From NCBI RefSeq assembly GCF_014196915.1, contig NZ_JACIEP010000001.1:186001-250000 (forward strand): a DNA stretch of 64,000 nucleotides, written 5' to 3'. Position numbers and translations under genes: made by a program. The stretch is from Dysgonomonas hofstadii. GTDB lineage: Bacteria; Bacteroidota; Bacteroidia; Bacteroidales; Dysgonomonadaceae. Below, piece after piece: positions 1-64,000 of this stretch (positions within the stretch are counted from its first letter, which is position 1; each line of letters begins with the position of its first letter). Below the pieces are notes generated by a model that was given only the letters and a program-made list of their open reading frames with translations, did not search any database and was not told where the DNA came from.

Positions 1-729
1 GTATATATCTCAAGTCTGGAATTTGAAAATATCGAATTTTTCCAGACTATCGATGCCGGATACTTCTTTAACAGTGGTAATGCATGGAATATGGAGCAGG
101 TCATATTCTTTAATTGTACATTCAAACATTTCAAACGTGGATTCTGGCGTCATCAGGGAAGTGATAAGCTGAAACGTATCGGACGTCTCGAAATGGAAAA
201 TTGTATGCTCGACGAGTGTGGTGGCCACACAGGACCTTATGGTACATTCTCTATTAATTCAGGTGGTGCGGATAATATCGAAAATGCAATATTCACAAAT
301 TGTACATTTATGAGAGACCACTATCAGACTGACGATGTGACCCGTAATATGCGGCATCTGTTCGATTACGGTTCCTCGGCTTATCCTATCAATCTGGAAT
401 ACAGGAATATTACGATTTACGATTATGCATATAATCAGCGGCTGATCAATATTGCAGCAGCAGAGAATTCTACTCTTGTATTTGAAAAAGTATTGGTTGC
501 AGCTGCCTGTGGAAACATATATTCCTTAGCAGCAAAAACAACGACCAGCTTTGCTGACAATTATGTCACCGCCGATTATCTGGTAGGCCCCGCTTCTATA
601 AATGCGACAGAGTTGGGCATAAGTGCCAATAACTTGTTTGTTAATCCTACAGCTGGCGATCTTACAATAAAAGATGCTAATTCGCCTATCGTGACCAACC
701 GCGTAGGTGACACGCGCTGGTTACCATAA
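1..729 (+). CDS. Beta-helix surface lipoprotein, 3' part (DUF4957/DUF5123-like)
   Basis: The reading frame is open from the first base of the window, so this is the C-terminal 242 residues of a longer protein; the first internal ATG at 91 is not the true start. Repeated short strands with regularly spaced hydrophobic and Asn/Cys positions (FNCTF, MENCM, FTNCTF) suggest a right-handed parallel beta-helix. The tail, with NPTAGDLTIKD and then VGDTRW, resembles the C-terminus of DUF4957/DUF5123 lipoproteins often encoded in pectin PULs, where they are thought to bind or process pectic glycans. That assignment is from family memory. A pectin operon follows immediately, which fits. A strong hairpin after the stop ends this transcription unit. 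Confidence 0.6.
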   Translation, partial: VYISSLEFENIEFFQTIDAGYFFNSGNAWNMEQVIFFNCTFKHFKRGFWRHQGSDKLKRIGRLEMENCMLDECGGHTGPYGTFSINSGGADNIENAIFTNCTFMRDHYQTDDVTRNMRHLFDYGSSAYPINLEYRNITIYDYAYNQRLINIAAAENSTLVFEKVLVAAACGNIYSLAAKTTTSFADNYVTADYLVGPASINATELGISANNLFVNPTAGDLTIKDANSPIVTNRVGDTRWLP

Positions 730-774
730 AAAGCGAGCATAGTTTTTTAGAGTACATTTTATAATTTAGTTTTG

Positions 775-806
775 AGGCCGGTTCTTATGATCATAAGAAC
801 CGGCCT
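775..806 (+). terminator. Perfect 32-bp palindrome terminator
   Basis: A perfect inverted repeat, with arms running from AGGCCGGTTC to GAACCGGCCT, starts 46 bases after the stop of the beta-helix gene and is followed by TGTATTT. It separates that gene from the pectin operon. It is probably a terminator; the T tract is modest. Confidence 0.75.
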
Positions 807-884
807 TGTATTTAGAACCGGCTAATTCCAATTTATCCCCTAATAAATACCAAAATACCACTGTTCGGATATCTGATTTTATGA

Positions 885-892
885 TTACTTTG
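885..892 (+). promoter_or_regulatory. Candidate -7 box for the pectin operon
   Basis: TTACTTTG lies 29 bases before the CE8 start and differs from the Bacteroidota -7 consensus TAnnTTTG at one position. No GCAAR direct repeats or 38-bp HTCS-2 type element are present upstream, so this operon appears to respond to a different regulator. Confidence 0.35.
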
Positions 893-920
893 TAGTAAAT
901 CACGCTATAATACCAATGCC

Positions 921-1886
921 ATGTTTTTAAAAACTTTTTACCTTTCCTTTTTCTTTATTTTAATTTCTTTGTCCATATCCGGACAGGATTCTCCGGAATA
1001 CGATATCGTGGTTGACCGCAATGGCAGAGGTCACTTCCGTAATATACAACAGGCTATCGATTCGGTTCGGGCTTTTAATCCGGAAAAGACAGTCACTGTT
1101 TTTATCCACGCAGGAGTGTATAAGGAAAAACTGGTCTTGCCGACTCACGTCTGTAATCTGAAGTTGATAGGGGAAAATATGGAAAAGACTATTATAACTT
1201 TCGACGATCATGCCAACATAAACAAGATGGGTACTTTCCGTACCTATACTTTCCTTTTGCAGGGAAATGATATAACGGTAGAGAATCTGACAATAGAGAA
1301 CTCTTCGCTCCAGTTGGGACAAGCTGTAGCCCTGCATATCGAAGGTGACAGAATCGTGTTTCGTAAATGCCGCATGCTCGGGCATCAGGATACAGTGTTT
1401 ACCGGAAGAGAAGCATCCCGCATGTATTTCGAGGATTGTTATATTGAGGGGACGACCGATTTTATCTTCGGCCCATCAACTTGTTGGTTCGAAAGATGTG
1501 AAATCCATTGTAAAAGGAATTCATATATTACGGCAGCGAGTACACCTGAATACATCGAGTTCGGCTATATTTTCAATAATTGCAAAGTGACATTTGCCGA
1601 TGGAATTAATAAAATGTATCTTGGACGTCCATGGAGAGCTTATGCGATGGTTCTGTTTATGAATACAGAGTTACCGGAAGGCATCAGACCTGAAGGCTGG
1701 CACAACTGGGGACGTGAAGAAAATGAAAAAACAGCCCGTTATATGGAGTATAACAATAGGGGAGGAGGTGCTGAAGCCGGTAAGCGCGTGAAATGGGCAA
1801 AGATGCTGACAGTAAAAGATGCCGGAAAATACACGCTGGAAAATGTGATGAAAGGAAGTGATAACTGGAATCCGCTAAATAAATAA
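921..1886 (+). CDS. Pectinesterase, CE8 family
   Basis: This enzyme removes methyl esters from homogalacturonan, making it accessible to polygalacturonase and pectate lyase. Residues 1-21 form a Sec signal peptide ending SISGQ. The CE8 signature residues are visible: GQAVAL (Q134), GHQDTVF (catalytic D157), TTDFIFG (catalytic D180) and YLGRPWR (R236, W238). At 321 residues it is a single-domain enzyme of normal length, probably periplasmic or surface-exposed. It is the first gene of a tight operon with GH28, GH105 and PL1; the next gene starts 19 bases after its stop. The family is confident; subsite specificity cannot be read. Confidence 0.93.
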   Translation: MFLKTFYLSFFFILISLSISGQDSPEYDIVVDRNGRGHFRNIQQAIDSVRAFNPEKTVTVFIHAGVYKEKLVLPTHVCNLKLIGENMEKTIITFDDHANINKMGTFRTYTFLLQGNDITVENLTIENSSLQLGQAVALHIEGDRIVFRKCRMLGHQDTVFTGREASRMYFEDCYIEGTTDFIFGPSTCWFERCEIHCKRNSYITAASTPEYIEFGYIFNNCKVTFADGINKMYLGRPWRAYAMVLFMNTELPEGIRPEGWHNWGREENEKTARYMEYNNRGGGAEAGKRVKWAKMLTVKDAGKYTLENVMKGSDNWNPLNK

Positions 1887-1905
1887 AACAGAGATAAAAA
1901 CGACT

Positions 1906-3456
1906 ATGAAACGACTATTCGCTTTGTTAATACTATTGGTTTCTTTCCTTTTTGTGCAGGGAAAAGTATATAATATGCAATCGTTAGGTGCAGATGTTAC
2001 AGGAAAGAAGCCTTGTACCGATTTAATAAACAATACAATAAAACAGGCAGCGAAAGAGGGTGGAGGTGTCATCTATTTTCCGGCAGGGCAGTATCTTACC
2101 GCTGCCATACACATGAAAAGCAATATTACAATCGAAATAGAATCAGGTGCTGTACTTAGATTCTCTACGAATTTCGAGGATTACCTGCCTTTTGTCCGGA
2201 TGCGTTGGGAAGGGGTGTTTATGAACAGCCTTTCGCCTCTGTTTTATGCTGTGAATGCCGAAAATATAGCGATCAAAGGACGGGGTGTTATAGATGGGCA
2301 GGGGCATGCATGGTGGGCAGAATCGAGACGTGTCATCGATGAAATAAGAGAGAATGGGAAGACATTGAGTACGAATAAACTCCAGCAGATGTGGCTCGAT
2401 ACAAACAAAGATATAAAGGTTTCGCCGTATTATGAAAAAACGCTGGAACGGAAGTTCTTCCGTCCGCCATTTGTCCAGTTTCTTGAGTGTAAGAATATTC
2501 TCATCGAAGGCATTACAATCATCAATTCCCCTTTCTGGACTATTAATCCCGAAGGTTGTGACGATCTGGTGATTCATGGAGTGACAATCAATAATCCGTC
2601 GGGTAATCCTAAAGGACATAATACCGATGGAATCAATCCATCTTCGTGTAGGAATGTACGGATTTCCGATTGCTTTATCAGTGTGGGTGACGATTGCATA
2701 ACGATTAAGTCGGGACGTGACGAAGATGGGCGTAACTATGGGCGTCCTTGTGAAAATCTGGTGATAACCAATTGTATAATGTTGGCGGGACATGGCGGTG
2801 TTGTTATTGGCAGCGAAATGTCGGGCAGTGTGAAGAAAGTAGCTATATCCAATTGTGTTTTCAATGGGACTGATGCCGGGATACGCCTTAAAGCTTCGCG
2901 GGGGCGTGGAGGAATTGTGGAGGAAATAAGGGTCGACAATATAATAATGAATGACATACAGCGTGATGCTTTTATCTTCGATTTATTCTACGATAAGGGG
3001 ACTGAAACAGAGCCGGTAAGTGAACGTACGCCAATATTCCGGAATATACATATCAGTAATGTAACGGGGAGCAATATAAAGAAAATAGGTTACATCACAG
3101 GTATTGAGGAGATGCCTGTGGATGAGATTTCATTCTCAAACATAAATATGTCGGCCATAGAAGGGTTTACGGCGAAAACAGCGTCGAATATCCGTTTCCA
3201 TAATGTAGATTTTTCATCGGAAAAAGGTAGTCCTTTCACCTTTAAAAACGGAGAAAATATCGTTCTGGATAATGTTCGTTCGAAATCACCTTTACCCGGT
3301 CAGCCGGTTGTAGAGCTTGAGAATGTGGAAAATGTACTTATCAATAACTGTTTCCAGATCACAAATGCAGATATTTTCTATACGGTGAAAAGCAGTAATG
3401 TCATATGGGGTAATAATTTTATGCAGAATGTAAAAACAGTAAAAGTTGATAAATAA
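1906..3456 (+). CDS. Polygalacturonase-type glycoside hydrolase, GH28
   Basis: This is a right-handed beta-helix hydrolase of pectic galacturonans. An 18-20 residue signal peptide (MKRLFALLILLVSFLFVQG) is followed by one GH28 domain. Diagnostic motifs are NTDG at 239-242 (D241), GDD at 261-263 (D262 and D263), GHGG at 295-298 and RLK at 327-329. These correspond to the catalytic Asp triad, the catalytic-site His and the substrate-binding Arg/Lys of the family. At 516 residues it is longer than minimal fungal enzymes and typical of Bacteroidota homologues. The next gene starts 1 base after its stop, so they are co-transcribed. Action on homogalacturonan versus rhamnogalacturonan cannot be decided here. 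Confidence 0.93.
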   Translation: MKRLFALLILLVSFLFVQGKVYNMQSLGADVTGKKPCTDLINNTIKQAAKEGGGVIYFPAGQYLTAAIHMKSNITIEIESGAVLRFSTNFEDYLPFVRMRWEGVFMNSLSPLFYAVNAENIAIKGRGVIDGQGHAWWAESRRVIDEIRENGKTLSTNKLQQMWLDTNKDIKVSPYYEKTLERKFFRPPFVQFLECKNILIEGITIINSPFWTINPEGCDDLVIHGVTINNPSGNPKGHNTDGINPSSCRNVRISDCFISVGDDCITIKSGRDEDGRNYGRPCENLVITNCIMLAGHGGVVIGSEMSGSVKKVAISNCVFNGTDAGIRLKASRGRGGIVEEIRVDNIIMNDIQRDAFIFDLFYDKGTETEPVSERTPIFRNIHISNVTGSNIKKIGYITGIEEMPVDEISFSNINMSAIEGFTAKTASNIRFHNVDFSSEKGSPFTFKNGENIVLDNVRSKSPLPGQPVVELENVENVLINNCFQITNADIFYTVKSSNVIWGNNFMQNVKTVKVDK

Positions 3457-3457
3457 G

Positions 3458-4630
3458 ATGAGAAAGGCGATTTTGTATATATTTTCGGTTGCAGCCTTGT
3501 TATTCTTTTCTGTTTCGGTCTATAGCCAGAAGAATTATATAAAAATGGCGGATTCGGAAATGAAACGCAATCCTGAGGCCTGGATGATAGATTTTTCTAA
3601 AACACCAAAATGGAATTACTGTCATGGACTGGAAATGATGTCGATCCTTCAGGTCTGGGAAAAAACAGGCGATAATAAATATTATGACTATGTATACGAA
3701 TATGTAGATAAAATGATTGATAATGAAGGTGATATACAATCATATTCGGCTGAGGAATATAATATTGACCGCATAAATACAGGGAAAATATTATTCCCTA
3801 TTTATAACAAAGCCGGGGAAGAGCGTTTTGCAAAGGCCATCCGTCTCCTTCGTGGTCAGATGATTAAGCATCCACGGACTTCGAACGGTAGTTTTTGGCA
3901 TAAGCGAGTATATCCGCATCAGGTATGGCTCGACGGGCTCTATATGGCCTGTCCTTTTCTTGCCGGGTATGCTGTGCAATTTGACGAACCGGGCTTATTC
4001 GATGATATTGCATTGCAGATAACAGATGTCCACAAACATATGTATGACTCCCAAACAGGATTATACTATCATGGATGGGACGAAAGCCGTGAGCAAAAGT
4101 GGGCTGATCCGGAAACCGGATTGTCCCCTAACTTCTGGTCGAGAAGTATCGGCTGGTATATGATGGCTATGGCAGATGCTCTCGATTTTATTCCTGAGAA
4201 TCATCCTCAACGCGGGGAAATAATAACAATATTCCGGAACTTATCCGAATCATTGGAAAAATTCCGGAATAAGGAAACCGGAATGTGGTACCAGGTAACT
4301 GATCAGGTAGGAATAGAAGGCAACTATCTTGAGTCTACAGGTTCTATTATGTTTATATACTCATGGATTAAAGGAGCTCAAAAAGGTTATCTGGATAAAA
4401 GCTACCTAAAAAAGGGAAAGGATGCTTATAAGCAATACGTCAAAGCTTTTGTCAAAAAAGAAGATGATGGTTTTCTGTCTGTAACCAATTGCTGTGCTGT
4501 AGCCGGCTTAGGAGGCAATAAGAATTACAGGGATGGAAGTTTTGAATACTATATATCTGAGCCTGTCAGAAATAATGACCCCAAGGCAGTGAGTCCGTTC
4601 ATTATGACAAGTATTTTATTAGACCAATAA
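3458..4630 (+). CDS. Unsaturated rhamnogalacturonyl hydrolase, GH105
   Basis: GH105 enzymes hydrolyse the delta-4,5-unsaturated uronic acid left at the non-reducing end of oligosaccharides by pectin or rhamnogalacturonan lyases. ATG at 3458 is preferred over an upstream in-frame TTG at 3446, because the TTG start would overlap the GH28 stop and push four residues ahead of a clean signal peptide (MRKAILYIFSVAALLFF, ending VYSQ). The (alpha/alpha)6-barrel motifs are present: YNIDRINTGK, HQVWLDGLYMA with the likely catalytic D159, and SPNFWSRSIGWYMMAM. The product is 390 residues, a normal length. It sits between GH28 and PL1, and the lyase would supply its substrate. Confidence 0.9.
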   Translation: MRKAILYIFSVAALLFFSVSVYSQKNYIKMADSEMKRNPEAWMIDFSKTPKWNYCHGLEMMSILQVWEKTGDNKYYDYVYEYVDKMIDNEGDIQSYSAEEYNIDRINTGKILFPIYNKAGEERFAKAIRLLRGQMIKHPRTSNGSFWHKRVYPHQVWLDGLYMACPFLAGYAVQFDEPGLFDDIALQITDVHKHMYDSQTGLYYHGWDESREQKWADPETGLSPNFWSRSIGWYMMAMADALDFIPENHPQRGEIITIFRNLSESLEKFRNKETGMWYQVTDQVGIEGNYLESTGSIMFIYSWIKGAQKGYLDKSYLKKGKDAYKQYVKAFVKKEDDGFLSVTNCCAVAGLGGNKNYRDGSFEYYISEPVRNNDPKAVSPFIMTSILLDQ

Positions 4631-4636
4631 AAAGCG

Positions 4637-6109
4637 ATGAAAAGGATAATTTTGTTATTGATTTTCTCATGCGTTCTGTTAACGGTAGAAAGCCAGATAC
4701 AGGTGCCTGCGTTTCCCGGGGCAGGAGGTGGAGGAATGTACACCAGCGGTGGACGGGGCGGTACAGTCTATTATGTAAATACCTTAGAGGATAATACTGA
4801 GGGTAACCGACAAACAAAAGAGGGCTCCTTACGATGGTGTCTTATACAGAAAGAGAAAAGAACTATATTGTTTAAGGTCAGCGGGACTATCAGGCTTAAT
4901 AAATCTTTACGAATAGTGAACGGAGATCTTACTATAGCCGGACAATCGGCCCTTGGCGACGGTATCTGTATTGCAGACTATCCGGTAACTATATCTGCCG
5001 ACAATGTGGTAATTCGGTATATACGCTTCCGTATGGGAGATGAAAAGGTTACACCAGAGGAGGCTGATGGGGCAGACGCTTTTAATGGACGTAAGAACAA
5101 TGGCGTTATTATAGATCATTGTTCAATAAGCTGGAGTACAGATGAATGTTCGTCTTTTTATGATAACAGAAACTTTACCATGCAATGGTGTATAATCTCG
5201 GAGAGCCTGCGTCTGTCGGGCCATTCTAAAGGACCCCATGGATATGGAGCTATTTGGGGTGGTGTGAATGCTACATTCCACCATAATCTGCTGGCGCATC
5301 ACGACAGTCGCACTCCCCGTCTTGGCCCGGGTACAAAACATGCCGGTACAGACACGACAGATATACGCAATAATGTCTTTTACAACTGGAATGGAAATGG
5401 TTGCTATGGAGGGGAGGCTATGCATGTAAATATAATTAATAATTATTATAAGCCTGGTCCGGCAACTGGTGACCGCATTAAAAACCGTATAACGGCAATC
5501 AATACAAATAAGGGAACAAAGGGTTTTGAAAGAATAAAAGATATATGGGGCAAGTACTATATATCGGGGAATATATTACCACATAATGAAGAAATAACCC
5601 GTAATAATTGGCTGGGAGTCAATGTAAGTGATAATAAAAATAGTGCTGAACTTAGATTGAATGAACCACTGAATGTTGGAAAGATTATTACACACGACGC
5701 TCACACAGCCTATAAAAAAGTATTAATGTATGCAGGCTGTTCGAAAGTGCGAGATCTAATAGATAAGCGTATAGTCGATGAAACAATGAATGGTACAGCC
5801 CGGTTCATCGGTCGTAGTAAATATAACGGAGAAGGCGGGCAATGGAAAAGCCTAAATTATCCCCGAAAAGGAATAATAGATTCCCAGTCGGACCTAAATC
5901 CTGATCCGGATAATAAAAACTGGTCGGCATGGCCCGAATTATTGAGTGAAGCATCTTTGCCGGATAGCGACCGTGATGGGATACCAGACGGCTGGCTCGA
6001 TAATAATTATCCGGGGAAAAAAGCCATTGATGTTCATGAACAAGGGTATACCTATCTTGAGGTTTACCTCAATAGCCTGGTTGAGGAAATAACTACAGGA
6101 CAAAAATAA
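4637..6109 (+). CDS. Pectate lyase, PL1 family
   Basis: This enzyme cleaves de-esterified homogalacturonan by beta-elimination, giving unsaturated products for the GH105 enzyme. A signal peptide (MKRIILLLIFSCVLLTVESQ) precedes the FPGAGGGGMYTSGGRGG start typical of Bacteroidota PL1. Beta-helix motifs include DHCSISWSTDE near residue 160 (Ca2+ ligand region) and HHDSRTPRLG at 221-230, where R228 matches the catalytic Arg position. The C-terminus has an Asp-rich SDRDGIPDGW segment that probably binds calcium and is common in these lyases. It begins 6 bases after the GH105 stop and is the last gene of the operon. Confidence 0.92.
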   Translation: MKRIILLLIFSCVLLTVESQIQVPAFPGAGGGGMYTSGGRGGTVYYVNTLEDNTEGNRQTKEGSLRWCLIQKEKRTILFKVSGTIRLNKSLRIVNGDLTIAGQSALGDGICIADYPVTISADNVVIRYIRFRMGDEKVTPEEADGADAFNGRKNNGVIIDHCSISWSTDECSSFYDNRNFTMQWCIISESLRLSGHSKGPHGYGAIWGGVNATFHHNLLAHHDSRTPRLGPGTKHAGTDTTDIRNNVFYNWNGNGCYGGEAMHVNIINNYYKPGPATGDRIKNRITAINTNKGTKGFERIKDIWGKYYISGNILPHNEEITRNNWLGVNVSDNKNSAELRLNEPLNVGKIITHDAHTAYKKVLMYAGCSKVRDLIDKRIVDETMNGTARFIGRSKYNGEGGQWKSLNYPRKGIIDSQSDLNPDPDNKNWSAWPELLSEASLPDSDRDGIPDGWLDNNYPGKKAIDVHEQGYTYLEVYLNSLVEEITTGQK

Positions 6110-6162
6110 ATCGTAGAATAAGAAAATCTGAGACTTGCCTCTTTATTATACAAACAAAACAA

Positions 6163-6216
6163 GTAAAACTAAAATTAAATAGAGCAAAATCAATAGTCCC
6201 TTTTTATCTAAGTTTG
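6163..6216 (+). promoter_or_regulatory. HTCS-1 type operator and -7 box for the M60 gene (site A)
   Basis: Half-sites GTAAA (6163-6167) and GCAAA (6184-6188) are direct repeats spaced 21 bp. Exactly 20 bp follow, then TAAGTTTG (6209-6216), a perfect TAnnTTTG -7 box. The expected transcript start is about 25 bases before the ATG. The same layout recurs at 8048, 14589 and 21074. Confidence 0.7.
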
Positions 6217-6248
6217 TTAGCTCAAATATCGAAATAACCCAGCTAAAC

Positions 6249-7835
6249 ATGAAAAAGCGTAAAAGGAGCTATTGTATTAATCTGTTTTTTCAATTAATAA
6301 TTATTGGATCGGTATTTCCATCATTGTATAGTCATGCCAAAGGAGATAAGTTCGATCCTCTAACTATTTTTACAGATCCGTCCTGTTCGGAATTAAAAGC
6401 AGGTATTACGGCCAAAAATATTGCGAAAATATCTGATGTCTTATACAAAGATATTGCTACAAGGTTGAGTACAGGAAGATACGAAGATAAAGAATTCCGG
6501 ATACAATCATACAGGCCTTACCAAACTCCTAAGATTTCTGCTGCCAGAACAAAAACAATGCATACGTGGGGAGTATTGGATAATGTAACAGGAATATACG
6601 TGGAAAACCCTGAAGATGAACTCTGCATCCTGGTAGGAGAAACACACGGACAAGAGGTAAAACTCAGGGTACAGGACTATTCAAAAGGATGGGAAACAAA
6701 TACTGTAACTCTGAAAACGGGAATGAATAAAGTGAAACCGGGCTCAGGACTTTGTTATATTATGATTTTCCAGGACGAATATATTCCTTTGAATCCGGAA
6801 ACTGATGTTGAAAAAAGAGAGATACAGTCTAAAAATGTGAAAATCCATTTTGCCACAGGAAAGGTAAATGGTTATTATGACATTGCGAAGAATAAAGGAG
6901 AAGATTCCGGATGTCTTTTAAGTAAAGCAAAATATCCATACTTTGATGTGAAAGGGAAATATAGTCAACTGGCATGGTATACCGAAGATTTTCAGGAAGC
7001 AGGAACGAATCTATCTAAAACTATTGAAAGACTCGATCAGCTGGTTGGTTTGGAGATAGACTTTTCAGGGCTTTTCAAATATGGAAAATCTTTTAGTACA
7101 AGGATGTTCTTTATGCCTTCAACCAATGGAGGAGGAAACCCTAATGCCACAGTAGAGAGAGTTATTTTCCCCAGGGTATATAAAAATTTCTTCGCCAATC
7201 CCGATAGTGATACATTCATGAAGCGTATATGGGGGCTTGCTCATGAAGTAGGGCATTGTAGCCAATCCAACCCGGGAATGAGATGGGGTGGAATGGGGGA
7301 AGTAGGGAATAATATATTCTCTATGTACGTGAAAACGCAACTTTACGGATATGAGAAAAGCAATATGCTGGCAGAAGGATATTATGAAAAAGCAAAAGCT
7401 CTTATAATAGATAAGAATCTGGCGCATGCAGATATGAGCATTATTACCAGACACTTCGAAAGACTTGTTCCGTTCTGGCAGTTGCATCTCTATACAGCGG
7501 AGGTAAAAGGATATAAAGATCTTTATAGAGACCTGTATGAGCATTATAGAACGACTCTGAATGTAGGTACGACTTTTGAGAACAGTGGTGCTCTGCAACT
7601 GGATTTTGTTCGCAATGTTTGTCATTTGTCGAAAACAAACCTGATAGATTTTTTTAGAAAATGGGGATTTCTTACTCCTGTTAATGTTGTGATAAATGAT
7701 TATGGAAAAAGGACATTGAAGATAACTCAACAAGAAATAGATGCATTGGTGGTTGAAATAGAATCAAAGAATTATGAAAAGCCGGTGAAAGATATTACCA
7801 GTATACGAGATGATAATTTCTTCCAGTTCAGATAA
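6249..7835 (+). CDS. M60-like (enhancin/mucinase-type) zinc metalloprotease, secreted
   Basis: M60-like peptidases cleave heavily O-glycosylated proteins such as mucins. The signal segment covers roughly residues 1-30 (a basic KKRKR start, then a hydrophobic stretch ending YSHAKG). The zinc motif HEVGH is at 332-336 and the downstream Glu of HExxHx(8,28)E is E351 (GGMGEVGN), with the NNIFSMY segment expected of gluzincins of this clan after it. The N-terminal ~200 residues contain a beta-rich region (VLDNVTGIYVENPEDELCILVGE) as in M60-like proteins. Length is 528 residues with no obvious CBM32. It carries its own HTCS-1 type promoter and a strong terminator, so it is a single-gene unit in the regulon. 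Whether the target is animal mucin or a plant glycoprotein is unknown. Confidence 0.85.
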   Translation: MKKRKRSYCINLFFQLIIIGSVFPSLYSHAKGDKFDPLTIFTDPSCSELKAGITAKNIAKISDVLYKDIATRLSTGRYEDKEFRIQSYRPYQTPKISAARTKTMHTWGVLDNVTGIYVENPEDELCILVGETHGQEVKLRVQDYSKGWETNTVTLKTGMNKVKPGSGLCYIMIFQDEYIPLNPETDVEKREIQSKNVKIHFATGKVNGYYDIAKNKGEDSGCLLSKAKYPYFDVKGKYSQLAWYTEDFQEAGTNLSKTIERLDQLVGLEIDFSGLFKYGKSFSTRMFFMPSTNGGGNPNATVERVIFPRVYKNFFANPDSDTFMKRIWGLAHEVGHCSQSNPGMRWGGMGEVGNNIFSMYVKTQLYGYEKSNMLAEGYYEKAKALIIDKNLAHADMSIITRHFERLVPFWQLHLYTAEVKGYKDLYRDLYEHYRTTLNVGTTFENSGALQLDFVRNVCHLSKTNLIDFFRKWGFLTPVNVVINDYGKRTLKITQQEIDALVVEIESKNYEKPVKDITSIRDDNFFQFR

Positions 7836-7901
7836 AATGATTATATAATTAATGAGAAGTAGTAACAGATATTATGGTTTTTAAGGTAAAACACTACTTT
7901 C

Positions 7902-7940
7902 CTGGCAGTTTCAATGTCACTCTTGGAACTGTCAGTTTTT
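7902..7940 (+). terminator. Rho-independent terminator after the M60 gene
   Basis: An 11-bp stem (CTGGCAGTTTC pairing with GGAACTGTCAG, with G-U pairs) is followed directly by TTTTT, 66 bases after the M60 stop. The rest of the 328-base gap before the metzincin gene holds an A+T-rich stretch and the operator at 8048-8101. Confidence 0.85.
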
Positions 7941-8047
7941 AATATGATTCTGTCCTTGAATAAAGATTTTCAAGTAATCATGTAATAAGTCAATCAGTTA
8001 TCACTTGTACATTATTATATTAAACTTTCGAACGAATGTCATTTAGA

Positions 8048-8101
8048 GCAAGATAATAAACAATTTCAGCAAGCTGATTTTTAGAAATCTTACTTTATTT
8101 G
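8048..8101 (+). promoter_or_regulatory. HTCS-1 type operator and -7 box for the metzincin gene (site B)
   Basis: Two identical GCAAG half-sites (8048-8052 and 8069-8073) are spaced 21 bp. Twenty bases follow, then TTTATTTG (8094-8101), one mismatch from TAnnTTTG. The segment between the half-sites, including ACAATTT, nearly matches that of site C at 14589. Confidence 0.72.
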
Positions 8102-8163
8102 TGTGTTAAAAAGTGTCAACCTTGACTATACTATTTTATAATATAAATTAAAGACTTTTATCT

Positions 8164-10287
8164 ATGAAATTGAAAAACAAGCCAACTTTACTTTTTATAG
8201 TAGGCATCTTATTATGTGGATTCTTTTCGTGTAGTGATGACAGTATGTCGCTACCGGAACAAAAAATCAATGTTGCCCGGGTGACAGATGTCATATTGAC
8301 CCAAGCGGTGAATGGCGGAGAGTCTCTGGAACTGAATGACGTAAATGCGGAAATAAATTTCGTTTCACAACTCACATTTGACAACAAACTTAATTTATGG
8401 TCTAATCCTACATTGGAACAGACTTTTGCCGGCGCATTTGATATTGAGAAAGAAAATGTAACTATTGTTAATGACAAAGACGTTAAGATAACCTCGGCTG
8501 ATATCACCGTGGATGAGAACAATAGGCTGAAAATAGCCTTTACCAAAGTCGATAATTCTTATAGTTACATGGAGTCATCTACAATCACAATCTCTGTGAA
8601 GGCCGGACTCAAAACAGACTTAACGGATGATGATTTAGGTGTGCTTGCCAGTACCGGATATAACGGACAGGCTACGTTTTATGGAGAAAAAGCCGATCAG
8701 AATATTAAGTCTAATTTTGTCTCGGTAACTTCTAAAATACAACTTTCGGAACCATATACAATAAAAGGTGACCTGAACAATGATAAATATAAATATCAAC
8801 TCAATGTTATTTACTTCATTCCAAGTGACATAAAGGCAAATCCGAATTTCCAGAGACGTATCAGCACAATTTTGCTTAAACACCAATTGTTTGTAATGAA
8901 ATGGATGAAGTATTGGGGATATGAAGAAAAAAGCTTTGGTTTGCCGCTCGACGAGAACGGCATGGTGAAAGTTGTTGTCGTAAACGGAAAAGAAAAAAAA
9001 GCAGATTATCCTTACGACTCGAGTATAAGTGTACCTAAAATGAAGGCCGAAGTAGAACAGCATTATACAGATAATAATCTCACCTGGTATAGTGAACATA
9101 CGCTTATTGTAACAGCAACCAATGGCGATGTTTCTGAAACTCCTTTCTACGGATCGGGGAAATGGTGTTATGCTACAGATTATGAAGGTATGGCTTACGA
9201 ATTATATAATATAGATCCTATCACGGGAGAAGCAATAAATCCGACACCTCTCACAACAAATCTGATAGGAGGATTATTGCATGAACTTGGACATGGACTG
9301 AACGCTCCGCATGTAGGACCTACCCTTTCACAAAAGAATGATTCGCAGTTCGGTATATCTTTGATGGGATCGGGTAACACAACGTATGGTAAAAAACCAA
9401 CGTTTATGCATCATACGACTGCGGCCATAATGAATAACTGCCAGCTATCGGCTACTACTGACAAGACATATTATGAAACAACTACCGGGGCAGTAATACT
9501 TGAAGACCCGATTATAGATGGAAATAATGTTACCGTGAAAGGTTCTTTCACCGCATCGCGTACTGTAACAGACGTAATCGTGCGTTTCTATAACTCAACC
9601 GAAACATTTTTGGGAGGATCATCAGGTTACACCAGTGTGGCCTGGGTAGCAAAACCGGACGGGAACAAATTCGAAATTACAGTACCTATCAGTGAACTGA
9701 GTGTAAATACTTTCAAATATAAAGTAGGCGCAACTATTCTGATGGATAATGGTACTACGGCAAGTGTGAGTCTGGCTAGTATCTACAGGCAGGAAAACAA
9801 TACCCTTGTATGCGAAACTGTAAAGAATGACGGTACATGGGCAGTAATTACTTCGCATTCTATTCCTGTTGACGATGTTGCAAACAATTTTGCAGCTGGT
9901 CTGGTAGACGGAATTAGTACTACTTATATGGCATTGGTAAAACCAGGTAAGACTTATGGCGGAGTAACCGTAGCAGCAACAGAAAGTGTATGGTTTACTG
10001 TAAACTTCAAAAAGCAAACTGAGTTTAATACGATAACAGTCGTCAACAGAAACTTTAATGTTATCCTGAATCCAAAAACCGTATCGTTTTACGGAAGTAA
10101 TACAAATAATGGTACTGACTGGGTGGTAATAAAGAAAGATGTCGATCTTCCTGATAATAAAACGAATACTATTATATTGGATACGCCGGCAAACTACCAG
10201 TACCTGAAAATGACATACGACAAATGGGATACTAGTGGTGGAAGTACAATGCAGATTACTGAACTGGAATTACTAAATACGAAATAG
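8164..10287 (+). CDS. Metzincin-like zinc metalloprotease lipoprotein with C-terminal F5/8 (discoidin) domain
   Basis: This 707-residue protein begins with a lipoprotein signal (LLCGFFSCSDD), so it is probably surface-anchored. Residues about 35-170 look like an Ig-like beta domain. The central domain has HELGHGLNAPH, which fits the metzincin zinc motif HExxHxxGxxH except that Asn replaces the usual Gly. A Met-turn-like segment (GISLMGSGN) follows, as in metzincins. The C-terminal ~150 residues resemble an F5/8 type C carbohydrate-binding domain (VSFYGSNTNNGTDW, STMQITELELL), with an approach segment (LVDG...ALVKPGK) shared with the lipoprotein at 31606. It has its own HTCS-1 type promoter. 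It probably works with the M60 enzyme on glycoproteins; the exact MEROPS family is not resolved. Confidence 0.78.
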   Translation: MKLKNKPTLLFIVGILLCGFFSCSDDSMSLPEQKINVARVTDVILTQAVNGGESLELNDVNAEINFVSQLTFDNKLNLWSNPTLEQTFAGAFDIEKENVTIVNDKDVKITSADITVDENNRLKIAFTKVDNSYSYMESSTITISVKAGLKTDLTDDDLGVLASTGYNGQATFYGEKADQNIKSNFVSVTSKIQLSEPYTIKGDLNNDKYKYQLNVIYFIPSDIKANPNFQRRISTILLKHQLFVMKWMKYWGYEEKSFGLPLDENGMVKVVVVNGKEKKADYPYDSSISVPKMKAEVEQHYTDNNLTWYSEHTLIVTATNGDVSETPFYGSGKWCYATDYEGMAYELYNIDPITGEAINPTPLTTNLIGGLLHELGHGLNAPHVGPTLSQKNDSQFGISLMGSGNTTYGKKPTFMHHTTAAIMNNCQLSATTDKTYYETTTGAVILEDPIIDGNNVTVKGSFTASRTVTDVIVRFYNSTETFLGGSSGYTSVAWVAKPDGNKFEITVPISELSVNTFKYKVGATILMDNGTTASVSLASIYRQENNTLVCETVKNDGTWAVITSHSIPVDDVANNFAAGLVDGISTTYMALVKPGKTYGGVTVAATESVWFTVNFKKQTEFNTITVVNRNFNVILNPKTVSFYGSNTNNGTDWVVIKKDVDLPDNKTNTIILDTPANYQYLKMTYDKWDTSGGSTMQITELELLNTK

Positions 10288-10322
10288 AAAGAGTTAAGAG
10301 GATTAATTTAATATTTTGACCG

Positions 10323-10355
10323 GTCCTGAGTAAGCGTTATAAGTTTATTCAGGAC
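10323..10355 (+). terminator. Hairpin after the metzincin gene
   Basis: An 11-bp stem (GTCCTGAGTAA pairing with TTATTCAGGAC, one G-U) lies 36 bases after the stop. An outer CCGGT/ACCGG pair could extend it. The T tract is poor, so termination is likely but not certain. Confidence 0.55.
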
Positions 10356-10433
10356 TAGTTAATTGTAAGAACCGGAAAAATATATTATTTTTAATATATC
10401 ATTCCATCGGAATTAGTAAAAACTGTACAGTAC

Positions 10434-10441
10434 TTAGTTTG
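10434..10441 (+). promoter_or_regulatory. Candidate -7 box for HTCS-1
   Basis: TTAGTTTG, one mismatch from TAnnTTTG, lies 48 bases upstream of the HTCS-1 start. No GCAAR direct repeats are seen here, so the regulator gene does not appear to be autoregulated through the same operator. Confidence 0.3.
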
Positions 10442-10489
10442 TTTTATTGGGGAGTTCAATATTTCCTTTTTTAGAAAGAATCAATATTT

Positions 10490-13400
10490 ATGCGTTTTAT
10501 AATAGCTCTGTTTCTGGGATTTATGTCTATCCTATCGGCTAATTCTCAAATTGATTATAAATTTCGGACCCTTTCTCCCGGGGGAGGGTTCTATTATGAT
10601 GGAGTCAGCCGTATCGAACAAGATAAGGAAGGGTTTATTTGGGTGCTTATGGCAAACGAATTATATCGTTTCGATGGCTATCAATATAAACGATATCATA
10701 GTTATTTCAAAGAAATGGAAGACTCTGTCAGATGGTCATTTGTAAATATGGCATCTGACTCGAAAGGAAATTTTTATGTAAATACAAATAACGGACTTTT
10801 TATCTACGATGGCATTCAGGATAAATTTGATAAGATATTTAACCCTGTTGATCATGTAAGGGTCGATGGAAGGGATAGTGTCTGGATAAAGGTCGATAAC
10901 CGGTGGAGTCTACTCGATACAAAGAGCGGAAATCTCACCACACCCTTGTATGACGGGGAGTCGCTATCTATGATTGGTAATATTTTCTGTACACATGGTG
11001 ATGATCTTTACTTATTCTCAAATTATAGCCGTATTTACCGTTTCAATTATATAAAAAAAGAATTCCATCTTTGTTCCAATATGCCATATGCCGATGGTGT
11101 TATTTCATATGCAAGAGCATATAAAGGCAAGCTTTGGGTACTGAAGCATAAGTATGGACTATTTAAAATAGATTTATCCACATTCGCAATAGAAGAACGC
11201 TTCGACCTTTTTAACGGTGATAATGCTACACAGGTGAGAACTTTCTTTATAGATAAGAATGGTTGTATATGGGTAGGCTCGTTGTCAGGATTAGATATAT
11301 TTGATCCGGACAAGAAGATGTGGACACAGTTTACTCATTCAGAAACAGATTTTTTTAGCTTGCCCAATAATTCTGTATGGGCAATAAATGAAGACAGGCA
11401 AAAAAATATTTGGATAGGAACATATTCGGGATTACTTTCTTATGTAAACCTTGATGAAAAAAAGGCATTTAAGACATATACTCCCCGGAAGAATCAACTG
11501 AGCCATATACCTGTAAGCGCATTTGCCGAAGATGATAATTTCATATGGGTGGGAACCGAAGGTGGGGGTATAAATCAAATAAGTAAGACTACAGGTGAAT
11601 TTTCATATTATAAAAGTACATTGGGAAGTAAAAAGATAACTTTTGATAATATAAAATCCATGGTGGTCGACAAAGATAAAAACCTTTGGATAGCAATGTA
11701 TACCGGAGGGCTTGATTGTTACAATACAAAAACAAATCAGGTAAGAAACTTTAGATCTCGGAAAGACAGTAATTCTTTGTTGAATAACAATATCCGTAAG
11801 ATTATAAAAGACGGGGATTTGGGGTTGTGGATTATATATCAACAACAAAAGACAATAATATCCTTCTATTCATTCAAAGACAATTTATTCTATCATTATG
11901 ATATCGATGGTGAAAATGAGACTCGGTATCTATTTGATATTCTCCGTTCAGGAGAAGACCAACTGTGGACGATCACAAATAAAAAGCTTTATCGGATGAA
12001 CACAAGAGATCATTCGGTAGATGTTATGCAGCAGAAAGATTCTACTTTCATGGACTTTAATACATTCTGCCTCGATGATTCAGGCAACATATGGATAGGT
12101 ACTATCGGAAACGGCTTGGTAAGATATAATCCCAGTAAATCTGAATTTACTCTCTTTTCCGAAATATTGAAATACAATATATATTCAATATTCAATATTT
12201 GTTACGATGACGAGGGTAATCTTTGGATGGGAACAGATAATGGACTGATAAGATATAATATAAAGAAAGATCATTATTCAAAGTATGATAAGGGTGATGG
12301 TGTCCAAGGGCAGGTATATTATCCTCTGGCAGCGATGAAAGGTCTGAATGGAGACTTGTATTTTGGAGGCACCAATGGCTTTACAATTGTGAATCCTAAA
12401 AATATTCCTCACAATACTTACAAACCGAAAGTTATAATTTCTGAACTTTTGATAGACCATAAACCATCAAAATTAAATTTTATTCCTAACGATTCTTTAG
12501 GTTTAAAAAATGAACTTGTTCTTAATTATTCTCAGGCTAATTTCGGATTCAGATTTTCTTCAGATAACTACCTGATTCCGGAAAAAAATCACTACAAATA
12601 CAGGCTCAGAGGATATGATGATCGCTGGATAGAAGTGAATGCTTCCAATCGTGTGGCACTTTATTCCAAAGTGCCGGCAGGAACTTATTATTTTGAGGTT
12701 TTGGCAGCTAATAACGATGGGGTCTGGAGCGATCATCCCACAATAATAAAAATTATTCGTAAGCCTGCACTATGGCTCAGTTGGCCTGCTTATATCTTGT
12801 ATACCATAATTATTTGTGGTATAATATTTATGATCCTCCGTTACTATTATGAGAAGAAAAAGTTAAAGAACCAATTGTATCTTGAAAATCTGGAAAAAGA
12901 GAAAAAAGAACAAATACATCAGGCTCAATTAAGATTTTTCACTAATATATCTCACGATTTCAGAACCCCATTATCTCTTATCTTGGCGGCCTTGGGCCGG
13001 TTGAGGCAAGAAGGATTAAAAGAATATTATTATAGAATATTGAACAGTAATGCCCAGCGGCTATTGAATCTGATAAATGAGTTGATGGATTTCAGAACCG
13101 TTGAAAATGGTAAGATGAAGCTGGCTATAGAAGCTTTTAATGTAAATGAATATGTCGAGAAATTGGCATTGGATTTTACCGATTATGCCAAACAGCATAA
13201 TATTACATTCAATATAATTAAGGACAAAGGAATGCCTCGGGAAGTTTATGCAGATAAACATCTTATAGAAAAAATCGTTATGAACTTGTTAAATAATGCT
13301 TTCAAATATACAAAAGAAGGAGGAACGATTTCAATAGAAATATTATCAAACTCTGATGTGTTTTCATCTCGATATGAGAATCAATATACGGTAAAGAACG

Positions 13401-14548
13401 AAGAACTGTTGGTTTCTCCTTTTTCAATTGTCGTCAGAGATTCAGGGGTAGGGATATCCAAAGAATCTATTTCTAATGTGTTTGAGCGTTTCTATAAAGT
13501 AAATACTGTAAATACAGACTCTCATTTGGGAACAGGCATTGGCCTGGCTTTGGTGAAAAGTATAGTTCTGCTTCATAAAGGTACAATCTCTATATATAGC
13601 GAACGGGACAAAGGTACTGATATGGAGGTGAGGTTGCCGCTGGATAAATCTGTTTATGAAGATTCTGAATTCTTAGTGAAAGTAGACGATATAGAATCCA
13701 TTGATACAAATCCGATAGAGGATAATGATTTAGAGGAAGAGGGAGGATTAGTTGAGGAAGAAACAGTCCTGCTTAGAGATAAGAAGCGGGTTTTACTTGC
13801 TGAAGATAATAATGATTTAAGAATTTTACTGGCTGGAGCTTTATCCGATAATTATGAAGTTATTGAGGCTGCAGATGGTCTAATCGCGGAGGAATTTATT
13901 AATGAGATGGAGATTGATCTCATAATAAGTGACATAATGATGCCGTTCAAGGATGGGGTAACATTATGTAGAGAAGTTAAAAATGATATTAAAACCTCTC
14001 ATATCCCATTTATTCTTCTTACCGCAAAAAATAGTGTAGAAAGTAAAATAGAAGGAGCCGGCTCGGGAGCCGATATTTATCTGGAAAAACCAATAGATAT
14101 CAGTTTTCTGATACTATCTGTACAAAATATATTCAAACATCAGCAACAGTTGAAAGAATATTATGCTAAAAACTATTTTGTTGATAGTGCTGAATTATCT
14201 ACAAATGAACATGATAACAAATTCTTGAAAAAATTTGTTGAAATTATAGAAGCAAATATAGATCAGTCGGAGATGGATGTGAATTATATTGCATCTCAGT
14301 TATTGATGAGCAGGAGTAAATTGTATACTAAGATTAAATCGTTAACCGACAAGTCTATTGTGGAATTCATTTTGAGTCACCGGATGAGAAAAGCCGCCCG
14401 AATGATAATAGAAGAAGATTTGACTATGCGTGAAATAATGGCTCATGTCGGGATTGAGAGTCAATCTTATTTTACAAATGCTTTTAAGAAAGAGTTTGGA
14501 GAAACCCCGACAGCTTTTGCTGCGAAGCATAGGAAAAAGAATAAATGA
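10490..14548 (+). CDS. Hybrid two-component system regulator (HTCS-1)
   Basis: A one-protein sensor and transcription factor of the Bacteroidota HTCS type, 1352 residues. Order: signal segment 1-20; periplasmic two-component propeller repeats to about 690 (many W(I/V)G blades such as IWVGSLSGLDIF, IWIGTYSGLL); a Y_Y_Y domain to about 760; one membrane helix near 764-786; HisKA with phospho-acceptor H822 in NISHDFRTPL; HATPase with DSGVGIS and GTGIGLAL; REC with D1148 in IISDIMMP; and a C-terminal AraC-type helix-turn-helix pair. Family members bind an oligosaccharide in the periplasm and activate a nearby PUL. The surrounding genes share a direct-repeat promoter element (6163, 8048, 14589, 21074), inferred to be its binding site. 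The ligand is unknown. Confidence 0.95.
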   Translation: MRFIIALFLGFMSILSANSQIDYKFRTLSPGGGFYYDGVSRIEQDKEGFIWVLMANELYRFDGYQYKRYHSYFKEMEDSVRWSFVNMASDSKGNFYVNTNNGLFIYDGIQDKFDKIFNPVDHVRVDGRDSVWIKVDNRWSLLDTKSGNLTTPLYDGESLSMIGNIFCTHGDDLYLFSNYSRIYRFNYIKKEFHLCSNMPYADGVISYARAYKGKLWVLKHKYGLFKIDLSTFAIEERFDLFNGDNATQVRTFFIDKNGCIWVGSLSGLDIFDPDKKMWTQFTHSETDFFSLPNNSVWAINEDRQKNIWIGTYSGLLSYVNLDEKKAFKTYTPRKNQLSHIPVSAFAEDDNFIWVGTEGGGINQISKTTGEFSYYKSTLGSKKITFDNIKSMVVDKDKNLWIAMYTGGLDCYNTKTNQVRNFRSRKDSNSLLNNNIRKIIKDGDLGLWIIYQQQKTIISFYSFKDNLFYHYDIDGENETRYLFDILRSGEDQLWTITNKKLYRMNTRDHSVDVMQQKDSTFMDFNTFCLDDSGNIWIGTIGNGLVRYNPSKSEFTLFSEILKYNIYSIFNICYDDEGNLWMGTDNGLIRYNIKKDHYSKYDKGDGVQGQVYYPLAAMKGLNGDLYFGGTNGFTIVNPKNIPHNTYKPKVIISELLIDHKPSKLNFIPNDSLGLKNELVLNYSQANFGFRFSSDNYLIPEKNHYKYRLRGYDDRWIEVNASNRVALYSKVPAGTYYFEVLAANNDGVWSDHPTIIKIIRKPALWLSWPAYILYTIIICGIIFMILRYYYEKKKLKNQLYLENLEKEKKEQIHQAQLRFFTNISHDFRTPLSLILAALGRLRQEGLKEYYYRILNSNAQRLLNLINELMDFRTVENGKMKLAIEAFNVNEYVEKLALDFTDYAKQHNITFNIIKDKGMPREVYADKHLIEKIVMNLLNNAFKYTKEGGTISIEILSNSDVFSSRYENQYTVKNEELLVSPFSIVVRDSGVGISKESISNVFERFYKVNTVNTDSHLGTGIGLALVKSIVLLHKGTISIYSERDKGTDMEVRLPLDKSVYEDSEFLVKVDDIESIDTNPIEDNDLEEEGGLVEEETVLLRDKKRVLLAEDNNDLRILLAGALSDNYEVIEAADGLIAEEFINEMEIDLIISDIMMPFKDGVTLCREVKNDIKTSHIPFILLTAKNSVESKIEGAGSGADIYLEKPIDISFLILSVQNIFKHQQQLKEYYAKNYFVDSAELSTNEHDNKFLKKFVEIIEANIDQSEMDVNYIASQLLMSRSKLYTKIKSLTDKSIVEFILSHRMRKAARMIIEEDLTMREIMAHVGIESQSYFTNAFKKEFGETPTAFAAKHRKKNK

Positions 14549-14588
14549 TAGAGTTTGATGCTGTTTTTCTGCCGTATAAACGGAAATG

Positions 14589-14642
14589 GCAAAATAAATA
14601 ACAATTTGAGCAAGACTAAATAAGCCTGTGAAGATAACTTTG
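14589..14642 (+). promoter_or_regulatory. HTCS-1 type operator and -7 box for the GH105-GH2-GH29-GH109 operon (site C)
   Basis: GCAAA (14589-14593) and GCAAG (14610-14614) are spaced 21 bp. Twenty bases follow, then TAACTTTG (14635-14642), a perfect TAnnTTTG. The expected transcript start, near 14649, supports translation from ATG 14674 rather than TTG 14659. Confidence 0.75.
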
Positions 14643-14673
14643 TTTCCGGTATTTTACTTTGCAGAAGATAATT

Positions 14674-15819
14674 ATGGCTGGAAAAACACGCATTGTCGTC
14701 TTAATTTTACAATTAATCTTTTTACTTAATTCATGTGGTAATTCACAAGGGTCTTATTCTGTGGTTACAGAGAAGGAGATAGTCTCTGTAGCTAGAAAAG
14801 TCATATCGTGGCAACAAAAGAATTTTACATATAAGCAAGAAGGAAATCTTCACGATTATGGAATAGATGCATGGACAAATGCTGTCTTGTATTTAGGTAT
14901 GGAAGAATGGGCAAAAACAGTAGACGACGAATCCCTTTATACCTGGTTATATTCTATCGGGGAGAAAAATAATTGGCAAATACCTGCCAATTTTAAGGAT
15001 TCCCCTAAATATCAGTTATATCATGCTGATGAATTGTGCATAGGTCAATTTTATCTTAATATGTATCAAAAATATGGAGATAAAAAGATGCTCGATTCTG
15101 TAAAAGAACGTATCGATTGGATTATAAATAATCCTCCGGACACAAGTATGGTTTATAAAAATAAACAAACATGGTCATGGTGTGATGCCTTGTTCATGGC
15201 TCCTCCTGTCTATTTAAGATTATATTCTATAACTAACGATTCAAAATACCTCGAATTTATGGATGAACATTTCAGAGCTGCGTATAATCATTTGTATGAC
15301 AGTGATGAAGGGTTATTCTTCCGTGATGATAGTTATTTCGATAAGAAAGAAAATAATGGAGAAAAGGTATTCTGGGGTCGTGGCAATGGTTGGGTTGCTG
15401 CTGGATTGGCGAATATTTTGAGATTATTACCCGCCACATCAGAATACAGACCGTTCTATGAGAAATTATATATAGAATTATGTTCAAAACTGGCTGGTAT
15501 GCAAAATAGCGACGGCTTTTGGCATGCCAGCCTTCTCGATCCGGAGAGCTATCCTTCTCCAGAAACCAGCGCAACAGCTTTGATAACGTATGCTTTAGTA
15601 TATGGTGTCAACGAATCATTGCTCGATAAGGAACGCTATTTACCTGTGGCAATGAAATCATGGGATGCGTTGAATTCCATAGTCAACAGAAAAGGAAAAC
15701 TTGGCTGGGTACAACCTATTGGTGCCGATCCTAAAAAAGTAACAAAAGATATGACTGCTGTTTATGGGGTGGGAGCGTTCTTGCTGACTGCCACTGAAGT
15801 ATATAAACTGCAAAAATAA
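14674..15819 (+). CDS. GH105 unsaturated glucuronyl/rhamnogalacturonyl hydrolase-type lipoprotein
   Basis: First gene of a four-enzyme operon. The ATG at 14674 gives a compact lipoprotein signal (IVVLILQLIFLLNSCGN); an in-frame TTG at 14659 would start only about 10 bases into the predicted transcript. The (alpha/alpha)6-barrel is recognised from TWSWCDALFMAPPVYLRL (likely catalytic D171), GRGNGWVAAGLANIL and ETSATALITYAL. Length is 381 residues. It differs clearly from the pectin-operon GH105 at 3458, so a different unsaturated uronide is likely; GH105 members from arabinogalactan-protein loci are a precedent. No polysaccharide lyase is visible in this regulon, so the source of its substrate is unclear. 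Confidence 0.85.
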   Translation: MAGKTRIVVLILQLIFLLNSCGNSQGSYSVVTEKEIVSVARKVISWQQKNFTYKQEGNLHDYGIDAWTNAVLYLGMEEWAKTVDDESLYTWLYSIGEKNNWQIPANFKDSPKYQLYHADELCIGQFYLNMYQKYGDKKMLDSVKERIDWIINNPPDTSMVYKNKQTWSWCDALFMAPPVYLRLYSITNDSKYLEFMDEHFRAAYNHLYDSDEGLFFRDDSYFDKKENNGEKVFWGRGNGWVAAGLANILRLLPATSEYRPFYEKLYIELCSKLAGMQNSDGFWHASLLDPESYPSPETSATALITYALVYGVNESLLDKERYLPVAMKSWDALNSIVNRKGKLGWVQPIGADPKKVTKDMTAVYGVGAFLLTATEVYKLQK

Positions 15820-15839
15820 AACTCTGAATATATAGAGCC

Positions 15840-17999
15840 ATGAAAAAAATAATACTGAACCTTTTCCTTCTGAATTTTATAATCGTACTGTCTGTTACAG
15901 GTCGCGATGTAATATCTTTCAATGATGGATGGAGTTTCAAGAAGGGACCATTTACTAAAAGCGCTACTTTATTAACTGATGACCAGGTAGGGGGTCAATG
16001 GCAGGAAGTGACGATCCCACACACATGGAATGCTAAAGATATGCAAACAGATTTGGCTAATATGTCATGGATTCGCAATCCTCAGGAGCGTTTCTATACA
16101 GGAGAGGCCATGTATAAGAAAACATATACACCGGATAGTGCCTTAATAGACAAAAGGATTTTTCTTCGTTTCGAAGGTGTGGGTTCTGTCGCAAGCGTTT
16201 ATGTAAATAATCAATATGCAGGGAAACATCTGGGTGCCTATTCTGCATTTGCTATCGAGATAAGCTCTCTTCTGAAGTATGGGGAAGAAAATGAAATTAT
16301 AGTTTTAGCCGATAACACTCCCCGTCCCGATGTAATCCCCGTTAATAATGTACTCTTTGGTGTCTATGGCGGTATCTATCGGGATATAAACCTGATTGTT
16401 ACAGAAAAAGTAAATATTGCTGTGGATGATTATGCATCGGCAGGTATATTTATATCACAGAAGGAGGTAAATTCTAAATCGGCAAACGTAACGATAAAAA
16501 CCAAAATAGATAACAAAACTTTCAGGAAGCAGCACATTAATCTTGTCACTACCATCTTCGAAATGGATGGAAAAACCGTCAAGGCCAAAATGGAATCACT
16601 GGTAACATTGCCTACTCAGGGAAGACAATTCCTTGAACAAGATTTTTTAATTAAAAAACCACATTTGTGGCAAGGACTGGAAGATCCGTATTTATATAAA
16701 GTCGTTACTCAGATTGTCGATGACGGTCAAATCCTTGACCAAATTATGCAGCCTTTAGGACTTCGTCACTTCGAACTGAAAACAGGAGAGGGGATGTTTC
16801 TCAACGGGAAAAAGGTCCCGATGTATGGGACATGTCGCCATCAGGATTGGTGGGAATTAGGAAGCGCATTAAAAAAAGAACACCATGATAAGGATCTGGA
16901 AATCATAAAAGAAATGGGTGCCACGACAATTCGACTTGCTCACTATCAGCAAGCCGAATATATTTATGCCAAATGCGATAGTATAGGGTTTATTGTATGG
17001 GCCGAAATACCTTTTGTAAATAGTGTAAGTACACTGGAAACAGAAAATGCAAAGCAACAGTTAACAGAACTTATCCGTCAGAATTATAACCATCCATCCA
17101 TATATGTATGGGGATTGCATAACGAAGTATATAAGCCTTTTCAGCAAACAATACCTTTGACTACGACGTTGCACGATCTGGCAAAAACGGAGGATCCGTA
17201 CAGGTATACAATATCTGTTAGCGGGTACAATGCCATAGATGCTACAGCCAATAATAATGCCGACATACAGGGAATTAACCATTATTTTGGTTGGTATGGC
17301 GGTAAAATAGGGGACATAAAGGACTGGGCCGAAAAAATAGAGAAAGAGTTCCCGGATCATAATGTAATGTTTTCGGAATATGGTGGCGAGGCAAATATTT
17401 ACCAGCAAAAAGAAGATGTTGGTGAAATCGGGGATTGCTGTGGATTCGACAAAAAATATTATGAGACTTTTGGGACTAAGTTCCATGAGATACAGTGGGG
17501 AATAATTTCTCAGCATCCATATATTCTGGCTTCTTATATTTGGAATACTTTCGACTTTGGCACTCCCCTCTCTTCTCAAGGAGGTATACACTCCCGCAAT
17601 ATGAAAGGTCTGGTAACATTCGACCGTAAAACTAAAAAAGATCCTTTTTACTGGTATAAAGCAAATTGGAGTAAAGAGCCGGTACTGTATCTTACTCAAC
17701 GCAGAGCCGATCAGCGGGAAAATGAAAACACATCAGTAACCGTATATTCTAATACAGGTACTCCCCGCTTATATATAAATAATACGGAAGTTACCGATTT
17801 CAGTAAGGGTACTACCCCTGTTCACTACATTTTCAATGTTGTGAAACTTAAAGAAGGGGAAAATATCATCGAAGTCAAAGCTAATGATAACGGACAAGAA
17901 TTATCGGATAAAATCATTTGGTATTATTCTCCTGAAAACAAGAAGAGTGCCAGTTCTGAACAACCTAAAGAAAGAACAGAAGAACATATCGGACTATAA
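15840..17999 (+). CDS. Glycoside hydrolase family 2 (beta-galactosidase/beta-glucuronidase type)
   Basis: A 719-residue secreted exo-glycosidase with a ~20-residue signal ending VTGRD. Domain order is the GH2 sugar-binding domain (WQEVTIPHTWN, LRFEGVGSVASVYVNN, FGVYGGIYRDI), an Ig-like domain, then the TIM barrel. Catalytic residues are acid/base E429 in WGLHNEV and nucleophile E513 in MFSEYGGEA. A C-terminal Ig-like region follows the barrel, ending in a charged tail (KSASSEQPKERTEEH). It starts 20 bases after the GH105 stop. GH2 covers beta-galactosidase, beta-glucuronidase and others; the short sequence motifs do not settle which. Confidence 0.9.
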   Translation: MKKIILNLFLLNFIIVLSVTGRDVISFNDGWSFKKGPFTKSATLLTDDQVGGQWQEVTIPHTWNAKDMQTDLANMSWIRNPQERFYTGEAMYKKTYTPDSALIDKRIFLRFEGVGSVASVYVNNQYAGKHLGAYSAFAIEISSLLKYGEENEIIVLADNTPRPDVIPVNNVLFGVYGGIYRDINLIVTEKVNIAVDDYASAGIFISQKEVNSKSANVTIKTKIDNKTFRKQHINLVTTIFEMDGKTVKAKMESLVTLPTQGRQFLEQDFLIKKPHLWQGLEDPYLYKVVTQIVDDGQILDQIMQPLGLRHFELKTGEGMFLNGKKVPMYGTCRHQDWWELGSALKKEHHDKDLEIIKEMGATTIRLAHYQQAEYIYAKCDSIGFIVWAEIPFVNSVSTLETENAKQQLTELIRQNYNHPSIYVWGLHNEVYKPFQQTIPLTTTLHDLAKTEDPYRYTISVSGYNAIDATANNNADIQGINHYFGWYGGKIGDIKDWAEKIEKEFPDHNVMFSEYGGEANIYQQKEDVGEIGDCCGFDKKYYETFGTKFHEIQWGIISQHPYILASYIWNTFDFGTPLSSQGGIHSRNMKGLVTFDRKTKKDPFYWYKANWSKEPVLYLTQRRADQRENENTSVTVYSNTGTPRLYINNTEVTDFSKGTTPVHYIFNVVKLKEGENIIEVKANDNGQELSDKIIWYYSPENKKSASSEQPKERTEEHIGL

Positions 18000-18019
18000 A
18001 TAAATTACATATCTAAAGA

Positions 18020-19549
18020 ATGAAGAAAACGATCTTATTATCTATCATCTTTTGTTTTATCTTTTCAATATCAATTTTTGGACAGGAAAAAAAGGTAAAA
18101 GAAGATATCCCATTAAAACATGGAGCACATCGCATAGGTAAACGTACAGATGCCTATATGCAGCATTGGCGCGAATATGGACTGGGGCAATTTATCCATT
18201 GGGGAGTATATGCTATACCAGGAGGACAGTGGAATGGAAAAACAACCCAATATGCAGCCGAGTGGTTTCGTACTTCTGGATTGATTTCCAAAGAAGAATA
18301 TGATAACCTCTATAAAGAATTTAACCCTACTGGTTTCGATGCGAAGCAATGGGCTAAAATGGCGAAGCAAATGGGTGCCCGATATATGATCTTTACAACG
18401 AAGCATCATGACGGGTTTTGTATGTGGCCAAGTAAATATACGGACTATACCATTGCCAACACTCCATATAAGAAAGATATAGTGAAGGAACTTGTCGATG
18501 CATATACTGAAGAAGGTATCGATGTTTATTTGTACTTTTCAATTATAGACTGGAGTCATCCGGGATATGTCTCTGGTGGAAATATCAATTCTGCTGATAT
18601 AAAGAAAATGTATCAGGAAGGTAAAAATCATAATCCTTTTAAAACGGAAAGGCAAGCTGGACTTTATGAAGAATTTAAAACTTTTACCCGCAACCAGTTA
18701 TTTGAATTGTTAGATGATTATCCGCAGATAAAAGGGCTTTGGTTCGATGGTTCCTGGGATGTAGCCTGGGTAAAAAACGCCGGTTGGGTCGATACATTAG
18801 GACTTGAGCTAAGAGAAAAACATCCCGGGCTTATAATAGGAAGCCGTTTCCGCTCCGATGAATTCGGTAACAGACACGAAGACGCAAATGGTTATTTAAT
18901 AGATGATTATGATCAACGTTATGAACGGAATCTTCCAAAAGACCTGAAAGAAACGAAAGGTTTTGACTGGGACTGTGTGATGACAATCCCTGAAAATCAG
19001 TGGGGTTACCATCGTGATTGGACGCTGACATATATTAAAACTCCTTACGACCTGATAGGGATGATAGTCCAGGCAAACTCATTGGATGGCAATTTTGTAA
19101 TCAATTTTGGCCCTGATGGAAAAGGAAACTTCCGTCCGGAAGAAATCAGTATTGCAAAGGAAGTAGGGAAATGGATGTCGGTGAATAATGAAGCTATATA
19201 TGGCACCCATCATTCCATACTGGAAAAACAGGATTGGGGCTATTCAACGCAGAAGGATAGTTATATATATCTGACAGTACTTAACAAGCCAATGAATAAC
19301 TTACTGAAAGTAAAAGTACCGAGAAGTAAGACAAAAGATATGATCTATGTTATAGAAAATGCTCAATATCTATCGACGAAGAAAGTTGCTAAAATTCAAG
19401 ACGGAGGAAGAGATAAATTTGGATCGGTTTTTTATGACATAGTGATACCGAAGGATATTCAGAAACTTAACGAACCTTTTGTGATAAAAATTAAATTGAA
19501 AGAGGTCAACAAAGGAGAAAAAGATGCTTACCAGCAAGCGATAACCTGA
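18020..19549 (+). CDS. Alpha-L-fucosidase, GH29
   Basis: Removes alpha-linked L-fucose from oligosaccharides. The signal peptide ends SISIFGQ. GH29 features: FIHWGVYAIPGGQW near the N-terminus, FTTKHHDGFCMWPSKYTDY, and the nucleophile D243 in KGLWFDGSWD. A beta-sandwich C-terminal domain runs from about residue 390. At 509 residues it has no extra CBM. It begins 20 bases after the GH2 stop. Together with GH2 and GH109 it forms a set suited to trimming O-glycan-like or arabinogalactan-protein side chains; that functional reading is inference. Confidence 0.92.
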   Translation: MKKTILLSIIFCFIFSISIFGQEKKVKEDIPLKHGAHRIGKRTDAYMQHWREYGLGQFIHWGVYAIPGGQWNGKTTQYAAEWFRTSGLISKEEYDNLYKEFNPTGFDAKQWAKMAKQMGARYMIFTTKHHDGFCMWPSKYTDYTIANTPYKKDIVKELVDAYTEEGIDVYLYFSIIDWSHPGYVSGGNINSADIKKMYQEGKNHNPFKTERQAGLYEEFKTFTRNQLFELLDDYPQIKGLWFDGSWDVAWVKNAGWVDTLGLELREKHPGLIIGSRFRSDEFGNRHEDANGYLIDDYDQRYERNLPKDLKETKGFDWDCVMTIPENQWGYHRDWTLTYIKTPYDLIGMIVQANSLDGNFVINFGPDGKGNFRPEEISIAKEVGKWMSVNNEAIYGTHHSILEKQDWGYSTQKDSYIYLTVLNKPMNNLLKVKVPRSKTKDMIYVIENAQYLSTKKVAKIQDGGRDKFGSVFYDIVIPKDIQKLNEPFVIKIKLKEVNKGEKDAYQQAIT

Positions 19550-19574
19550 TTAATAAACAAATACAACAATAACA

Positions 19575-20990
19575 ATGAGAAACAATTTATTTTTACTCAG
19601 CCTCTTCATGCTGCTTAGTTTAGGGATCTCCTCACAGGGGATTATTAAAACCCCTGTTCCGTCGCGTCCTTCAGGACAAACCGATGTTTTAGAACTGCGA
19701 TGCGACCCTCTTCCTACCGTCCGTGTCGGTTTTATCGGGTTAGGTATGCGTGGCAAAGGCGCCGTAAACAGATTTATGGCCATAGAAGGCGTTGACATAA
19801 AAGCCCTCTGCGACCTGGAACAATACAATCTGGATGGGATGCAGGAATCGATAGCCCAACAAAACCGTCCCGAAGCAGAAGAATATACCGGGCAGGACGG
19901 ATGGAGGAAATTATGTGAGAGAAAAGATTTAGACCTCATATATATCTGCACCGACTGGCTGACCCATACTCCTATGGCTGTTTATGCAATGGAACAGGGA
20001 AAACATGTTGCCGTAGAAGTCCCTGCCGCCACGACACTTGATGAGTGCTGGCTGCTGGTCAATACAGCAGAAAGAACACGCCGCCATTGTATGATGCTAG
20101 AAAACTGCTGTTACGATAAATTCGAGCTGGCCACCCTGAATATGGCCCAACAAGGCATTTTCGGAGAAATCGTCCATGTAGAAGGCGCATATATTCATGA
20201 TCTCCGTTCCTTAAATTTTAATTCCCGTACATCCCGAAAAGAATCGTATGAACCGGGAATCGGCCAGACCAAACAGAAAAGTCCTGGACTGACAGGCTAC
20301 TGGGACTTCTGGCGAAAGAAATACAATATAGAACATACGGGCAATGTCTACCCGACCCACGGATTAGGTCCTGTTTGCCAGATACTGAACATACATCGCG
20401 GCGACAAGATGGACTATCTTGTATCAGTCTCATCCAACCAGTTTGGGATGAGCGAATACGCAGAAAATCGTTTTGGCAAAGACTCCCCGGAAGCACAACA
20501 AGATTATAAGATGGGCGATATGAATGTAACTCTCATCAAAACACGAAAAGGCAAAACCATGATGATCCAGCACGATGTGACCAGTCCGCGTCCATACAGC
20601 CGCATCCATATGGTTAGCGGTACACAGGGCTTTGCCCAGAAATGGCCATCAACCCAGATTGCGTTAAACAGTCACAGCGCCTTGCCGAAAGCAAAAATGG
20701 ACTCAGTCCTACATGTTTATGAACATCCGTTTTATAAAGAAGCGGGCGAACAGGCAAAGAAACTGGGCGCTATCGCCCATGGTGGTATGGACTATATAAT
20801 GGATTACCGTTTGGTGTATTGCCTGCGAAACGGGCTGCCTTTAGACCAGGATGTCTACGATGCAGCAGAATGGTCTTGTCTAGTACCCTTGACAGAGTTA
20901 TCAGTGAATAACAATGGATCCCCTGTCGAAATCCCTGACTTTACACGGGGTGCATGGGATAAAATCAAAGGTCTCAAATTCGCAAAGTAA
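19575..20990 (+). CDS. GH109-type Gfo/Idh/MocA oxidoreductase-like glycosidase (alpha-N-acetylgalactosaminidase type)
   Basis: GH109 enzymes use a bound NAD+ to hydrolyse alpha-GalNAc by transient oxidation. A signal peptide ([20 protein letters not shown]) is followed by a Rossmann fold, [14 protein letters not shown] (glycine motif near 53-60), then [12 protein letters not shown] and the [11 protein letters not shown] segment with H262, the position of the family's proposed catalytic His. Length 471 residues matches Bacteroidota GH109 proteins. It is last in the GH105-GH2-GH29-GH109 operon, 25 bases after GH29. Its DNA is visibly richer in G+C and C-ending codons than its neighbours, so a separate origin is possible. 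Family is confident; substrate is inferred from the family. Confidence 0.87.
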
Positions 20991-21073
20991 ATATAGTAAA
21001 AGCTCTTTAGATATATAATTCTATGTTTGAGATGTTTATGTGTATCTTTCTAATGGTGCTTTATGGAATTAGA

Positions 21074-21127
21074 GCAAAAGAAATGTTTAAAACAGTAAGA
21101 TAAATGATTTGTGTAATCATATTTTTG
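21074..21127 (+). promoter_or_regulatory. HTCS-1 type operator and -7 box for the SusC operon leader (site D)
   Basis: GCAAA (21074-21078) and GTAAG (21095-21099) are spaced 21 bp. Exactly 20 bases follow, then TATTTTTG (21120-21127), a perfect TAnnTTTG. This copies the geometry of sites A-C. The predicted transcript start near 21134 leaves a leader of about 645 bases before the first SusC. Confidence 0.65.
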
Positions 21128-21327
21128 TGAATAAATATTAACCGAATTAAATCAAATTAAAGAGTAAAGCTTAATTATCTGTTTTTAACTATGCGGTAAT
21201 TTTAAATTATAAAAATATCTTCCAATTGACAAATCTCAATCCGATACTATGCATATAATAACAAAAAATAGGACAGGTTTAAAAACCATTTTCTCTACTG
21301 AAAATTTGGTTGTTAACCATATTTTGT

Positions 21328-21395
<68 letters not shown>

Positions 21396-21442
21396 AAGAA
21401 TTTTTTTAATAAGAATAACTCTCACATATATTATATTTATAG

Positions 21443-21489
21443 CATACCATGTTTAGAGTGATCATTTTGATTGCTCTAAACATGGTATG
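21443..21489 (+). terminator. 16-bp perfect hairpin in the SusC leader
   Basis: CATACCATGTTTAGAG (21443-21458) pairs perfectly with 21474-21489 across a 15-base loop and is followed by a short T run (TTTTATT). It would end transcription from site D unless read through, and could work in both directions. Confidence 0.75.
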
Positions 21490-21719
21490 TTTTATTAGTA
21501 AAGAGTAATAATTTGTTTATGTATTAACCTAATAACTTTTTAGTGCTATGAGAATTTTAAAAATAGAGAATTCATTTTGTTTTTGTGTATGCTGATTCCT
21601 GTCAATATTTATTGTAATACTGGATTGGAATTAACCCTTATTGACAATTAAAGGCAAAGGGTTTATTCTAATTCCGGAATTATTGATGGGTAGCCGAAAC
21701 CCGAAACCGATTGCAAATG

Positions 21720-21727
21720 TATTTTTG
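21720..21727 (+). promoter_or_regulatory. Second candidate -7 box for the SusC operon
   Basis: TATTTTTG is a perfect TAnnTTTG box 51 bases before the SusC start. The GCAAR direct repeats do not occur at the expected distance upstream, so any activity here would be independent of the HTCS-1 geometry. Confidence 0.35.
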
Positions 21728-21778
21728 AAAATAATATCAATTTATAGAAAATAGTTAACAGTTAAATTCTAATAAACT

Positions 21779-24652
21779 ATGACAAGTAATGTAAAAGAAA
21801 AATTCCTGAAATTTGGAAAAATTCTGTTTTCTCTTTACATTTTCTGTTCAGCGATTTCGATATCTGCACAGGAAAAAACGGAGAATGTTGAATTAGAAAA
21901 TGGAAAAGTCGACGTGTTGCTAATGGGTGCACAAGACTCTACAACTGTGTTACAATCGATTTCGACTGTAAAAAGCGAACGTTTGTTACACCGTCCGGTT
22001 TTTCAGATGGAACAGTTTCTCGATGGGACTCTTCCCGGTTTGTATGTAAACCAGAGTAACGGTTACCCAACTGAAAGTCTCGGTTTGCAAATGAGAAAGA
22101 GAAGTCTGTTGATAGTCGTTGATGGAGTTCCCCGGTCAGATGCCAATTTATCACCTAACCAGATAGAGTCTGTCTCATTGATAAAGGATGGATTAGGTTT
22201 GGCAGCCTGGGGTATGTCCTCCGGTGATGGAGTCTTATATATTAAGACAAAGAGAGGTACTGCCAATAAAATGAAAATCGAATTTACGGCACAATTAGCT
22301 CTAACTGAGCAAATCTATCGGCCTGAGATTCTGGATGCCTATTCTTATGCCGATTTATTAAATAAAGCTCTCATCAATGATGGCTCTACTCCTATATATT
22401 CCCAACGTGATTTGGATTTATACAGAACGGGAGCAAGTCCTTATACACATCCCAATAATGATTGGTATTCTATCTTGATGAGGGATAGAGCCCCTATCCA
22501 GCAGTACAATTTGAACCTGTCGGGAGGAAATGAGAATGCACGGTATTTTGTCGACTTAAATGTGTTCGATCAGCAAGGATTCCTGAAACAGGATAAATCT
22601 TTGAACTCCTATAACACACAAGAAAGTTTTAAAAAATATTCATTACGTACTAATGTGGATGTAAATCTGACACGCAATACGCTTTTCTCAGTAAACCTAT
22701 TTGGGCAATTGTTTAGAGAGAATACTCCGGGAACACTTATGATGAGCGGTATTTATAATGGAATACATACCACTCCGGCCAATGCATACCCGATTTTTAA
22801 CCCTCCAGCCGATTTGAGTGGAAAAGGAATAATGGAACAGTCTTATGGAGGAAATACCAGCTATCCTGACAATTTATACGCACAAAGCCTGGCAACGGGG
22901 TATGTTCTATATCCTAAAACCGACCTGAACTTCGATCTTTCACTGGAACACCATTTTACTGGCGATCTTAAAGGCTTATATGTAAAAGGATTGTATTCTT
23001 ATAATTCTTCTTATCGTGAAACAAGAAACAGTACAAAAGGGTATGATGTATGGCAATATACCTATACTGATGAGACAAAGGAGCCGAACGATCCGTCTAA
23101 CTATACCAAAATAGTTACAGGAGATTCTCCTTCAAGAGGTTCTTCATATAATCGCCAGAATCGCTTGCAGTATATTGAACTTCACTCCGGCTATGATTTT
23201 AATATAGGCTTGAATAATATAAAAACAAGGCTGACTTACTGGAATAACCAGTTTGTCATAACAAGTACTGCTATCCCTATGTACAAACAAGGATTCAATT
23301 TCCATTCAAATTATGATTTCGACAAGAAGTACATGGCGGAGATCAGTCTTTCCACTAATAGTCTGAACTATCTGAAAAAAGGCCATCAATGGGGATTTTT
23401 TCCGGCAGCAGGATTGGGTTGGAATATCGCCAGTGAGGATTTCTTTAAGGTTGATGCCATTAATACGTTGAAGCTACGTGCTACTGTAGGATTGAACGGT
23501 AACGATGGCACAGGTTCATTCTTTAGAAGTGCAAGCGGAAATCTAACCTCGTATTACTACACTTACATACCTACCTATACAAGTGGAGGGGATGTAATAT
23601 TAGGTCAAAGTTCAACATCCTACTCTACCCTGGTCGAAAGCGGACTTGCATATACTTCTCAATGGGAAAAAAGCTTGCGCTTTGCTGTGGGGATCGATCT
23701 GGAAGCTTTCGATAAATCATTGAAAGTTGGGATGGAATACTTCAATAACCGTCATTTCAATATTCTTTCAGTAAACATGTCGAAAAGCTATAGCGGACTA
23801 TTGGGGATATCCCCTGCCGCAGAAAACTTTGCGGCTTACCGTCAACAAGGATTTGAGCTTGATATCACTTATCAGAAGCAATTCAATGATTTTTCTCTTG
23901 TTGTTAATCCTCACATGACACTGTATAAAGAAACCACATTGAAAAACGGAGAACCTGAATACCCAGAATCTTATATGCAATTTGTGGGAAGAAGTCGTCA
24001 CCAGACTCATGGATATATTGCAGAAGGAATTTTCCAGTCTCAGGAAGAGATCGATCAGTATATGACACAGTACTATCTGGATGGCTATACTCCTCAACCC
24101 GGCGACATCAGATACAAGGACCTGAACGGCGATTATAAAATAGATGGTTTGGATATTGACGAAATATATTCCAATGCTCCACGTATCGAATACGGGGTTT
24201 ATCTAAATGCTGGATGGAGAGGACTTAACCTGAGCATGCAATGGTCAGGGTTAGGTAATGTTCAGGCCCAGATAGGAACAATGCCTTTTGAACGTAATAG
24301 TAACAATGGATATGGCAATGCTTTCAAAGAAAATCTTGACTATTGGACTCCCGAAAACCCAAATGCAAGTTATCCACGGCTTACAGCTGCAAGTAATTCA
24401 TATAACACCCGCAGTTCTACATTTTGGGTGAAAAACACCAGTTACCTGCGTTTGAAAAACATCGAGTTATCTTACGATCTGCCTCAAAGTTGGATGAATA
24501 CTCTGCGGTTATCGGGTGTGAAAGTGTTTGTTAATGCCTACAACCTTGTGACTATTACACCTTTGAAATACAGGGATCCGGAAATACTAAGTTATGGTAG
24601 TGCTGCACCTAATACCAAGGCTTATAATGTTGGTCTGAATATTCAATTTTAA
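21779..24652 (+). CDS. SusC/RagA-like TonB-dependent outer-membrane transporter lacking the N-terminal extension
   Basis: Imports oligosaccharides with the SusD-like partner encoded next. Length is 957 residues, shorter than most SusC proteins. After a signal sequence ending SISAQEKT the sequence goes almost straight into the plug domain (FLDGTLPGLYVNQ, LLIVVDGVPRSD, IESVSLIKDG, GVLYIKTKRG). The ~80-residue carboxypeptidase-D-like domain and a clear TonB box (EVVVTGYG type) are not seen. The beta-barrel is complete, ending AYNVGLNIQF. Adjacent signals include KDLNGDYKIDGLDI and the TFWVKNTSYLRLKNIELSY segment near the C-terminus, as in SusC proteins. It starts an operon of two SusC/SusD pairs and a surface lipoprotein. 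Confidence 0.9.
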   Translation: MTSNVKEKFLKFGKILFSLYIFCSAISISAQEKTENVELENGKVDVLLMGAQDSTTVLQSISTVKSERLLHRPVFQMEQFLDGTLPGLYVNQSNGYPTESLGLQMRKRSLLIVVDGVPRSDANLSPNQIESVSLIKDGLGLAAWGMSSGDGVLYIKTKRGTANKMKIEFTAQLALTEQIYRPEILDAYSYADLLNKALINDGSTPIYSQRDLDLYRTGASPYTHPNNDWYSILMRDRAPIQQYNLNLSGGNENARYFVDLNVFDQQGFLKQDKSLNSYNTQESFKKYSLRTNVDVNLTRNTLFSVNLFGQLFRENTPGTLMMSGIYNGIHTTPANAYPIFNPPADLSGKGIMEQSYGGNTSYPDNLYAQSLATGYVLYPKTDLNFDLSLEHHFTGDLKGLYVKGLYSYNSSYRETRNSTKGYDVWQYTYTDETKEPNDPSNYTKIVTGDSPSRGSSYNRQNRLQYIELHSGYDFNIGLNNIKTRLTYWNNQFVITSTAIPMYKQGFNFHSNYDFDKKYMAEISLSTNSLNYLKKGHQWGFFPAAGLGWNIASEDFFKVDAINTLKLRATVGLNGNDGTGSFFRSASGNLTSYYYTYIPTYTSGGDVILGQSSTSYSTLVESGLAYTSQWEKSLRFAVGIDLEAFDKSLKVGMEYFNNRHFNILSVNMSKSYSGLLGISPAAENFAAYRQQGFELDITYQKQFNDFSLVVNPHMTLYKETTLKNGEPEYPESYMQFVGRSRHQTHGYIAEGIFQSQEEIDQYMTQYYLDGYTPQPGDIRYKDLNGDYKIDGLDIDEIYSNAPRIEYGVYLNAGWRGLNLSMQWSGLGNVQAQIGTMPFERNSNNGYGNAFKENLDYWTPENPNASYPRLTAASNSYNTRSSTFWVKNTSYLRLKNIELSYDLPQSWMNTLRLSGVKVFVNAYNLVTITPLKYRDPEILSYGSAAPNTKAYNVGLNIQF

Positions 24653-24664
24653 TCTCTTTAGAAT

Positions 24665-26455
24665 ATGAAAAAATATATATATTTATTACTTCTCTGTTTC
24701 CCTGTTCTGTTTTTGGCATCCTGTAACTCCTTTGAGTCAGAGCCTCTGAACTATAATTCAGAAGACAGGGTGTTGAATCCGGGCGATTCTACAGACAACA
24801 GTTCTATAAAGCAGTTATTTTATGCATCTTATTTAAACTTACCGACTTTGCATAACCGTCTAGGCAACTCTTATCTTGATGCTGCTACCGACGATGCTTT
24901 GCCTACAGCTACTAATACTACTTTAGATTATTTCCGTAATAACCTTGTTTCGGCCAGTAACCTTCCTGACGGAACAGCATGGGCCAGCGGTTATCAGGGT
25001 ATTCGGCGTGTAAACCTGTTTTTGAGCAAGGTGGGTATATTTCCTCCTTCAGCACAGGTTCCGGCAGATTATATTAAACAGATGAAGGCAGAAGCACGCT
25101 TATTGCGTAGTTATTATTATTTCGAGATGCTAAAACGTTGGGGCGGTGTTCCATTTCTTGGTGACAGAGTTTTGACTGCCGATGATGATCTTAATATTCC
25201 TCGTGCCAGTATTCAGGAAATTGCTGATTATATTACCAATGAAATAAGCCCTGATGTAGCCGGATCTTGTTACGACGATTTACATCCTGCTCAATCTGTT
25301 GCAAATGATGATGATCCAGACAATCAGGGAAATATGATCGGGCATGTGAATCAGGGTGTAGCGTTAGCTCTTCTTTCGCGGTTGCACTTATATCTTGCCA
25401 GTGATTTATATAATGAAGGCCAGAGTGGCAGTACGATAAGTAAATGGCAGACAGCAGCAAGTTGGGCAAAACGTTTAATTGATTTAGGTGTCTATGATCT
25501 TTATGTCAACACATCGGCTCCGTTTCGTCAGTTTGCGATGGAGTCAAGTGATTTTCCCAACAAGGAGATGATTATGGTTAAGCTGGCGGGCAGTCCTACC
25601 GTAGGGCTGGATCAATACAATGGTCCGACAGGTTATTCTTATACTACAGCTTCGGGATTGGTTAACACCTATGGATATACCAGCCCCAGCCAAAATTTGG
25701 TGAATGCGTTCCTGACATTGGATGGAAAATCTATTTATAAAGATTATGATCCTCAACAAGGATATGATCCTTCATCAGGATATGATGAACAAGCTCCTTA
25801 TACTAATCGCGATCCACGACTTAAACGTTACATTTTCACTAACGGCGATACATGGTTGAAAACTACAGTGGAAACATTTGACGGTGGAGCAAACCGTGGA
25901 GCCCAACAAAATTTGAATTATACACGTACCGGCTATTACTTGAAAAAATTTCTGGGTAATGGAGAAGATGTAGTAAATTATACGGCATATTACCGCCATT
26001 ACCAGATCATGCGTTATGCAGAAATTCTACTGAATTATTCTGAAGCTATGAACGAGTCAGAACCGACGAACGATACCGAAATTGTGTACGGGTTAATAGA
26101 ATTACGTAAGCGCGCAGGGATCAAGGCCGGAGACGATGGACGTTATGGTTTACCTGCAATCGGGACATACAATCAGGAACTAATGAGGAATATTATCCGT
26201 AACGAGCGGCGTATAGAGCTTTGCTTCGAAGAACATCGTTTCTGGGATATTCGCCGTTGGAAAATCGCTGAAGATGTGATGAACAAACCAGTGAAAGGAG
26301 TAAGAATTACTAAAGAAGAAGATGGAACATTTACTTATTCTTATGAGGACGCAGCTTCTTCTTCTTTCCTTCCGCACATGTACTGGTATCCGATACCGAG
26401 AGTTGAGCTGTGGGGGAATAATGCTCTGGAACAAAATCCTGGCTGGTCATATTAA
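24665..26455 (+). CDS. SusD/RagB-like glycan-binding lipoprotein (first pair)
   Basis: A surface lipoprotein that caps its SusC partner and helps deliver glycans. The lipobox is LFLASCNSF, with the Cys near residue 20. SusD hallmarks are the helical repeat region MKAEARLLRSYYYFEMLKRW, the PRAS segment and the C-terminal RKRAGIKAGDDGRYGLP, NERRIELCFEEHRFWDIRRW and a final NPGWSY. Length 596 residues is normal. It begins 12 bases after the preceding SusC. Confidence 0.95.
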   Translation: MKKYIYLLLLCFPVLFLASCNSFESEPLNYNSEDRVLNPGDSTDNSSIKQLFYASYLNLPTLHNRLGNSYLDAATDDALPTATNTTLDYFRNNLVSASNLPDGTAWASGYQGIRRVNLFLSKVGIFPPSAQVPADYIKQMKAEARLLRSYYYFEMLKRWGGVPFLGDRVLTADDDLNIPRASIQEIADYITNEISPDVAGSCYDDLHPAQSVANDDDPDNQGNMIGHVNQGVALALLSRLHLYLASDLYNEGQSGSTISKWQTAASWAKRLIDLGVYDLYVNTSAPFRQFAMESSDFPNKEMIMVKLAGSPTVGLDQYNGPTGYSYTTASGLVNTYGYTSPSQNLVNAFLTLDGKSIYKDYDPQQGYDPSSGYDEQAPYTNRDPRLKRYIFTNGDTWLKTTVETFDGGANRGAQQNLNYTRTGYYLKKFLGNGEDVVNYTAYYRHYQIMRYAEILLNYSEAMNESEPTNDTEIVYGLIELRKRAGIKAGDDGRYGLPAIGTYNQELMRNIIRNERRIELCFEEHRFWDIRRWKIAEDVMNKPVKGVRITKEEDGTFTYSYEDAASSSFLPHMYWYPIPRVELWGNNALEQNPGWSY

Positions 26456-26481
26456 AAACACTATAAAAAACACTCAGATAT

Positions 26482-29400
26482 ATGAAACATATATTAATAA
26501 GCATATTATTACTCATGCCTATTTGCCTATCGGCTCAATTTACAGTCAAGGGTGTGATTGTTGACGAAACTGGCGAGACTCTGCCCGGAGTTAGTGTCGT
26601 AGAGGTGGGTAAACCTACCAATGGGGTCATTTCTGGGCCTGATGGAGATTTTGTTTTGAAAGTAGCTTCTGAAAAATCCAAAATCACAATAAGTTATTTG
26701 GGTTTTATTTCAAAGACTTTGGATGTTTCCGCAAATATGGAAATTTCCATGGAAGAAAATGAAAACATGCTGAAGGAAGTAGAAATTGTAAGACAAGGTT
26801 TTGGTACTAAATCCAGAATTTCGAATATAGCAGCCATTAGCCAAATCAATGCTGCACAAATCAGGCAGTTGCCATCCTCCTCCATTCAGAATGCTTTGGC
26901 AGGACGAATACCGGGATTGTTCCAACTACAAGGGAGTGGCCAGCCCGGTGAAGATGCGGCCAACTTGTATATTCGTGGGCAAGGCTCTTTCAATAGTGAT
27001 GTATCACATGATCCTTTGGTCCTTATCGACGATATTGAATCGGATATCTCTACACTTTCACGTATTTCAGCAAACGATATTGAGGACATTTCTATTCTGA
27101 AAGATGCGGCAAGTACAGCTATTTTTGGGATCAAAGGAGCAGATGGGGTTATTCTGGTAACTACCCGTCGCGGGAAATTAGGAAAACCAAGGGTCACATT
27201 TCGTATGGACTTTGGTCTGCAACGACCTACCTATAAAAATAAATTTCTGAACTCTTATGATGCATTGACCTTATTGAAGGAATTACATACAAATGATCAA
27301 AACACTACGGATCTTAACAATGAAAAATATTTCAGTGATGAAGCTCTGGAGCACTACCGGTTACAGGATATGCCTTATGTGTATCCCGATGTGGATTGGT
27401 ATAACTTGTTGTATAAGAAAAATTCGCTTCAACAACAATACACAGCAGATGTTCAGGGAGGTGTTGATAAAGTAAAGTATTTTGTATCTTTTTCTTATCT
27501 GGATCAAAGAGGGTTGTTCAAGAATATGCCGAAGCAGGAAGACTTCAATAACGACTATTACCAACATCGTTATAATCTCCGTGCCAATTTTGATATTCAG
27601 GTAACCAAAGAGCTTACCGCGAAAATCAATGCTAATGCTATCCTCACCGAGATCAACGAACCTAATATGCCGGCTACTTCAAGAGGAATGACTGATGTTA
27701 ATATCTTCAACCGGATCATTGGTGCTGGTATTGCCCCTTATTCATATCCTGCATATCAGGCTGATGGTAGTTTCGGAGGTTATACCGGAACTTACATCAA
27801 TCCGTTGGCTCAGTTGACTTATGGCGGTTACAAGAGGCAGATGAGAAACAATTTGAATGGAAACATCACTTTAGAATATGACCTTAATAAAATTACTCAG
27901 GGTCTGAAAGCCCGAGGGGTGATGGGATTAACCAACACTTGGGGTTGGCGTAGAGATTTGACACGTAGTGAGGTACTTGACTATTACTACGAACCTGCTA
28001 CCAACGCATTAGCTCCGGTCGTCACCAACCAATATATCTTAGCACCATTGTCTGTCAGTGCCGTAACTGCCGATTATAAACCGGTAACACAAATGAATAC
28101 CCGTTTTGATCTTTCTTATGACCGGAAATTCGGACCTCATAGCATCAATGCCCTGGCTCTTGCCAACTGGTATTCGAACAGGGATGGAGCAGGTGCTCCT
28201 CGCAACTCTGTGAATGTTACAGGGCGTGTTGGATATAATTTCGATTCCCGCTATATGGTCGAAGTCAGTGCTGCTTATAATGGTTCAGATGCTTTTGCCA
28301 AAGGACATCGCTACGATTTGTTTCCGGCAATTTCGGCGGGTTGGAACCTGGCGCAAGAACCCTACCTGAAATCAATTGCTGAAGCCGCTCATATAGAAAT
28401 GTTCAAACTGAGAGGATCTTACGGTCAAACCGGTTCGGATAAGATGAAACAGGCCTTTGCCTATAAAGATATTTATGATGTTGTGATGAATTATCACTTC
28501 GGAGAATCGAGTTCTACTGCTGCGAACAAAATAGGTGCGATCGCCATGTCATATTTTGCAAATCCTTTGATGAGTTGGGAAACGGAAAAAAAGACGAATA
28601 TTGGTATCGATCTTCAAATGCTTAATGGACGTTTATCCTTAACTGCTGATTATTTCTATAATAAGCGTACAGGTATTTTGGCAGAACGCGAAGATATTGT
28701 CTATTATGCCGGATACTATAATATCTTCTCAGGTGCAGACGGTACTGCTGTGAAAGCTAATCAGGTTATGAAGATCTTACCTTATATGAACATAGGGAGT
28801 ACTGAGAATTCAGGTTGGGACGGAGAACTGTCATGGAGAGATAAGATAGGCAAAGTCGATTATTTCCTTAGAGGAACTTTCTCCTATGCCAAAAATAAAA
28901 TTCTGGATATGGGTGAGGCTGCCACTCCTTACACGTTGAGCATGAGAACCGGACGTCCTATCGGTACCATTTTCGGTTACGTAGCCGATGGCTTTTATAC
29001 TTCTTATGAAGATATCGCCAATAGTCCTTATGATGTAAGGAAAGGTGAAGAATCACTGGCTCCCGGCGATATTAAGTTTAAGGATATAAGTGGTCCTAAC
29101 GGTGCTCCTGACGGTTTGATAAATGAATATGACCGTGTTGCCATCGGTAAGGATGTGCCCGATCTTACTTACGGTATTTCTTTTGGATTCAATTATAAGA
29201 ACTTTGACTTCTCAACTTTATTCCAAGGCGCTACCGGTGCTTCGGTGAGTGTAGAGGAAATGTTGCGTCTGGCTTCAGGTACAGTTAATCCGGCTGTGGG
29301 TGATAAAAATGGTAAACCTATGCCTATCCATCAGGGGCGATGGAGAAACTACGACGATGATGGAAATTTGGTTACCGATGCCGCTATATTGGCAGAGATG

Positions 29401-29703
29401 AATAAAAACGCTACTTATCCCCGTCTGACAAGAGAAAATGGGGTGAACAAAGAAATGTCGACTTTCTGGCTTCGTTCGGCTGATTATATTCGTTGGAAAA
29501 ACATCGAAGTAGGTTACACGTTACCGAGTGTTTGGATGAACCGTCTCGGAGTAAGCAGTGTCCGTTTCTACTTTACCGCTCAAAATCTATATACATGGTC
29601 GAACCTGAAAGATTACCAGATCGACCCGGAAAGTACAAAAACCGGCATCACCACTTATCCTCAACAGCAGGTGTATAATTTCGGATGTCAGATCAACTTT
29701 TAA
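26482..29703 (+). CDS. SusC/RagA-like TonB-dependent transporter (second pair)
   Basis: A full-length SusC of 1073 residues. The signal peptide ends CLSAQ, then a carboxypeptidase-D-like domain covers about 20-105 (GVIVDETGETLPGVSV, GPDGDFVLKV, ISYLGFISKTL). A TonB-box-like segment (KEVEIVRQGFG) leads into the plug (ALAGRIPGLFQLQGSG, DPLVLIDDIESD, DISILKDAAS, GVILVTTRRG). The barrel ends YNFGCQINF. It lies 26 bases after the first SusD, so both pairs are probably transcribed together. Having two different SusC types in one operon suggests two related ligands or sizes. Confidence 0.95.
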   Translation: MKHILISILLLMPICLSAQFTVKGVIVDETGETLPGVSVVEVGKPTNGVISGPDGDFVLKVASEKSKITISYLGFISKTLDVSANMEISMEENENMLKEVEIVRQGFGTKSRISNIAAISQINAAQIRQLPSSSIQNALAGRIPGLFQLQGSGQPGEDAANLYIRGQGSFNSDVSHDPLVLIDDIESDISTLSRISANDIEDISILKDAASTAIFGIKGADGVILVTTRRGKLGKPRVTFRMDFGLQRPTYKNKFLNSYDALTLLKELHTNDQNTTDLNNEKYFSDEALEHYRLQDMPYVYPDVDWYNLLYKKNSLQQQYTADVQGGVDKVKYFVSFSYLDQRGLFKNMPKQEDFNNDYYQHRYNLRANFDIQVTKELTAKINANAILTEINEPNMPATSRGMTDVNIFNRIIGAGIAPYSYPAYQADGSFGGYTGTYINPLAQLTYGGYKRQMRNNLNGNITLEYDLNKITQGLKARGVMGLTNTWGWRRDLTRSEVLDYYYEPATNALAPVVTNQYILAPLSVSAVTADYKPVTQMNTRFDLSYDRKFGPHSINALALANWYSNRDGAGAPRNSVNVTGRVGYNFDSRYMVEVSAAYNGSDAFAKGHRYDLFPAISAGWNLAQEPYLKSIAEAAHIEMFKLRGSYGQTGSDKMKQAFAYKDIYDVVMNYHFGESSSTAANKIGAIAMSYFANPLMSWETEKKTNIGIDLQMLNGRLSLTADYFYNKRTGILAEREDIVYYAGYYNIFSGADGTAVKANQVMKILPYMNIGSTENSGWDGELSWRDKIGKVDYFLRGTFSYAKNKILDMGEAATPYTLSMRTGRPIGTIFGYVADGFYTSYEDIANSPYDVRKGEESLAPGDIKFKDISGPNGAPDGLINEYDRVAIGKDVPDLTYGISFGFNYKNFDFSTLFQGATGASVSVEEMLRLASGTVNPAVGDKNGKPMPIHQGRWRNYDDDGNLVTDAAILAEMNKNATYPRLTRENGVNKEMSTFWLRSADYIRWKNIEVGYTLPSVWMNRLGVSSVRFYFTAQNLYTWSNLKDYQIDPESTKTGITTYPQQQVYNFGCQINF

Positions 29704-29715
29704 TACTACTATAAT

Positions 29716-31566
29716 ATGAAAAAAATAAAATATTTATCCTTTATATTGTCGGTTGTCATTATTATGCTGGCTACCGGCTGTACAGAAACTTCCGAAGGTT
29801 TTTTGGACGATAAGTCAGAGGGAATAACTATCGAACAGATATTTGGAGATAGTCTGATGACAAAACAGTATCTTGCCACTGTTTATTGGCAAATACCTTC
29901 TGTACTTTATGCTCCTCGCAAAGCGAGCTGGTTTTTAACAGATTATGAAGATTACAGTTCGGCTACCGATGATGGAAAAGAAGTGTCTAATAATCGCACG
30001 CGTTTCTGCCCGGCCTTTATGAAAGCGGATTTCACACAAAATGGTATTAACGCGGGGTTCGATCATTTTCTGAATCTCTGGACCTCGATGTATAGTAATA
30101 TCCGTATATGCAATCAGGTACTTGAAAGTATACATCAGGCTCCATTAACACCTGAAACGATAGAGGGTATGAGATTGGAGGCACGTTTCCTGCGCGCGTT
30201 CTATTATTTCCATCTGTTGAGAAATTTTGGAGGTATTCCGTTGGTAGGAGATAATATGTTAAGCCCGTTTGAAAACTATGATTTGCCACGCTCAACCTAC
30301 GAAGAGACAGTAGACTACATCGCATCGGAGTTTGAATACCTTGCCGAACACCTGCCGGAAGTGCAAAATGTACAAGAATACGGACGTCCTACCAAAGGGG
30401 CTGCTTTAGGTATGTTGGTAAAATTGTATCATTATGCAGCCAGCCCTTTGGCCAACGGAGACAATATAGGATCGGGAGAGAACCGTCTACTGGTAGGGTA
30501 CGACAATTTCCAGATGAGCCGTTGGCAAAAAGCGAAAGAAGCCGTTGATAACTTCAATAGTTATAATGATGCAAAGAATTATTATGGGTTAATTGAAGAG
30601 GCAGATGGCAAAGGATTTTATACCGCTACTACTACACGTTCTTCAAAGGAAAGAATATGGTTCTGGCTGGTTGATGGTATCGGTGGTAATGTGTGGCCTC
30701 ATGGTTCACTGTTACCTAAATCCCGTTCGGGTGATCCCAAAATCGTGCCTTATCATGAGTTGACAGAGGCTTTCCCTACAATAGATGGTGTGGATGTTCG
30801 TGATAAAAATAGTCAGAATAAATATTATACATCTCCGGGACGGTATAATGAAGATAATAAAATGTATGATCCGGATGAACCTTACTCAAATCGCGATCCG
30901 CGTTTTTACTACACATTCTTGTATAATGGAAGCATGTGGAAACGTTTGAAAGATGGAGTTAAAGAACCTGTTTATACATATCGGGGAGCTCAGAACGATG
31001 GAATTTTCGGTTCAGGATCACCAACAGGTTATTATTACGTAAAAATATGTAAAACAGATGTTATCGGCAATCAATCTGATAGTGAGGTAAGAGGTAACGG
31101 AATGGCATTTTTACGTTATGCAGACATTTTATTAATGGATGCGGAAATTATGACGGAAATCGGTGTGGACAAGTATAGAAGTGATATTGAGGATTGTCTG
31201 TTCAAAATTCGTAAGCGTGCGGGTATAACAGCAGGAAATGATGGCCGCTATGGTGTTCCGGCACATATGGATCAGGATGATATGCTAGATTTTATTATTA
31301 ACGAACGCCGTATCGAATTTGTGATAGAAGGTGGAAACCGTTTCTGGGATTTGCAAAGGCGCAAATTGTTCGCAGCTTTAAACAACGAGTGGTCTCATGC
31401 GGCAGTATGGGAAAAAATAGGTGAAGACAATGGAGAGACTTACTTTACATGGTCTATACAACCGATCGAACAGCATTATTTCCAGAATAAAATGTACTAT
31501 CTACCTATACCTTTGAAAGAATATGGGTCAGCTAAAGGCAGGTTGCTTCAAAATCCTGGATGGTAG
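29716..31566 (+). CDS. SusD/RagB-like glycan-binding lipoprotein (second pair)
   Basis: Partner of the second SusC. The lipobox is MLATGCTET, with the Cys near residue 22. The SusD helical region (RLEARFLRAFYYFHLLRNF), the PRSTYEE segment and the C-terminal RKRAGITAGNDGRYGVP plus NERRIEFVIEGGNRFWDLQRR are all present. Length 616 residues. It begins 12 bases after SusC and is followed 39 bases later by the discoidin lipoprotein. Confidence 0.95.
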   Translation: MKKIKYLSFILSVVIIMLATGCTETSEGFLDDKSEGITIEQIFGDSLMTKQYLATVYWQIPSVLYAPRKASWFLTDYEDYSSATDDGKEVSNNRTRFCPAFMKADFTQNGINAGFDHFLNLWTSMYSNIRICNQVLESIHQAPLTPETIEGMRLEARFLRAFYYFHLLRNFGGIPLVGDNMLSPFENYDLPRSTYEETVDYIASEFEYLAEHLPEVQNVQEYGRPTKGAALGMLVKLYHYAASPLANGDNIGSGENRLLVGYDNFQMSRWQKAKEAVDNFNSYNDAKNYYGLIEEADGKGFYTATTTRSSKERIWFWLVDGIGGNVWPHGSLLPKSRSGDPKIVPYHELTEAFPTIDGVDVRDKNSQNKYYTSPGRYNEDNKMYDPDEPYSNRDPRFYYTFLYNGSMWKRLKDGVKEPVYTYRGAQNDGIFGSGSPTGYYYVKICKTDVIGNQSDSEVRGNGMAFLRYADILLMDAEIMTEIGVDKYRSDIEDCLFKIRKRAGITAGNDGRYGVPAHMDQDDMLDFIINERRIEFVIEGGNRFWDLQRRKLFAALNNEWSHAAVWEKIGEDNGETYFTWSIQPIEQHYFQNKMYYLPIPLKEYGSAKGRLLQNPGW

Positions 31567-31605
31567 TTTAGAATTTAAAGTTATGCATTATATAATTATA
31601 GATAT

Positions 31606-33066
31606 ATGAAAAAGAATATAATAGGCTTAATCTCCTTGTTGTGTTTCGTGTTGGTTTTCATGTTTTCTTCCTGCGAGGAAGAATATTATAAAATCAATAA
31701 CGACTTCTATAAGGATAGAAAAGTAGCAGTCCTAAATCCGATGGAAGGTAATACTTTGCGCATTGAGCAATACAATACCGACCAGATTATGTTGGAAGAT
31801 CCCAGCGATTCTACTATTGTTTATGATAATCGTGGGTTTAGATTTAATGTAGAAGACGAGAGTATAGTATCCATTGCAGAAGATGGGACTGTTACGCCGA
31901 TCTCGATAGGGATTACGAAAGTTGATGTCACTTCCCGTGCAGACGCTAATGTATCAACATCTTTCTCTTTGGAAATTTATAAAGATTATCATGCGGTTGA
32001 ACGCATCATGATAACATCGGCCGCAAGGAAATTATTGATAGAAAAAGGGTATGAACTGGATATTGCACCCTCTATTTTTGTGTTTCCGGGTCATGCCGAT
32101 AACAAACAGCTCCATTTTTCGTTGGATGAAGCATCGAAAGTGTATGCAAGTATCACCGATGAAGGTGTTATTACGGGTATTATGGCAGGCCCTATTAACA
32201 TTCACATTGTATCAGATGATAATCCGAGTGTAACGGCCGATCTTCAGCTGAACGTTGTAGATGAGATCGTAGTAACCGAGATCGTTTTGCATAAGAGCCT
32301 GAACAATGCAACTGTTTATGTTGGCGAGAAATTCCCGTTAGATTTGATCATCTCGACATTACCGACCAATGTTCGCGAAGAAAACAGGAAACTAACCTAT
32401 ACTATAACCAGTGGTGCCGGTGTAATATCGATAGATAGCGATAATATACTTACTGCAGAATCTGCAGGAACGGCCGAAGTGAAAATTGAAAGTAAATATG
32501 GTGTTATTAACCAGTTTACAATCAACGTGGAAGCTGCAAATAAGGATCATACACGCCTGTTCTGGGGAGTAACTACTAATATAGAATACTCTAGTGGACT
32601 AGGTTATGTAGTCGATGGTACTACCGGTAAGCCAGAAGATATGTTTGATGGAAAAACAAATACTTTCTTATCTCTGATGAAACCAGGGAAACCGGCCATG
32701 AACGGAAACTCGGCCCCGAGTGATCATATCAATGCATTCATAGTGGATATGTTATTACCAGCCAAATTTAAATCTTTCTATTGGAGTCACCGTTCAGCGA
32801 ACTTATACACTTATCTGAGAGTCTGGGCAGTTACAGTTGAAGGTAGCAATGACGGCGAAAACTGGACTACTATTCAATCAGGAATTCAACTTCCTGATAC
32901 ATACGGTGCAGCAAATGTAGCAGTTGATAAACGTTATGATATTGCTCTGAACAGTGAATACGAATATCGTTATGTGAAAGTGAAACTGACGAACTGGGCC
33001 GACAACTCAGGTGGCACCGCGTCAGGTAGTACTATGCAAATGAGTGAATTCGGATTAACGAAGTAA
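31606..33066 (+). CDS. Surface glycan-binding lipoprotein with Ig-like (BIG2-type) repeats and C-terminal F5/8 discoidin domain
   Basis: A 486-residue lipoprotein (lipobox MFSSCEEE, Cys near 23) in the position where surface glycan-binding proteins follow SusD. It shows two to three BIG2-like repeats (EDESIVSIAEDGTVTPISIG; SKVYASITDEGVITGIMAG; GVISIDSDNILTAESAG), then an F5/8 type C domain (about 325-486) with MFDGKTNTFLSLMKPGK, VEGSNDGENWTTIQ and STMQMSEFGLTK. The discoidin domain resembles that of the metzincin at 8164, so both may hold the same glycan. It is last in the operon and followed by a strong terminator. Confidence 0.85.
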   Translation: MKKNIIGLISLLCFVLVFMFSSCEEEYYKINNDFYKDRKVAVLNPMEGNTLRIEQYNTDQIMLEDPSDSTIVYDNRGFRFNVEDESIVSIAEDGTVTPISIGITKVDVTSRADANVSTSFSLEIYKDYHAVERIMITSAARKLLIEKGYELDIAPSIFVFPGHADNKQLHFSLDEASKVYASITDEGVITGIMAGPINIHIVSDDNPSVTADLQLNVVDEIVVTEIVLHKSLNNATVYVGEKFPLDLIISTLPTNVREENRKLTYTITSGAGVISIDSDNILTAESAGTAEVKIESKYGVINQFTINVEAANKDHTRLFWGVTTNIEYSSGLGYVVDGTTGKPEDMFDGKTNTFLSLMKPGKPAMNGNSAPSDHINAFIVDMLLPAKFKSFYWSHRSANLYTYLRVWAVTVEGSNDGENWTTIQSGIQLPDTYGAANVAVDKRYDIALNSEYEYRYVKVKLTNWADNSGGTASGSTMQMSEFGLTK

Positions 33067-33101
33067 TGATCTAATACCTCACGCATAGCCGTGAAGAATA
33101 G

Positions 33102-33135
33102 AGGCCTGTTAAGCTTTCAATAGCTTAACAGGCCT
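33102..33135. terminator. Bidirectional terminator between convergent units
   Basis: A 14-bp perfect stem (AGGCCTGTTAAGCT and its complement) with a 6-base loop lies 36 bases after the discoidin lipoprotein gene. It also lies downstream of the minus-strand alkD-like gene, so it could serve both sides. Confidence 0.8.
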
Positions 33136-33252
33136 TGCTAATATTCTATGGACTTTTGGGTAAATACGTTAAATACAACATTATATAGAAACCGGGTATA
33201 TATAAAAGTTATTCTCTGATCAGCTGTTTTATTAATTATAGGATAGTTTTAT

Positions 33253-33942
33253 CTATTTTGTTTTTAGGCTGTTCAGTAATTCTTTCCTCTCCGGCGTTAT
33301 CCGGTAACTTTCGCGTGCCTTTTGGATAGCTTTGTTATGCACAAATTTTGAGAACATTCCCTGTTCCAGCGTCACAAGAGTTTTATCGTAAAATTTGATA
33401 AGGCCCACACTTATAGCCCATGCAATAGCCATGTCTACATAATACTGTCCCTGAGGTATTTCTGATAACTGCTTCAACGTTGTGTCGATATATGTTTTGC
33501 TCATGAAATAATCCATCAGAAGTATAGCAAAAGTACGTTTGGTAAACTCTCCTTCATGGGTTTTGAGGGGTAGGAAATGAGCTAGTACCTCACCAGGATA
33601 TTTTTGAAAGACTTTTAAGGAAGAAATAATTGTATCTACATGAGCCCAGTTATCAAACTTTAAAATCAGAGGGTCTAAATAGTGAAATATCATTTCTAAT
33701 GAAGGCTTCTTTAGTTGCCCTAAAACCAACCCATAGAGCAGGATATGTTCGTATGTAGTATATTCTGCATTTTTGAGATAAGCCTCAACATTTGGATCGG
33801 TCGATATCTCTTTTGCTAATTTCTTTAATGCCGGCATACGGATGCCGAGTATCTCATAATTAGTCGGGATAAGTTTTTCATTAAATGCTTTGTAGTCACT
33901 CTCTGTAAATATATGGAACTTTTGGTTGATCTCGGTATTCAT
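33253..33942 (-). CDS. DNA alkylation repair protein, AlkD-like HEAT-repeat glycosylase
   Basis: AlkD-family enzymes excise N3- and N7-alkylated purines by trapping the DNA backbone on a HEAT-repeat solenoid. The 229-residue protein is all helical with the family pattern: GIRMPALKKLAKEI near the N-terminus, LLYGLVLGQLK, DPLILKFDNWAHVDTI (the WxxxD region) and YVDMAIAWAISVGLIKF. No signal peptide is seen, so it is cytoplasmic. It begins 21 bases after the flavodoxin gene and may be read with it. The family is fairly sure; lesion specificity is not. Confidence 0.85.
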   Translation of the reverse strand: MNTEINQKFHIFTESDYKAFNEKLIPTNYEILGIRMPALKKLAKEISTDPNVEAYLKNAEYTTYEHILLYGLVLGQLKKPSLEMIFHYLDPLILKFDNWAHVDTIISSLKVFQKYPGEVLAHFLPLKTHEGEFTKRTFAILLMDYFMSKTYIDTTLKQLSEIPQGQYYVDMAIAWAISVGLIKFYDKTLVTLEQGMFSKFVHNKAIQKARESYRITPERKELLNSLKTK

Positions 33943-33963
33943 ATAACTGATGTATAATGTTAT

Positions 33964-34566
33964 TTATTCGGAAGTCTTTTTTAGCCAGTCCTCGATTGCC
34001 TTGTCCGATGAATTGACGTTTCCGCCACGGATAGCCAGTCCTTGTTTTATATTTGCATCGGGACAAAGTTTTTTAATATCGCGTATGCTGGTGCCCAATG
34101 CACTTCCTTCGTGCGTACAGAATGGTATAATAGTTTTACCTTTGAAGTCATAAGATTCGAGAAAAGTAAATAACACCATAGGCATAGTTCCCCACCAGTT
34201 TGGATAGCCCAGATAAATAACATCATACTGGTTCATATTTTCTACTTTTCCCCTGATTGCCGGACGGGCATTGTCGTTTTGTTCCTTTTTTGCCACTTCG
34301 GTTGTTTCGGTGTAATCTACAGGGTAAGATTTTACTGTTTCGATGCGGAATATATCGCTTCCGGTCAGTGCCTGTATTTTGTTAGCTACTACTTCAGTGT
34401 TTCCTGTTTTAAGATCTACTATTTCTCCGTTCAGGTAATTATTTCCCCTGCGCGAATAGTATACGACAAGACTTTTCTTTTTGTCCGTATTTGCGGTTTG
34501 AGCTTGTATATCTGCTGATAAAATATTCATGGTTATAATGGCTAATAAAAAGAATTTAAGTTTCAT
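33964..34566 (-). CDS. Flavodoxin-like protein with signal peptide
   Basis: A 200-residue flavodoxin-fold protein. Residues 1-22 form a Sec signal ending SADIQAQ, so it is exported, unusual for flavodoxins but common in this Bacteroidota subgroup. The FMN phosphate-binding loop is at VVYYSRRGNN, with YLGYPNWWGTMPM and IIPFCTHEGSALGTS as flavin contacts. It probably transfers electrons or reduces quinone-like substrates together with the alcohol dehydrogenase, aldo/keto reductase and polyferredoxin upstream. A 364-base gap separates it from the dehydrogenase gene, so it may have its own promoter. Confidence 0.85.
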   Translation of the reverse strand: MKLKFFLLAIITMNILSADIQAQTANTDKKKSLVVYYSRRGNNYLNGEIVDLKTGNTEVVANKIQALTGSDIFRIETVKSYPVDYTETTEVAKKEQNDNARPAIRGKVENMNQYDVIYLGYPNWWGTMPMVLFTFLESYDFKGKTIIPFCTHEGSALGTSIRDIKKLCPDANIKQGLAIRGGNVNSSDKAIEDWLKKTSE

Positions 34567-34930
34567 ATTGGTAATGATTTATAATTTGTAAATCAATAGT
34601 TCATATTGTTAAAAGTTGACAAAGTTGACACATATTTCAGTTTTTCATTTGCCTATAGTTGTCAGCTTGTAGCCATTGGTTTTCTTGTTATCCCGAGGAG
34701 CGAAGTATCTCCTTCCAAATGCTTCGCTTTGCTTGAGCATGATAAGTCGCAAAACCTGACAATCCTTACACATTTTACGTTTTTCATTTTTTGCTTTACT
34801 ATTGGCATATTACCATTGTTTATCCTATTGATAAAGATATTCAAGGAAAATGCAGATTCAACTACTAATTCGCATAATTTACATAAAATCAGAAGTTAAA
34901 GGAGTAAATGAATTTCGAAATAAGCAGGTT
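34567..34930. other. 364-base intergenic region with short repeats
   Basis: No gene is visible. It contains a 19-bp palindrome (GATTTA...TAAATC, 34576-34594) and a perfect tandem 9-bp repeat (AAGTTGACA twice, 34613-34630), both just upstream of the flavodoxin start. A REP-like inverted segment lies at 34688-34745. The first two could be regulator sites for the flavodoxin gene. Confidence 0.5.
34688..34745. repeat. REP-like intergenic palindromic element
   Basis: The segment starts TTATCCCGAGGAGCGAAG and ends with CTTCGCTTTGCTTGAGCATGATAA-like complementary sequence, giving imperfect inverted ends around a GCGAAG/CTTCGC core. Similar GCGAAG-type intergenic repeats occur in many bacteria. Only one copy is seen in this window. 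Confidence 0.4.
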
Positions 34931-35995
34931 TTATTTATTGTTCCTCAATGAGTTCATGTCAATTACAAAACGATATTTGACATCGCTTTTCAGCATTCTT
35001 TCGTAAGCAGTATTAATGTCCTGCATATTAATGATCTCTATATCCGAAACAATGTTATTTTTACCACAGAAGTCAAGTAACTCCTGAGTTTCTGCTATTC
35101 CTCCGATAACTGATCCGGCTACCGACTTCCGCCCCATAATCATAGGTACAGTATTCAGCATTGGATCGAGATTCCCTAAATATCCGACTAAAACCAATGT
35201 CCCATTGTAATTTAATGTTGCCACATACGGATTTACATCATGTACATAAGGTACGGTATCTATTATCAGGTCGAACTTGCCTTGCACCGATTTCATTTGC
35301 TCTTCATCGGTGGATATAATTACATGGTTTGCTCCCAAAGCAAATGCATCCTGTGTTTTTCCCGGGGTTCTTGAAAATAATGTGACTTCGGCGCCTAAAC
35401 CTTTAGCCAGTTTTATAGCCATGTGCCCTAAACCACCTAAGCCCACAACAGCTACTTTACTGTCCTTGCCTGCATTCCAGTGTCTTAGAGGCGACCATGT
35501 AGTGATTCCGGCACAAAGTAATGGAGCCACAGCCGCCAGGTCCAGGTTTTCAGGAACTTTCAACCCAAAATGTTCATCGACAATTACTCTTTCCGAATAA
35601 CCGCCATATGTTACTCCTCCCAGATGTTTATCATGAGAATTGTATGTCCCGGTGTATCCGTTCCGGCAAAATTGTTCCAAATCATGTTTACAGCTATCGC
35701 ATTCTCCGCACGAATCGACCAGGCAACCTACTGCCGCAATATCTCCGACTTTGAATTTTGTTACTTCGCTTCCTATACTGGTGATTCTTCCCACAATTTC
35801 ATGCCCCGGAACTACAGGATAAATCGTTCCTCCCCAGTCGTTGCGGGCTGTATGAAGGTCGGAATGGCAAACTCCGCAATAAAGAATTTCTATTTCAATA
35901 TCTTTAGGTGTCACTTCGCGACGTTGGATATGCATTTCTTTTAACTGTGCATCTGCAGCTTCGGTGCCAAATGCTTTTGTATTTATTGTTTTCAT
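34931..35995 (-). CDS. Zinc-dependent NAD(P) alcohol dehydrogenase
   Basis: A 354-residue medium-chain dehydrogenase of the cinnamyl-alcohol/YahK type, reducing aldehydes with NAD(P)H. Catalytic zinc ligands sit in YCGVCHSDLH (Cys, His) and PGHEIVG (His, Glu). The structural zinc Cys cluster is CGECDSCKHDLEQFC. The Rossmann motif is VVGLGGLGHMAIKLAKG. No signal peptide, so cytoplasmic. It starts 19 bases after the TonB receptor gene on the same strand. The substrate is unknown. Confidence 0.93.
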   Translation of the reverse strand: MKTINTKAFGTEAADAQLKEMHIQRREVTPKDIEIEILYCGVCHSDLHTARNDWGGTIYPVVPGHEIVGRITSIGSEVTKFKVGDIAAVGCLVDSCGECDSCKHDLEQFCRNGYTGTYNSHDKHLGGVTYGGYSERVIVDEHFGLKVPENLDLAAVAPLLCAGITTWSPLRHWNAGKDSKVAVVGLGGLGHMAIKLAKGLGAEVTLFSRTPGKTQDAFALGANHVIISTDEEQMKSVQGKFDLIIDTVPYVHDVNPYVATLNYNGTLVLVGYLGNLDPMLNTVPMIMGRKSVAGSVIGGIAETQELLDFCGKNNIVSDIEIINMQDINTAYERMLKSDVKYRFVIDMNSLRNNK

Positions 35996-36014
35996 CTTTT
36001 GTGATTTTAAAGAG

Positions 36015-37904
36015 TTAGAAATTCAAATTAATTCCACCTGTAACCGTTGCCTTAGGCATCGGATAACCGGCGTTTATTTCGTATCGCTGCGCCAACAGAT
36101 TTTCCCCTTTGATGAACAAAGAGGCTATAGAGTGAATTTTATAGCTGCCTCTCAGATTCCATAATACGAAATTCTCTCTTGTCATTGGTTCTGAATCTAC
36201 ATCGGTGTACAGTCCGTTAATATATTGTATTCCGGTAGAAATATTCCATCTGTTCCGGGTATAATCTACCCCTGCAAATAACTTGTGTTCAGGGGCTCCT
36301 ATAACTTTGTGCACCATACGCAACCAGCTGTAATTCGCTGACAGATTCCATACACGATTGATCCTGTAGTTTGCGTTGGTTTCGATACCCCAGTTTTCTA
36401 TTTTATCGATATTGGTATTCTGAAAACGTCCATCTACCATGATTGATTCTATAATATTGTCTCCGTTGATATAAAAGACATTGACTCCATATGAAAGGGA
36501 ATTATTTAATAAGCGCTGCGAATAGGATAATTCGTAATTCATTGTCTTTTCAGGCTTCAGATCCGGGTTCTGCGGCGGAAACATATACATTTCCCGTATA
36601 GTCGGATTACGGAATCCTTTGCTTATCATTGCCCTTAATTCGGAAGAACGTGGCAATTGTAAGGCGATTCCTCCTTGTGGCACCCAGACTGTGCCTGTGT
36701 GTGAATGATGATCGAGACGCAGCCCTGCATCAAATGTCAGTATCTTATTTATATTTTGCCGGATGCTTACATATCCGGCTACTTCATTTAGTGATTTATC
36801 AACCAGTTTTGTCCGGTCACCATTATCAAATTTGTTCCAGGCATCGCCACCAAAGTGCTGGAAATCAAGTCCTGCTGTAATACGGTTGCCTGTGAACAGG
36901 CTGATACTCTGGTACCAGTTGATACCCATCATCAGGTCTTTCGAGTTGAAGCGATAGTCCAGAGGGGAAGTTCCGGGTGTATAACCGTCGTTTATTTTAT
37001 GCCGTCCCCAGTTATAAAAAAACTTGAAAGCACCTGAAGTTTTTTCATATTCGTTCTCTATCGAGAGCGAAGTCATTCCACGTGTGATATGCGAGTCATT
37101 GTCTAACAGAGGGGATGTTATACTTCCGGGATTGGACGCATTGAAATGTGAGATATTTACATCGGCAAAGGCTTTCCATGTACTGCTGAAATCGTATCCG
37201 AACTTTGTATATCCGCTAAACTGTTCGAATCCCATATCTTCACGATGCCCGTCTGTCCGGTTGTAAGATGCGGTTATCACATGATTGAATTTTCCGTTCC
37301 GGTAGCGGTTCATGGCTTCTGTCTGCAATGTGTTGTATGAACCATATCCCAGGCGGATGTTTGTTTGTCTGCCGTCAGCTTTCTTTTCATCAGTGACAAT
37401 ATTGATGACTCCTCCCATCGCGTTCGACCCGTATAGTACAGATGCAGGGCCACGAAGTACTTCAACTTTATCAGCCAACATCGATTGATAGGAGTCGGCC
37501 AGAGGATGCCCCATCAATCCCATATACTGAGGATGCCCGTCTATAAGCATTAATACCCCGGTAGTTACACCTCCTCCTACACCTCTTATCTTCATACCGC
37601 CAGACCCTCCTTTAGATACACCATATCCTAAGATACCCCGGGAAGTGATAAATAGGCCGGGCACCTGTTCGGCAATGACAGGAAGCAATGAAGGCTGATA
37701 GCTGTTGCGGATCTGCGAATTGTTGACAACGGATATGGTCATGGGTAAATGGCGTATATCCGTTTGATTACGGGTACCTGTAACTACAACCTCGCCAAGG
37801 GTTAGGTTGCGGTTTATCGATGCTGTGTCCGCCGTGTTTTGTGCAGATAATAGTGCCGGCAGTAAAATCAGAGTAATTGATGTAAGTGTCTTTATTAATT
37901 TCAT
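36015..37904 (-). CDS. TonB-dependent receptor (siderophore/cobalamin type)
   Basis: A 629-residue outer-membrane receptor much smaller than SusC and without the carboxypeptidase-D-like extension. The signal peptide ends LLSAQN. The TonB box is GEVVVTGTRN, with a plug containing LRGPASVLYGSNAMGGVINIVT. The 22-strand barrel ends ATVTGGINLNF. It resembles BtuB/CirA-type receptors for metal chelates or small ligands; no SusD partner is present. It lies inside a redox operon, 84 bases after the aldo/keto reductase gene. A ligand such as a metal chelate needed for the Fe-S proteins is possible but unproven. Confidence 0.88.
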   Translation of the reverse strand: MKLIKTLTSITLILLPALLSAQNTADTASINRNLTLGEVVVTGTRNQTDIRHLPMTISVVNNSQIRNSYQPSLLPVIAEQVPGLFITSRGILGYGVSKGGSGGMKIRGVGGGVTTGVLMLIDGHPQYMGLMGHPLADSYQSMLADKVEVLRGPASVLYGSNAMGGVINIVTDEKKADGRQTNIRLGYGSYNTLQTEAMNRYRNGKFNHVITASYNRTDGHREDMGFEQFSGYTKFGYDFSSTWKAFADVNISHFNASNPGSITSPLLDNDSHITRGMTSLSIENEYEKTSGAFKFFYNWGRHKINDGYTPGTSPLDYRFNSKDLMMGINWYQSISLFTGNRITAGLDFQHFGGDAWNKFDNGDRTKLVDKSLNEVAGYVSIRQNINKILTFDAGLRLDHHSHTGTVWVPQGGIALQLPRSSELRAMISKGFRNPTIREMYMFPPQNPDLKPEKTMNYELSYSQRLLNNSLSYGVNVFYINGDNIIESIMVDGRFQNTNIDKIENWGIETNANYRINRVWNLSANYSWLRMVHKVIGAPEHKLFAGVDYTRNRWNISTGIQYINGLYTDVDSEPMTRENFVLWNLRGSYKIHSIASLFIKGENLLAQRYEINAGYPMPKATVTGGINLNF

Positions 37905-37988
37905 ATATTTGAATTTGACAGGTCTTTATTAGTTATGTGATTTTTTTTTTGATTGCCAAGATAATATTTTCTATAATTTCTACATTAT

Positions 37989-39380
37989 TTAAAATTCAAT
38001 TTCCTGTTTCAAATTTTCTGCATATTTATCAACACGGCGCATTTCGGTAGGTATATCGATGTTTTGCGGACAATGAGGTTTACATATTCCACAGCTTATA
38101 CAATGGTCAGCCTGCCTGAGTTTAGGCACACTACGGTCGTATCCGACAAGGAAAGCTTTCCGGGCTTTCTTATAGTTATCATCTTTCGAGCTTTTCAGTA
38201 TATTGCTTGCGCTTACACAACGGTTGTAATGGGCAAATACCCTTGGAATATCCAAGCCATAAGGACAAGGCATACAATACTGGCATTCGGTACATTGCAC
38301 ATAATCTGAACTCAGCATCACTTCCGTTACCTGTTCAAGGGCTTTATATTCTTCTTCATTGAGCGGCTCAAGGGGTGAATACGAACGGATGTTCTCTTGC
38401 AAATGTTCCATATATACCATACCACTTAATACTGTGAGTACTCTTTCAGGAGTGCCTGCATAGCGGAAAGCCCATTTGGCGGCGGTATCCTGAGGATGGA
38501 TTTGCTGCATGATATCCAGGGCTTGCGAAGGAACTCTTGATAAACGACCTCCTAGTAATGGCTCCATAATGACAGCCGGTACGTTTTTCTTTGTAAGTTC
38601 TGCGAGCAGATATTCAGCATTGGTATTCCAGCCCGAAGCATGTTTCCAGTCTATATAATTAAGTTGTATCTGGGCAAAATCCCATTGTACATCCATTGCC
38701 AGCAAATAGTCAAATACTTCAATATCGCCATGATATGAAAAGCCCAGGTTGCGGATACGTCCGGCTTTACGTTCCCTGAACAGGAAATCGAGTAGTTTAT
38801 TATCGAGAAAACGTTTTCTGAAATCTGCCATCCCTCCCAGTCCGATACCATGGAGGAGGTAATAGTCGAGATAATCGACCTGTAAATCCTTCATCGATTT
38901 GTGATACATTCCCACAGACCCTTCAAGTGTCCGCAATTCGGGAACGTCACGGTGTGTAGACATCTTGGTGGCAATGAAGAACTTATCGCGCGGATGCCGT
39001 TTCAGTGCAATTCCTGTTGCTGTTTCAGACCACCCCCTCACATATACGGGTGCCGTATCGAAGTAGTTTACTCCATGTGCTATGGCATAATCGACCAATT
39101 CATTTACCGCGTCCTGATCTACTTCTTCCTCTCCTTTGGTATTAGTGCGTAAAGGCCAGCGCATACATCCGTAACCAAGCAGTGAAACTTTATCGCCGGT
39201 ATGAGGATTCGTGCGGTAAGTCATCTTGTCAGTTGGGACTTCTCCCAACGAACCACCCCCGGCCGACACCGAATTCTTTGGTTTACATCCATATATAACC
39301 GCCGCAGAAGCAACTGTTCCTGTACCCATTATTTTCAGAAAATTCCTGCGGTTTATCTTATTTCTATCTTTCTTTTCCAT
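37989..39380 (-). CDS. Aldo/keto reductase with Tat signal and two C-terminal 4Fe-4S clusters
   Basis: A 463-residue fusion. The N-terminus has a twin-arginine motif (NRRNFLK) and a hydrophobic stretch ending in AVIYGC, so it is exported folded and perhaps lipid-anchored. The aldo/keto reductase barrel covers about 45-350 (GYGCMRWPLR, YFDTAPVYVRGWSE, YYLLHGIG, IRNLGFSYHG). The C-terminus carries CTECQYCMPCPYGLDIP and CISCGICKPHCPQNIDIP, binding two 4Fe-4S clusters. It follows the polyferredoxin gene by 14 bases, suggesting direct electron transfer from that membrane protein. Confidence 0.92.
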   Translation of the reverse strand: MEKKDRNKINRRNFLKIMGTGTVASAAVIYGCKPKNSVSAGGGSLGEVPTDKMTYRTNPHTGDKVSLLGYGCMRWPLRTNTKGEEEVDQDAVNELVDYAIAHGVNYFDTAPVYVRGWSETATGIALKRHPRDKFFIATKMSTHRDVPELRTLEGSVGMYHKSMKDLQVDYLDYYLLHGIGLGGMADFRKRFLDNKLLDFLFRERKAGRIRNLGFSYHGDIEVFDYLLAMDVQWDFAQIQLNYIDWKHASGWNTNAEYLLAELTKKNVPAVIMEPLLGGRLSRVPSQALDIMQQIHPQDTAAKWAFRYAGTPERVLTVLSGMVYMEHLQENIRSYSPLEPLNEEEYKALEQVTEVMLSSDYVQCTECQYCMPCPYGLDIPRVFAHYNRCVSASNILKSSKDDNYKKARKAFLVGYDRSVPKLRQADHCISCGICKPHCPQNIDIPTEMRRVDKYAENLKQEIEF

Positions 39381-39394
39381 ATTATTTCCGATTG

Positions 39395-40906
39395 TTAAAC
39401 TGCATGATGCCTTAAATTTCCTTCCACATATATAGCGCTGAACGGGCGGGCAGGGCAGAGGTATTCACAAGCTCCGCAACCGATACACAATTCTTTATTG
39501 ATTGCCGGAATTTTCATCGAATCCTGATATTGGGGATCGCGATTAATTAATGTGATGGCTCCGGTCGGACAATGATGTTCGCAATTGGTGCACTGGATTT
39601 CATCTGTGTTTACAATGCAGTTATCTTTTATCCATACTGCCTGTCCGATCGATATGGCTGATTTTCCGGCGCGGTCTATCTTCCTGATCGCTCCTGTAGG
39701 ACATACCTCCGAACATTTGGTACACTCAGGACGGCAATAGCCTTTTTCGAAGGACATTTCCGGCTGCATAAAGTTTTCCAGCTTTTCTGACGGGCGCAAT
39801 ATATTGTTCGGGCAAACCGATATGCATAACTGGCAGGCCGTACATTTCGAACTCATATTCTTAATTCCCTGTGCACCCGGAGGAACGACCGGTGTATTCC
39901 GGGCGGGTATCTTTTTATCTTCAATCTCTGCTAATCCGCCATCGGCTACATTTTGTTGTGCTTTCAGGGTCGCAGAGAGGAGAAACAGTGAGGACACAGA
40001 GAAAAAATCGCGAAGGGATTTATCTGGTTTAACGGTAGCTGCGTCTGTTCCAGCAGTTGGTAACTCTGTTGCGTTTTTCGTTTCTGTTTTTTTGCGAAGT
40101 GTATATACTATTGCATTCTTATTACATTTCTCTACACAATTCATACAGGTCACACAACGGCTATAATCTATCTTACGTTCCTTTGTACTGATACAGGATG
40201 CTTTGCAATTGCGGGCGCATAATCCGCATCCGTTGCATTTATCGGAAACGAATGCCGGACGGAAAAGGGAATACTTTGACAAGAAACCTAAAAATGTTCC
40301 TACCGGACAAATTGTATTACAATACGTACGGCCATTCTGCCAAGCAAGGATGCTGATAACAACAAGAGAGACAGCAGCGATAGAGAATGTAAGAGTACTT
40401 TTTATCCATACATCTGTTGAATAGAAAGTATAACTATCCATGCGTTCGGCAAAATAAGCCAGAATATTATTGCCCCATTGATAAACCGGTGCAAACAGAT
40501 TAGATATAATCCGTCCGAATGCGCTGTATGGCTCAAGTATTGTAAACACAGAAGTTATACCCAACACTAATGACAGGATGAATATTCCCATTATACTATA
40601 CCGCAGCCACGATTTGGCAGGAGAAAAGGTAAAGCGGTTTTTCTTACGTTTTCCGGCTATCCATGAGATCCCGTCCTGAAAAATACCCAAAGGGCAGATC
40701 ACTGAACAGTAGATCCGTCCGAATAGCAGGGTTAATAGTAGTAAAGCAATTATTATTCCAATGTTCAGTGCGAGAATGGCGGGTATAAATTGTATTTTCG
40801 CCATCCAGCCAAACCAGCCGTGTATTGTCCCGGTAAAGTCGAGAAATAGCAGTGAGGTGAACACTACAAAAACAGCCGCAAGTATTATTCTTATTTTTCT
40901 AAGCAT
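39395..40906 (-). CDS. Membrane polyferredoxin, NapH/CcoG-like 4Fe-4S protein
   Basis: A 503-residue integral membrane protein, first gene of the minus-strand redox operon. About five membrane helices lie in the first ~210 residues with two CxxxCP motifs (CSVICPLG, CNTICPVG) typical of NapH-type proteins. Ferredoxin motifs follow: CNGCGLCARNC, CVTCMNCVEKC, CTACQLCISVCP, then CTKCSEVCP, CTNCEHHCP and CIGCGACEYLCP near the C-terminus. A Tat-like FFSVSSLFLLSA segment lies in the middle. It probably passes electrons from the membrane to the exported aldo/keto reductase. Confidence 0.9.
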   Translation of the reverse strand: MLRKIRIILAAVFVVFTSLLFLDFTGTIHGWFGWMAKIQFIPAILALNIGIIIALLLLTLLFGRIYCSVICPLGIFQDGISWIAGKRKKNRFTFSPAKSWLRYSIMGIFILSLVLGITSVFTILEPYSAFGRIISNLFAPVYQWGNNILAYFAERMDSYTFYSTDVWIKSTLTFSIAAVSLVVISILAWQNGRTYCNTICPVGTFLGFLSKYSLFRPAFVSDKCNGCGLCARNCKASCISTKERKIDYSRCVTCMNCVEKCNKNAIVYTLRKKTETKNATELPTAGTDAATVKPDKSLRDFFSVSSLFLLSATLKAQQNVADGGLAEIEDKKIPARNTPVVPPGAQGIKNMSSKCTACQLCISVCPNNILRPSEKLENFMQPEMSFEKGYCRPECTKCSEVCPTGAIRKIDRAGKSAISIGQAVWIKDNCIVNTDEIQCTNCEHHCPTGAITLINRDPQYQDSMKIPAINKELCIGCGACEYLCPARPFSAIYVEGNLRHHAV

Positions 40907-40949
40907 AATGTTCTATGTATATCTTACTTTAATACTAAGGAAGTCGATA

Positions 40950-41019
40950 CAAAAATATAATGAAATATGATGCGAAGGTTTGTTGTATGGTTCAATTTAA
41001 TTTGCTGTACAGTTCAATT
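40950..41019 (-). promoter_or_regulatory. AraC-type operator and -7 box for the redox operon
   Basis: On the minus strand a perfect -7 box (TATTTTTG; CAAAAATA at 40950-40957 on the plus strand) lies 44 bases before the polyferredoxin start. Upstream is a 13-bp direct repeat, GTAYRGTTCAATT, at 40985-40997 and 41007-41019, spaced 22 bp. This spacing suits an AraC/XylS-family activator, whose gene is not in the window. Confidence 0.6.
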
Positions 41020-41099
41020 AACAATTGAAAGGGAGTTAAGGCTCTATTTTTCTTCTATTAACTATCTGTCTGATTTATCATTGTAAAAGGTTATAAATA

Positions 41100-41137
41100 A
41101 ATTAAGGTTGACAAGTCTGAACCTGTCAACCTTAATT
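41100..41137 (-). terminator. Terminator downstream of the minus-strand SusE/F gene
   Basis: A 14-bp perfect stem (AATTAAGGTTGACA and its complement) with a 10-base loop lies about 110 bases beyond the SusE/F stop. It separates that operon from the redox operon promoter. Confidence 0.75.
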
Positions 41138-41202
41138 ACATTCTTAAAATACCTTATTCTAAATCCTAATTACCATATTTTTATAAAATGGGTGAATTAA
41201 TC

Positions 41203-41237
41203 CCGTAGCACATTCTGTTTTAATAAATGTACTACGG
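41203..41237 (-). terminator. Hairpin just after the SusE/F stop
   Basis: CCGTAG-C-ACATT pairs with AATGT-A-CTACGG around one mismatch, 12 bases past the stop. It may protect the 3' end or help termination together with the hairpin at 41100. Confidence 0.5.
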
Positions 41238-41249
41238 ATTAAAAAAGAA

Positions 41250-42998
41250 CTATTGCTTCACTAAATCAATTTGCATCGTGTGCAGATTCATTTCCAAAGT
41301 ATAAGTGCCAGATGCCGTACCCTCCGGTAACATCCATTTTCTATCTCCGGAACTGTCTGTTGTTACAGATTGTTTTGTTGGATCAAAAGGGTTGGCGTAA
41401 GATTCTGTCGCAAACAAGCTCGCTCCCCAGCTTCCGTTACCTACAAATTTGAAAGCATTATTATCATTGGTTCCACCTTGGGTGTATGTAAAGGTTCCTG
41501 TATAGCTTATAACCTCAGGTCTGTTTATCAGGTCTTTTTGTGTCAATGAACAATCCCTTACAGCAATACCAGAATCCCAACCAGAAGAAACAACACCTCC
41601 GACAACAGCGACTACTCCTGTAGAAGACTCATACACATCAAGGAAAATCATTGACATGTCTTCCATATTTACAGTCATTACATAAGTTGCTGTAGTATTG
41701 GCCTTAAACATCTCAGACCCTTCTCCTCTATATACTAATTCGGTATTGTCAGCTCCTTTCACATATGCAGGCCATTTGCTATTTTGACTTGTGACGAACC
41801 GGAACTCGGTGCCGGCATCGAGCTTCACTTTACCGTAGAATACATTTCTGCCAGCCTGAACTTTATCCAGTTGTTTCACACTCTCTATTCCATTTAACGA
41901 GGTTATCAGATAAAGGTTATCGGCCGGAGCGACTACCTGTTTGTTAATGGTCAGGTCGTTAAGATTAATAACCATCTTGTAGAGGTTGGTCTGAGTGATT
42001 TCAAACATTGTGGCTGCACTCTCGTCTTTGAATTCTAATTTGGTATCATCAGCACCTTTTACATATGCAGGCCATAATGTCTCTGCTTCTCGTACAAATC
42101 TGAATTTGGTTCCAGCCTCGAATCGTTTTTCTAAATGATAAATATCAGTTCCAACCTCATATTCATACAGTTTCACAACATTTTCTACCCCATCCTTAGA
42201 TGTGACTATGTGAAGAGTATTTATAAAGAATGTCGTAATTGTTATCTCCAGATTATTGAGATTCACTGTTATGTCATATTCACCATATCTGGTAGTATTA
42301 AATGGATTTCCTTCTCCTGTTTCGGAATATACCAGTGTGTTTTCACCAGAGCCTTTCATGTACGCAGGAACCCCTTGTTCCGAACTTCTGACGAACCAGA
42401 AATTACCAACATCCAAATTTCCTTTCCACTTAAAGATGCCTGCATCGGTCTTCGTCATTTCTATATTTCGTTTTAGTCCTCCTGTTTCGATAGTTAGATA
42501 CAGTATATCGGAAGGGCTATAACCTACGACATTGAATTCGGCTTTGGATATCTCCGGCTTCATGTATTTCGGAGAAGATTCGACAACAGCCAATACCTCT
42601 GCTACTACAGTAACCTCATCGCCCGGAGTTACTCCCCATGAATATATTATGTTGTTTAATTCACGGACTGTCATCGAAATTGATCTGACACCTTCATCGA
42701 TTTTTATCAATTCACTTTCAAGTAATTCGCCATCTACACTTTTCATTTCGCCATGATATAATCTGAAATAATAGGTCAGTTTTGTATTATTTCCCCGGTC
42801 TGCGGCATCTTTCCAGCTAAAGCTAATGGCTTCCTGAGTTTCGTCTACCCTCTGCAATTTAACGTTTTCGGACGAAGGTGCCAGATGCATTTGATCCGGT
42901 GGTGTCTCAAGTGTATAATATTCCGCATCTTCGTTACAGCTTCCCATTAATAATACAAACATTAATGGCAGGAGTGTTTGTTTTATGATTTTATTCAT
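41250..42998 (-). CDS. SusE/SusF-like surface glycan-binding lipoprotein with tandem repeats
   Basis: A 582-residue lipoprotein (lipobox LLMGSCNED, Cys near 21) at the end of the GH43-SusC-SusD operon. An N-terminal SusE-type Ig-like domain (about 30-165; AISFSWKDAADRG) is followed by three similar ~95-residue modules, each with a W/FRFVR or WFVRS strand, (W)PAYVKGADxTxL and VNLNxLxI. A fourth, different module (VVGGVVSSGWDSG ... FKFVGNGSWG ... YTLEMNLHTMQI) is a SusE/F binding domain. That last type recurs in the GH31 at 55275. It probably holds the oligosaccharide at the surface; there is no catalytic motif. Confidence 0.87.
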   Translation of the reverse strand: MNKIIKQTLLPLMFVLLMGSCNEDAEYYTLETPPDQMHLAPSSENVKLQRVDETQEAISFSWKDAADRGNNTKLTYYFRLYHGEMKSVDGELLESELIKIDEGVRSISMTVRELNNIIYSWGVTPGDEVTVVAEVLAVVESSPKYMKPEISKAEFNVVGYSPSDILYLTIETGGLKRNIEMTKTDAGIFKWKGNLDVGNFWFVRSSEQGVPAYMKGSGENTLVYSETGEGNPFNTTRYGEYDITVNLNNLEITITTFFINTLHIVTSKDGVENVVKLYEYEVGTDIYHLEKRFEAGTKFRFVREAETLWPAYVKGADDTKLEFKDESAATMFEITQTNLYKMVINLNDLTINKQVVAPADNLYLITSLNGIESVKQLDKVQAGRNVFYGKVKLDAGTEFRFVTSQNSKWPAYVKGADNTELVYRGEGSEMFKANTTATYVMTVNMEDMSMIFLDVYESSTGVVAVVGGVVSSGWDSGIAVRDCSLTQKDLINRPEVISYTGTFTYTQGGTNDNNAFKFVGNGSWGASLFATESYANPFDPTKQSVTTDSSGDRKWMLPEGTASGTYTLEMNLHTMQIDLVKQ

Positions 42999-43022
42999 AG
43001 TTTTAAATTTAAATGTTTGGTA

Positions 43023-44918
43023 TTATTTCCAGAATGGAGATTGTCGCAAATTCTGATTGTTATCCATTGTTGAAATATAAATCGGAAACCAATAGTATTT
43101 TTTATCCCATACACGAGTCTGGAATACCGTAAGTTTATAAAATTCACCATCAGTTGCCCCGCTTTTATTCATTCCATAACAGTCTCCGGTCATTTCCGGC
43201 AGGTCTTCTGCTATTTTCCAGCGACGGATATCGTCCCAACGGGTACCTTCGGCACAAAGCTCTACACGGCGTTCCATCCTGATAAGGTTGCGAACGGCTT
43301 CCTGATTATCGTTTACCCGTATATATTGAGGATCGGTAGAAGATACAGCGTCGAATGTATATTGGCGTACACCTGCACGTTCACGTATCATGTTCAGATA
43401 CTTCAATGCATCCAGGCGGGCATCTGTTGTATTGTATGCTTCATTTATAGCCTCGCTGTAATCCAGATAAGAGGCTGCCAGACGATATAAGAATGGCTGA
43501 CGCCATTTCCAGCTTCCGGTTTTAGGGTTATCTGTAGGGCAGACTTTCTTGCGGGCCAGGTAGCCGTTTTGAGGAGCATCGTGTGTGCCGCCATTATCTT
43601 TTCCGCTTTTAAAGAAATCATATTTACGATTTGCGATAGGATACCACGCCCCATTATAGCTTACAGCTGTATAAAAGCGAGGCTCCCGTTTGCAATACAT
43701 ATTATAAGTTCCCGCACTGGTTATTTCTCCGGCTTTTCCTGTGCCTCCTGTCCAGGCTGTGGTGCGTACTTCTTTTTCGGTTGAAAATCCTGTTTCAACA
43801 TATCCACTTTCAGAATCGTTGATCGGAAGCCCATTTTCAGAGAAAAATGCATCGACCAGCCCTTGATATACTCCTAAACCACCACCACCATTAAATTCGA
43901 GGGTTACGATTTTGTTTGTATAGAATTTGAAGTTGTTATAATCATCCTTTTTGGTATATGGAAATAGGATTTCTTTATTTCCTTCATAGTATCCTGTCCA
44001 CCACATACTTTCTAATGAAGTGAATGGATCTATTGTGCCATCGGTATTGTTAACAGTAAATAGTTTATGACCCGCTTTTTCAGCTTCGTCCAATAGTAAT
44101 TTGGAAGCCTCGGCTGCTTTTACCCATTTATCCTGTTGGTATGTTGTGTTGAACAACTCTTCCCCTTTGTCATTCAGATGGTCTACATACCACTCGTTGC
44201 CATTCACAAGAGGACTTGCTGCAAACAACAACATTTTAGCACGTATAGTCAGACACATAATCGATGTTACCCGGCCGTATTTTCCTACATCCTGATAAGT
44301 TGCAGGCAATTGTTTCGAAGCTTCCAGCATTTCGTTATCCAGATAGGCTACAATTTCATCAAATGGTGTTTGACCTATCATCAGGTCTTCCAGATTAAAG
44401 TCGGTGGGTGTGATATAATCAGGTTGGAATGGAACAGGCCCGTAAGTGGATGCCAGTAGCCAATAGTAATATGCGGCCAGAAAACGACATTCAGCTTTCA
44501 TTAGATCAACCTCTTTCTGAGATAAATCAGATTCAGGCAGAGGATGTACCTTATTTATAAAAATATACGCCTGACGGATAAATTGTGGCATTCTGTGCCA
44601 GTATCCTCCATCCCATGTCGTATTTGGGGTCCACTGTCCGAATATTTTAGGGATATTTTTCCATTCCCATTGTTGCCAGTCTTTCGACGGAGTAAGGTCA
44701 TCTCCAAATATCTCCCAACCATGAGAGTTTAACCATTCACTGCCCGGATTAGGTATTCCCGAATAAACTCCGGCAAGCCAGCCTTCCACTTTTGTCTTAT
44801 TCTCAAACACCATATCAATATCTAATTCAGTATCCGGTTCTTTATCAAGAAAATCGGAACAAGAAGTGATAAGTAAGATGCTAATGAAGCTAGCGATTAT
44901 ATATTTAATTAATTTCAT
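43023..44918 (-). CDS. SusD/RagB-like glycan-binding lipoprotein (HTCS-2 locus)
   Basis: A 631-residue SusD partner of the SusC encoded 18 bases upstream. The lipobox is LLITSCSDF (Cys near 20). Family features: LMKAECRFLAAYYYWLLASTYGPVPF, the TPTDFNLEDL segment, and C-terminal NMIRERAGVRQY and RMERRVELCAEGTRWDDIRRW. The gene ends 24 bases before SusE/F, so they are co-transcribed. Confidence 0.95.
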   Translation of the reverse strand: MKLIKYIIASFISILLITSCSDFLDKEPDTELDIDMVFENKTKVEGWLAGVYSGIPNPGSEWLNSHGWEIFGDDLTPSKDWQQWEWKNIPKIFGQWTPNTTWDGGYWHRMPQFIRQAYIFINKVHPLPESDLSQKEVDLMKAECRFLAAYYYWLLASTYGPVPFQPDYITPTDFNLEDLMIGQTPFDEIVAYLDNEMLEASKQLPATYQDVGKYGRVTSIMCLTIRAKMLLFAASPLVNGNEWYVDHLNDKGEELFNTTYQQDKWVKAAEASKLLLDEAEKAGHKLFTVNNTDGTIDPFTSLESMWWTGYYEGNKEILFPYTKKDDYNNFKFYTNKIVTLEFNGGGGLGVYQGLVDAFFSENGLPINDSESGYVETGFSTEKEVRTTAWTGGTGKAGEITSAGTYNMYCKREPRFYTAVSYNGAWYPIANRKYDFFKSGKDNGGTHDAPQNGYLARKKVCPTDNPKTGSWKWRQPFLYRLAASYLDYSEAINEAYNTTDARLDALKYLNMIRERAGVRQYTFDAVSSTDPQYIRVNDNQEAVRNLIRMERRVELCAEGTRWDDIRRWKIAEDLPEMTGDCYGMNKSGATDGEFYKLTVFQTRVWDKKYYWFPIYISTMDNNQNLRQSPFWK

Positions 44919-44936
44919 TGTTATTAATTTATTGGT

Positions 44937-47900
44937 TTAAAAATTGATATCGATACCAAACATAACAGAGCGCATACCCGGATATTTTAATCCATCGGAT
45001 GTATTCAGTTCCGGGTCCCACATTTTAAATTTCGAGAAATAAAAGAGATCATTACCACTAACATATACACGGACGCTTTTCAGGCTGGCTTTGCTTACAA
45101 TGCTTTTTGGCAAAGAATAGCCAAGCTCTATTACTTTACAACGCAGGAAGCTCATATCCTTTTTCCACCAGGTAGAGGCCCTGTAATTATGTTGATTCGG
45201 ATCTTCAGAAAGACGAGGCCAGAATACATCCTGAGAAGGATTCTCCTCTGTCCAGCGGTCGTTGTAGTTATCATAAACATTTCCTAATACAGCTTTTCCA
45301 CTACCCGGCATAAAGTATGTCGAACCTCCGATAATACGGTGTGTATCGCCCACTCCCTGGAAGAAAAAGCTCATGTCCCAATTTTTATAGTTGATATTAC
45401 CTCCAAACCCGTAAACAATCCGGGGGTCTACAGTACCACCGATATAGCCTTCATCTTCATCTGTTACCAATCCATCTCCATTACGGTCTACATATTTAAT
45501 ATCTCCGGGGCGAACTGTTGTATTGCCTACCGAATGTGGAGGAATACCCTCTTTAAGATTCCCATTCTCGTCAAAATCATCCGCAGTGAATAACCGTTCG
45601 GCTTGCAGTCCCCATAATGTGTTCATGGATAGTCCTGTTATACTACGATGGGTTCCTTTTACCGATTGTGCTTCATCGTATTCTTCAATTGTATTTTTTG
45701 CATATGTGAATGTAGAGCGGAAACCAACCTGCCAGTCTTTATTTATCCTTTTGTTATAAGTCAAAGAAAATTCAACACCTTTATTATCTACCTTTCCGTA
45801 ATTGGCCCATGGGTTGTTGATAAACCCTGTCTGGCTAGGGATTACACTACGTCGCATAAAAATATTTTTGCGTTTCTCTTTGAAAAGATCCATGTGAAAT
45901 TCTAATTCATTCCATAATCCTAATTCAAATCCTGCATTATATTTCAATGCGGTTTCCCATGTCAGGTCTGTTACACCGATCTCTCCTTCTGTGATCTTGT
46001 CGCGGCCGTTCTGACTTGTGTCTCCCCAGTGGTAGCCATTTTCGCTTGTAGAGATAGTTGTCATATAAGCAAACCGGCGTCCACCAATATTATCATTACC
46101 TGCTTTACCGATTGATCCTCTGAGTTTTAATTTGGTTAAATTTTTGAAATTATCTCTCAAAAATGGTTCTTCGGACATCAACCATCCAATAGCTGCGGAA
46201 GGGAAGAATCCAAAGCGTTTTCCTTTTTCGAAATTCTCCGATCCGTTGTATCCGAAATTAAATTCAGCGATGTAACGGCTGTCATACATATATGAGAGCC
46301 GACCGGCAATACCTTGTTTGCGGTAAGGCTGAAAACTACCATCATCATAACTTTGATGATTGTACAGGAATAAGGCATCTATATCATGTACCTTATTAAA
46401 TACACGATTATAAGTGGCATTTGCCTCAAAATACACATTATTATTTCCATACCCTCCTTCATTTGAATGACCTAATGACTCGTCCCCATAACTAAGAACA
46501 TCGTGTATCAGGTTGCCTTCAATATCTCTTCCTGTTGCAACATTATAATATGAAGGAGTCATCGATCTGGTCATCCTTCCCGAACTGTAAGAGTCAAATG
46601 AGAATGTCACTTTGGCTTTAAGTCCTTGAGTAATCATTTTCAGATTCTGTTCCAAAGCGAATAAAGACTGTATTTGTGATGTCGAAGTGGTATAATATCC
46701 TCTTTGGGTAGCCATAGCCCAAGGATTCTGCCGATTTGCTACAACCGGTATAGTGCCATCCGAATATCGTGCCGGATGAACAAACGGCGCAGTTGTAAAA
46801 GCAGCGGCGAATGTATCATCGGTACTGGAGTTTTGACCTCTGCGTTGCTGGAGATATCCTCCTATGTTCATGCGCAAGGTAGTGGTTTTCGTTATGTCTA
46901 TATCTACGTTTGCACGCATGTTATATCTGTTCAATTTTATTCCAGTATCATATGGCAGCGTATTGTCGGTTTCCATAATACCTTTTTCTCCGAAATAAGC
47001 TCCTACAAGTGAATAACGCAGGAAATCGGAGCCTCCGCTTACTGTCAGGTTAGCACGTGTGGCGTAAGCATAGTCTTTTGTTATTTCGTCCAGCCAGTTC
47101 ACATCCGGATATAAATCACGGTCGTAGCCATAGCGGGTTCTGTTGATTTGCTCCTGAGAGTAAGCCAGCTGGCTTTTATCTTCTTTCAGCAGGTTCAATA
47201 ATTCCATGTGGTCGGCGGCTCCGATAAATTTAGGGAGTTTTGTCGGTTCGGATATAGACTGCTCTACTCTGATATTAACCGTTGGAGCGCCTATTTTTCC
47301 TCGTTTGGTATTGATGACAATTACACCATTTGCCCCACGAACTCCGTACATAGCGCTGGCTGATGCGTCTTTCAATACTGAAAATGATTCGATTTCGGCC
47401 GGATCGATATTGTTCAAATCCCGTTCGATTCCGTCAATCAGTATTAATGGATTTTGAGTTCCCGAAAAACTGGCAATACCCCTGATCCAGAAATTTGAGT
47501 TGTCGTATCCCGGTTCTCCCGAACGTTTTACCGCAATAACCCCGGCAATTTGTCCTGCCAGATTGTTTGATACGGAACGGGTGGAACCTACCTGAAGATT
47601 TTCAGGGTTAATCGTTTCGATCGATCCGATAACCGACATTTTTTTCTGATTACCATAACCGGTTACCACAACTTCTTCGAGGCTGTTAATGTCTTCCTGC
47701 AATATAATATTAAAGTTAATGTTTGAACCTACTTCAATTTCCTGTGGCTTAAAACCAATGTAAGAAACCTCAATTATAGTCTGTTTATTAGGAACATCCA
47801 TGTAAAAATGCCCGTCGATGTCAGTAATGGTTCCATTCACAGCGTTTCCTTTTTCTTTTACGCTCACCCCTATGAGAGGATTTTTTTCATTATCAACGAT

Positions 47901-48032
47901 GGTTCCACTGATGCGGATCTTCTTTTCCTGAGCGGTTATCCCCTGCCCGGATGCCTGATTTTCATGTGCGCCATATATGTTTATACAACTACATAAAATC
48001 CAACATAGAAATAATGTCTTTTTAAAATTCAT
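44937..48032 (-). CDS. SusC/RagA-like TonB-dependent transporter (HTCS-2 locus)
   Basis: A 1031-residue canonical SusC. After the signal peptide, a carboxypeptidase-D-like domain covers about 38-115 (GTIVDNEKNPLIGVSV, VSYIGFKPQEI). The TonB box is EEVVVTGYGNQ, with a plug containing NNLAGQIAGVIAVKRSG, NPLILIDGIERD, SFSVLKDASASAMYGVRGANGVIVI. The barrel ends MFGIDINF. It follows the GH43 gene by 55 bases; both are driven from the HTCS-2 type promoter near 49258. Confidence 0.96.
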   Translation of the reverse strand: MNFKKTLFLCWILCSCINIYGAHENQASGQGITAQEKKIRISGTIVDNEKNPLIGVSVKEKGNAVNGTITDIDGHFYMDVPNKQTIIEVSYIGFKPQEIEVGSNINFNIILQEDINSLEEVVVTGYGNQKKMSVIGSIETINPENLQVGSTRSVSNNLAGQIAGVIAVKRSGEPGYDNSNFWIRGIASFSGTQNPLILIDGIERDLNNIDPAEIESFSVLKDASASAMYGVRGANGVIVINTKRGKIGAPTVNIRVEQSISEPTKLPKFIGAADHMELLNLLKEDKSQLAYSQEQINRTRYGYDRDLYPDVNWLDEITKDYAYATRANLTVSGGSDFLRYSLVGAYFGEKGIMETDNTLPYDTGIKLNRYNMRANVDIDITKTTTLRMNIGGYLQQRRGQNSSTDDTFAAAFTTAPFVHPARYSDGTIPVVANRQNPWAMATQRGYYTTSTSQIQSLFALEQNLKMITQGLKAKVTFSFDSYSSGRMTRSMTPSYYNVATGRDIEGNLIHDVLSYGDESLGHSNEGGYGNNNVYFEANATYNRVFNKVHDIDALFLYNHQSYDDGSFQPYRKQGIAGRLSYMYDSRYIAEFNFGYNGSENFEKGKRFGFFPSAAIGWLMSEEPFLRDNFKNLTKLKLRGSIGKAGNDNIGGRRFAYMTTISTSENGYHWGDTSQNGRDKITEGEIGVTDLTWETALKYNAGFELGLWNELEFHMDLFKEKRKNIFMRRSVIPSQTGFINNPWANYGKVDNKGVEFSLTYNKRINKDWQVGFRSTFTYAKNTIEEYDEAQSVKGTHRSITGLSMNTLWGLQAERLFTADDFDENGNLKEGIPPHSVGNTTVRPGDIKYVDRNGDGLVTDEDEGYIGGTVDPRIVYGFGGNINYKNWDMSFFFQGVGDTHRIIGGSTYFMPGSGKAVLGNVYDNYNDRWTEENPSQDVFWPRLSEDPNQHNYRASTWWKKDMSFLRCKVIELGYSLPKSIVSKASLKSVRVYVSGNDLFYFSKFKMWDPELNTSDGLKYPGMRSVMFGIDINF

Positions 48033-48087
48033 AATATAATTTTAAGGATTAATAATCAACAAATAAAATTATGTGAACGGGCCTTTT

Positions 48088-49110
48088 TTATTCGAAGTAA
48101 GGCCTGTCGGCAGATAGGGAAGGAGTGCCATCGCTTATTACAGGCCATCCGTCAACCCATTTCACCTGATCAAGGAGCAAAATCCTTCCACTAGGATTAT
48201 CCACATCGATGCCATGGTAAAGTATCCAGTCGTTTCCTGCATCGTCTTTAACTATTTCGGAACAGTGACCGTTACCAACGAAACGTTCGTTCTTGTCAAC
48301 CACAACCTCGTAGCCATTTTGCATCATGTCTTTTCCTGATTTATTTACATATGGGCCGAATAGCGAACTGGAACGCCCTACGACTAATTTATATGTACTG
48401 TTTACTCCCTCACAGCATGAGCCGATGGAAGCAAACATATAGTAGTATTCGTCTTTTTTATGTATATAAACAGCTTCGAACGCAGTGCCGGCAACCTGTT
48501 GTTTTTCTGCACCGTATTTCATGTTCAAACCGTCGTCCGTCAGTTCTATAGCATAGATTCCAAAGAAGCTACCCCAGAATAAATATTTCTTGCCGTCTTC
48601 TTCTATATAAAAAGGGTCGATAGAATTGTGCACATCGATTTCATTGCTGCGGAAAAGTTTTCCCTGATCATTGAAAGGACCTCCGGGCCTTGCTGCCGTG
48701 GCGATACCAATACCGCAAGTATTACCACCTCCCCAGACGGACATGGAATAATACAGTACATACTGGTCGTTTATATAATTGATATCGGGAGCCCACAATC
48801 CTCCTGACGACTCAAATGTCGGACGGGTGTCATCTGTAAAGGCTGTTCCAACAAATGTCCACGATACAAGGTCTTTCGATCTGCAAATAGGAGTGTTTCT
48901 TGTGTCTTCCGTTGCGTATAAGTAAAAATATCCATCCCGTCCTTTTATGATTGTTGGGTCGGGCATACTACTTGGATATACCGGATTGGTATAAGTGGTT
49001 TCTTTTGGAGTATCAATAACTCCATCCGGGTTATCCTTATCTTCGCTACAACTACATATTATTGATAGTGTAAAAAATAAGGTTAAAAACATTTTCTTCA
49101 TGGTTCTCAT
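48088..49110 (-). CDS. Glycoside hydrolase family 43 lipoprotein (arabinan/arabinofuranoside or xylan type)
   Basis: First gene of the minus-strand PUL operon. The lipobox lies in LSIICSCSED, with the Cys near 21. This is a five-bladed beta-propeller with the GH43 acid residues: D51 in MPDPTI (base), D165 in SIDPFYI (pKa modulator) and E212 in GTAFEAVYI (acid). WAPDINYINDQYVLYYS and VGNGHCSEIV mark other blades. At 340 residues it has only the catalytic domain. The sequence style suggests arabinanase or arabinofuranosidase, but GH43 also includes xylosidases. The surface anchor and position ahead of SusC suggest cleavage before import. Confidence 0.88.
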   Translation of the reverse strand: MRTMKKMFLTLFFTLSIICSCSEDKDNPDGVIDTPKETTYTNPVYPSSMPDPTIIKGRDGYFYLYATEDTRNTPICRSKDLVSWTFVGTAFTDDTRPTFESSGGLWAPDINYINDQYVLYYSMSVWGGGNTCGIGIATAARPGGPFNDQGKLFRSNEIDVHNSIDPFYIEEDGKKYLFWGSFFGIYAIELTDDGLNMKYGAEKQQVAGTAFEAVYIHKKDEYYYMFASIGSCCEGVNSTYKLVVGRSSSLFGPYVNKSGKDMMQNGYEVVVDKNERFVGNGHCSEIVKDDAGNDWILYHGIDVDNPSGRILLLDQVKWVDGWPVISDGTPSLSADRPYFE

Positions 49111-49479
49111 ATTTTATTATTAGTATTAGAAAAATATTAAATTTCAGTTAGCACTTTCTTCTCGGTAATAGGAGTGAGGTTTCCAGACCTGCCAGTTATG
49201 TCCTGCTCTAGTGAAATTGTGAGACAAATATAGTTTTATGCATATATAAGTAGTGGTTACGTTTCTGTCAGTTTTGTGTAAAATTCTTCCAAAGCGTTAT
49301 TGTTGGAAGAAATTTATTCGTTTTTGCTTGAATTTAACAAAACACTCTTATTACTTTGAGGATAAATACAATTTGTCTATATCTCTATGGCCTCTTTTCT
49401 TTAATGTATCTGATAGAAAAATTGAGTATAAGCAGTAAAAATTTACTAATATTATGGTCATAGCTGTGAAAACTTTTAT
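49111..49479. other. 369-base divergent regulatory region
   Basis: Between the minus-strand GH43 operon and the plus-strand HTCS-2. It holds the 38-bp conserved element and -7 box for the minus strand (49225-49295) and a TTACTTTG box (49351-49358), one mismatch from TAnnTTTG, that could serve HTCS-2. No gene is seen. Confidence 0.6.
49225..49295 (-). promoter_or_regulatory. HTCS-2 type operator and -7 box for the GH43-SusC-SusD-SusE/F operon (site E)
   Basis: Read on the minus strand, a 38-bp element (49258-49295) is followed by 25 bases and a perfect -7 box TATATTTG (49225-49232 on the plus strand as CAAATATA). The 38 bp are identical to those at 55083-55120, and nearly so to 53619-53656. 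Inside it AGAA half-sites recur 21 bp apart. Confidence 0.82.
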
Positions 49480-52400
49480 ATGAATACCATGTTTTGTTAT
49501 CTTATGAAAAATCGTTGTTGTTTTATTATTATTTTATCTGTGATTACCTTTTTTCTTGGTACCTCTCCTGTGTCAGCGAAAAAGTATCCATACTTTAATC
49601 ATTTGGGAGTAGAAGACGGTCTGGCCCAAAATACTGTATATTGTATACTTCAGGATAACCGGGGATTTATGTGGTTTGGCACTAAAGACGGCCTTTCCCG
49701 GTATGATGGATATGAGTTCAGAAATTACAGGAATGATAAAAACGACCCGCAGAGTATAGGGAATAATTGTATTCGTTCTCTTTTTCAGGATTTCAATGGC
49801 GAAATATGGGTTGGAACAGATGCCGGTGCGTATATTTATCATCCCGACAAAGATTGTTTCGAATATCTTGATGCTATGACGAAGGATAGTATAAAGATAC
49901 AAAAGGAAGTGAATGATATTAAGCAGGATCAGAATGGAGTGTATTGGTTTGCTGTCGATTGGCAAGGCGTGTTCTCTTATAATCCGGTAAATAAAGAGCT
50001 TGTATTTTATGAACTAAATGCTATTGTAAATGCCTGGTGTATATATATTGATAAAGAAAATAAGGTGTGGATTGGTACCCATGGTGGAGGATTGAATTAT
50101 TTTAATGCAGAAAAACAACAATTTGAGAAAGTTAATTATTTATTCGACAACCAGGTAGGCGATAATGAGGATGATATATACCGGATATTTCAGGACGACT
50201 ACAACGATCTTTTGATAACGACCGCTAACAGCGGGGTAAAAAGACTAAATCTGGTTACTAATAAGATCCAGCCGTTTTTACCTTTGCAATCATACTCTTC
50301 TTTATTTGTCAGAGATGTTATACGAAAATCTGACAACGAAATCTGGTTTGCAACAGGAGGTGGAATTTGTGTATACGATGTTCTAAAGAAAGAAGTTGAG
50401 TTCTTACAACATAACCGATCAAATCCATATACAATATCTGATAACGCCACCTATTCTATTTATAAGGACCGGGAAGGTGGAATCTGGGTAGGAACGTATT
50501 TTGGAGGAATTAATTATTATCCTTATCAATATACACCGTTTAATAAATACTATCCGGTAGAAAACAGGAATGAAGCAAGTACATTGATCGGGAAAAGAAT
50601 ACGGGAATTTCAGGCGACAAATGACGGACGTGTATGGATAGGAACAGAAGACGGAGGTCTGAGTTTGTTCGATCCGCAATCAGATACATTCGAACACTAT
50701 CTTGCAAACGGAAAGCCAGGAAACGTGTCCTATAATAATATACATGGTTTGCTTATAGATGATAACCAATTGTGGATCGGGACATACAATCATGGACTCG
50801 ATATAATGGATCTTATTACACAAAAGGTAGTAAAACATTACGCAAAAACTGACAAAGAGAATTCAATCTGCGATAATAGTATTTTTTCCATCTATAAGGA
50901 TCATTCGGGACGTGTTTGGATTGGTACACTTTATGGATTATGTTATTACAACGCCGAAAGTGATAATTTTACACGGGTCTCATCATTAGGAAATATTTTT
51001 GTCAGCGATATTCTTCAGACTAAAGACGGTATGGTCTGGGTTGGTGCATTGGGGGGAGGATTATACAGATTCAATCCTAATGACAACAAGTGGACTGTAT
51101 TTAAGAATGACCCTAAAAATCCGGCAAGTCTCTCTCACAATAAAATAATCTCGTTGTTCGAAGATAGCAAGATGACATTGTGGATTACTACTGAAGGGGG
51201 TGGACTCTGTAAATATAACCCGAAAGAAGAAAATTTCGCATCATTTACCACCAACGAAGGGCTTCCTAATAATGTTGTATATAAGGTGGTTGAAGATAAT
51301 CATTCGAATCTTTGGTTCACAACAAATCAGGGGATTGTATGTATGAATATGAATGATTATTCGATCAAGCAATATACAAAGAGCGATGGATTACTTAGCA
51401 ATCAGTTTAATTATAAGTCAGGAGTTAAGGATATTAATGGCCATATATATTTTGGGGGATTAGAAGGCTTCGTTTCGTTCGATCCGGCTTCATTTGTGTC
51501 CAACAGCCATGCACCGTCTGTCTACATTGTTCAGTTCGAACTATTTAATACTATAGTTAAACCGGGAGAGAAAAATTCACCATTGAAAAAAGCCATAGAG
51601 TCTACAGAAAAAATAGAGTTGAAGTATAATCAGTCAACATTCAGCTTTAGTTTTGCAGCCCTTAGTTATGTAGCTCCCGAGAAGAACCGGTATGCATATA
51701 TGCTCGAAGGATTTGACGAGGACTGGATTTACCTGGAGAAAGCACAAAAAGTAGGATATTCAAATGTCCCTCCTGGTAAATACACAATGAAGGTAAAGGC
51801 CTCTAATAATAATGGAGTATGGAGTGATAAAATAACCTCTATCGAAATAGATATTCTTCCTCCATTCTATAAAACAGTGTGGGCGTATATTATTTATTTC
51901 ATTATCATTGTTTCTATTATTGCTTTGTTAACTGTTAGTTATCGTAATAAGATACGTAAAAAAAATAAACGCCGGCAGGAAGTTTTTGAGAATGAAAAAT
52001 CAAGAGAAATTTACGATGCTAAAATAGCATTTTTCACAAACATCACTCACGAAATCCGGACACCATTGAGTCTGATAAAAGGACCGTTGGAATACATTAT
52101 TAAAGAAAAGGTGAGCAACACTGAAAGAAGTGAATACCTGAAAGTAATAGAGCGGAACACAAACCGATTATTAGACCTTAGTAACCAATTACTGGATTTT
52201 AGAAAAACAGAACAAAAAGGGTTCCGTCTGAATTTTACATCAACGGATATCTCTTTGTTGATCAATGAGATCTATATGCGGTTTAATGCCTCTGCTATCA
52301 GACGTAATATAAAATTCGAAATAGACTTGCCGTCCGAAAGTTTTCAAGCCGATGTTGATAAAGAGGCTTTTACAAAAATCCTGAGTAATCTGTTTAACAA

Positions 52401-53523
52401 TGCAGTAAAATACGCGAAATCCGAAATTTATCTGACGGTGAAGAAAGATACCGATTCATTTCATATTATAATCAGAAATGATGGGAACAAGATTAAAGGA
52501 CATTTGCAGGATAAAATATTTGAACCTTTCTATCAGCAGATAGAAGAAGGTGATACAAAACATATACCAACAGGTACCGGACTGGGATTGCCTTTAGCCC
52601 GTTCCTTGGCAGAACTGCACGATGGTAGCCTCAGGTATATACATTCTGACGATCAATTCAACTATTTTCAACTGACCTTACCGATTGTTCAATCGATCAG
52701 AGTCAATCTTGAGCATAATATAGGGAAGCCTGTTCAGGAAGAATTGCTTATTTTGAATGATGAGCCTACTAATTTGTCGAAATATTCTCTTCTTATAGTT
52801 GAGGATGATGAAGATCTCAGATTATTTTTATGCAATCAGCTTAAGGGTCATTATAATATATTTAAAGCAACGAATGGAGCAGAAGCGTTAGAGATACTCA
52901 ACGCCCAGCATATCAATGCAATTATCACGGATATAGCTATGCCGGTAATGGATGGATTACAGCTCTGTAAAGAAATAAAATCAAATATAGATTACAGCCA
53001 TATACCGATCATCCTGTTAACGGCGAGGACAACATTACAGTCCAAAATAGAAGGCTTAGATGCAGGGGCTGATGCCTATGTCGAAAAACCATTCTCAATG
53101 GAGCATATGTTGGCACAATTATCGAATCTTCTTTCCAACCGCAATAAACTCAAAGAAGCTTTTATCCATTCACCACTGGTTAAAATAAAGAGCATTGCGC
53201 CTACAAAAGCAGATGAAACTTTTCTGAAAGAAGTAACCGAAGTCATCCACAAAAATATTTCTGATACTCAATTCAATGTTGATGCTTTGGCCAGTGCGCT
53301 GAACATGAGCCGGTCGAGCCTGCACCGGAAAATTAAAGGCATATCGGAACTTACCCCGAATGACTTTATTTTGTTGGTGAAGCTGAAAAAGGCGGCTGAA
53401 TACATCAAGGAAGGATATCGGGTGAGTGAAGTTTGCTTCATCGTAGGATTTAATTCTCCGTCATATTTTTCGAAAGTATTTAAGAAGCAATTTGGAGTAT
53501 CTCCTACAGAATGGATGCAATAA
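49480..53523 (+). CDS. Hybrid two-component system regulator (HTCS-2)
   Basis: A 1347-residue HTCS. Order: signal anchor 1-34; propeller repeats to about 700 (FMWFGTKDGLSRYDG, IWVGTDAGAYIY, VWIGTLYGLCYY); Y_Y_Y to about 790; membrane helix near 800-822; HisKA with H857 in NITHEIRTPLSL; HATPase with GTGLGLPLARSL; REC with D1151 in IITDIAMPVMDG; AraC-type helix-turn-helix at the C-terminus (SPSYFSKVFKKQFGVSPTEWM). It would sense an oligosaccharide made by the nearby GH43 and GH31 enzymes and activate the three promoters that share the 38-bp element. An alternative start at 49504 is possible. Confidence 0.95.
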   Translation: MNTMFCYLMKNRCCFIIILSVITFFLGTSPVSAKKYPYFNHLGVEDGLAQNTVYCILQDNRGFMWFGTKDGLSRYDGYEFRNYRNDKNDPQSIGNNCIRSLFQDFNGEIWVGTDAGAYIYHPDKDCFEYLDAMTKDSIKIQKEVNDIKQDQNGVYWFAVDWQGVFSYNPVNKELVFYELNAIVNAWCIYIDKENKVWIGTHGGGLNYFNAEKQQFEKVNYLFDNQVGDNEDDIYRIFQDDYNDLLITTANSGVKRLNLVTNKIQPFLPLQSYSSLFVRDVIRKSDNEIWFATGGGICVYDVLKKEVEFLQHNRSNPYTISDNATYSIYKDREGGIWVGTYFGGINYYPYQYTPFNKYYPVENRNEASTLIGKRIREFQATNDGRVWIGTEDGGLSLFDPQSDTFEHYLANGKPGNVSYNNIHGLLIDDNQLWIGTYNHGLDIMDLITQKVVKHYAKTDKENSICDNSIFSIYKDHSGRVWIGTLYGLCYYNAESDNFTRVSSLGNIFVSDILQTKDGMVWVGALGGGLYRFNPNDNKWTVFKNDPKNPASLSHNKIISLFEDSKMTLWITTEGGGLCKYNPKEENFASFTTNEGLPNNVVYKVVEDNHSNLWFTTNQGIVCMNMNDYSIKQYTKSDGLLSNQFNYKSGVKDINGHIYFGGLEGFVSFDPASFVSNSHAPSVYIVQFELFNTIVKPGEKNSPLKKAIESTEKIELKYNQSTFSFSFAALSYVAPEKNRYAYMLEGFDEDWIYLEKAQKVGYSNVPPGKYTMKVKASNNNGVWSDKITSIEIDILPPFYKTVWAYIIYFIIIVSIIALLTVSYRNKIRKKNKRRQEVFENEKSREIYDAKIAFFTNITHEIRTPLSLIKGPLEYIIKEKVSNTERSEYLKVIERNTNRLLDLSNQLLDFRKTEQKGFRLNFTSTDISLLINEIYMRFNASAIRRNIKFEIDLPSESFQADVDKEAFTKILSNLFNNAVKYAKSEIYLTVKKDTDSFHIIIRNDGNKIKGHLQDKIFEPFYQQIEEGDTKHIPTGTGLGLPLARSLAELHDGSLRYIHSDDQFNYFQLTLPIVQSIRVNLEHNIGKPVQEELLILNDEPTNLSKYSLLIVEDDEDLRLFLCNQLKGHYNIFKATNGAEALEILNAQHINAIITDIAMPVMDGLQLCKEIKSNIDYSHIPIILLTARTTLQSKIEGLDAGADAYVEKPFSMEHMLAQLSNLLSNRNKLKEAFIHSPLVKIKSIAPTKADETFLKEVTEVIHKNISDTQFNVDALASALNMSRSSLHRKIKGISELTPNDFILLVKLKKAAEYIKEGYRVSEVCFIVGFNSPSYFSKVFKKQFGVSPTEWMQ

Positions 53524-53618
53524 ATTGACTGTAAAGATAAACTGAGAATTTCTCATCAGATTTTATTAAAAAGAGATAAAAAGACCTTAGAAAAGGAGTG
53601 TAAATCGCCCAAAGCAAT

Positions 53619-53689
53619 GCTTTGGTAGAATTTTACATAATATTGACAGAAACGTTGCCATTGCTTCTGTATATATAAGATTATGTTTG
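53619..53689 (+). promoter_or_regulatory. HTCS-2 type operator and -7 box for the second GH43 gene (site F)
   Basis: The 38-bp element (53619-53656) differs from sites E and G at only a few positions and keeps the AGAA repeat spaced 21 bp (53627 and 53648). Exactly 25 bases follow, then TATGTTTG (53682-53689), a perfect TAnnTTTG. The remaining part of this 310-base gap holds no gene. Confidence 0.78.
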
Positions 53690-53833
53690 CTTTCCAATTT
53701 TTCCCGGAACATAATCAAGCGTAAGAATCGATTTTAGTTGCTATTCTCATTTTTTTACGTTGGTTTACGGACACAATTCAGAATTTTAATATAAAAGCGT
53801 ATTTGGCCTTGAGAGTCATAAAGTCTAAATGAT

Positions 53834-54934
53834 ATGAGAAAAATACTATTGTATAGTTTACTTGTTACACTGTTTTTATCCTGTAGTTCAGATCAAAAAA
53901 CTACAATTCAGTTATCCAATCCGTTACCTATTCCCTTTGGCGATCCGTTTCTTTTATATGGCTCTGATGAGACTTACTATATGTATGGTACATCAGAGAA
54001 TCTTAACGGATTTAAAGCCTATTCGTCAAAAGACCTGAATAATTGGGAAGACAGAGGTGTTATTTATGACAACAACCAGCCGGATGCATGGGGCAAAGAT
54101 TGTTTTTGGGCACCCGAGGTTTATGAGCGGAACGGAAAATTCTACTTATGGTATAGTGCTAACTGGAAGCATAATCCGGAAAATAAATATGAAACTTTTC
54201 GTATTGGTGTGGCTGTTGCTGACAGTCCGGTTGGGCCGTTTAAGAATCTTTACGACCATCCTGTATTCGATCCCGGTTACCCCATTATTGATGTTAACTT
54301 ATATTTCGATGATGAAGCAGATAAAGTATATCTGTACTACTCAAGATGCTGCTATGAAAATCCGGTCGAAAGTGAGATCTCTGAGTGGGCAAAAGCGAAA
54401 GGCTGGTTCGACGAGGTTGAAGAAAGCTGGATATACGGCGTGGAGATCAAGCCTGATTTTTCGGGTGTAATCGGAGAACCTCAATTGCTGCTTCGTCCAC
54501 CGGTAAAGATGGATGACGCCCAGGCTGAATGGGAAAGCCGCTCTGTGACAAGTCACGAAGTAAACCGGAGGTGGACCGAAGGATCATTCCTTTTCAAGGA
54601 AAATGACACATATTATATGATGTATTCTGCAAATTTTTTTGGAGGACAAAATTATGCAGTGGGCTATGCCACATCGAAACATCCGCTGGGTCCTTTTCAA
54701 AAGGCGGCAAACAATCCTGTGTTGCAAAAGAATACAGCCGAAGGTGGAAATGTAACCGGAACAGGGCATAATATGGTACTTACTTTACCCGATAATCAAA
54801 GGTTGTGTGTGTATCATGCCAGAACTAATGGCAGTGGAGATCAACGGGTAGTTTTTATCGATAAATTAAATATTGATAAAGATGGAAAACTAACTGTAGA
54901 TGGCCCTACAACCAGAGGTATATCTAAATATTAA
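53834..54934 (+). CDS. Glycoside hydrolase family 43 lipoprotein (second)
   Basis: A 366-residue five-bladed propeller glycosidase with a lipobox FLSCSSD (Cys17). Probable catalytic acids are D37 in PFGDPFLL, D153 in IIDVNLYFDDE and E249 in RWTEGSFLF. It is distinct from the GH43 at 48088. FWAPEVYERNGKFYLWYSA and YYMMYSANFFGGQNYAVGYA are blade segments typical of xylosidase or arabinofuranosidase subfamilies. It has its own HTCS-2 type promoter and its own terminator, so it forms a single-gene unit. Subfamily and linkage are not assigned. Confidence 0.87.
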   Translation: MRKILLYSLLVTLFLSCSSDQKTTIQLSNPLPIPFGDPFLLYGSDETYYMYGTSENLNGFKAYSSKDLNNWEDRGVIYDNNQPDAWGKDCFWAPEVYERNGKFYLWYSANWKHNPENKYETFRIGVAVADSPVGPFKNLYDHPVFDPGYPIIDVNLYFDDEADKVYLYYSRCCYENPVESEISEWAKAKGWFDEVEESWIYGVEIKPDFSGVIGEPQLLLRPPVKMDDAQAEWESRSVTSHEVNRRWTEGSFLFKENDTYYMMYSANFFGGQNYAVGYATSKHPLGPFQKAANNPVLQKNTAEGGNVTGTGHNMVLTLPDNQRLCVYHARTNGSGDQRVVFIDKLNIDKDGKLTVDGPTTRGISKY

Positions 54935-54972
54935 ACGCGGAAGTCAGAAAGAATATATAAACATAACAATGG

Positions 54973-55000
54973 AGGGTACAGAATTAAAAAACTGTACCCT
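54973..55000 (+). terminator. Terminator after the second GH43 gene
   Basis: A 9-bp perfect stem (AGGGTACAG and CTGTACCCT) with a 10-base loop, followed by TGTTATTTTA, lies 38 bases after the stop. Confidence 0.75.
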
Positions 55001-55082
55001 TGTTATTTTACTATGGCAGATCAATAAGGGTGTTTTTTATGAAATAAGTAAAAAGAAAGAGGGCTTCCCTTTTTACAATAAA

Positions 55083-55153
55083 GCTTTGGAAGAATTTTAC
55101 ACAAAACTGACAGAAACGTAGCTGCTGTATATATCGCCATAAAACTATATTTG
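55083..55153 (+). promoter_or_regulatory. HTCS-2 type operator and -7 box for the GH31 operon (site G)
   Basis: The 38-bp element (55083-55120) is identical, in opposite orientation, to site E. Twenty-five bases later is TATATTTG (55146-55153), a perfect -7 box. AGAA half-sites at 55091 and 55112 are 21 bp apart. Confidence 0.82.
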
Positions 55154-55274
55154 TCAATCAGCTTTTAGGAAATACCCGGCTATCGGAAATTTGCGTTTTG
55201 CATATAATCTCTGATCTTATTAACTAATAATATTCATGAAAAAAATCGAAATACTAGACTAAAAACCAACAAAT

Positions 55275-58200
55275 ATGAATCTAAACCTTAAGAAAATTGC
55301 GACTTCCTTATTTCTTTTTCTGATGTTGACCCATCAGGTTTATGGAAATGAGAATCCTGTGGCTGACCCACAGGCAATTGTGATTTCGGGAAATATGCGC
55401 TTTACAGTCCTTACCCCGGAAATGATACGAATAGAATGGAGCGACTCAAAACAATTTGAGGATAGGGCATCTTTTATCGCCGTCAACAGAAACCTGCCTG
55501 TGCCGAATTATACTACAGAGACCAAAAACGGGTATCTGTATATAAAAACCGACAAGCTGGAATTAGTTTATAAAATAGGGACTAATCCTGTTACGAACCC
55601 AGCCGGTTCTGATAACTTGAAAATCTCATTTGATCTGAATGGAAGTTCAACATATTGGTACCCTGGTAAAGAAGATCCGTTTAACCTTAAAGGCACATCC
55701 CGCACACTTGACCATTCGAGTGGAGACAACCTGAGAGGCGATATGGAAGATGGGCTCCTTTCGCGTTCGGGATGGACGTTAATAGATGAGTCAAAACCAA
55801 ATGGAGATACCAGTAAGAGCCTCTTATTCGAAAATCAGGGTGGCGATTTTGACTGGGTTGCTGCACGCAGAGAAGGAAATACTATTGACTGGTATTTTAT
55901 GGCTTATGGTCATGATTATAAAAAAGCTCTGCTTGATTATACAAAAATAAGTGGTAAAGTGCCGATGCCGCCGCTTTATTCATTAGGATATTGGTATTCC
56001 AAGTATGAAAAATATTCGGAACAGGATTTTAAGGATATAGTGAACGAAATACATCAGCACGACATTCCTCTCGACGTTATGGTATTTGATATGGACTGGC
56101 ATAAAGAGGGCTGGACCGGATGGAGCTGGAACAGGGACCTGATTCCCGATCCTCAGGGGCTGATAGAATGGATGCATCAAAAGAATTTGAAAATCACCTT
56201 AAATCTGCATCCGGCAGATGGCATCGGTACACACGAGGATAATTTCGAGGCTTTAGCGAATGATTTAGGGCTTCCAACAAATAAAACTATTGCATGGAAT
56301 ATCGAAAATGAAAAATTCTATAAGGCTTTCTTTAAGAATATCATGCGTCCCCACGAGAATATCGGTGTCGATTTCTGGTGGCTCGACTGGCAGCAATGGA
56401 TGATAGCTCCCGAAATGAAGGATCTGGGCAATACATTCTGGTTGAATCATGTATATTATAATGACATGAAAATAAACAGGACAGATCGCAGACCTATGAT
56501 TTTTCATCGTTGGGGTGGGCTGGGAAGTCATCGTTATCCTATTGGTTTCTCAGGAGACTCCTGGGCTACATTCCCAACTTTGGCTTTTCAGGTGTATTAT
56601 AATTCAACGGCTTCTAATGTAGCTTATGGCTATTGGGGGCACGATCTTGGCGGACATAATCAATCTGGAGCAAATAATCCCGAACTTTATCTTCGATGGA
56701 TACAGTTTGGAGTATTCTCTCCTATAACAAGGACACATGCGACAAATTCCTCCAATATAGAAAGGCGCATCTGGAAGTTCCCGAATTTTGAACATATGCG
56801 GGATGCCCTCAAGTTACGCTATGCGATGATCCCTTATATATATACATACTCAAGGCAGGCTTATGATACAGGTCTTTCCCTTTGTCGTCCTCTTTATTAC
56901 GATTCGCCGGAGAATAGTGAAGCTTATAAGCAAGAATCCAGCTATATGTTCGGAGACGAGATATTTGTGACTCCGATTGTAGCCGCCGCAGAATCTAAAA
57001 TTAGCACATCTACAAAACAGTTTTGGTTGCCTGAAGGAAAATGGCTGGAAGCAGAGACCGGGTCGGTAATGGAAGGTAATCAGACATACATAAGGAGTTT
57101 TTCTCAAAGCGAGATTCCTTATTACTATAAAGAAGGTGCGGTTATCCCTATGTATCCCGATATCAAACATCTGAAGGAAAGGCCTGACAAGCTTATTGTC
57201 CAGTTTGTGCCTGGTGCTTCGGGATCGTTCTCTTACTATGAAGATGAAGGTGATAGTGAAAGCTATAAAGATGGCAAATATACCACAACAAAAATAACGC
57301 AGGAAACGAATTCCAGTCAGGGAAAATATACGATCTATCCTCGTGAAGGCTCTTTTGATGGGATGCCGTCGACGAGAAATTACGAACTCATATTGCTGTC
57401 TAAACTTCCGGCAAAACAAGTGGTGGTTGATGGTAAAACATATCCTTATTCGTTGGAAAATAAGCAAGAGCACTGGAGCTATGATAGTAAATCATTGGCG
57501 ATAGTAATCAATACTCCGTCTGTGAATCTCAATACTAAGATGGAAGTAGTGGTAACGTATGATGACAATCAGGAGGCTTCCGAAGAGTTGCTTTCCGGTA
57601 AAGCAGGACAAATGGACAGGATAATCCAATGCCATGATTCGTTAAAGACTAAGATAGGAGCTAAAATGCCTGCTCTGTTCACCAAAATGGTAGAGACAAG
57701 AAACAGAATAGCCGCAAATCCACAAACAGTACTGGATGAACTGCAGGACTTTGATACACATTTGGAAGAGTCCTTAGATCTTCTTATAGAAGCTAATAGC
57801 TCGGTGGAGAAAGAGTCGGCAGAATGGAAAAACTTTATATTATCAGGCAGGAATACCGGGCAGACTAATCTGGGGGAATCCGAGAAGAATACCGTGCCAG
57901 GTTATAACCGTGATGGTTCCAATTTGTGGATAACAGGTTCTGCAATACCTGGTGGTGTAGCGATATTGACAGAAGACCCTACTCAGGTTGCAGGATATTT
58001 CCGCTATCATGGTAAACTTCAGACAGGAGAATTCAGAATAATGAATACGCAGACAATCGGGGCTAACACTAAATTTTATGTTCCCACTATAGAGGATGCG
58101 AATGCCGTAGGAACCTTTTCTATTCAAACTACTACTAACGCAAATGCTGAGGGCTGGAATGTAACTATCCCTGATGATTATTACAAAATAAAGGTAGATG

Positions 58201-59339
58201 CGGTGGCAAACACGCTGAGTAGTGAAATCTTTATGGCCAGAGAAGACTTGTTCATCGTTGGAGGGGCTACAGAGATTGGTTGGGATTCCGGATTATCCCT
58301 GCGTTTGAAGAAAGATATTCATAATCCGAATTTATTCGTGTTTTCGGGTATGCTGGAAATAGCAACATCTGGTGATGACAAAAACATGTTCAAATTATTG
58401 GGACAGAATAACTGGGATCCTGTTTCTTTCCATCCTAAAACGCAAGGAGAGTCTCTGTTGGGTTCTAAGTATATTTTCGAAAATCTGTCCGGAGATTATA
58501 AGTGGACTATTGACCAAACGAAGCAAGGTAGCTATGTGATCAAAGTAGACCTGCTGGAAGAAACAATCAGCGCCGAACATACCAATTTGGTAGCATTGTA
58601 TATCAATGGAGAGCAATGGAAAGACCTGAATGAAGTTTATTCTTTGGATTGCAGCAATTCGGATATTCCTTTGGATATAGAGATAGTCCCATTATCGGAA
58701 GCTACTGTCAATATAGGGACTTCGATTGAATTTGAAGCTGCTAAGCCCGGCTTGAATACGTTGGATTTTGTTATTACCTCACCGAATGGTGAAGATAAAA
58801 CGTCGTATCAACTAAAGGTGCTAAAACCATTTGCCTTCGATGACCTGGTAACTCAGATGTGGAATAACACCCTTACAGTAAATAACAATCCTGAAAAAAA
58901 CGGAGGTTATAAGTTTGTTAGCTTTGAATGGTATGAAGACGGAAGAAAAGTGGGTCAGAATAAACAGTATTATTCAGCAGGAAAATCTTCTGCCGATCTG
59001 CTGAATAAGGATGCTTTTTATATGGTTAAACTGGTGGATGATAAAGGATATGAATATCAGACCTGTCCGGGAAAAATAACGTTTGAAACGCTGAGCCAGT
59101 TCTTGGTATACCCTAATCCGCTGAAGGTAGGAGAAACCTTGAATATTGAAACGGGGCTGGAAGACTTACATCTTGTAAATAAAGTGGAGCTGAAAGTCTA
59201 TGATTTAAGCGGAAATATTGTCCATAACGGAAAAGTAACAGGAAGCACGGCGAGTGTAAAGTTTGGGTCTCCGGGTACTTATCTGGTACAATTGGCTATC
59301 GATGAGGATGTTCGCACAGCGAGACTCCTTGTAAAATAA
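55275..59339 (+). CDS. Multidomain GH31 glycosidase with SusE/F-like modules and T9SS sorting domain
   Basis: A 1354-residue secreted enzyme. Order: signal peptide (1-24); N-terminal beta domain to about 225; GH31 barrel to about 590 with nucleophile D371 in FWWLDWQQW and probable acid/base D428 in SGDSWATF, plus YWGHDLGGH; a DUF5110-like beta domain (ASGSFSYYEDEGDSESYKDG); a helical linker about 770-860; two SusE/F-like binding modules from about 880 and 990 (the second with IVGGATEIGWDSG); a cadherin- or Ig-like region; and a C-terminal type A T9SS sorting domain (FLVYPNPLKVGETL ... ARLLVK). It is expected on the cell surface. GH31 includes alpha-xylosidase, alpha-glucosidase, alpha-galactosidase and others; the WLDWQQ variant leaves activity open. 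Confidence 0.88.
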   Translation: MNLNLKKIATSLFLFLMLTHQVYGNENPVADPQAIVISGNMRFTVLTPEMIRIEWSDSKQFEDRASFIAVNRNLPVPNYTTETKNGYLYIKTDKLELVYKIGTNPVTNPAGSDNLKISFDLNGSSTYWYPGKEDPFNLKGTSRTLDHSSGDNLRGDMEDGLLSRSGWTLIDESKPNGDTSKSLLFENQGGDFDWVAARREGNTIDWYFMAYGHDYKKALLDYTKISGKVPMPPLYSLGYWYSKYEKYSEQDFKDIVNEIHQHDIPLDVMVFDMDWHKEGWTGWSWNRDLIPDPQGLIEWMHQKNLKITLNLHPADGIGTHEDNFEALANDLGLPTNKTIAWNIENEKFYKAFFKNIMRPHENIGVDFWWLDWQQWMIAPEMKDLGNTFWLNHVYYNDMKINRTDRRPMIFHRWGGLGSHRYPIGFSGDSWATFPTLAFQVYYNSTASNVAYGYWGHDLGGHNQSGANNPELYLRWIQFGVFSPITRTHATNSSNIERRIWKFPNFEHMRDALKLRYAMIPYIYTYSRQAYDTGLSLCRPLYYDSPENSEAYKQESSYMFGDEIFVTPIVAAAESKISTSTKQFWLPEGKWLEAETGSVMEGNQTYIRSFSQSEIPYYYKEGAVIPMYPDIKHLKERPDKLIVQFVPGASGSFSYYEDEGDSESYKDGKYTTTKITQETNSSQGKYTIYPREGSFDGMPSTRNYELILLSKLPAKQVVVDGKTYPYSLENKQEHWSYDSKSLAIVINTPSVNLNTKMEVVVTYDDNQEASEELLSGKAGQMDRIIQCHDSLKTKIGAKMPALFTKMVETRNRIAANPQTVLDELQDFDTHLEESLDLLIEANSSVEKESAEWKNFILSGRNTGQTNLGESEKNTVPGYNRDGSNLWITGSAIPGGVAILTEDPTQVAGYFRYHGKLQTGEFRIMNTQTIGANTKFYVPTIEDANAVGTFSIQTTTNANAEGWNVTIPDDYYKIKVDAVANTLSSEIFMAREDLFIVGGATEIGWDSGLSLRLKKDIHNPNLFVFSGMLEIATSGDDKNMFKLLGQNNWDPVSFHPKTQGESLLGSKYIFENLSGDYKWTIDQTKQGSYVIKVDLLEETISAEHTNLVALYINGEQWKDLNEVYSLDCSNSDIPLDIEIVPLSEATVNIGTSIEFEAAKPGLNTLDFVITSPNGEDKTSYQLKVLKPFAFDDLVTQMWNNTLTVNNNPEKNGGYKFVSFEWYEDGRKVGQNKQYYSAGKSSADLLNKDAFYMVKLVDDKGYEYQTCPGKITFETLSQFLVYPNPLKVGETLNIETGLEDLHLVNKVELKVYDLSGNIVHNGKVTGSTASVKFGSPGTYLVQLAIDEDVRTARLLVK

Positions 59340-59373
59340 ACAGGCCGGACTTACCATATAAAAACACAGAAGA

Positions 59374-60231
59374 ATGAAAAAGATAATTTTATTAATACTG
59401 ACAGCCGCTATTGTAGTTTTAGCTGTTGCGCAGGACAAGCAGGAAATCTCTGTTTATCTGGGAGCCGGATCATCTTCCCTTAATTATGATCTTGATCAGC
59501 CTGGTGACAGAAGTTCGCAATTTGGCCCTTTGTTCGGGATCGGGTATACGTATAAGTTGAATTCTACGTGGGGGCTTGTTTCAGGCTTGGAAATGGCAAT
59601 CTATAAGTCGGAATTTAGTTCGGACGAGTTGAAAGACCAGTATATGACACAAGATAACTATGGGAATAATTTTGAATGGAGACTAGCATTGCATAATCTG
59701 AAAGATAGCCAGAAGGGCACTTATCTGAATGTTCCGGTCATGGTGCAATTTACTCCCTCCGGCATAGACAAACTCTATGTTAATCTCGGGATCAAAGTAG
59801 GTATTCCTTTAAGTGGAAAATATGAATCGGAATATACCAAATTGGTTACATCGGGCTATTATCCTGAAACCGGAGCTGAATATACGGATATTGATTTCCG
59901 TGGCTTTGGCGAATTTGATGGGATGTCATCGAAGGGCGATCTCGATCTTGGAGTTGCATTTATGCTGGCGGCAGAATGTGGTATGAAGTGGAGTCTGTCC
60001 AATTCTATGAATTTATATATTGGAGGATATGTGGATTACGGACTAAATAATATTGTTAAGGAAAATGGCGGCGACAATATCATACCATATGAAAAAGATA
60101 ATCCTACTACTTTCAGATATAACAGTCTGATGAATAGTAAATATTCAAATGAAGAAAGCAGCAGCCCATTTATAGATAAAGTAGTTCCTCTTGCTTTTGG
60201 GCTGAAAGTTAAACTTGGTTTTTCCTTATAA
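59374..60231 (+). CDS. Outer-membrane beta-barrel protein (PorT/OmpW-like)
   Basis: A 285-residue protein with a signal peptide (MKKIILLILTAAIVVLAVAQ) and alternating hydrophobic strands typical of an eight- to ten-stranded barrel (ISVYLGAGSSSLNY, GPLFGIGYTYKL, TYLNVPVMVQF, LGVAFMLAAECG), ending LKVKLGFSL. It starts 34 bases after the GH31 and is presumably in the same HTCS-2 dependent transcript. Its job is unknown; a role in display or as a surface partner of the GH31 is only a guess. Confidence 0.72.
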   Translation: MKKIILLILTAAIVVLAVAQDKQEISVYLGAGSSSLNYDLDQPGDRSSQFGPLFGIGYTYKLNSTWGLVSGLEMAIYKSEFSSDELKDQYMTQDNYGNNFEWRLALHNLKDSQKGTYLNVPVMVQFTPSGIDKLYVNLGIKVGIPLSGKYESEYTKLVTSGYYPETGAEYTDIDFRGFGEFDGMSSKGDLDLGVAFMLAAECGMKWSLSNSMNLYIGGYVDYGLNNIVKENGGDNIIPYEKDNPTTFRYNSLMNSKYSNEESSSPFIDKVVPLAFGLKVKLGFSL

Positions 60232-60792
60232 ATAAGATTAGATACAAGCGGTTAAAATAAGGTAATAGGGTTTTGTTTGTATCATAGGCTGGCAGTGAAA
60301 ATTGCCAGTCTATTCTAAATGAATTTTGTACAGATAAAAACATAAAAATTAAAGAGCTGGAATAAAGTACATTAAATAATTAATGAGCGGGGTTGGGGCT
60401 GTACAAATGCAATTTTTAAAACACTTAACACTTCTGATATCTTTTTAGAAGTCCCAAAAGCCTAGGCTATTAAATAAGTTATTTGATGAAATGAAAAGGT
60501 GTGTCAAAAATAGAATGGCATACCTTTTTCTATGATGGTTCTTAAACAAACCTTATTGTAAAATTAACATATTTTCCATTTAACATATCGGATTTTCGAA
60601 AGTAGCCCTGAATCTCGTTTTCTTATTGTTTAATGTACAATAATATAAAATACTTATTGTATTATATACAAAATATAATTCGTTGTATTTCAATTATTTA
60701 ACTTTATAATATTTTCAATAAGTAAATATTATATAGTAAAAATAATTATATTCGCATATTGAAAATGCATAAGATATACCTTGAACAATGTC
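60232..60792. other. 561-base A+T-rich intergenic region
   Basis: No gene is seen. A hairpin at 60287-60310 (GGCTGGCA with TGCCAGTC) and a stronger one at 60494-60529 end the GH31 transcript. A palindrome TTATTGT-N7-ACAATAA (60623-60643) upstream of the NUDIX regulator is a possible operator. A clear TAnnTTTG box was not found near the regulator. Confidence 0.5.
60494..60529 (+). terminator. Terminator upstream of the xyl genes
   Basis: AAAAGGTGTGTCA pairs with TGGCATACCTTTT (two G-U pairs) around a 9-base loop and is followed by further T. It insulates the xyl genes from the GH31 operon. Confidence 0.7.
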
Positions 60793-61500
60793 ATGAAAAA
60801 GAATTTCATCCATACTTATGTCTCTATTGATTGCGTTGTATTCGGGTTCGACGACGAACATTTGAATATTCTGCTGGTTCGGCGTAACGATGAAAAGGTA
60901 AACGATCTGAAGCTTCCCGGTAGTCTGATATATGACAGGGAGGATGTTGACGATGCGGCCCATCGGGTATTGTTCGAGTTGACAGGTATAAAACAAATGC
61001 CACTGAGGCAATTCCGGTGTTTTGCTTCTCCCGACAGGGCAAAACCGGATGATATAAGGTGGATGGATACAGAGTACCAGCCTAATATAGACAGGTTGAT
61101 AACAGTGGCATATCTGGTTTTATGTAAGATAGACCGTAAACTCAATAATATATCTAAATACAAGCAGACCGCTTGGTGCCCGGTGAATAAAATCCCTCAA
61201 TTGCCATTCGACCATAATGAAATCGTAAAAGTATCTCTGGAAGAGATCAGGCGTTGGATAGAGCACGATTCTGCCATTGTGTTCGAGTTATTACCGACAA
61301 AATTTACGATCAGCCAGCTACACCGCCTTTATGAAGCGATATATAATAAAAAGATAGATATCCGGAACTTTCATAAAAAGGTGTTGGCGATGCCTCATGT
61401 AGTGGCTTTGGAAGAGAAGCAGAAGAATGTTTCGCACAGGGCTGCCCGACTCTACAAATTCGATAGAAAAACATATAATAAATTCAGAACAAATTTATAA
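60793..61500 (+). CDS. xylR: NUDIX-domain transcriptional regulator of pentose catabolism (XylR/AraR, NrtR-like)
   Basis: A 235-residue cytoplasmic regulator; ATG 60793 is preferred over the in-frame TTG at 60781. The N-terminal half is a NUDIX-like fold (YVSIDCVVFGFDDEHLNILLVRR, LKLPGSLIYDREDVDDAA) with a degenerate NUDIX box (RVLFELTGI instead of REUxEExGU), so it is unlikely to hydrolyse nucleotides. The C-terminal ~80 residues (FTISQLHRLYEAIY, RNFHKKVLAMPHV) form a winged helix-turn-helix. Such proteins control arabinose or xylose genes in Bacteroides. It sits 4 bases before xylulokinase, followed by xylose isomerase, so xylose control is the best call. Confidence 0.8.
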   Translation: MKKNFIHTYVSIDCVVFGFDDEHLNILLVRRNDEKVNDLKLPGSLIYDREDVDDAAHRVLFELTGIKQMPLRQFRCFASPDRAKPDDIRWMDTEYQPNIDRLITVAYLVLCKIDRKLNNISKYKQTAWCPVNKIPQLPFDHNEIVKVSLEEIRRWIEHDSAIVFELLPTKFTISQLHRLYEAIYNKKIDIRNFHKKVLAMPHVVALEEKQKNVSHRAARLYKFDRKTYNKFRTNL

Positions 61501-61504
61501 TACT

Positions 61505-62983
61505 ATGTATTTACTTGGTTATGATATAGGTAGTTCTTCAGTTAAAGCATGTTTGGTGAATGCCGAAACAGGGAAGATTGTTGCCTCTGATTTCTTCCCG
61601 AAGGAAGAAATGAAAATAACAGCCGTGAAATCGGGTTGGGCAGAACAAGATCCTGCCGACTGGTGGGCTAATCTGAAGCTTGCACATCAATCGGTGATGC
61701 AGATAGCCGGAGCAAAAGGAGAAGATATCAGGGCAATCGGCATTACCTGGCAAATGCATGGATTGGTGATCGTCGATAAGGACAAAAATGTGCTTCGTCC
61801 GTCTATTATATGGTGCGACAGCCGTGCCGTGCCTTATGGTGAAAAGGCATTCCAAAGTATTGGAGAAGAGAGATGCCTGAGTCATCTTCTTAACTCACCG
61901 GGCAATTTTACGGCATCGAAACTGGCTTGGGTGAAGGAAAACGAACCACACATCTATGAAAAGATTGATAAACTGATGCTTCCGGGAGATTATATCGGTA
62001 TGAAGCTGACCGGGGATATTGTAGTCACTATAGAAGGTATGTCAGAAGGTATATTCTGGGATTTTAAGACAAATACTTTATCTGAAGATGTCCTTAATTA
62101 CTATGGCATCCCTAAAAGTTTCTTTCCTCAGATAAAACCGATTTTTGGAGTACAGGGCTATGTCTCTTCCGAAGCAGCGAAGGAATTGGGCCTTAAAGAA
62201 GGCACTCCTGTTTCATACCGTGCCGGCGATCAGCCGAATAATGCGTTGTCACTAAATGTATTCGAACCGGGAGAGATAGCTTCTACTGCCGGAACATCTG
62301 GAGTTGTTTATGGCGTATTAGACCAGTTAAACTATGATAAACTATCCCGTGTAAATACTTTTGCTCATGTGAATTATACAAAAGAACTGACAAGGCTTGG
62401 TGTATTACTTTGTATAAACGGGACAGGAATCCTTAACTCATGGCTCAAACGTAATCTGGCTTTGGAGGGATTGTCTTACAATGATATGAATAACTTGGCG
62501 GCACAATCGCCGATAGGATCGAAGGGAATAAGTATCATTCCATTTGGCAACGGGGCAGAGCGTGTGCTGGAAAATAAGGATGTAAACTGTTCGATACATG
62601 GTATCAATTTCAATATACACGATAAGAAAGATATATTACGTGCCGCTCAGGAAGGAATTGTATTCTCATACGAATATGGTATGGAGATAATGCGCGAAAT
62701 GGGAATGAATATCCGCACAGTAAAAGCCGGGTATGCCAACATGTTCCTGAGTCCGGTTTTCGCACAGACTTTGGCAAGCGTAAGTGATGTGACAATCGAG
62801 TTGTATAACACCGATGGTGCGGCAGGTGCAGCTAAAGGTGCGGGCATCGGCATAGGATTGTACTCTACTCCACAACAGGCTTTTGCTTCTCTTGAAAAAC
62901 TCGGTGTTATTGAGCCTGAAATGGATAAGAGACAACAATACCGGGAGGCTTATGAGAATTGGAAAAGTTTAATCAATAAATAA
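61505..62983 (+). CDS. xylB: Xylulokinase (FGGY family)
   Basis: Phosphorylates D-xylulose to xylulose 5-phosphate with ATP. ATG 61505, 4 bases after the regulator stop, is preferred over an upstream in-frame start at 61427 that would overlap the regulator gene. The 492-residue protein has the FGGY ATPase fold: YLLGYDIGSSSVKACLV, ITWQMHGLVIVD, IIWCDSRA, the catalytic-base motif GDQPNNAL (D242), and the adenosine motif AGYANMFLSPVFAQ with GAAGAAKGAG near the C-terminus. The xylose isomerase gene is 517 bases downstream. Confidence 0.93.
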   Translation: MYLLGYDIGSSSVKACLVNAETGKIVASDFFPKEEMKITAVKSGWAEQDPADWWANLKLAHQSVMQIAGAKGEDIRAIGITWQMHGLVIVDKDKNVLRPSIIWCDSRAVPYGEKAFQSIGEERCLSHLLNSPGNFTASKLAWVKENEPHIYEKIDKLMLPGDYIGMKLTGDIVVTIEGMSEGIFWDFKTNTLSEDVLNYYGIPKSFFPQIKPIFGVQGYVSSEAAKELGLKEGTPVSYRAGDQPNNALSLNVFEPGEIASTAGTSGVVYGVLDQLNYDKLSRVNTFAHVNYTKELTRLGVLLCINGTGILNSWLKRNLALEGLSYNDMNNLAAQSPIGSKGISIIPFGNGAERVLENKDVNCSIHGINFNIHDKKDILRAAQEGIVFSYEYGMEIMREMGMNIRTVKAGYANMFLSPVFAQTLASVSDVTIELYNTDGAAGAAKGAGIGIGLYSTPQQAFASLEKLGVIEPEMDKRQQYREAYENWKSLINK

Positions 62984-63104
62984 TCCTGTCACAGAAATTT
63001 AAAAGAATTATCTATACCAATGAGTAGCTAGTAGAAGCGATCTTTGAAAACATTAAATAGAATTTATATTCAATAAGGTTATATATGGTTTATTCCCTGT
63101 GATT

Positions 63105-63230
63105 TAATAGCCTCCTGCTTTAGCTGGAGGATAATGGTCTAATCGGATAAAGGCTTTAGCCAAAATGTTTTGACTAAAGTCGTTTTCTATCTGTATCATT
63201 ATCCACGACTTAAAAGTCGTGGCAACTAAA
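63105..63230. repeat. REP/BIME-like cluster of palindromes
   Basis: Three hairpins lie in succession between xylB and xylA: CCTCC-TGCTTTAGCT-GGAGG (63111-63130), GGCTTTAGCCAAAAT with GTTTTGACTAAAGTC (63152-63181, G-U pairs allowed) and CCACGACTTAAAAGTCGTGG (63203-63222). ATAATG and CATTAT flank the middle one. This layout resembles interspersed palindromic repeats mobilised by RAYT-type transposases. No transposase gene is in the window. Confidence 0.6.
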
Positions 63231-63337
63231 ACGCCTAAAAACATGCATCTTACTCTTTTATTGAATATAAACTCTAATAGTTACAGGTATTTTTTGTTAA
63301 CTGTAAAGTTTGTCAGATTTTGATAGGGGTATCTCTT

Positions 63338-63454
63338 ATGGGTGCCAGTTTGGACAAAATACGGGCGGATACAAGGCGCCGTCTCGACGAAGGAAAAATG
63401 ACAATAAGAGAAATGCTGCAAAAGTGTAACTTTTGTCACTTTTTAACAAAATAA
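63338..63454 (+). CDS. Possible small ORF (38 aa) upstream of xylA
   Basis: ATG at 63338 opens a 38-codon frame giving a basic, charged start (MGASLDKIRADTRRRLDEGK) and ending HFLTK. It has no recognised domain and no clear ribosome-binding site. It may be a leader peptide, a remnant of a larger gene, or chance. The sequence at its end, AAAAGTG-N10-CACTTTT (63420-63443), is an inverted repeat that may instead be an operator for xylA. Confidence 0.2.
   Translation: MGASLDKIRADTRRRLDEGKMTIREMLQKCNFCHFLTK
63420..63443. promoter_or_regulatory. Inverted repeat, candidate operator before xylA
   Basis: AAAAGTG and CACTTTT are separated by 10 bases, 57 bases before the xylA start. No matching sequence was found before the regulator gene, so assignment to the NUDIX regulator is speculative. 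Confidence 0.3.
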
Positions 63455-63499
63455 GAATTCATTATCAATAATTTATATCATATTAAATAGAATAACATT

Positions 63500-64000
63500 A
63501 TGGAAATTTTGAAAGGAACAAAAGAATTCTTTCCGGGAATAGGAAAGATCAAATTTGAAGGAAAAGAAAGTAAAAACCCTTTGGCTTATCGTTTTTACGA
63601 TGAAAATAAAGTGGTTATGGGTAAAACAATGAAAGACTGGATGCGTTTTGCTATGGCTTACTGGCATACACTGTGTGCTAACGGCGGTGATCCGTTTGGC
63701 GGACCTACAATCCATCATCCATGGAATATTGGTAACGATGCTATCAGCCAGGCTAAATATAAAATGGATGCAGCGTTTGAGTTCATGACAAAAACAGGTA
63801 TCAACTTCTACTGTTTCCATGATGTGGATCTGGTGGATGCGGGCAGTAACTGGACTGAATATGAAAAGAATCTGCAGGCGATAGTGGAGTATGCTAAAGA
63901 AAAACAAGCTGCTTCAGGCATCAAGCTTCTTTGGGGCACAGCCAATGTATTCGGACACGAGCGCTATATGAACGGAGCATCAACAAATCCTGACTTTAAT
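63500..64000 (+). CDS. xylA: Xylose isomerase, 5' part
   Basis: Converts D-xylose to D-xylulose in the cytoplasm. The first 167 codons are in the window and the gene runs off the end. The start [17 protein letters not shown], the segment [12 protein letters not shown] and the active-site [13 protein letters not shown] (H107, D110, matching the catalytic His and Asp of the family) are diagnostic. No signal peptide. Downstream of xylB on the same strand, it completes the xylose pathway. Confidence 0.95.

Follow-up and report, generated by a model that had tools for sequence, protein, structure and literature searches.

We identified four promoters in Dysgonomonas hofstadii that share one operator geometry, and these sites are very probably operators of the HTCS encoded in their midst, which would be activated on oligosaccharide sensing. 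The window, as we call the whole stretch of DNA analysed, spans 64,000 nt (positions 186,001-250,000 of the forward strand of contig NZ_JACIEP010000001.1, assembly GCF_014196915.1), and coordinates are given as window positions (Table 1). Site A precedes the M60 gene, site B the metalloprotease gene, site C the GH105 operon and site D the SusC operon. Joint control by a single HTCS is probable because the same paired signal stands at the same distance from the start in each case and also in related species, so that one sugar sensor would probably turn on proteases, glycosidases and importer together. HTCS direct-repeat motifs are already known; what is new is the set of genes in this regulon and the fixed register of its promoters. 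A pattern read by eye thereby becomes a regulon with predicted base-level operators, in which one glycan sensor is predicted to switch proteases along with glycosidases and the importer.

Table 1. Features of the proposed regulon and of neighbouring elements in the window.
Feature	Position	Strand	Remarks
Predicted operator A	6159..6192	+	half-sites 6163 GTAAA, 6184 GCAAA; precedes M60 protease gene
-7-like box of promoter A TAAGTTTG	6209..6216	+	6/6 letters
M60 peptidase gene	6249..7835	+	Pfam PF13402, E 3.4e-30
Predicted operator B	8044..8077	+	half-sites 8048 GCAAG, 8069 GCAAG; precedes metalloprotease gene
-7-like box of promoter B TTTATTTG	8094..8101	+	5/6 letters
Metalloprotease-like gene	8164..10287	+	HExxHxxNxxH motif, F5/8 type C domain
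HTCS, proposed regulator	10490..14548	+	orthologs 51-66% identity
Predicted operator C	14585..14618	+	half-sites 14589 GCAAA, 14610 GCAAG; between HTCS and GH105 operon
-7-like box of promoter C TAACTTTG	14635..14642	+	6/6 letters
Four-glycosidase operon	14674..20990	+	GH88/105 family (ATG 14674), GH2, GH29-type fucosidase, GH109
Predicted operator D	21070..21103	+	half-sites 21074 GCAAA, 21095 GTAAG; precedes SusC operon
-7-like box of promoter D TATTTTTG	21120..21127	+	6/6 letters
SusC leader module	21290..21489	+	distinct from HTCS operator
40-bp recurring element	21290-21329	+	then (GA)31 at 21330-21391
Terminator-like hairpin of SusC leader	21443-21489	+	
Importer operon	21779..33066	+	SusC, SusD, SusC, SusD, lipoprotein with F5/8 type C domain
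Second HTCS of the window	49480-53523		own set of three promoters

The proposed regulator combines in one chain, by Pfam, a Reg_prop propeller sensor and Y_Y_Y, HisKA, HATPase_c, Response_reg and AraC-type HTH_18 domains, and its gene lies close to two SusC/SusD pairs (21779-31566). The importer operon has intergenic gaps of 12-39 bp, and its gene order is kept in the related genomes G011 and G013. Pfam bears out most gene calls of the sequence-only reading (M60, GH88/105, GH2, GH29-type, GH109 and the two SusC/SusD pairs), whereas its 'metzincin' was called by motif only (HELGHGLNAPH), the Pfam match of that protein being an F5/8 type C domain only.

By direct reading, two GYAAR half-sites are spaced 21 bp apart at all four sites, and 20 bp separate the end of the second half-site from a box resembling the -7 element of the reported Bacteroides primary-sigma consensus, TAnnTTTG at -7 with TTTG near -33 (PMC7366714). 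The first description of the pattern, as GCAAR repeats with such a box at exactly this distance, thus holds for spacing and distance in four of four cases, although two of the eight half-sites are GTAAR and the box of B carries one mismatch. Within the window, a matrix built from any three sites ranked the fourth first among 127,887 positions on both strands. Allowing up to one mismatch, the consensus occurs four times (mean 0.017 and maximum 1 over 60 first-order Markov windows); allowing up to two, it occurs five times (mean 0.72 and maximum 4 over 60 such windows). Across 961 geometries (spacing and box distance each from 10 to 40, the latter counted from the start of the second half-site), three exact or four near-exact matches occurred only at (21,25), and an off-register control with 21 instead of 20 unspecified bases returned 57 matches, none of them A-D. 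These tests share one weakness, since the consensus was derived from A-D themselves. Autocorrelation over 39 promoter loci was richest in G+C-containing repeats at lag 21 (12, followed by 9 at lags 14 and 15) and supports no conclusion, because the set includes the regulon's own loci and comes without an independent control.

Independent evidence is provided by a whole-genome profile search and by sites in relatives that lie outside the profile. The profile was built from 16 sites, A-D included, with the best 150 candidates at most scored per genome, and was applied to the 5.04 Mb of the D. hofstadii genome, to nine genomes with an ortholog of the HTCS and to ten without. In the own genome A-D, all four inside the profile, are the top matches (E 2.1e-8 to 5.5e-7); the fifth (E 1.4e-4), outside the profile, precedes a second M60 protease gene on another contig, and every later match has E of at least 0.024. 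A scan of the kind that the sequence-only reading had proposed for this genome and its relatives puts A-D first and finds the operator recurring with the HTCS ortholog; instead of random occurrence genome-wide, A-D lead 5.04 Mb and an M60 gene follows. Leave-one-out ranks, Markov windows, geometry test and off-profile sites agree that four exact spacings are unlikely to have arisen by chance. The proposed grouping of two proteases, four glycosidases and the import system is likewise supported, and is extended by the fifth, unlinked M60 unit. Two further candidate sites in the own genome, upstream of a GH2 gene (C2:502309) and of a DUF2264 gene (C6:150944), show the 21-bp spacing and score only 17.7 and 16.6 bits, respectively. 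Autoregulation of the HTCS and inclusion of the pectinase operon (921-6109) in the regulon were also considered and rejected, with no operator found within 10230-10489 or within 730-920.

Eight of the nine searched genomes with an orthologous HTCS carry the operator before GH105/GH29, SusC, GH2 or M60 genes. The exception, G019, has the HTCS and an adjacent GH105 ortholog and no operator in the A-D register, and its HTH region (68.8% identity) shows no greater divergence than the HTH region of operator-bearing L063 (66.4%); HTH regions of the HTCS orthologs are 66-85% identical, and those of the listed paralogs 30-40%. No profile match exceeded 20.5 bits in the ten searched genomes without the ortholog, and a score of about 18-21 bits is insufficiently specific alone, as four matches that strong occur in these controls; one match in that range, in G027, falls within an ORF. 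The footprint of C is kept after the HTCS gene in eight of nine loci with glycosidase genes there, that of D before SusC genes in eight other loci, and that of A before a G011 M60 gene 77% identical to the one in the window. M60 genes more widely are divided, five with the operator and six without (11 genes, 10 genomes).

The 21-bp spacing is found in all 27 tabulated sites, of which 16 came from scans with the spacing fixed or nearly fixed and 11 did not, those 11 lying outside the profile. The off-profile sites precede importer genes (SusC in G001, G011, G013 and G029), glycosidase genes (GH105 in G013; GH2 in G009 and G020) and protease genes (the own unlinked M60; M60 in G011, twice, and G020), and their box distance is 25 bp in seven and 26 bp in four. 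A candidate -7-like box accompanies 27 of 27 tabulated sites, with 6/6 letters in 21; the gap of 20-21 bp between half-site and box would be compatible with class II (AraC-like) activation. Moreover, proximity alone cannot account for the off-profile targets of G011 and G013, because these sit on contigs other than that of the HTCS.

Three other explanations of the sites deserve consideration. It is unlikely that site B matches by chance, with its metalloprotease gene not part of the regulon, while A, C and D are real: its 5/6 box has an equally good alternative placement 2 bp further on, and neither full-length relative found of its gene (G019, G027) is preceded by the operator, yet B ranks first of 127,887 under a matrix from A, C and D alone and shares with C the spacer word ACAATTT, which direct reading confirms between the half-sites of both, as first reported. 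We consider it improbable that A-D are real operators of another regulator, a paralogous HTCS or other AraC-type protein, with HTCS 10490 merely among its targets. The motif is assigned to HTCS 10490 solely from neighbourhood and co-occurrence, the own genome holds at least nine further HTCS-like proteins at E <1e-100, and a second HTCS with 52-55% identity is present in G013 and in G008; against this, operator and ortholog group co-occur in eight of nine genomes, the operator was not seen in the ten genomes holding only distant HTCS paralogs, and the window's other HTCS pairs with a different operator word and box distance. That A-rich intergenic DNA and a consensus chosen after viewing the sites produced the whole pattern is hardly credible: the half-site is A-rich and the initial tests used a consensus from A-D, but off-register geometries fail to yield the pattern, A-D come first genome-wide, and the 11 off-profile sites, in other species or before the own M60, precede genes of the types expected.

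We infer from these sequences that HTCS 10490 binds at A-D and activates transcription there. Its periplasmic sensor would bind an oligosaccharide, leading to phosphorylation of the receiver domain, and two AraC-type domains would then sit side by side on the direct repeat, whose 21 bp correspond to two helical turns and would place both on the same DNA face. The proximal half-site falls roughly at the expected position of a -33 element, which makes contact between the bound dimer and the housekeeping sigma factor probable; this would activate an intrinsically weak promoter (class II). The units predicted to be co-induced comprise the M60 gene, the second metalloprotease, four glycosidases, the double SusC/D importer and the second M60 elsewhere in the genome. 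Proteases, glycosidases and importer under one sensor suggest a glycoprotein-like food source.

Between D and the importer genes lies the SusC leader module. Its 40-bp element and the (GA)n tract after it are found again in several genomes of relatives. An interpretation of the leader as FopS sRNA found no support, as no (GA)n element was found described in the passages considered (PMC11697453). Rfam returned nothing at gathering level for the leader, only chance-like matches, and no description of the (GA)n element was recognised among the matches listed in the literature on (GA)n in Bacteroides. We tentatively raise the possibility that the importer is under two stacked controls, the HTCS at D and a leader module varying output by tract length or attenuation. 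The (GA)n tract would be prone to slippage, and in relatives the module is found again upstream of SusC-like, ECF-sigma-like and other surface-protein genes; if the two controls are indeed stacked, HTCS firing would lead to an importer made by only part of the population.

At the araBAD promoter AraC acts as a class II activator, with two AraC-type domains on the 21-bp direct repeats of I1-I2, of which the proximal one overlaps with the upstream element of the promoter. By analogy, A-D would resemble this arrangement in the two AraC-type domains, the 21-bp repeats and the proximal site at the upstream promoter element, whereas AraC is a one-component sugar sensor with DNA looping and another sigma factor and promoter consensus. 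HTCS motifs in Bacteroides thetaiotaomicron are direct repeats averaging 21 bp, for which an HTCS dimer on one DNA face was proposed (Ravcheev et al. 2013, PMC3878776), and they likewise stand in front of glycosidase and SusC/SusD operons in the vicinity of the HTCS gene. In contrast, the passages considered from that study describe no regulon that matches the present combination of M60, a second metalloprotease, GH105, GH2, GH29 and GH109, and mention no constant distance of 25-26 bp to the -7 box. The purified response-regulator parts of BT4124 and BT4663, reported to bind SusC/D operon promoter DNA in gel shifts, with inhibition lifted by phosphorylation or interface changes (PMC11253607), belong to proteins with the same architecture as HTCS 10490, although these are different HTCS and base-level operator mapping was not met in the portions of that report considered. 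The second HTCS of the window likewise has three promoters (49287 on the minus strand, 53627 and 55091) in which direct repeats of 21 bp keep one distance to TAnnTTTG, but its half-site word is AGAAT / AGAAAC and its AGAA-to-box distance is 34 bp, against 25 at A-D. Two HTCS regulons with different words and box distances within one window make a direct comparison of activation geometry possible.

Direct reading of the half-site and box starts bears out the sequence-only reading in its placing of all four predicted operators, which stand before the M60 gene (A), the metalloprotease-like gene (B), the GH105 operon (C) and the SusC operon (D). Their eight half-sites align to the word A-G-Y-A-A-R-A-Y, with A at column -1 and at column +5 in seven of eight each. 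Besides the HTCS, this locus encodes an M60 peptidase, a metalloprotease-like protein (F5/8 type C domain and HExxHxxNxxH motif), four glycosidases (GH88/105 family, GH2, GH109 and a GH29-type fucosidase) and, on the import side, an F5/8 lipoprotein together with two SusC/SusD pairs; the pectinase-type operon upstream (921-6109) is without an operator of this type. In the first SusC-like protein (21779-24652) Plug is the sole domain matched; the carboxypeptidase-regulatory domain is seen in the second (26482) but not here.

Predicted operators, promoters around the second HTCS gene, and further places in the own genome where the 40-bp element precedes a (GA)n tract
Feature	Half-sites	-7 box	Position	Strand	Basis
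Operator A	6163/6184	6209			read from sequence
Operator B	8048/8069	8094			read from sequence
Operator C	14589/14610	14635			read from sequence
Operator D	21074/21095	21120			read from sequence
Second-HTCS promoter			49287	minus	
Second-HTCS promoter			53627		
Second-HTCS promoter			55091		
Element + (GA)n			C1:585025		
Element + (GA)n			C3:292049		
Element + (GA)n			C3:329059		
Element + (GA)n			C4:236910		
Element + (GA)n			C6:24116		
Element + (GA)n			C9:28432		
Element + (GA)n			C13:91036		
Element + (GA)n			C20:28150		

The earlier judgement that chance is an unlikely source of this pattern also held: a matrix from any three sites puts the fourth at rank 1 among 127,887 positions, the window holds four matches to the consensus with at most one mismatch where 60 simulated windows average 0.017, and among 961 geometries compared only (21,25) gives three exact or four near-exact matches. 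Because the consensus derives from the same four sites, independent evidence was sought.

The proposed scan of the own and related genomes put A-D on top and found sites of the same type in relatives. With a profile of 16 sites (four from the window and 12 from relatives; at most 150 candidates scored per genome), A-D take the top four places in the own genome (E 2.1e-8 to 5.5e-7). Fifth comes a site outside the profile set (24.8 bits, E 1.4e-4), which lies at C7:71107-71157 with 21-bp spacing and a box at 25 bp, before an unlinked gene for a 700-residue M60 protein, and the other 31 of 36 matches have E >=0.024. This M60 gene adjoins a TamB-like gene. HTCS orthologs (51-66% identity) occur in nine whole genomes (G001, G008, G009, G011, G013, G019, G020, G027 and G029; the G020 contig covers residues 3-717 only), in which 16 profile matches reach 18.4 bits, 15 preceding genes of expected types and one (G027:C30) within an ORF. 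Four matches reach that score in ten control genomes with only distant HTCS paralogs, picked among the other 51 relatives, the highest at 20.5 bits; above about 24 bits a profile score is therefore decisive by itself, and lower scores need gene context.

Eleven sites outside the profile precede the own unlinked M60 gene, SusC in G001, G011, G013 and G029, GH105 in G013, GH2 in G009 and G020, two M60 genes in G011 and one in G020. Spacing is 21 bp in all eleven, and the box distance is 25 bp in seven and 26 bp in four (21 and six across all 27 tabulated sites). With spacing allowed to vary over 17-25 and box distance over 20-30, (21, 25 or 26) was the sole best placement in 26 of 27 sites, the exception being operator B, with tied best placements. 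Contig C9 of G011 carries both the HTCS and the GH105 operon, C6 the SusC operon (SusC 85% identical, gene order as in the window), and C10 and C7 the M60 genes; in G013 the HTCS is on C247 and the operator-bearing targets are on C121. A 46%-identical G011 relative of the own unlinked M60 gene is likewise preceded by the operator.

Further HTCS orthologs lie on contigs L061 (apparently the same as G008:C97), L062, L063, L064 (Bacteroides oleiciplenus) and L093. Glycosidase genes follow the HTCS in nine loci, and the operator is kept in the gap in eight (G011, G029, G027, L061-L064 and L093), the ninth, L153 of G019, having none there. Relatives have the genes behind operator C in another arrangement, with GH29 first in L064 and L093, and GH105 followed by a SusC-like and an M60 gene in L155 (G027). 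The window matrix, run over 356 kb in 21 loci from relatives, found six strong matches at spacing 21/box distance 25 vs a maximum of four at 120 other geometries, a measure of conservation rather than of independent events, since the loci are related to each other.

Several results count against the predicted regulon. Ten genomes yielded 11 M60 genes, six of them lacking the operator, and it is absent before both full-length metalloprotease relatives (G019 and G027), so the case for operator B comes from the window itself. G019 has the HTCS and an adjoining GH105 ortholog, but no operator in this register was found and the profile search gave nothing above 17 bits; its HTH region (68.8%) is not unusually diverged. 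The window-matrix scan gave no match at the SusC-like gene at 5262 of L063.

The 650-nt SusC leader contains a module (21290-21489) of a 40-bp element (21290-21329; core consensus CTGAAAATTTGGnAGTTAGCTCTATTTTGTTA), (GA)31 and a strong hairpin (-33.6 kcal/mol, z -9.6), and may be slippage-prone or attenuating. In the own genome every tract of (GA)12 or more, nine in all, has the element directly before it, as have the five examined in G011 among the matches listed. Searched with a profile of 14 copies, the own genome yields 12 at E <1e-5, three with just 3-4 GA units; at E <=0.01 there are 19 in G003, 19 in G019, seven in G013, six in G005, five in G011 and one in G029, and none in G014, G033, G042 and G058. 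At least seven GA units occur at the element in 37 of 44 loci inspected, and the 130 nt that follow the tract reach a folding z <=-3 in 18 of 37 loci vs five of 40 control stretches. Tract lengths at orthologous SusC genes are 17 (own), 29 (G003) and 8 (G019). The G029 SusC leader (L198, about 1678-1705) carries (CA)14 where the window and G011 carry (GA)n. Translations downstream of the element include SusC-like proteins, ECF-sigma-like proteins and proteins starting QVTIG after the signal, and in several related genomes too the element stands before genes for SusC-like, ECF-sigma-like and further surface proteins.

Three promoters around the second HTCS (49480) share a near-identical operator, the 21-bp direct repeat AGAAT / AGAAAC, with exactly 34 bp from the second half-site AGAA to the TAnnTTTG box in all three. 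Spacing being common to both HTCSs, it is word and promoter register that differ; the box distance differs by 9 bp, a figure to be taken with caution, as it depends on which bases of the two words are matched up. The passages seen of Ravcheev et al. 2013 (PMC3878776) predict motifs for 16 of the 36 B. thetaiotaomicron HTCSs; every one is a direct repeat, the average being 21 bp, and is interpreted as binding a dimer on one DNA face. Those of PMC11253607 describe gel shifts on SusC/D promoters by two HTCS response-regulator parts. These passages make no mention of a fixed distance to the -7 box. From sequence comparison, it is well supported that the predicted regulon of A-D represents a new case of the HTCS direct-repeat kind described by Ravcheev et al.
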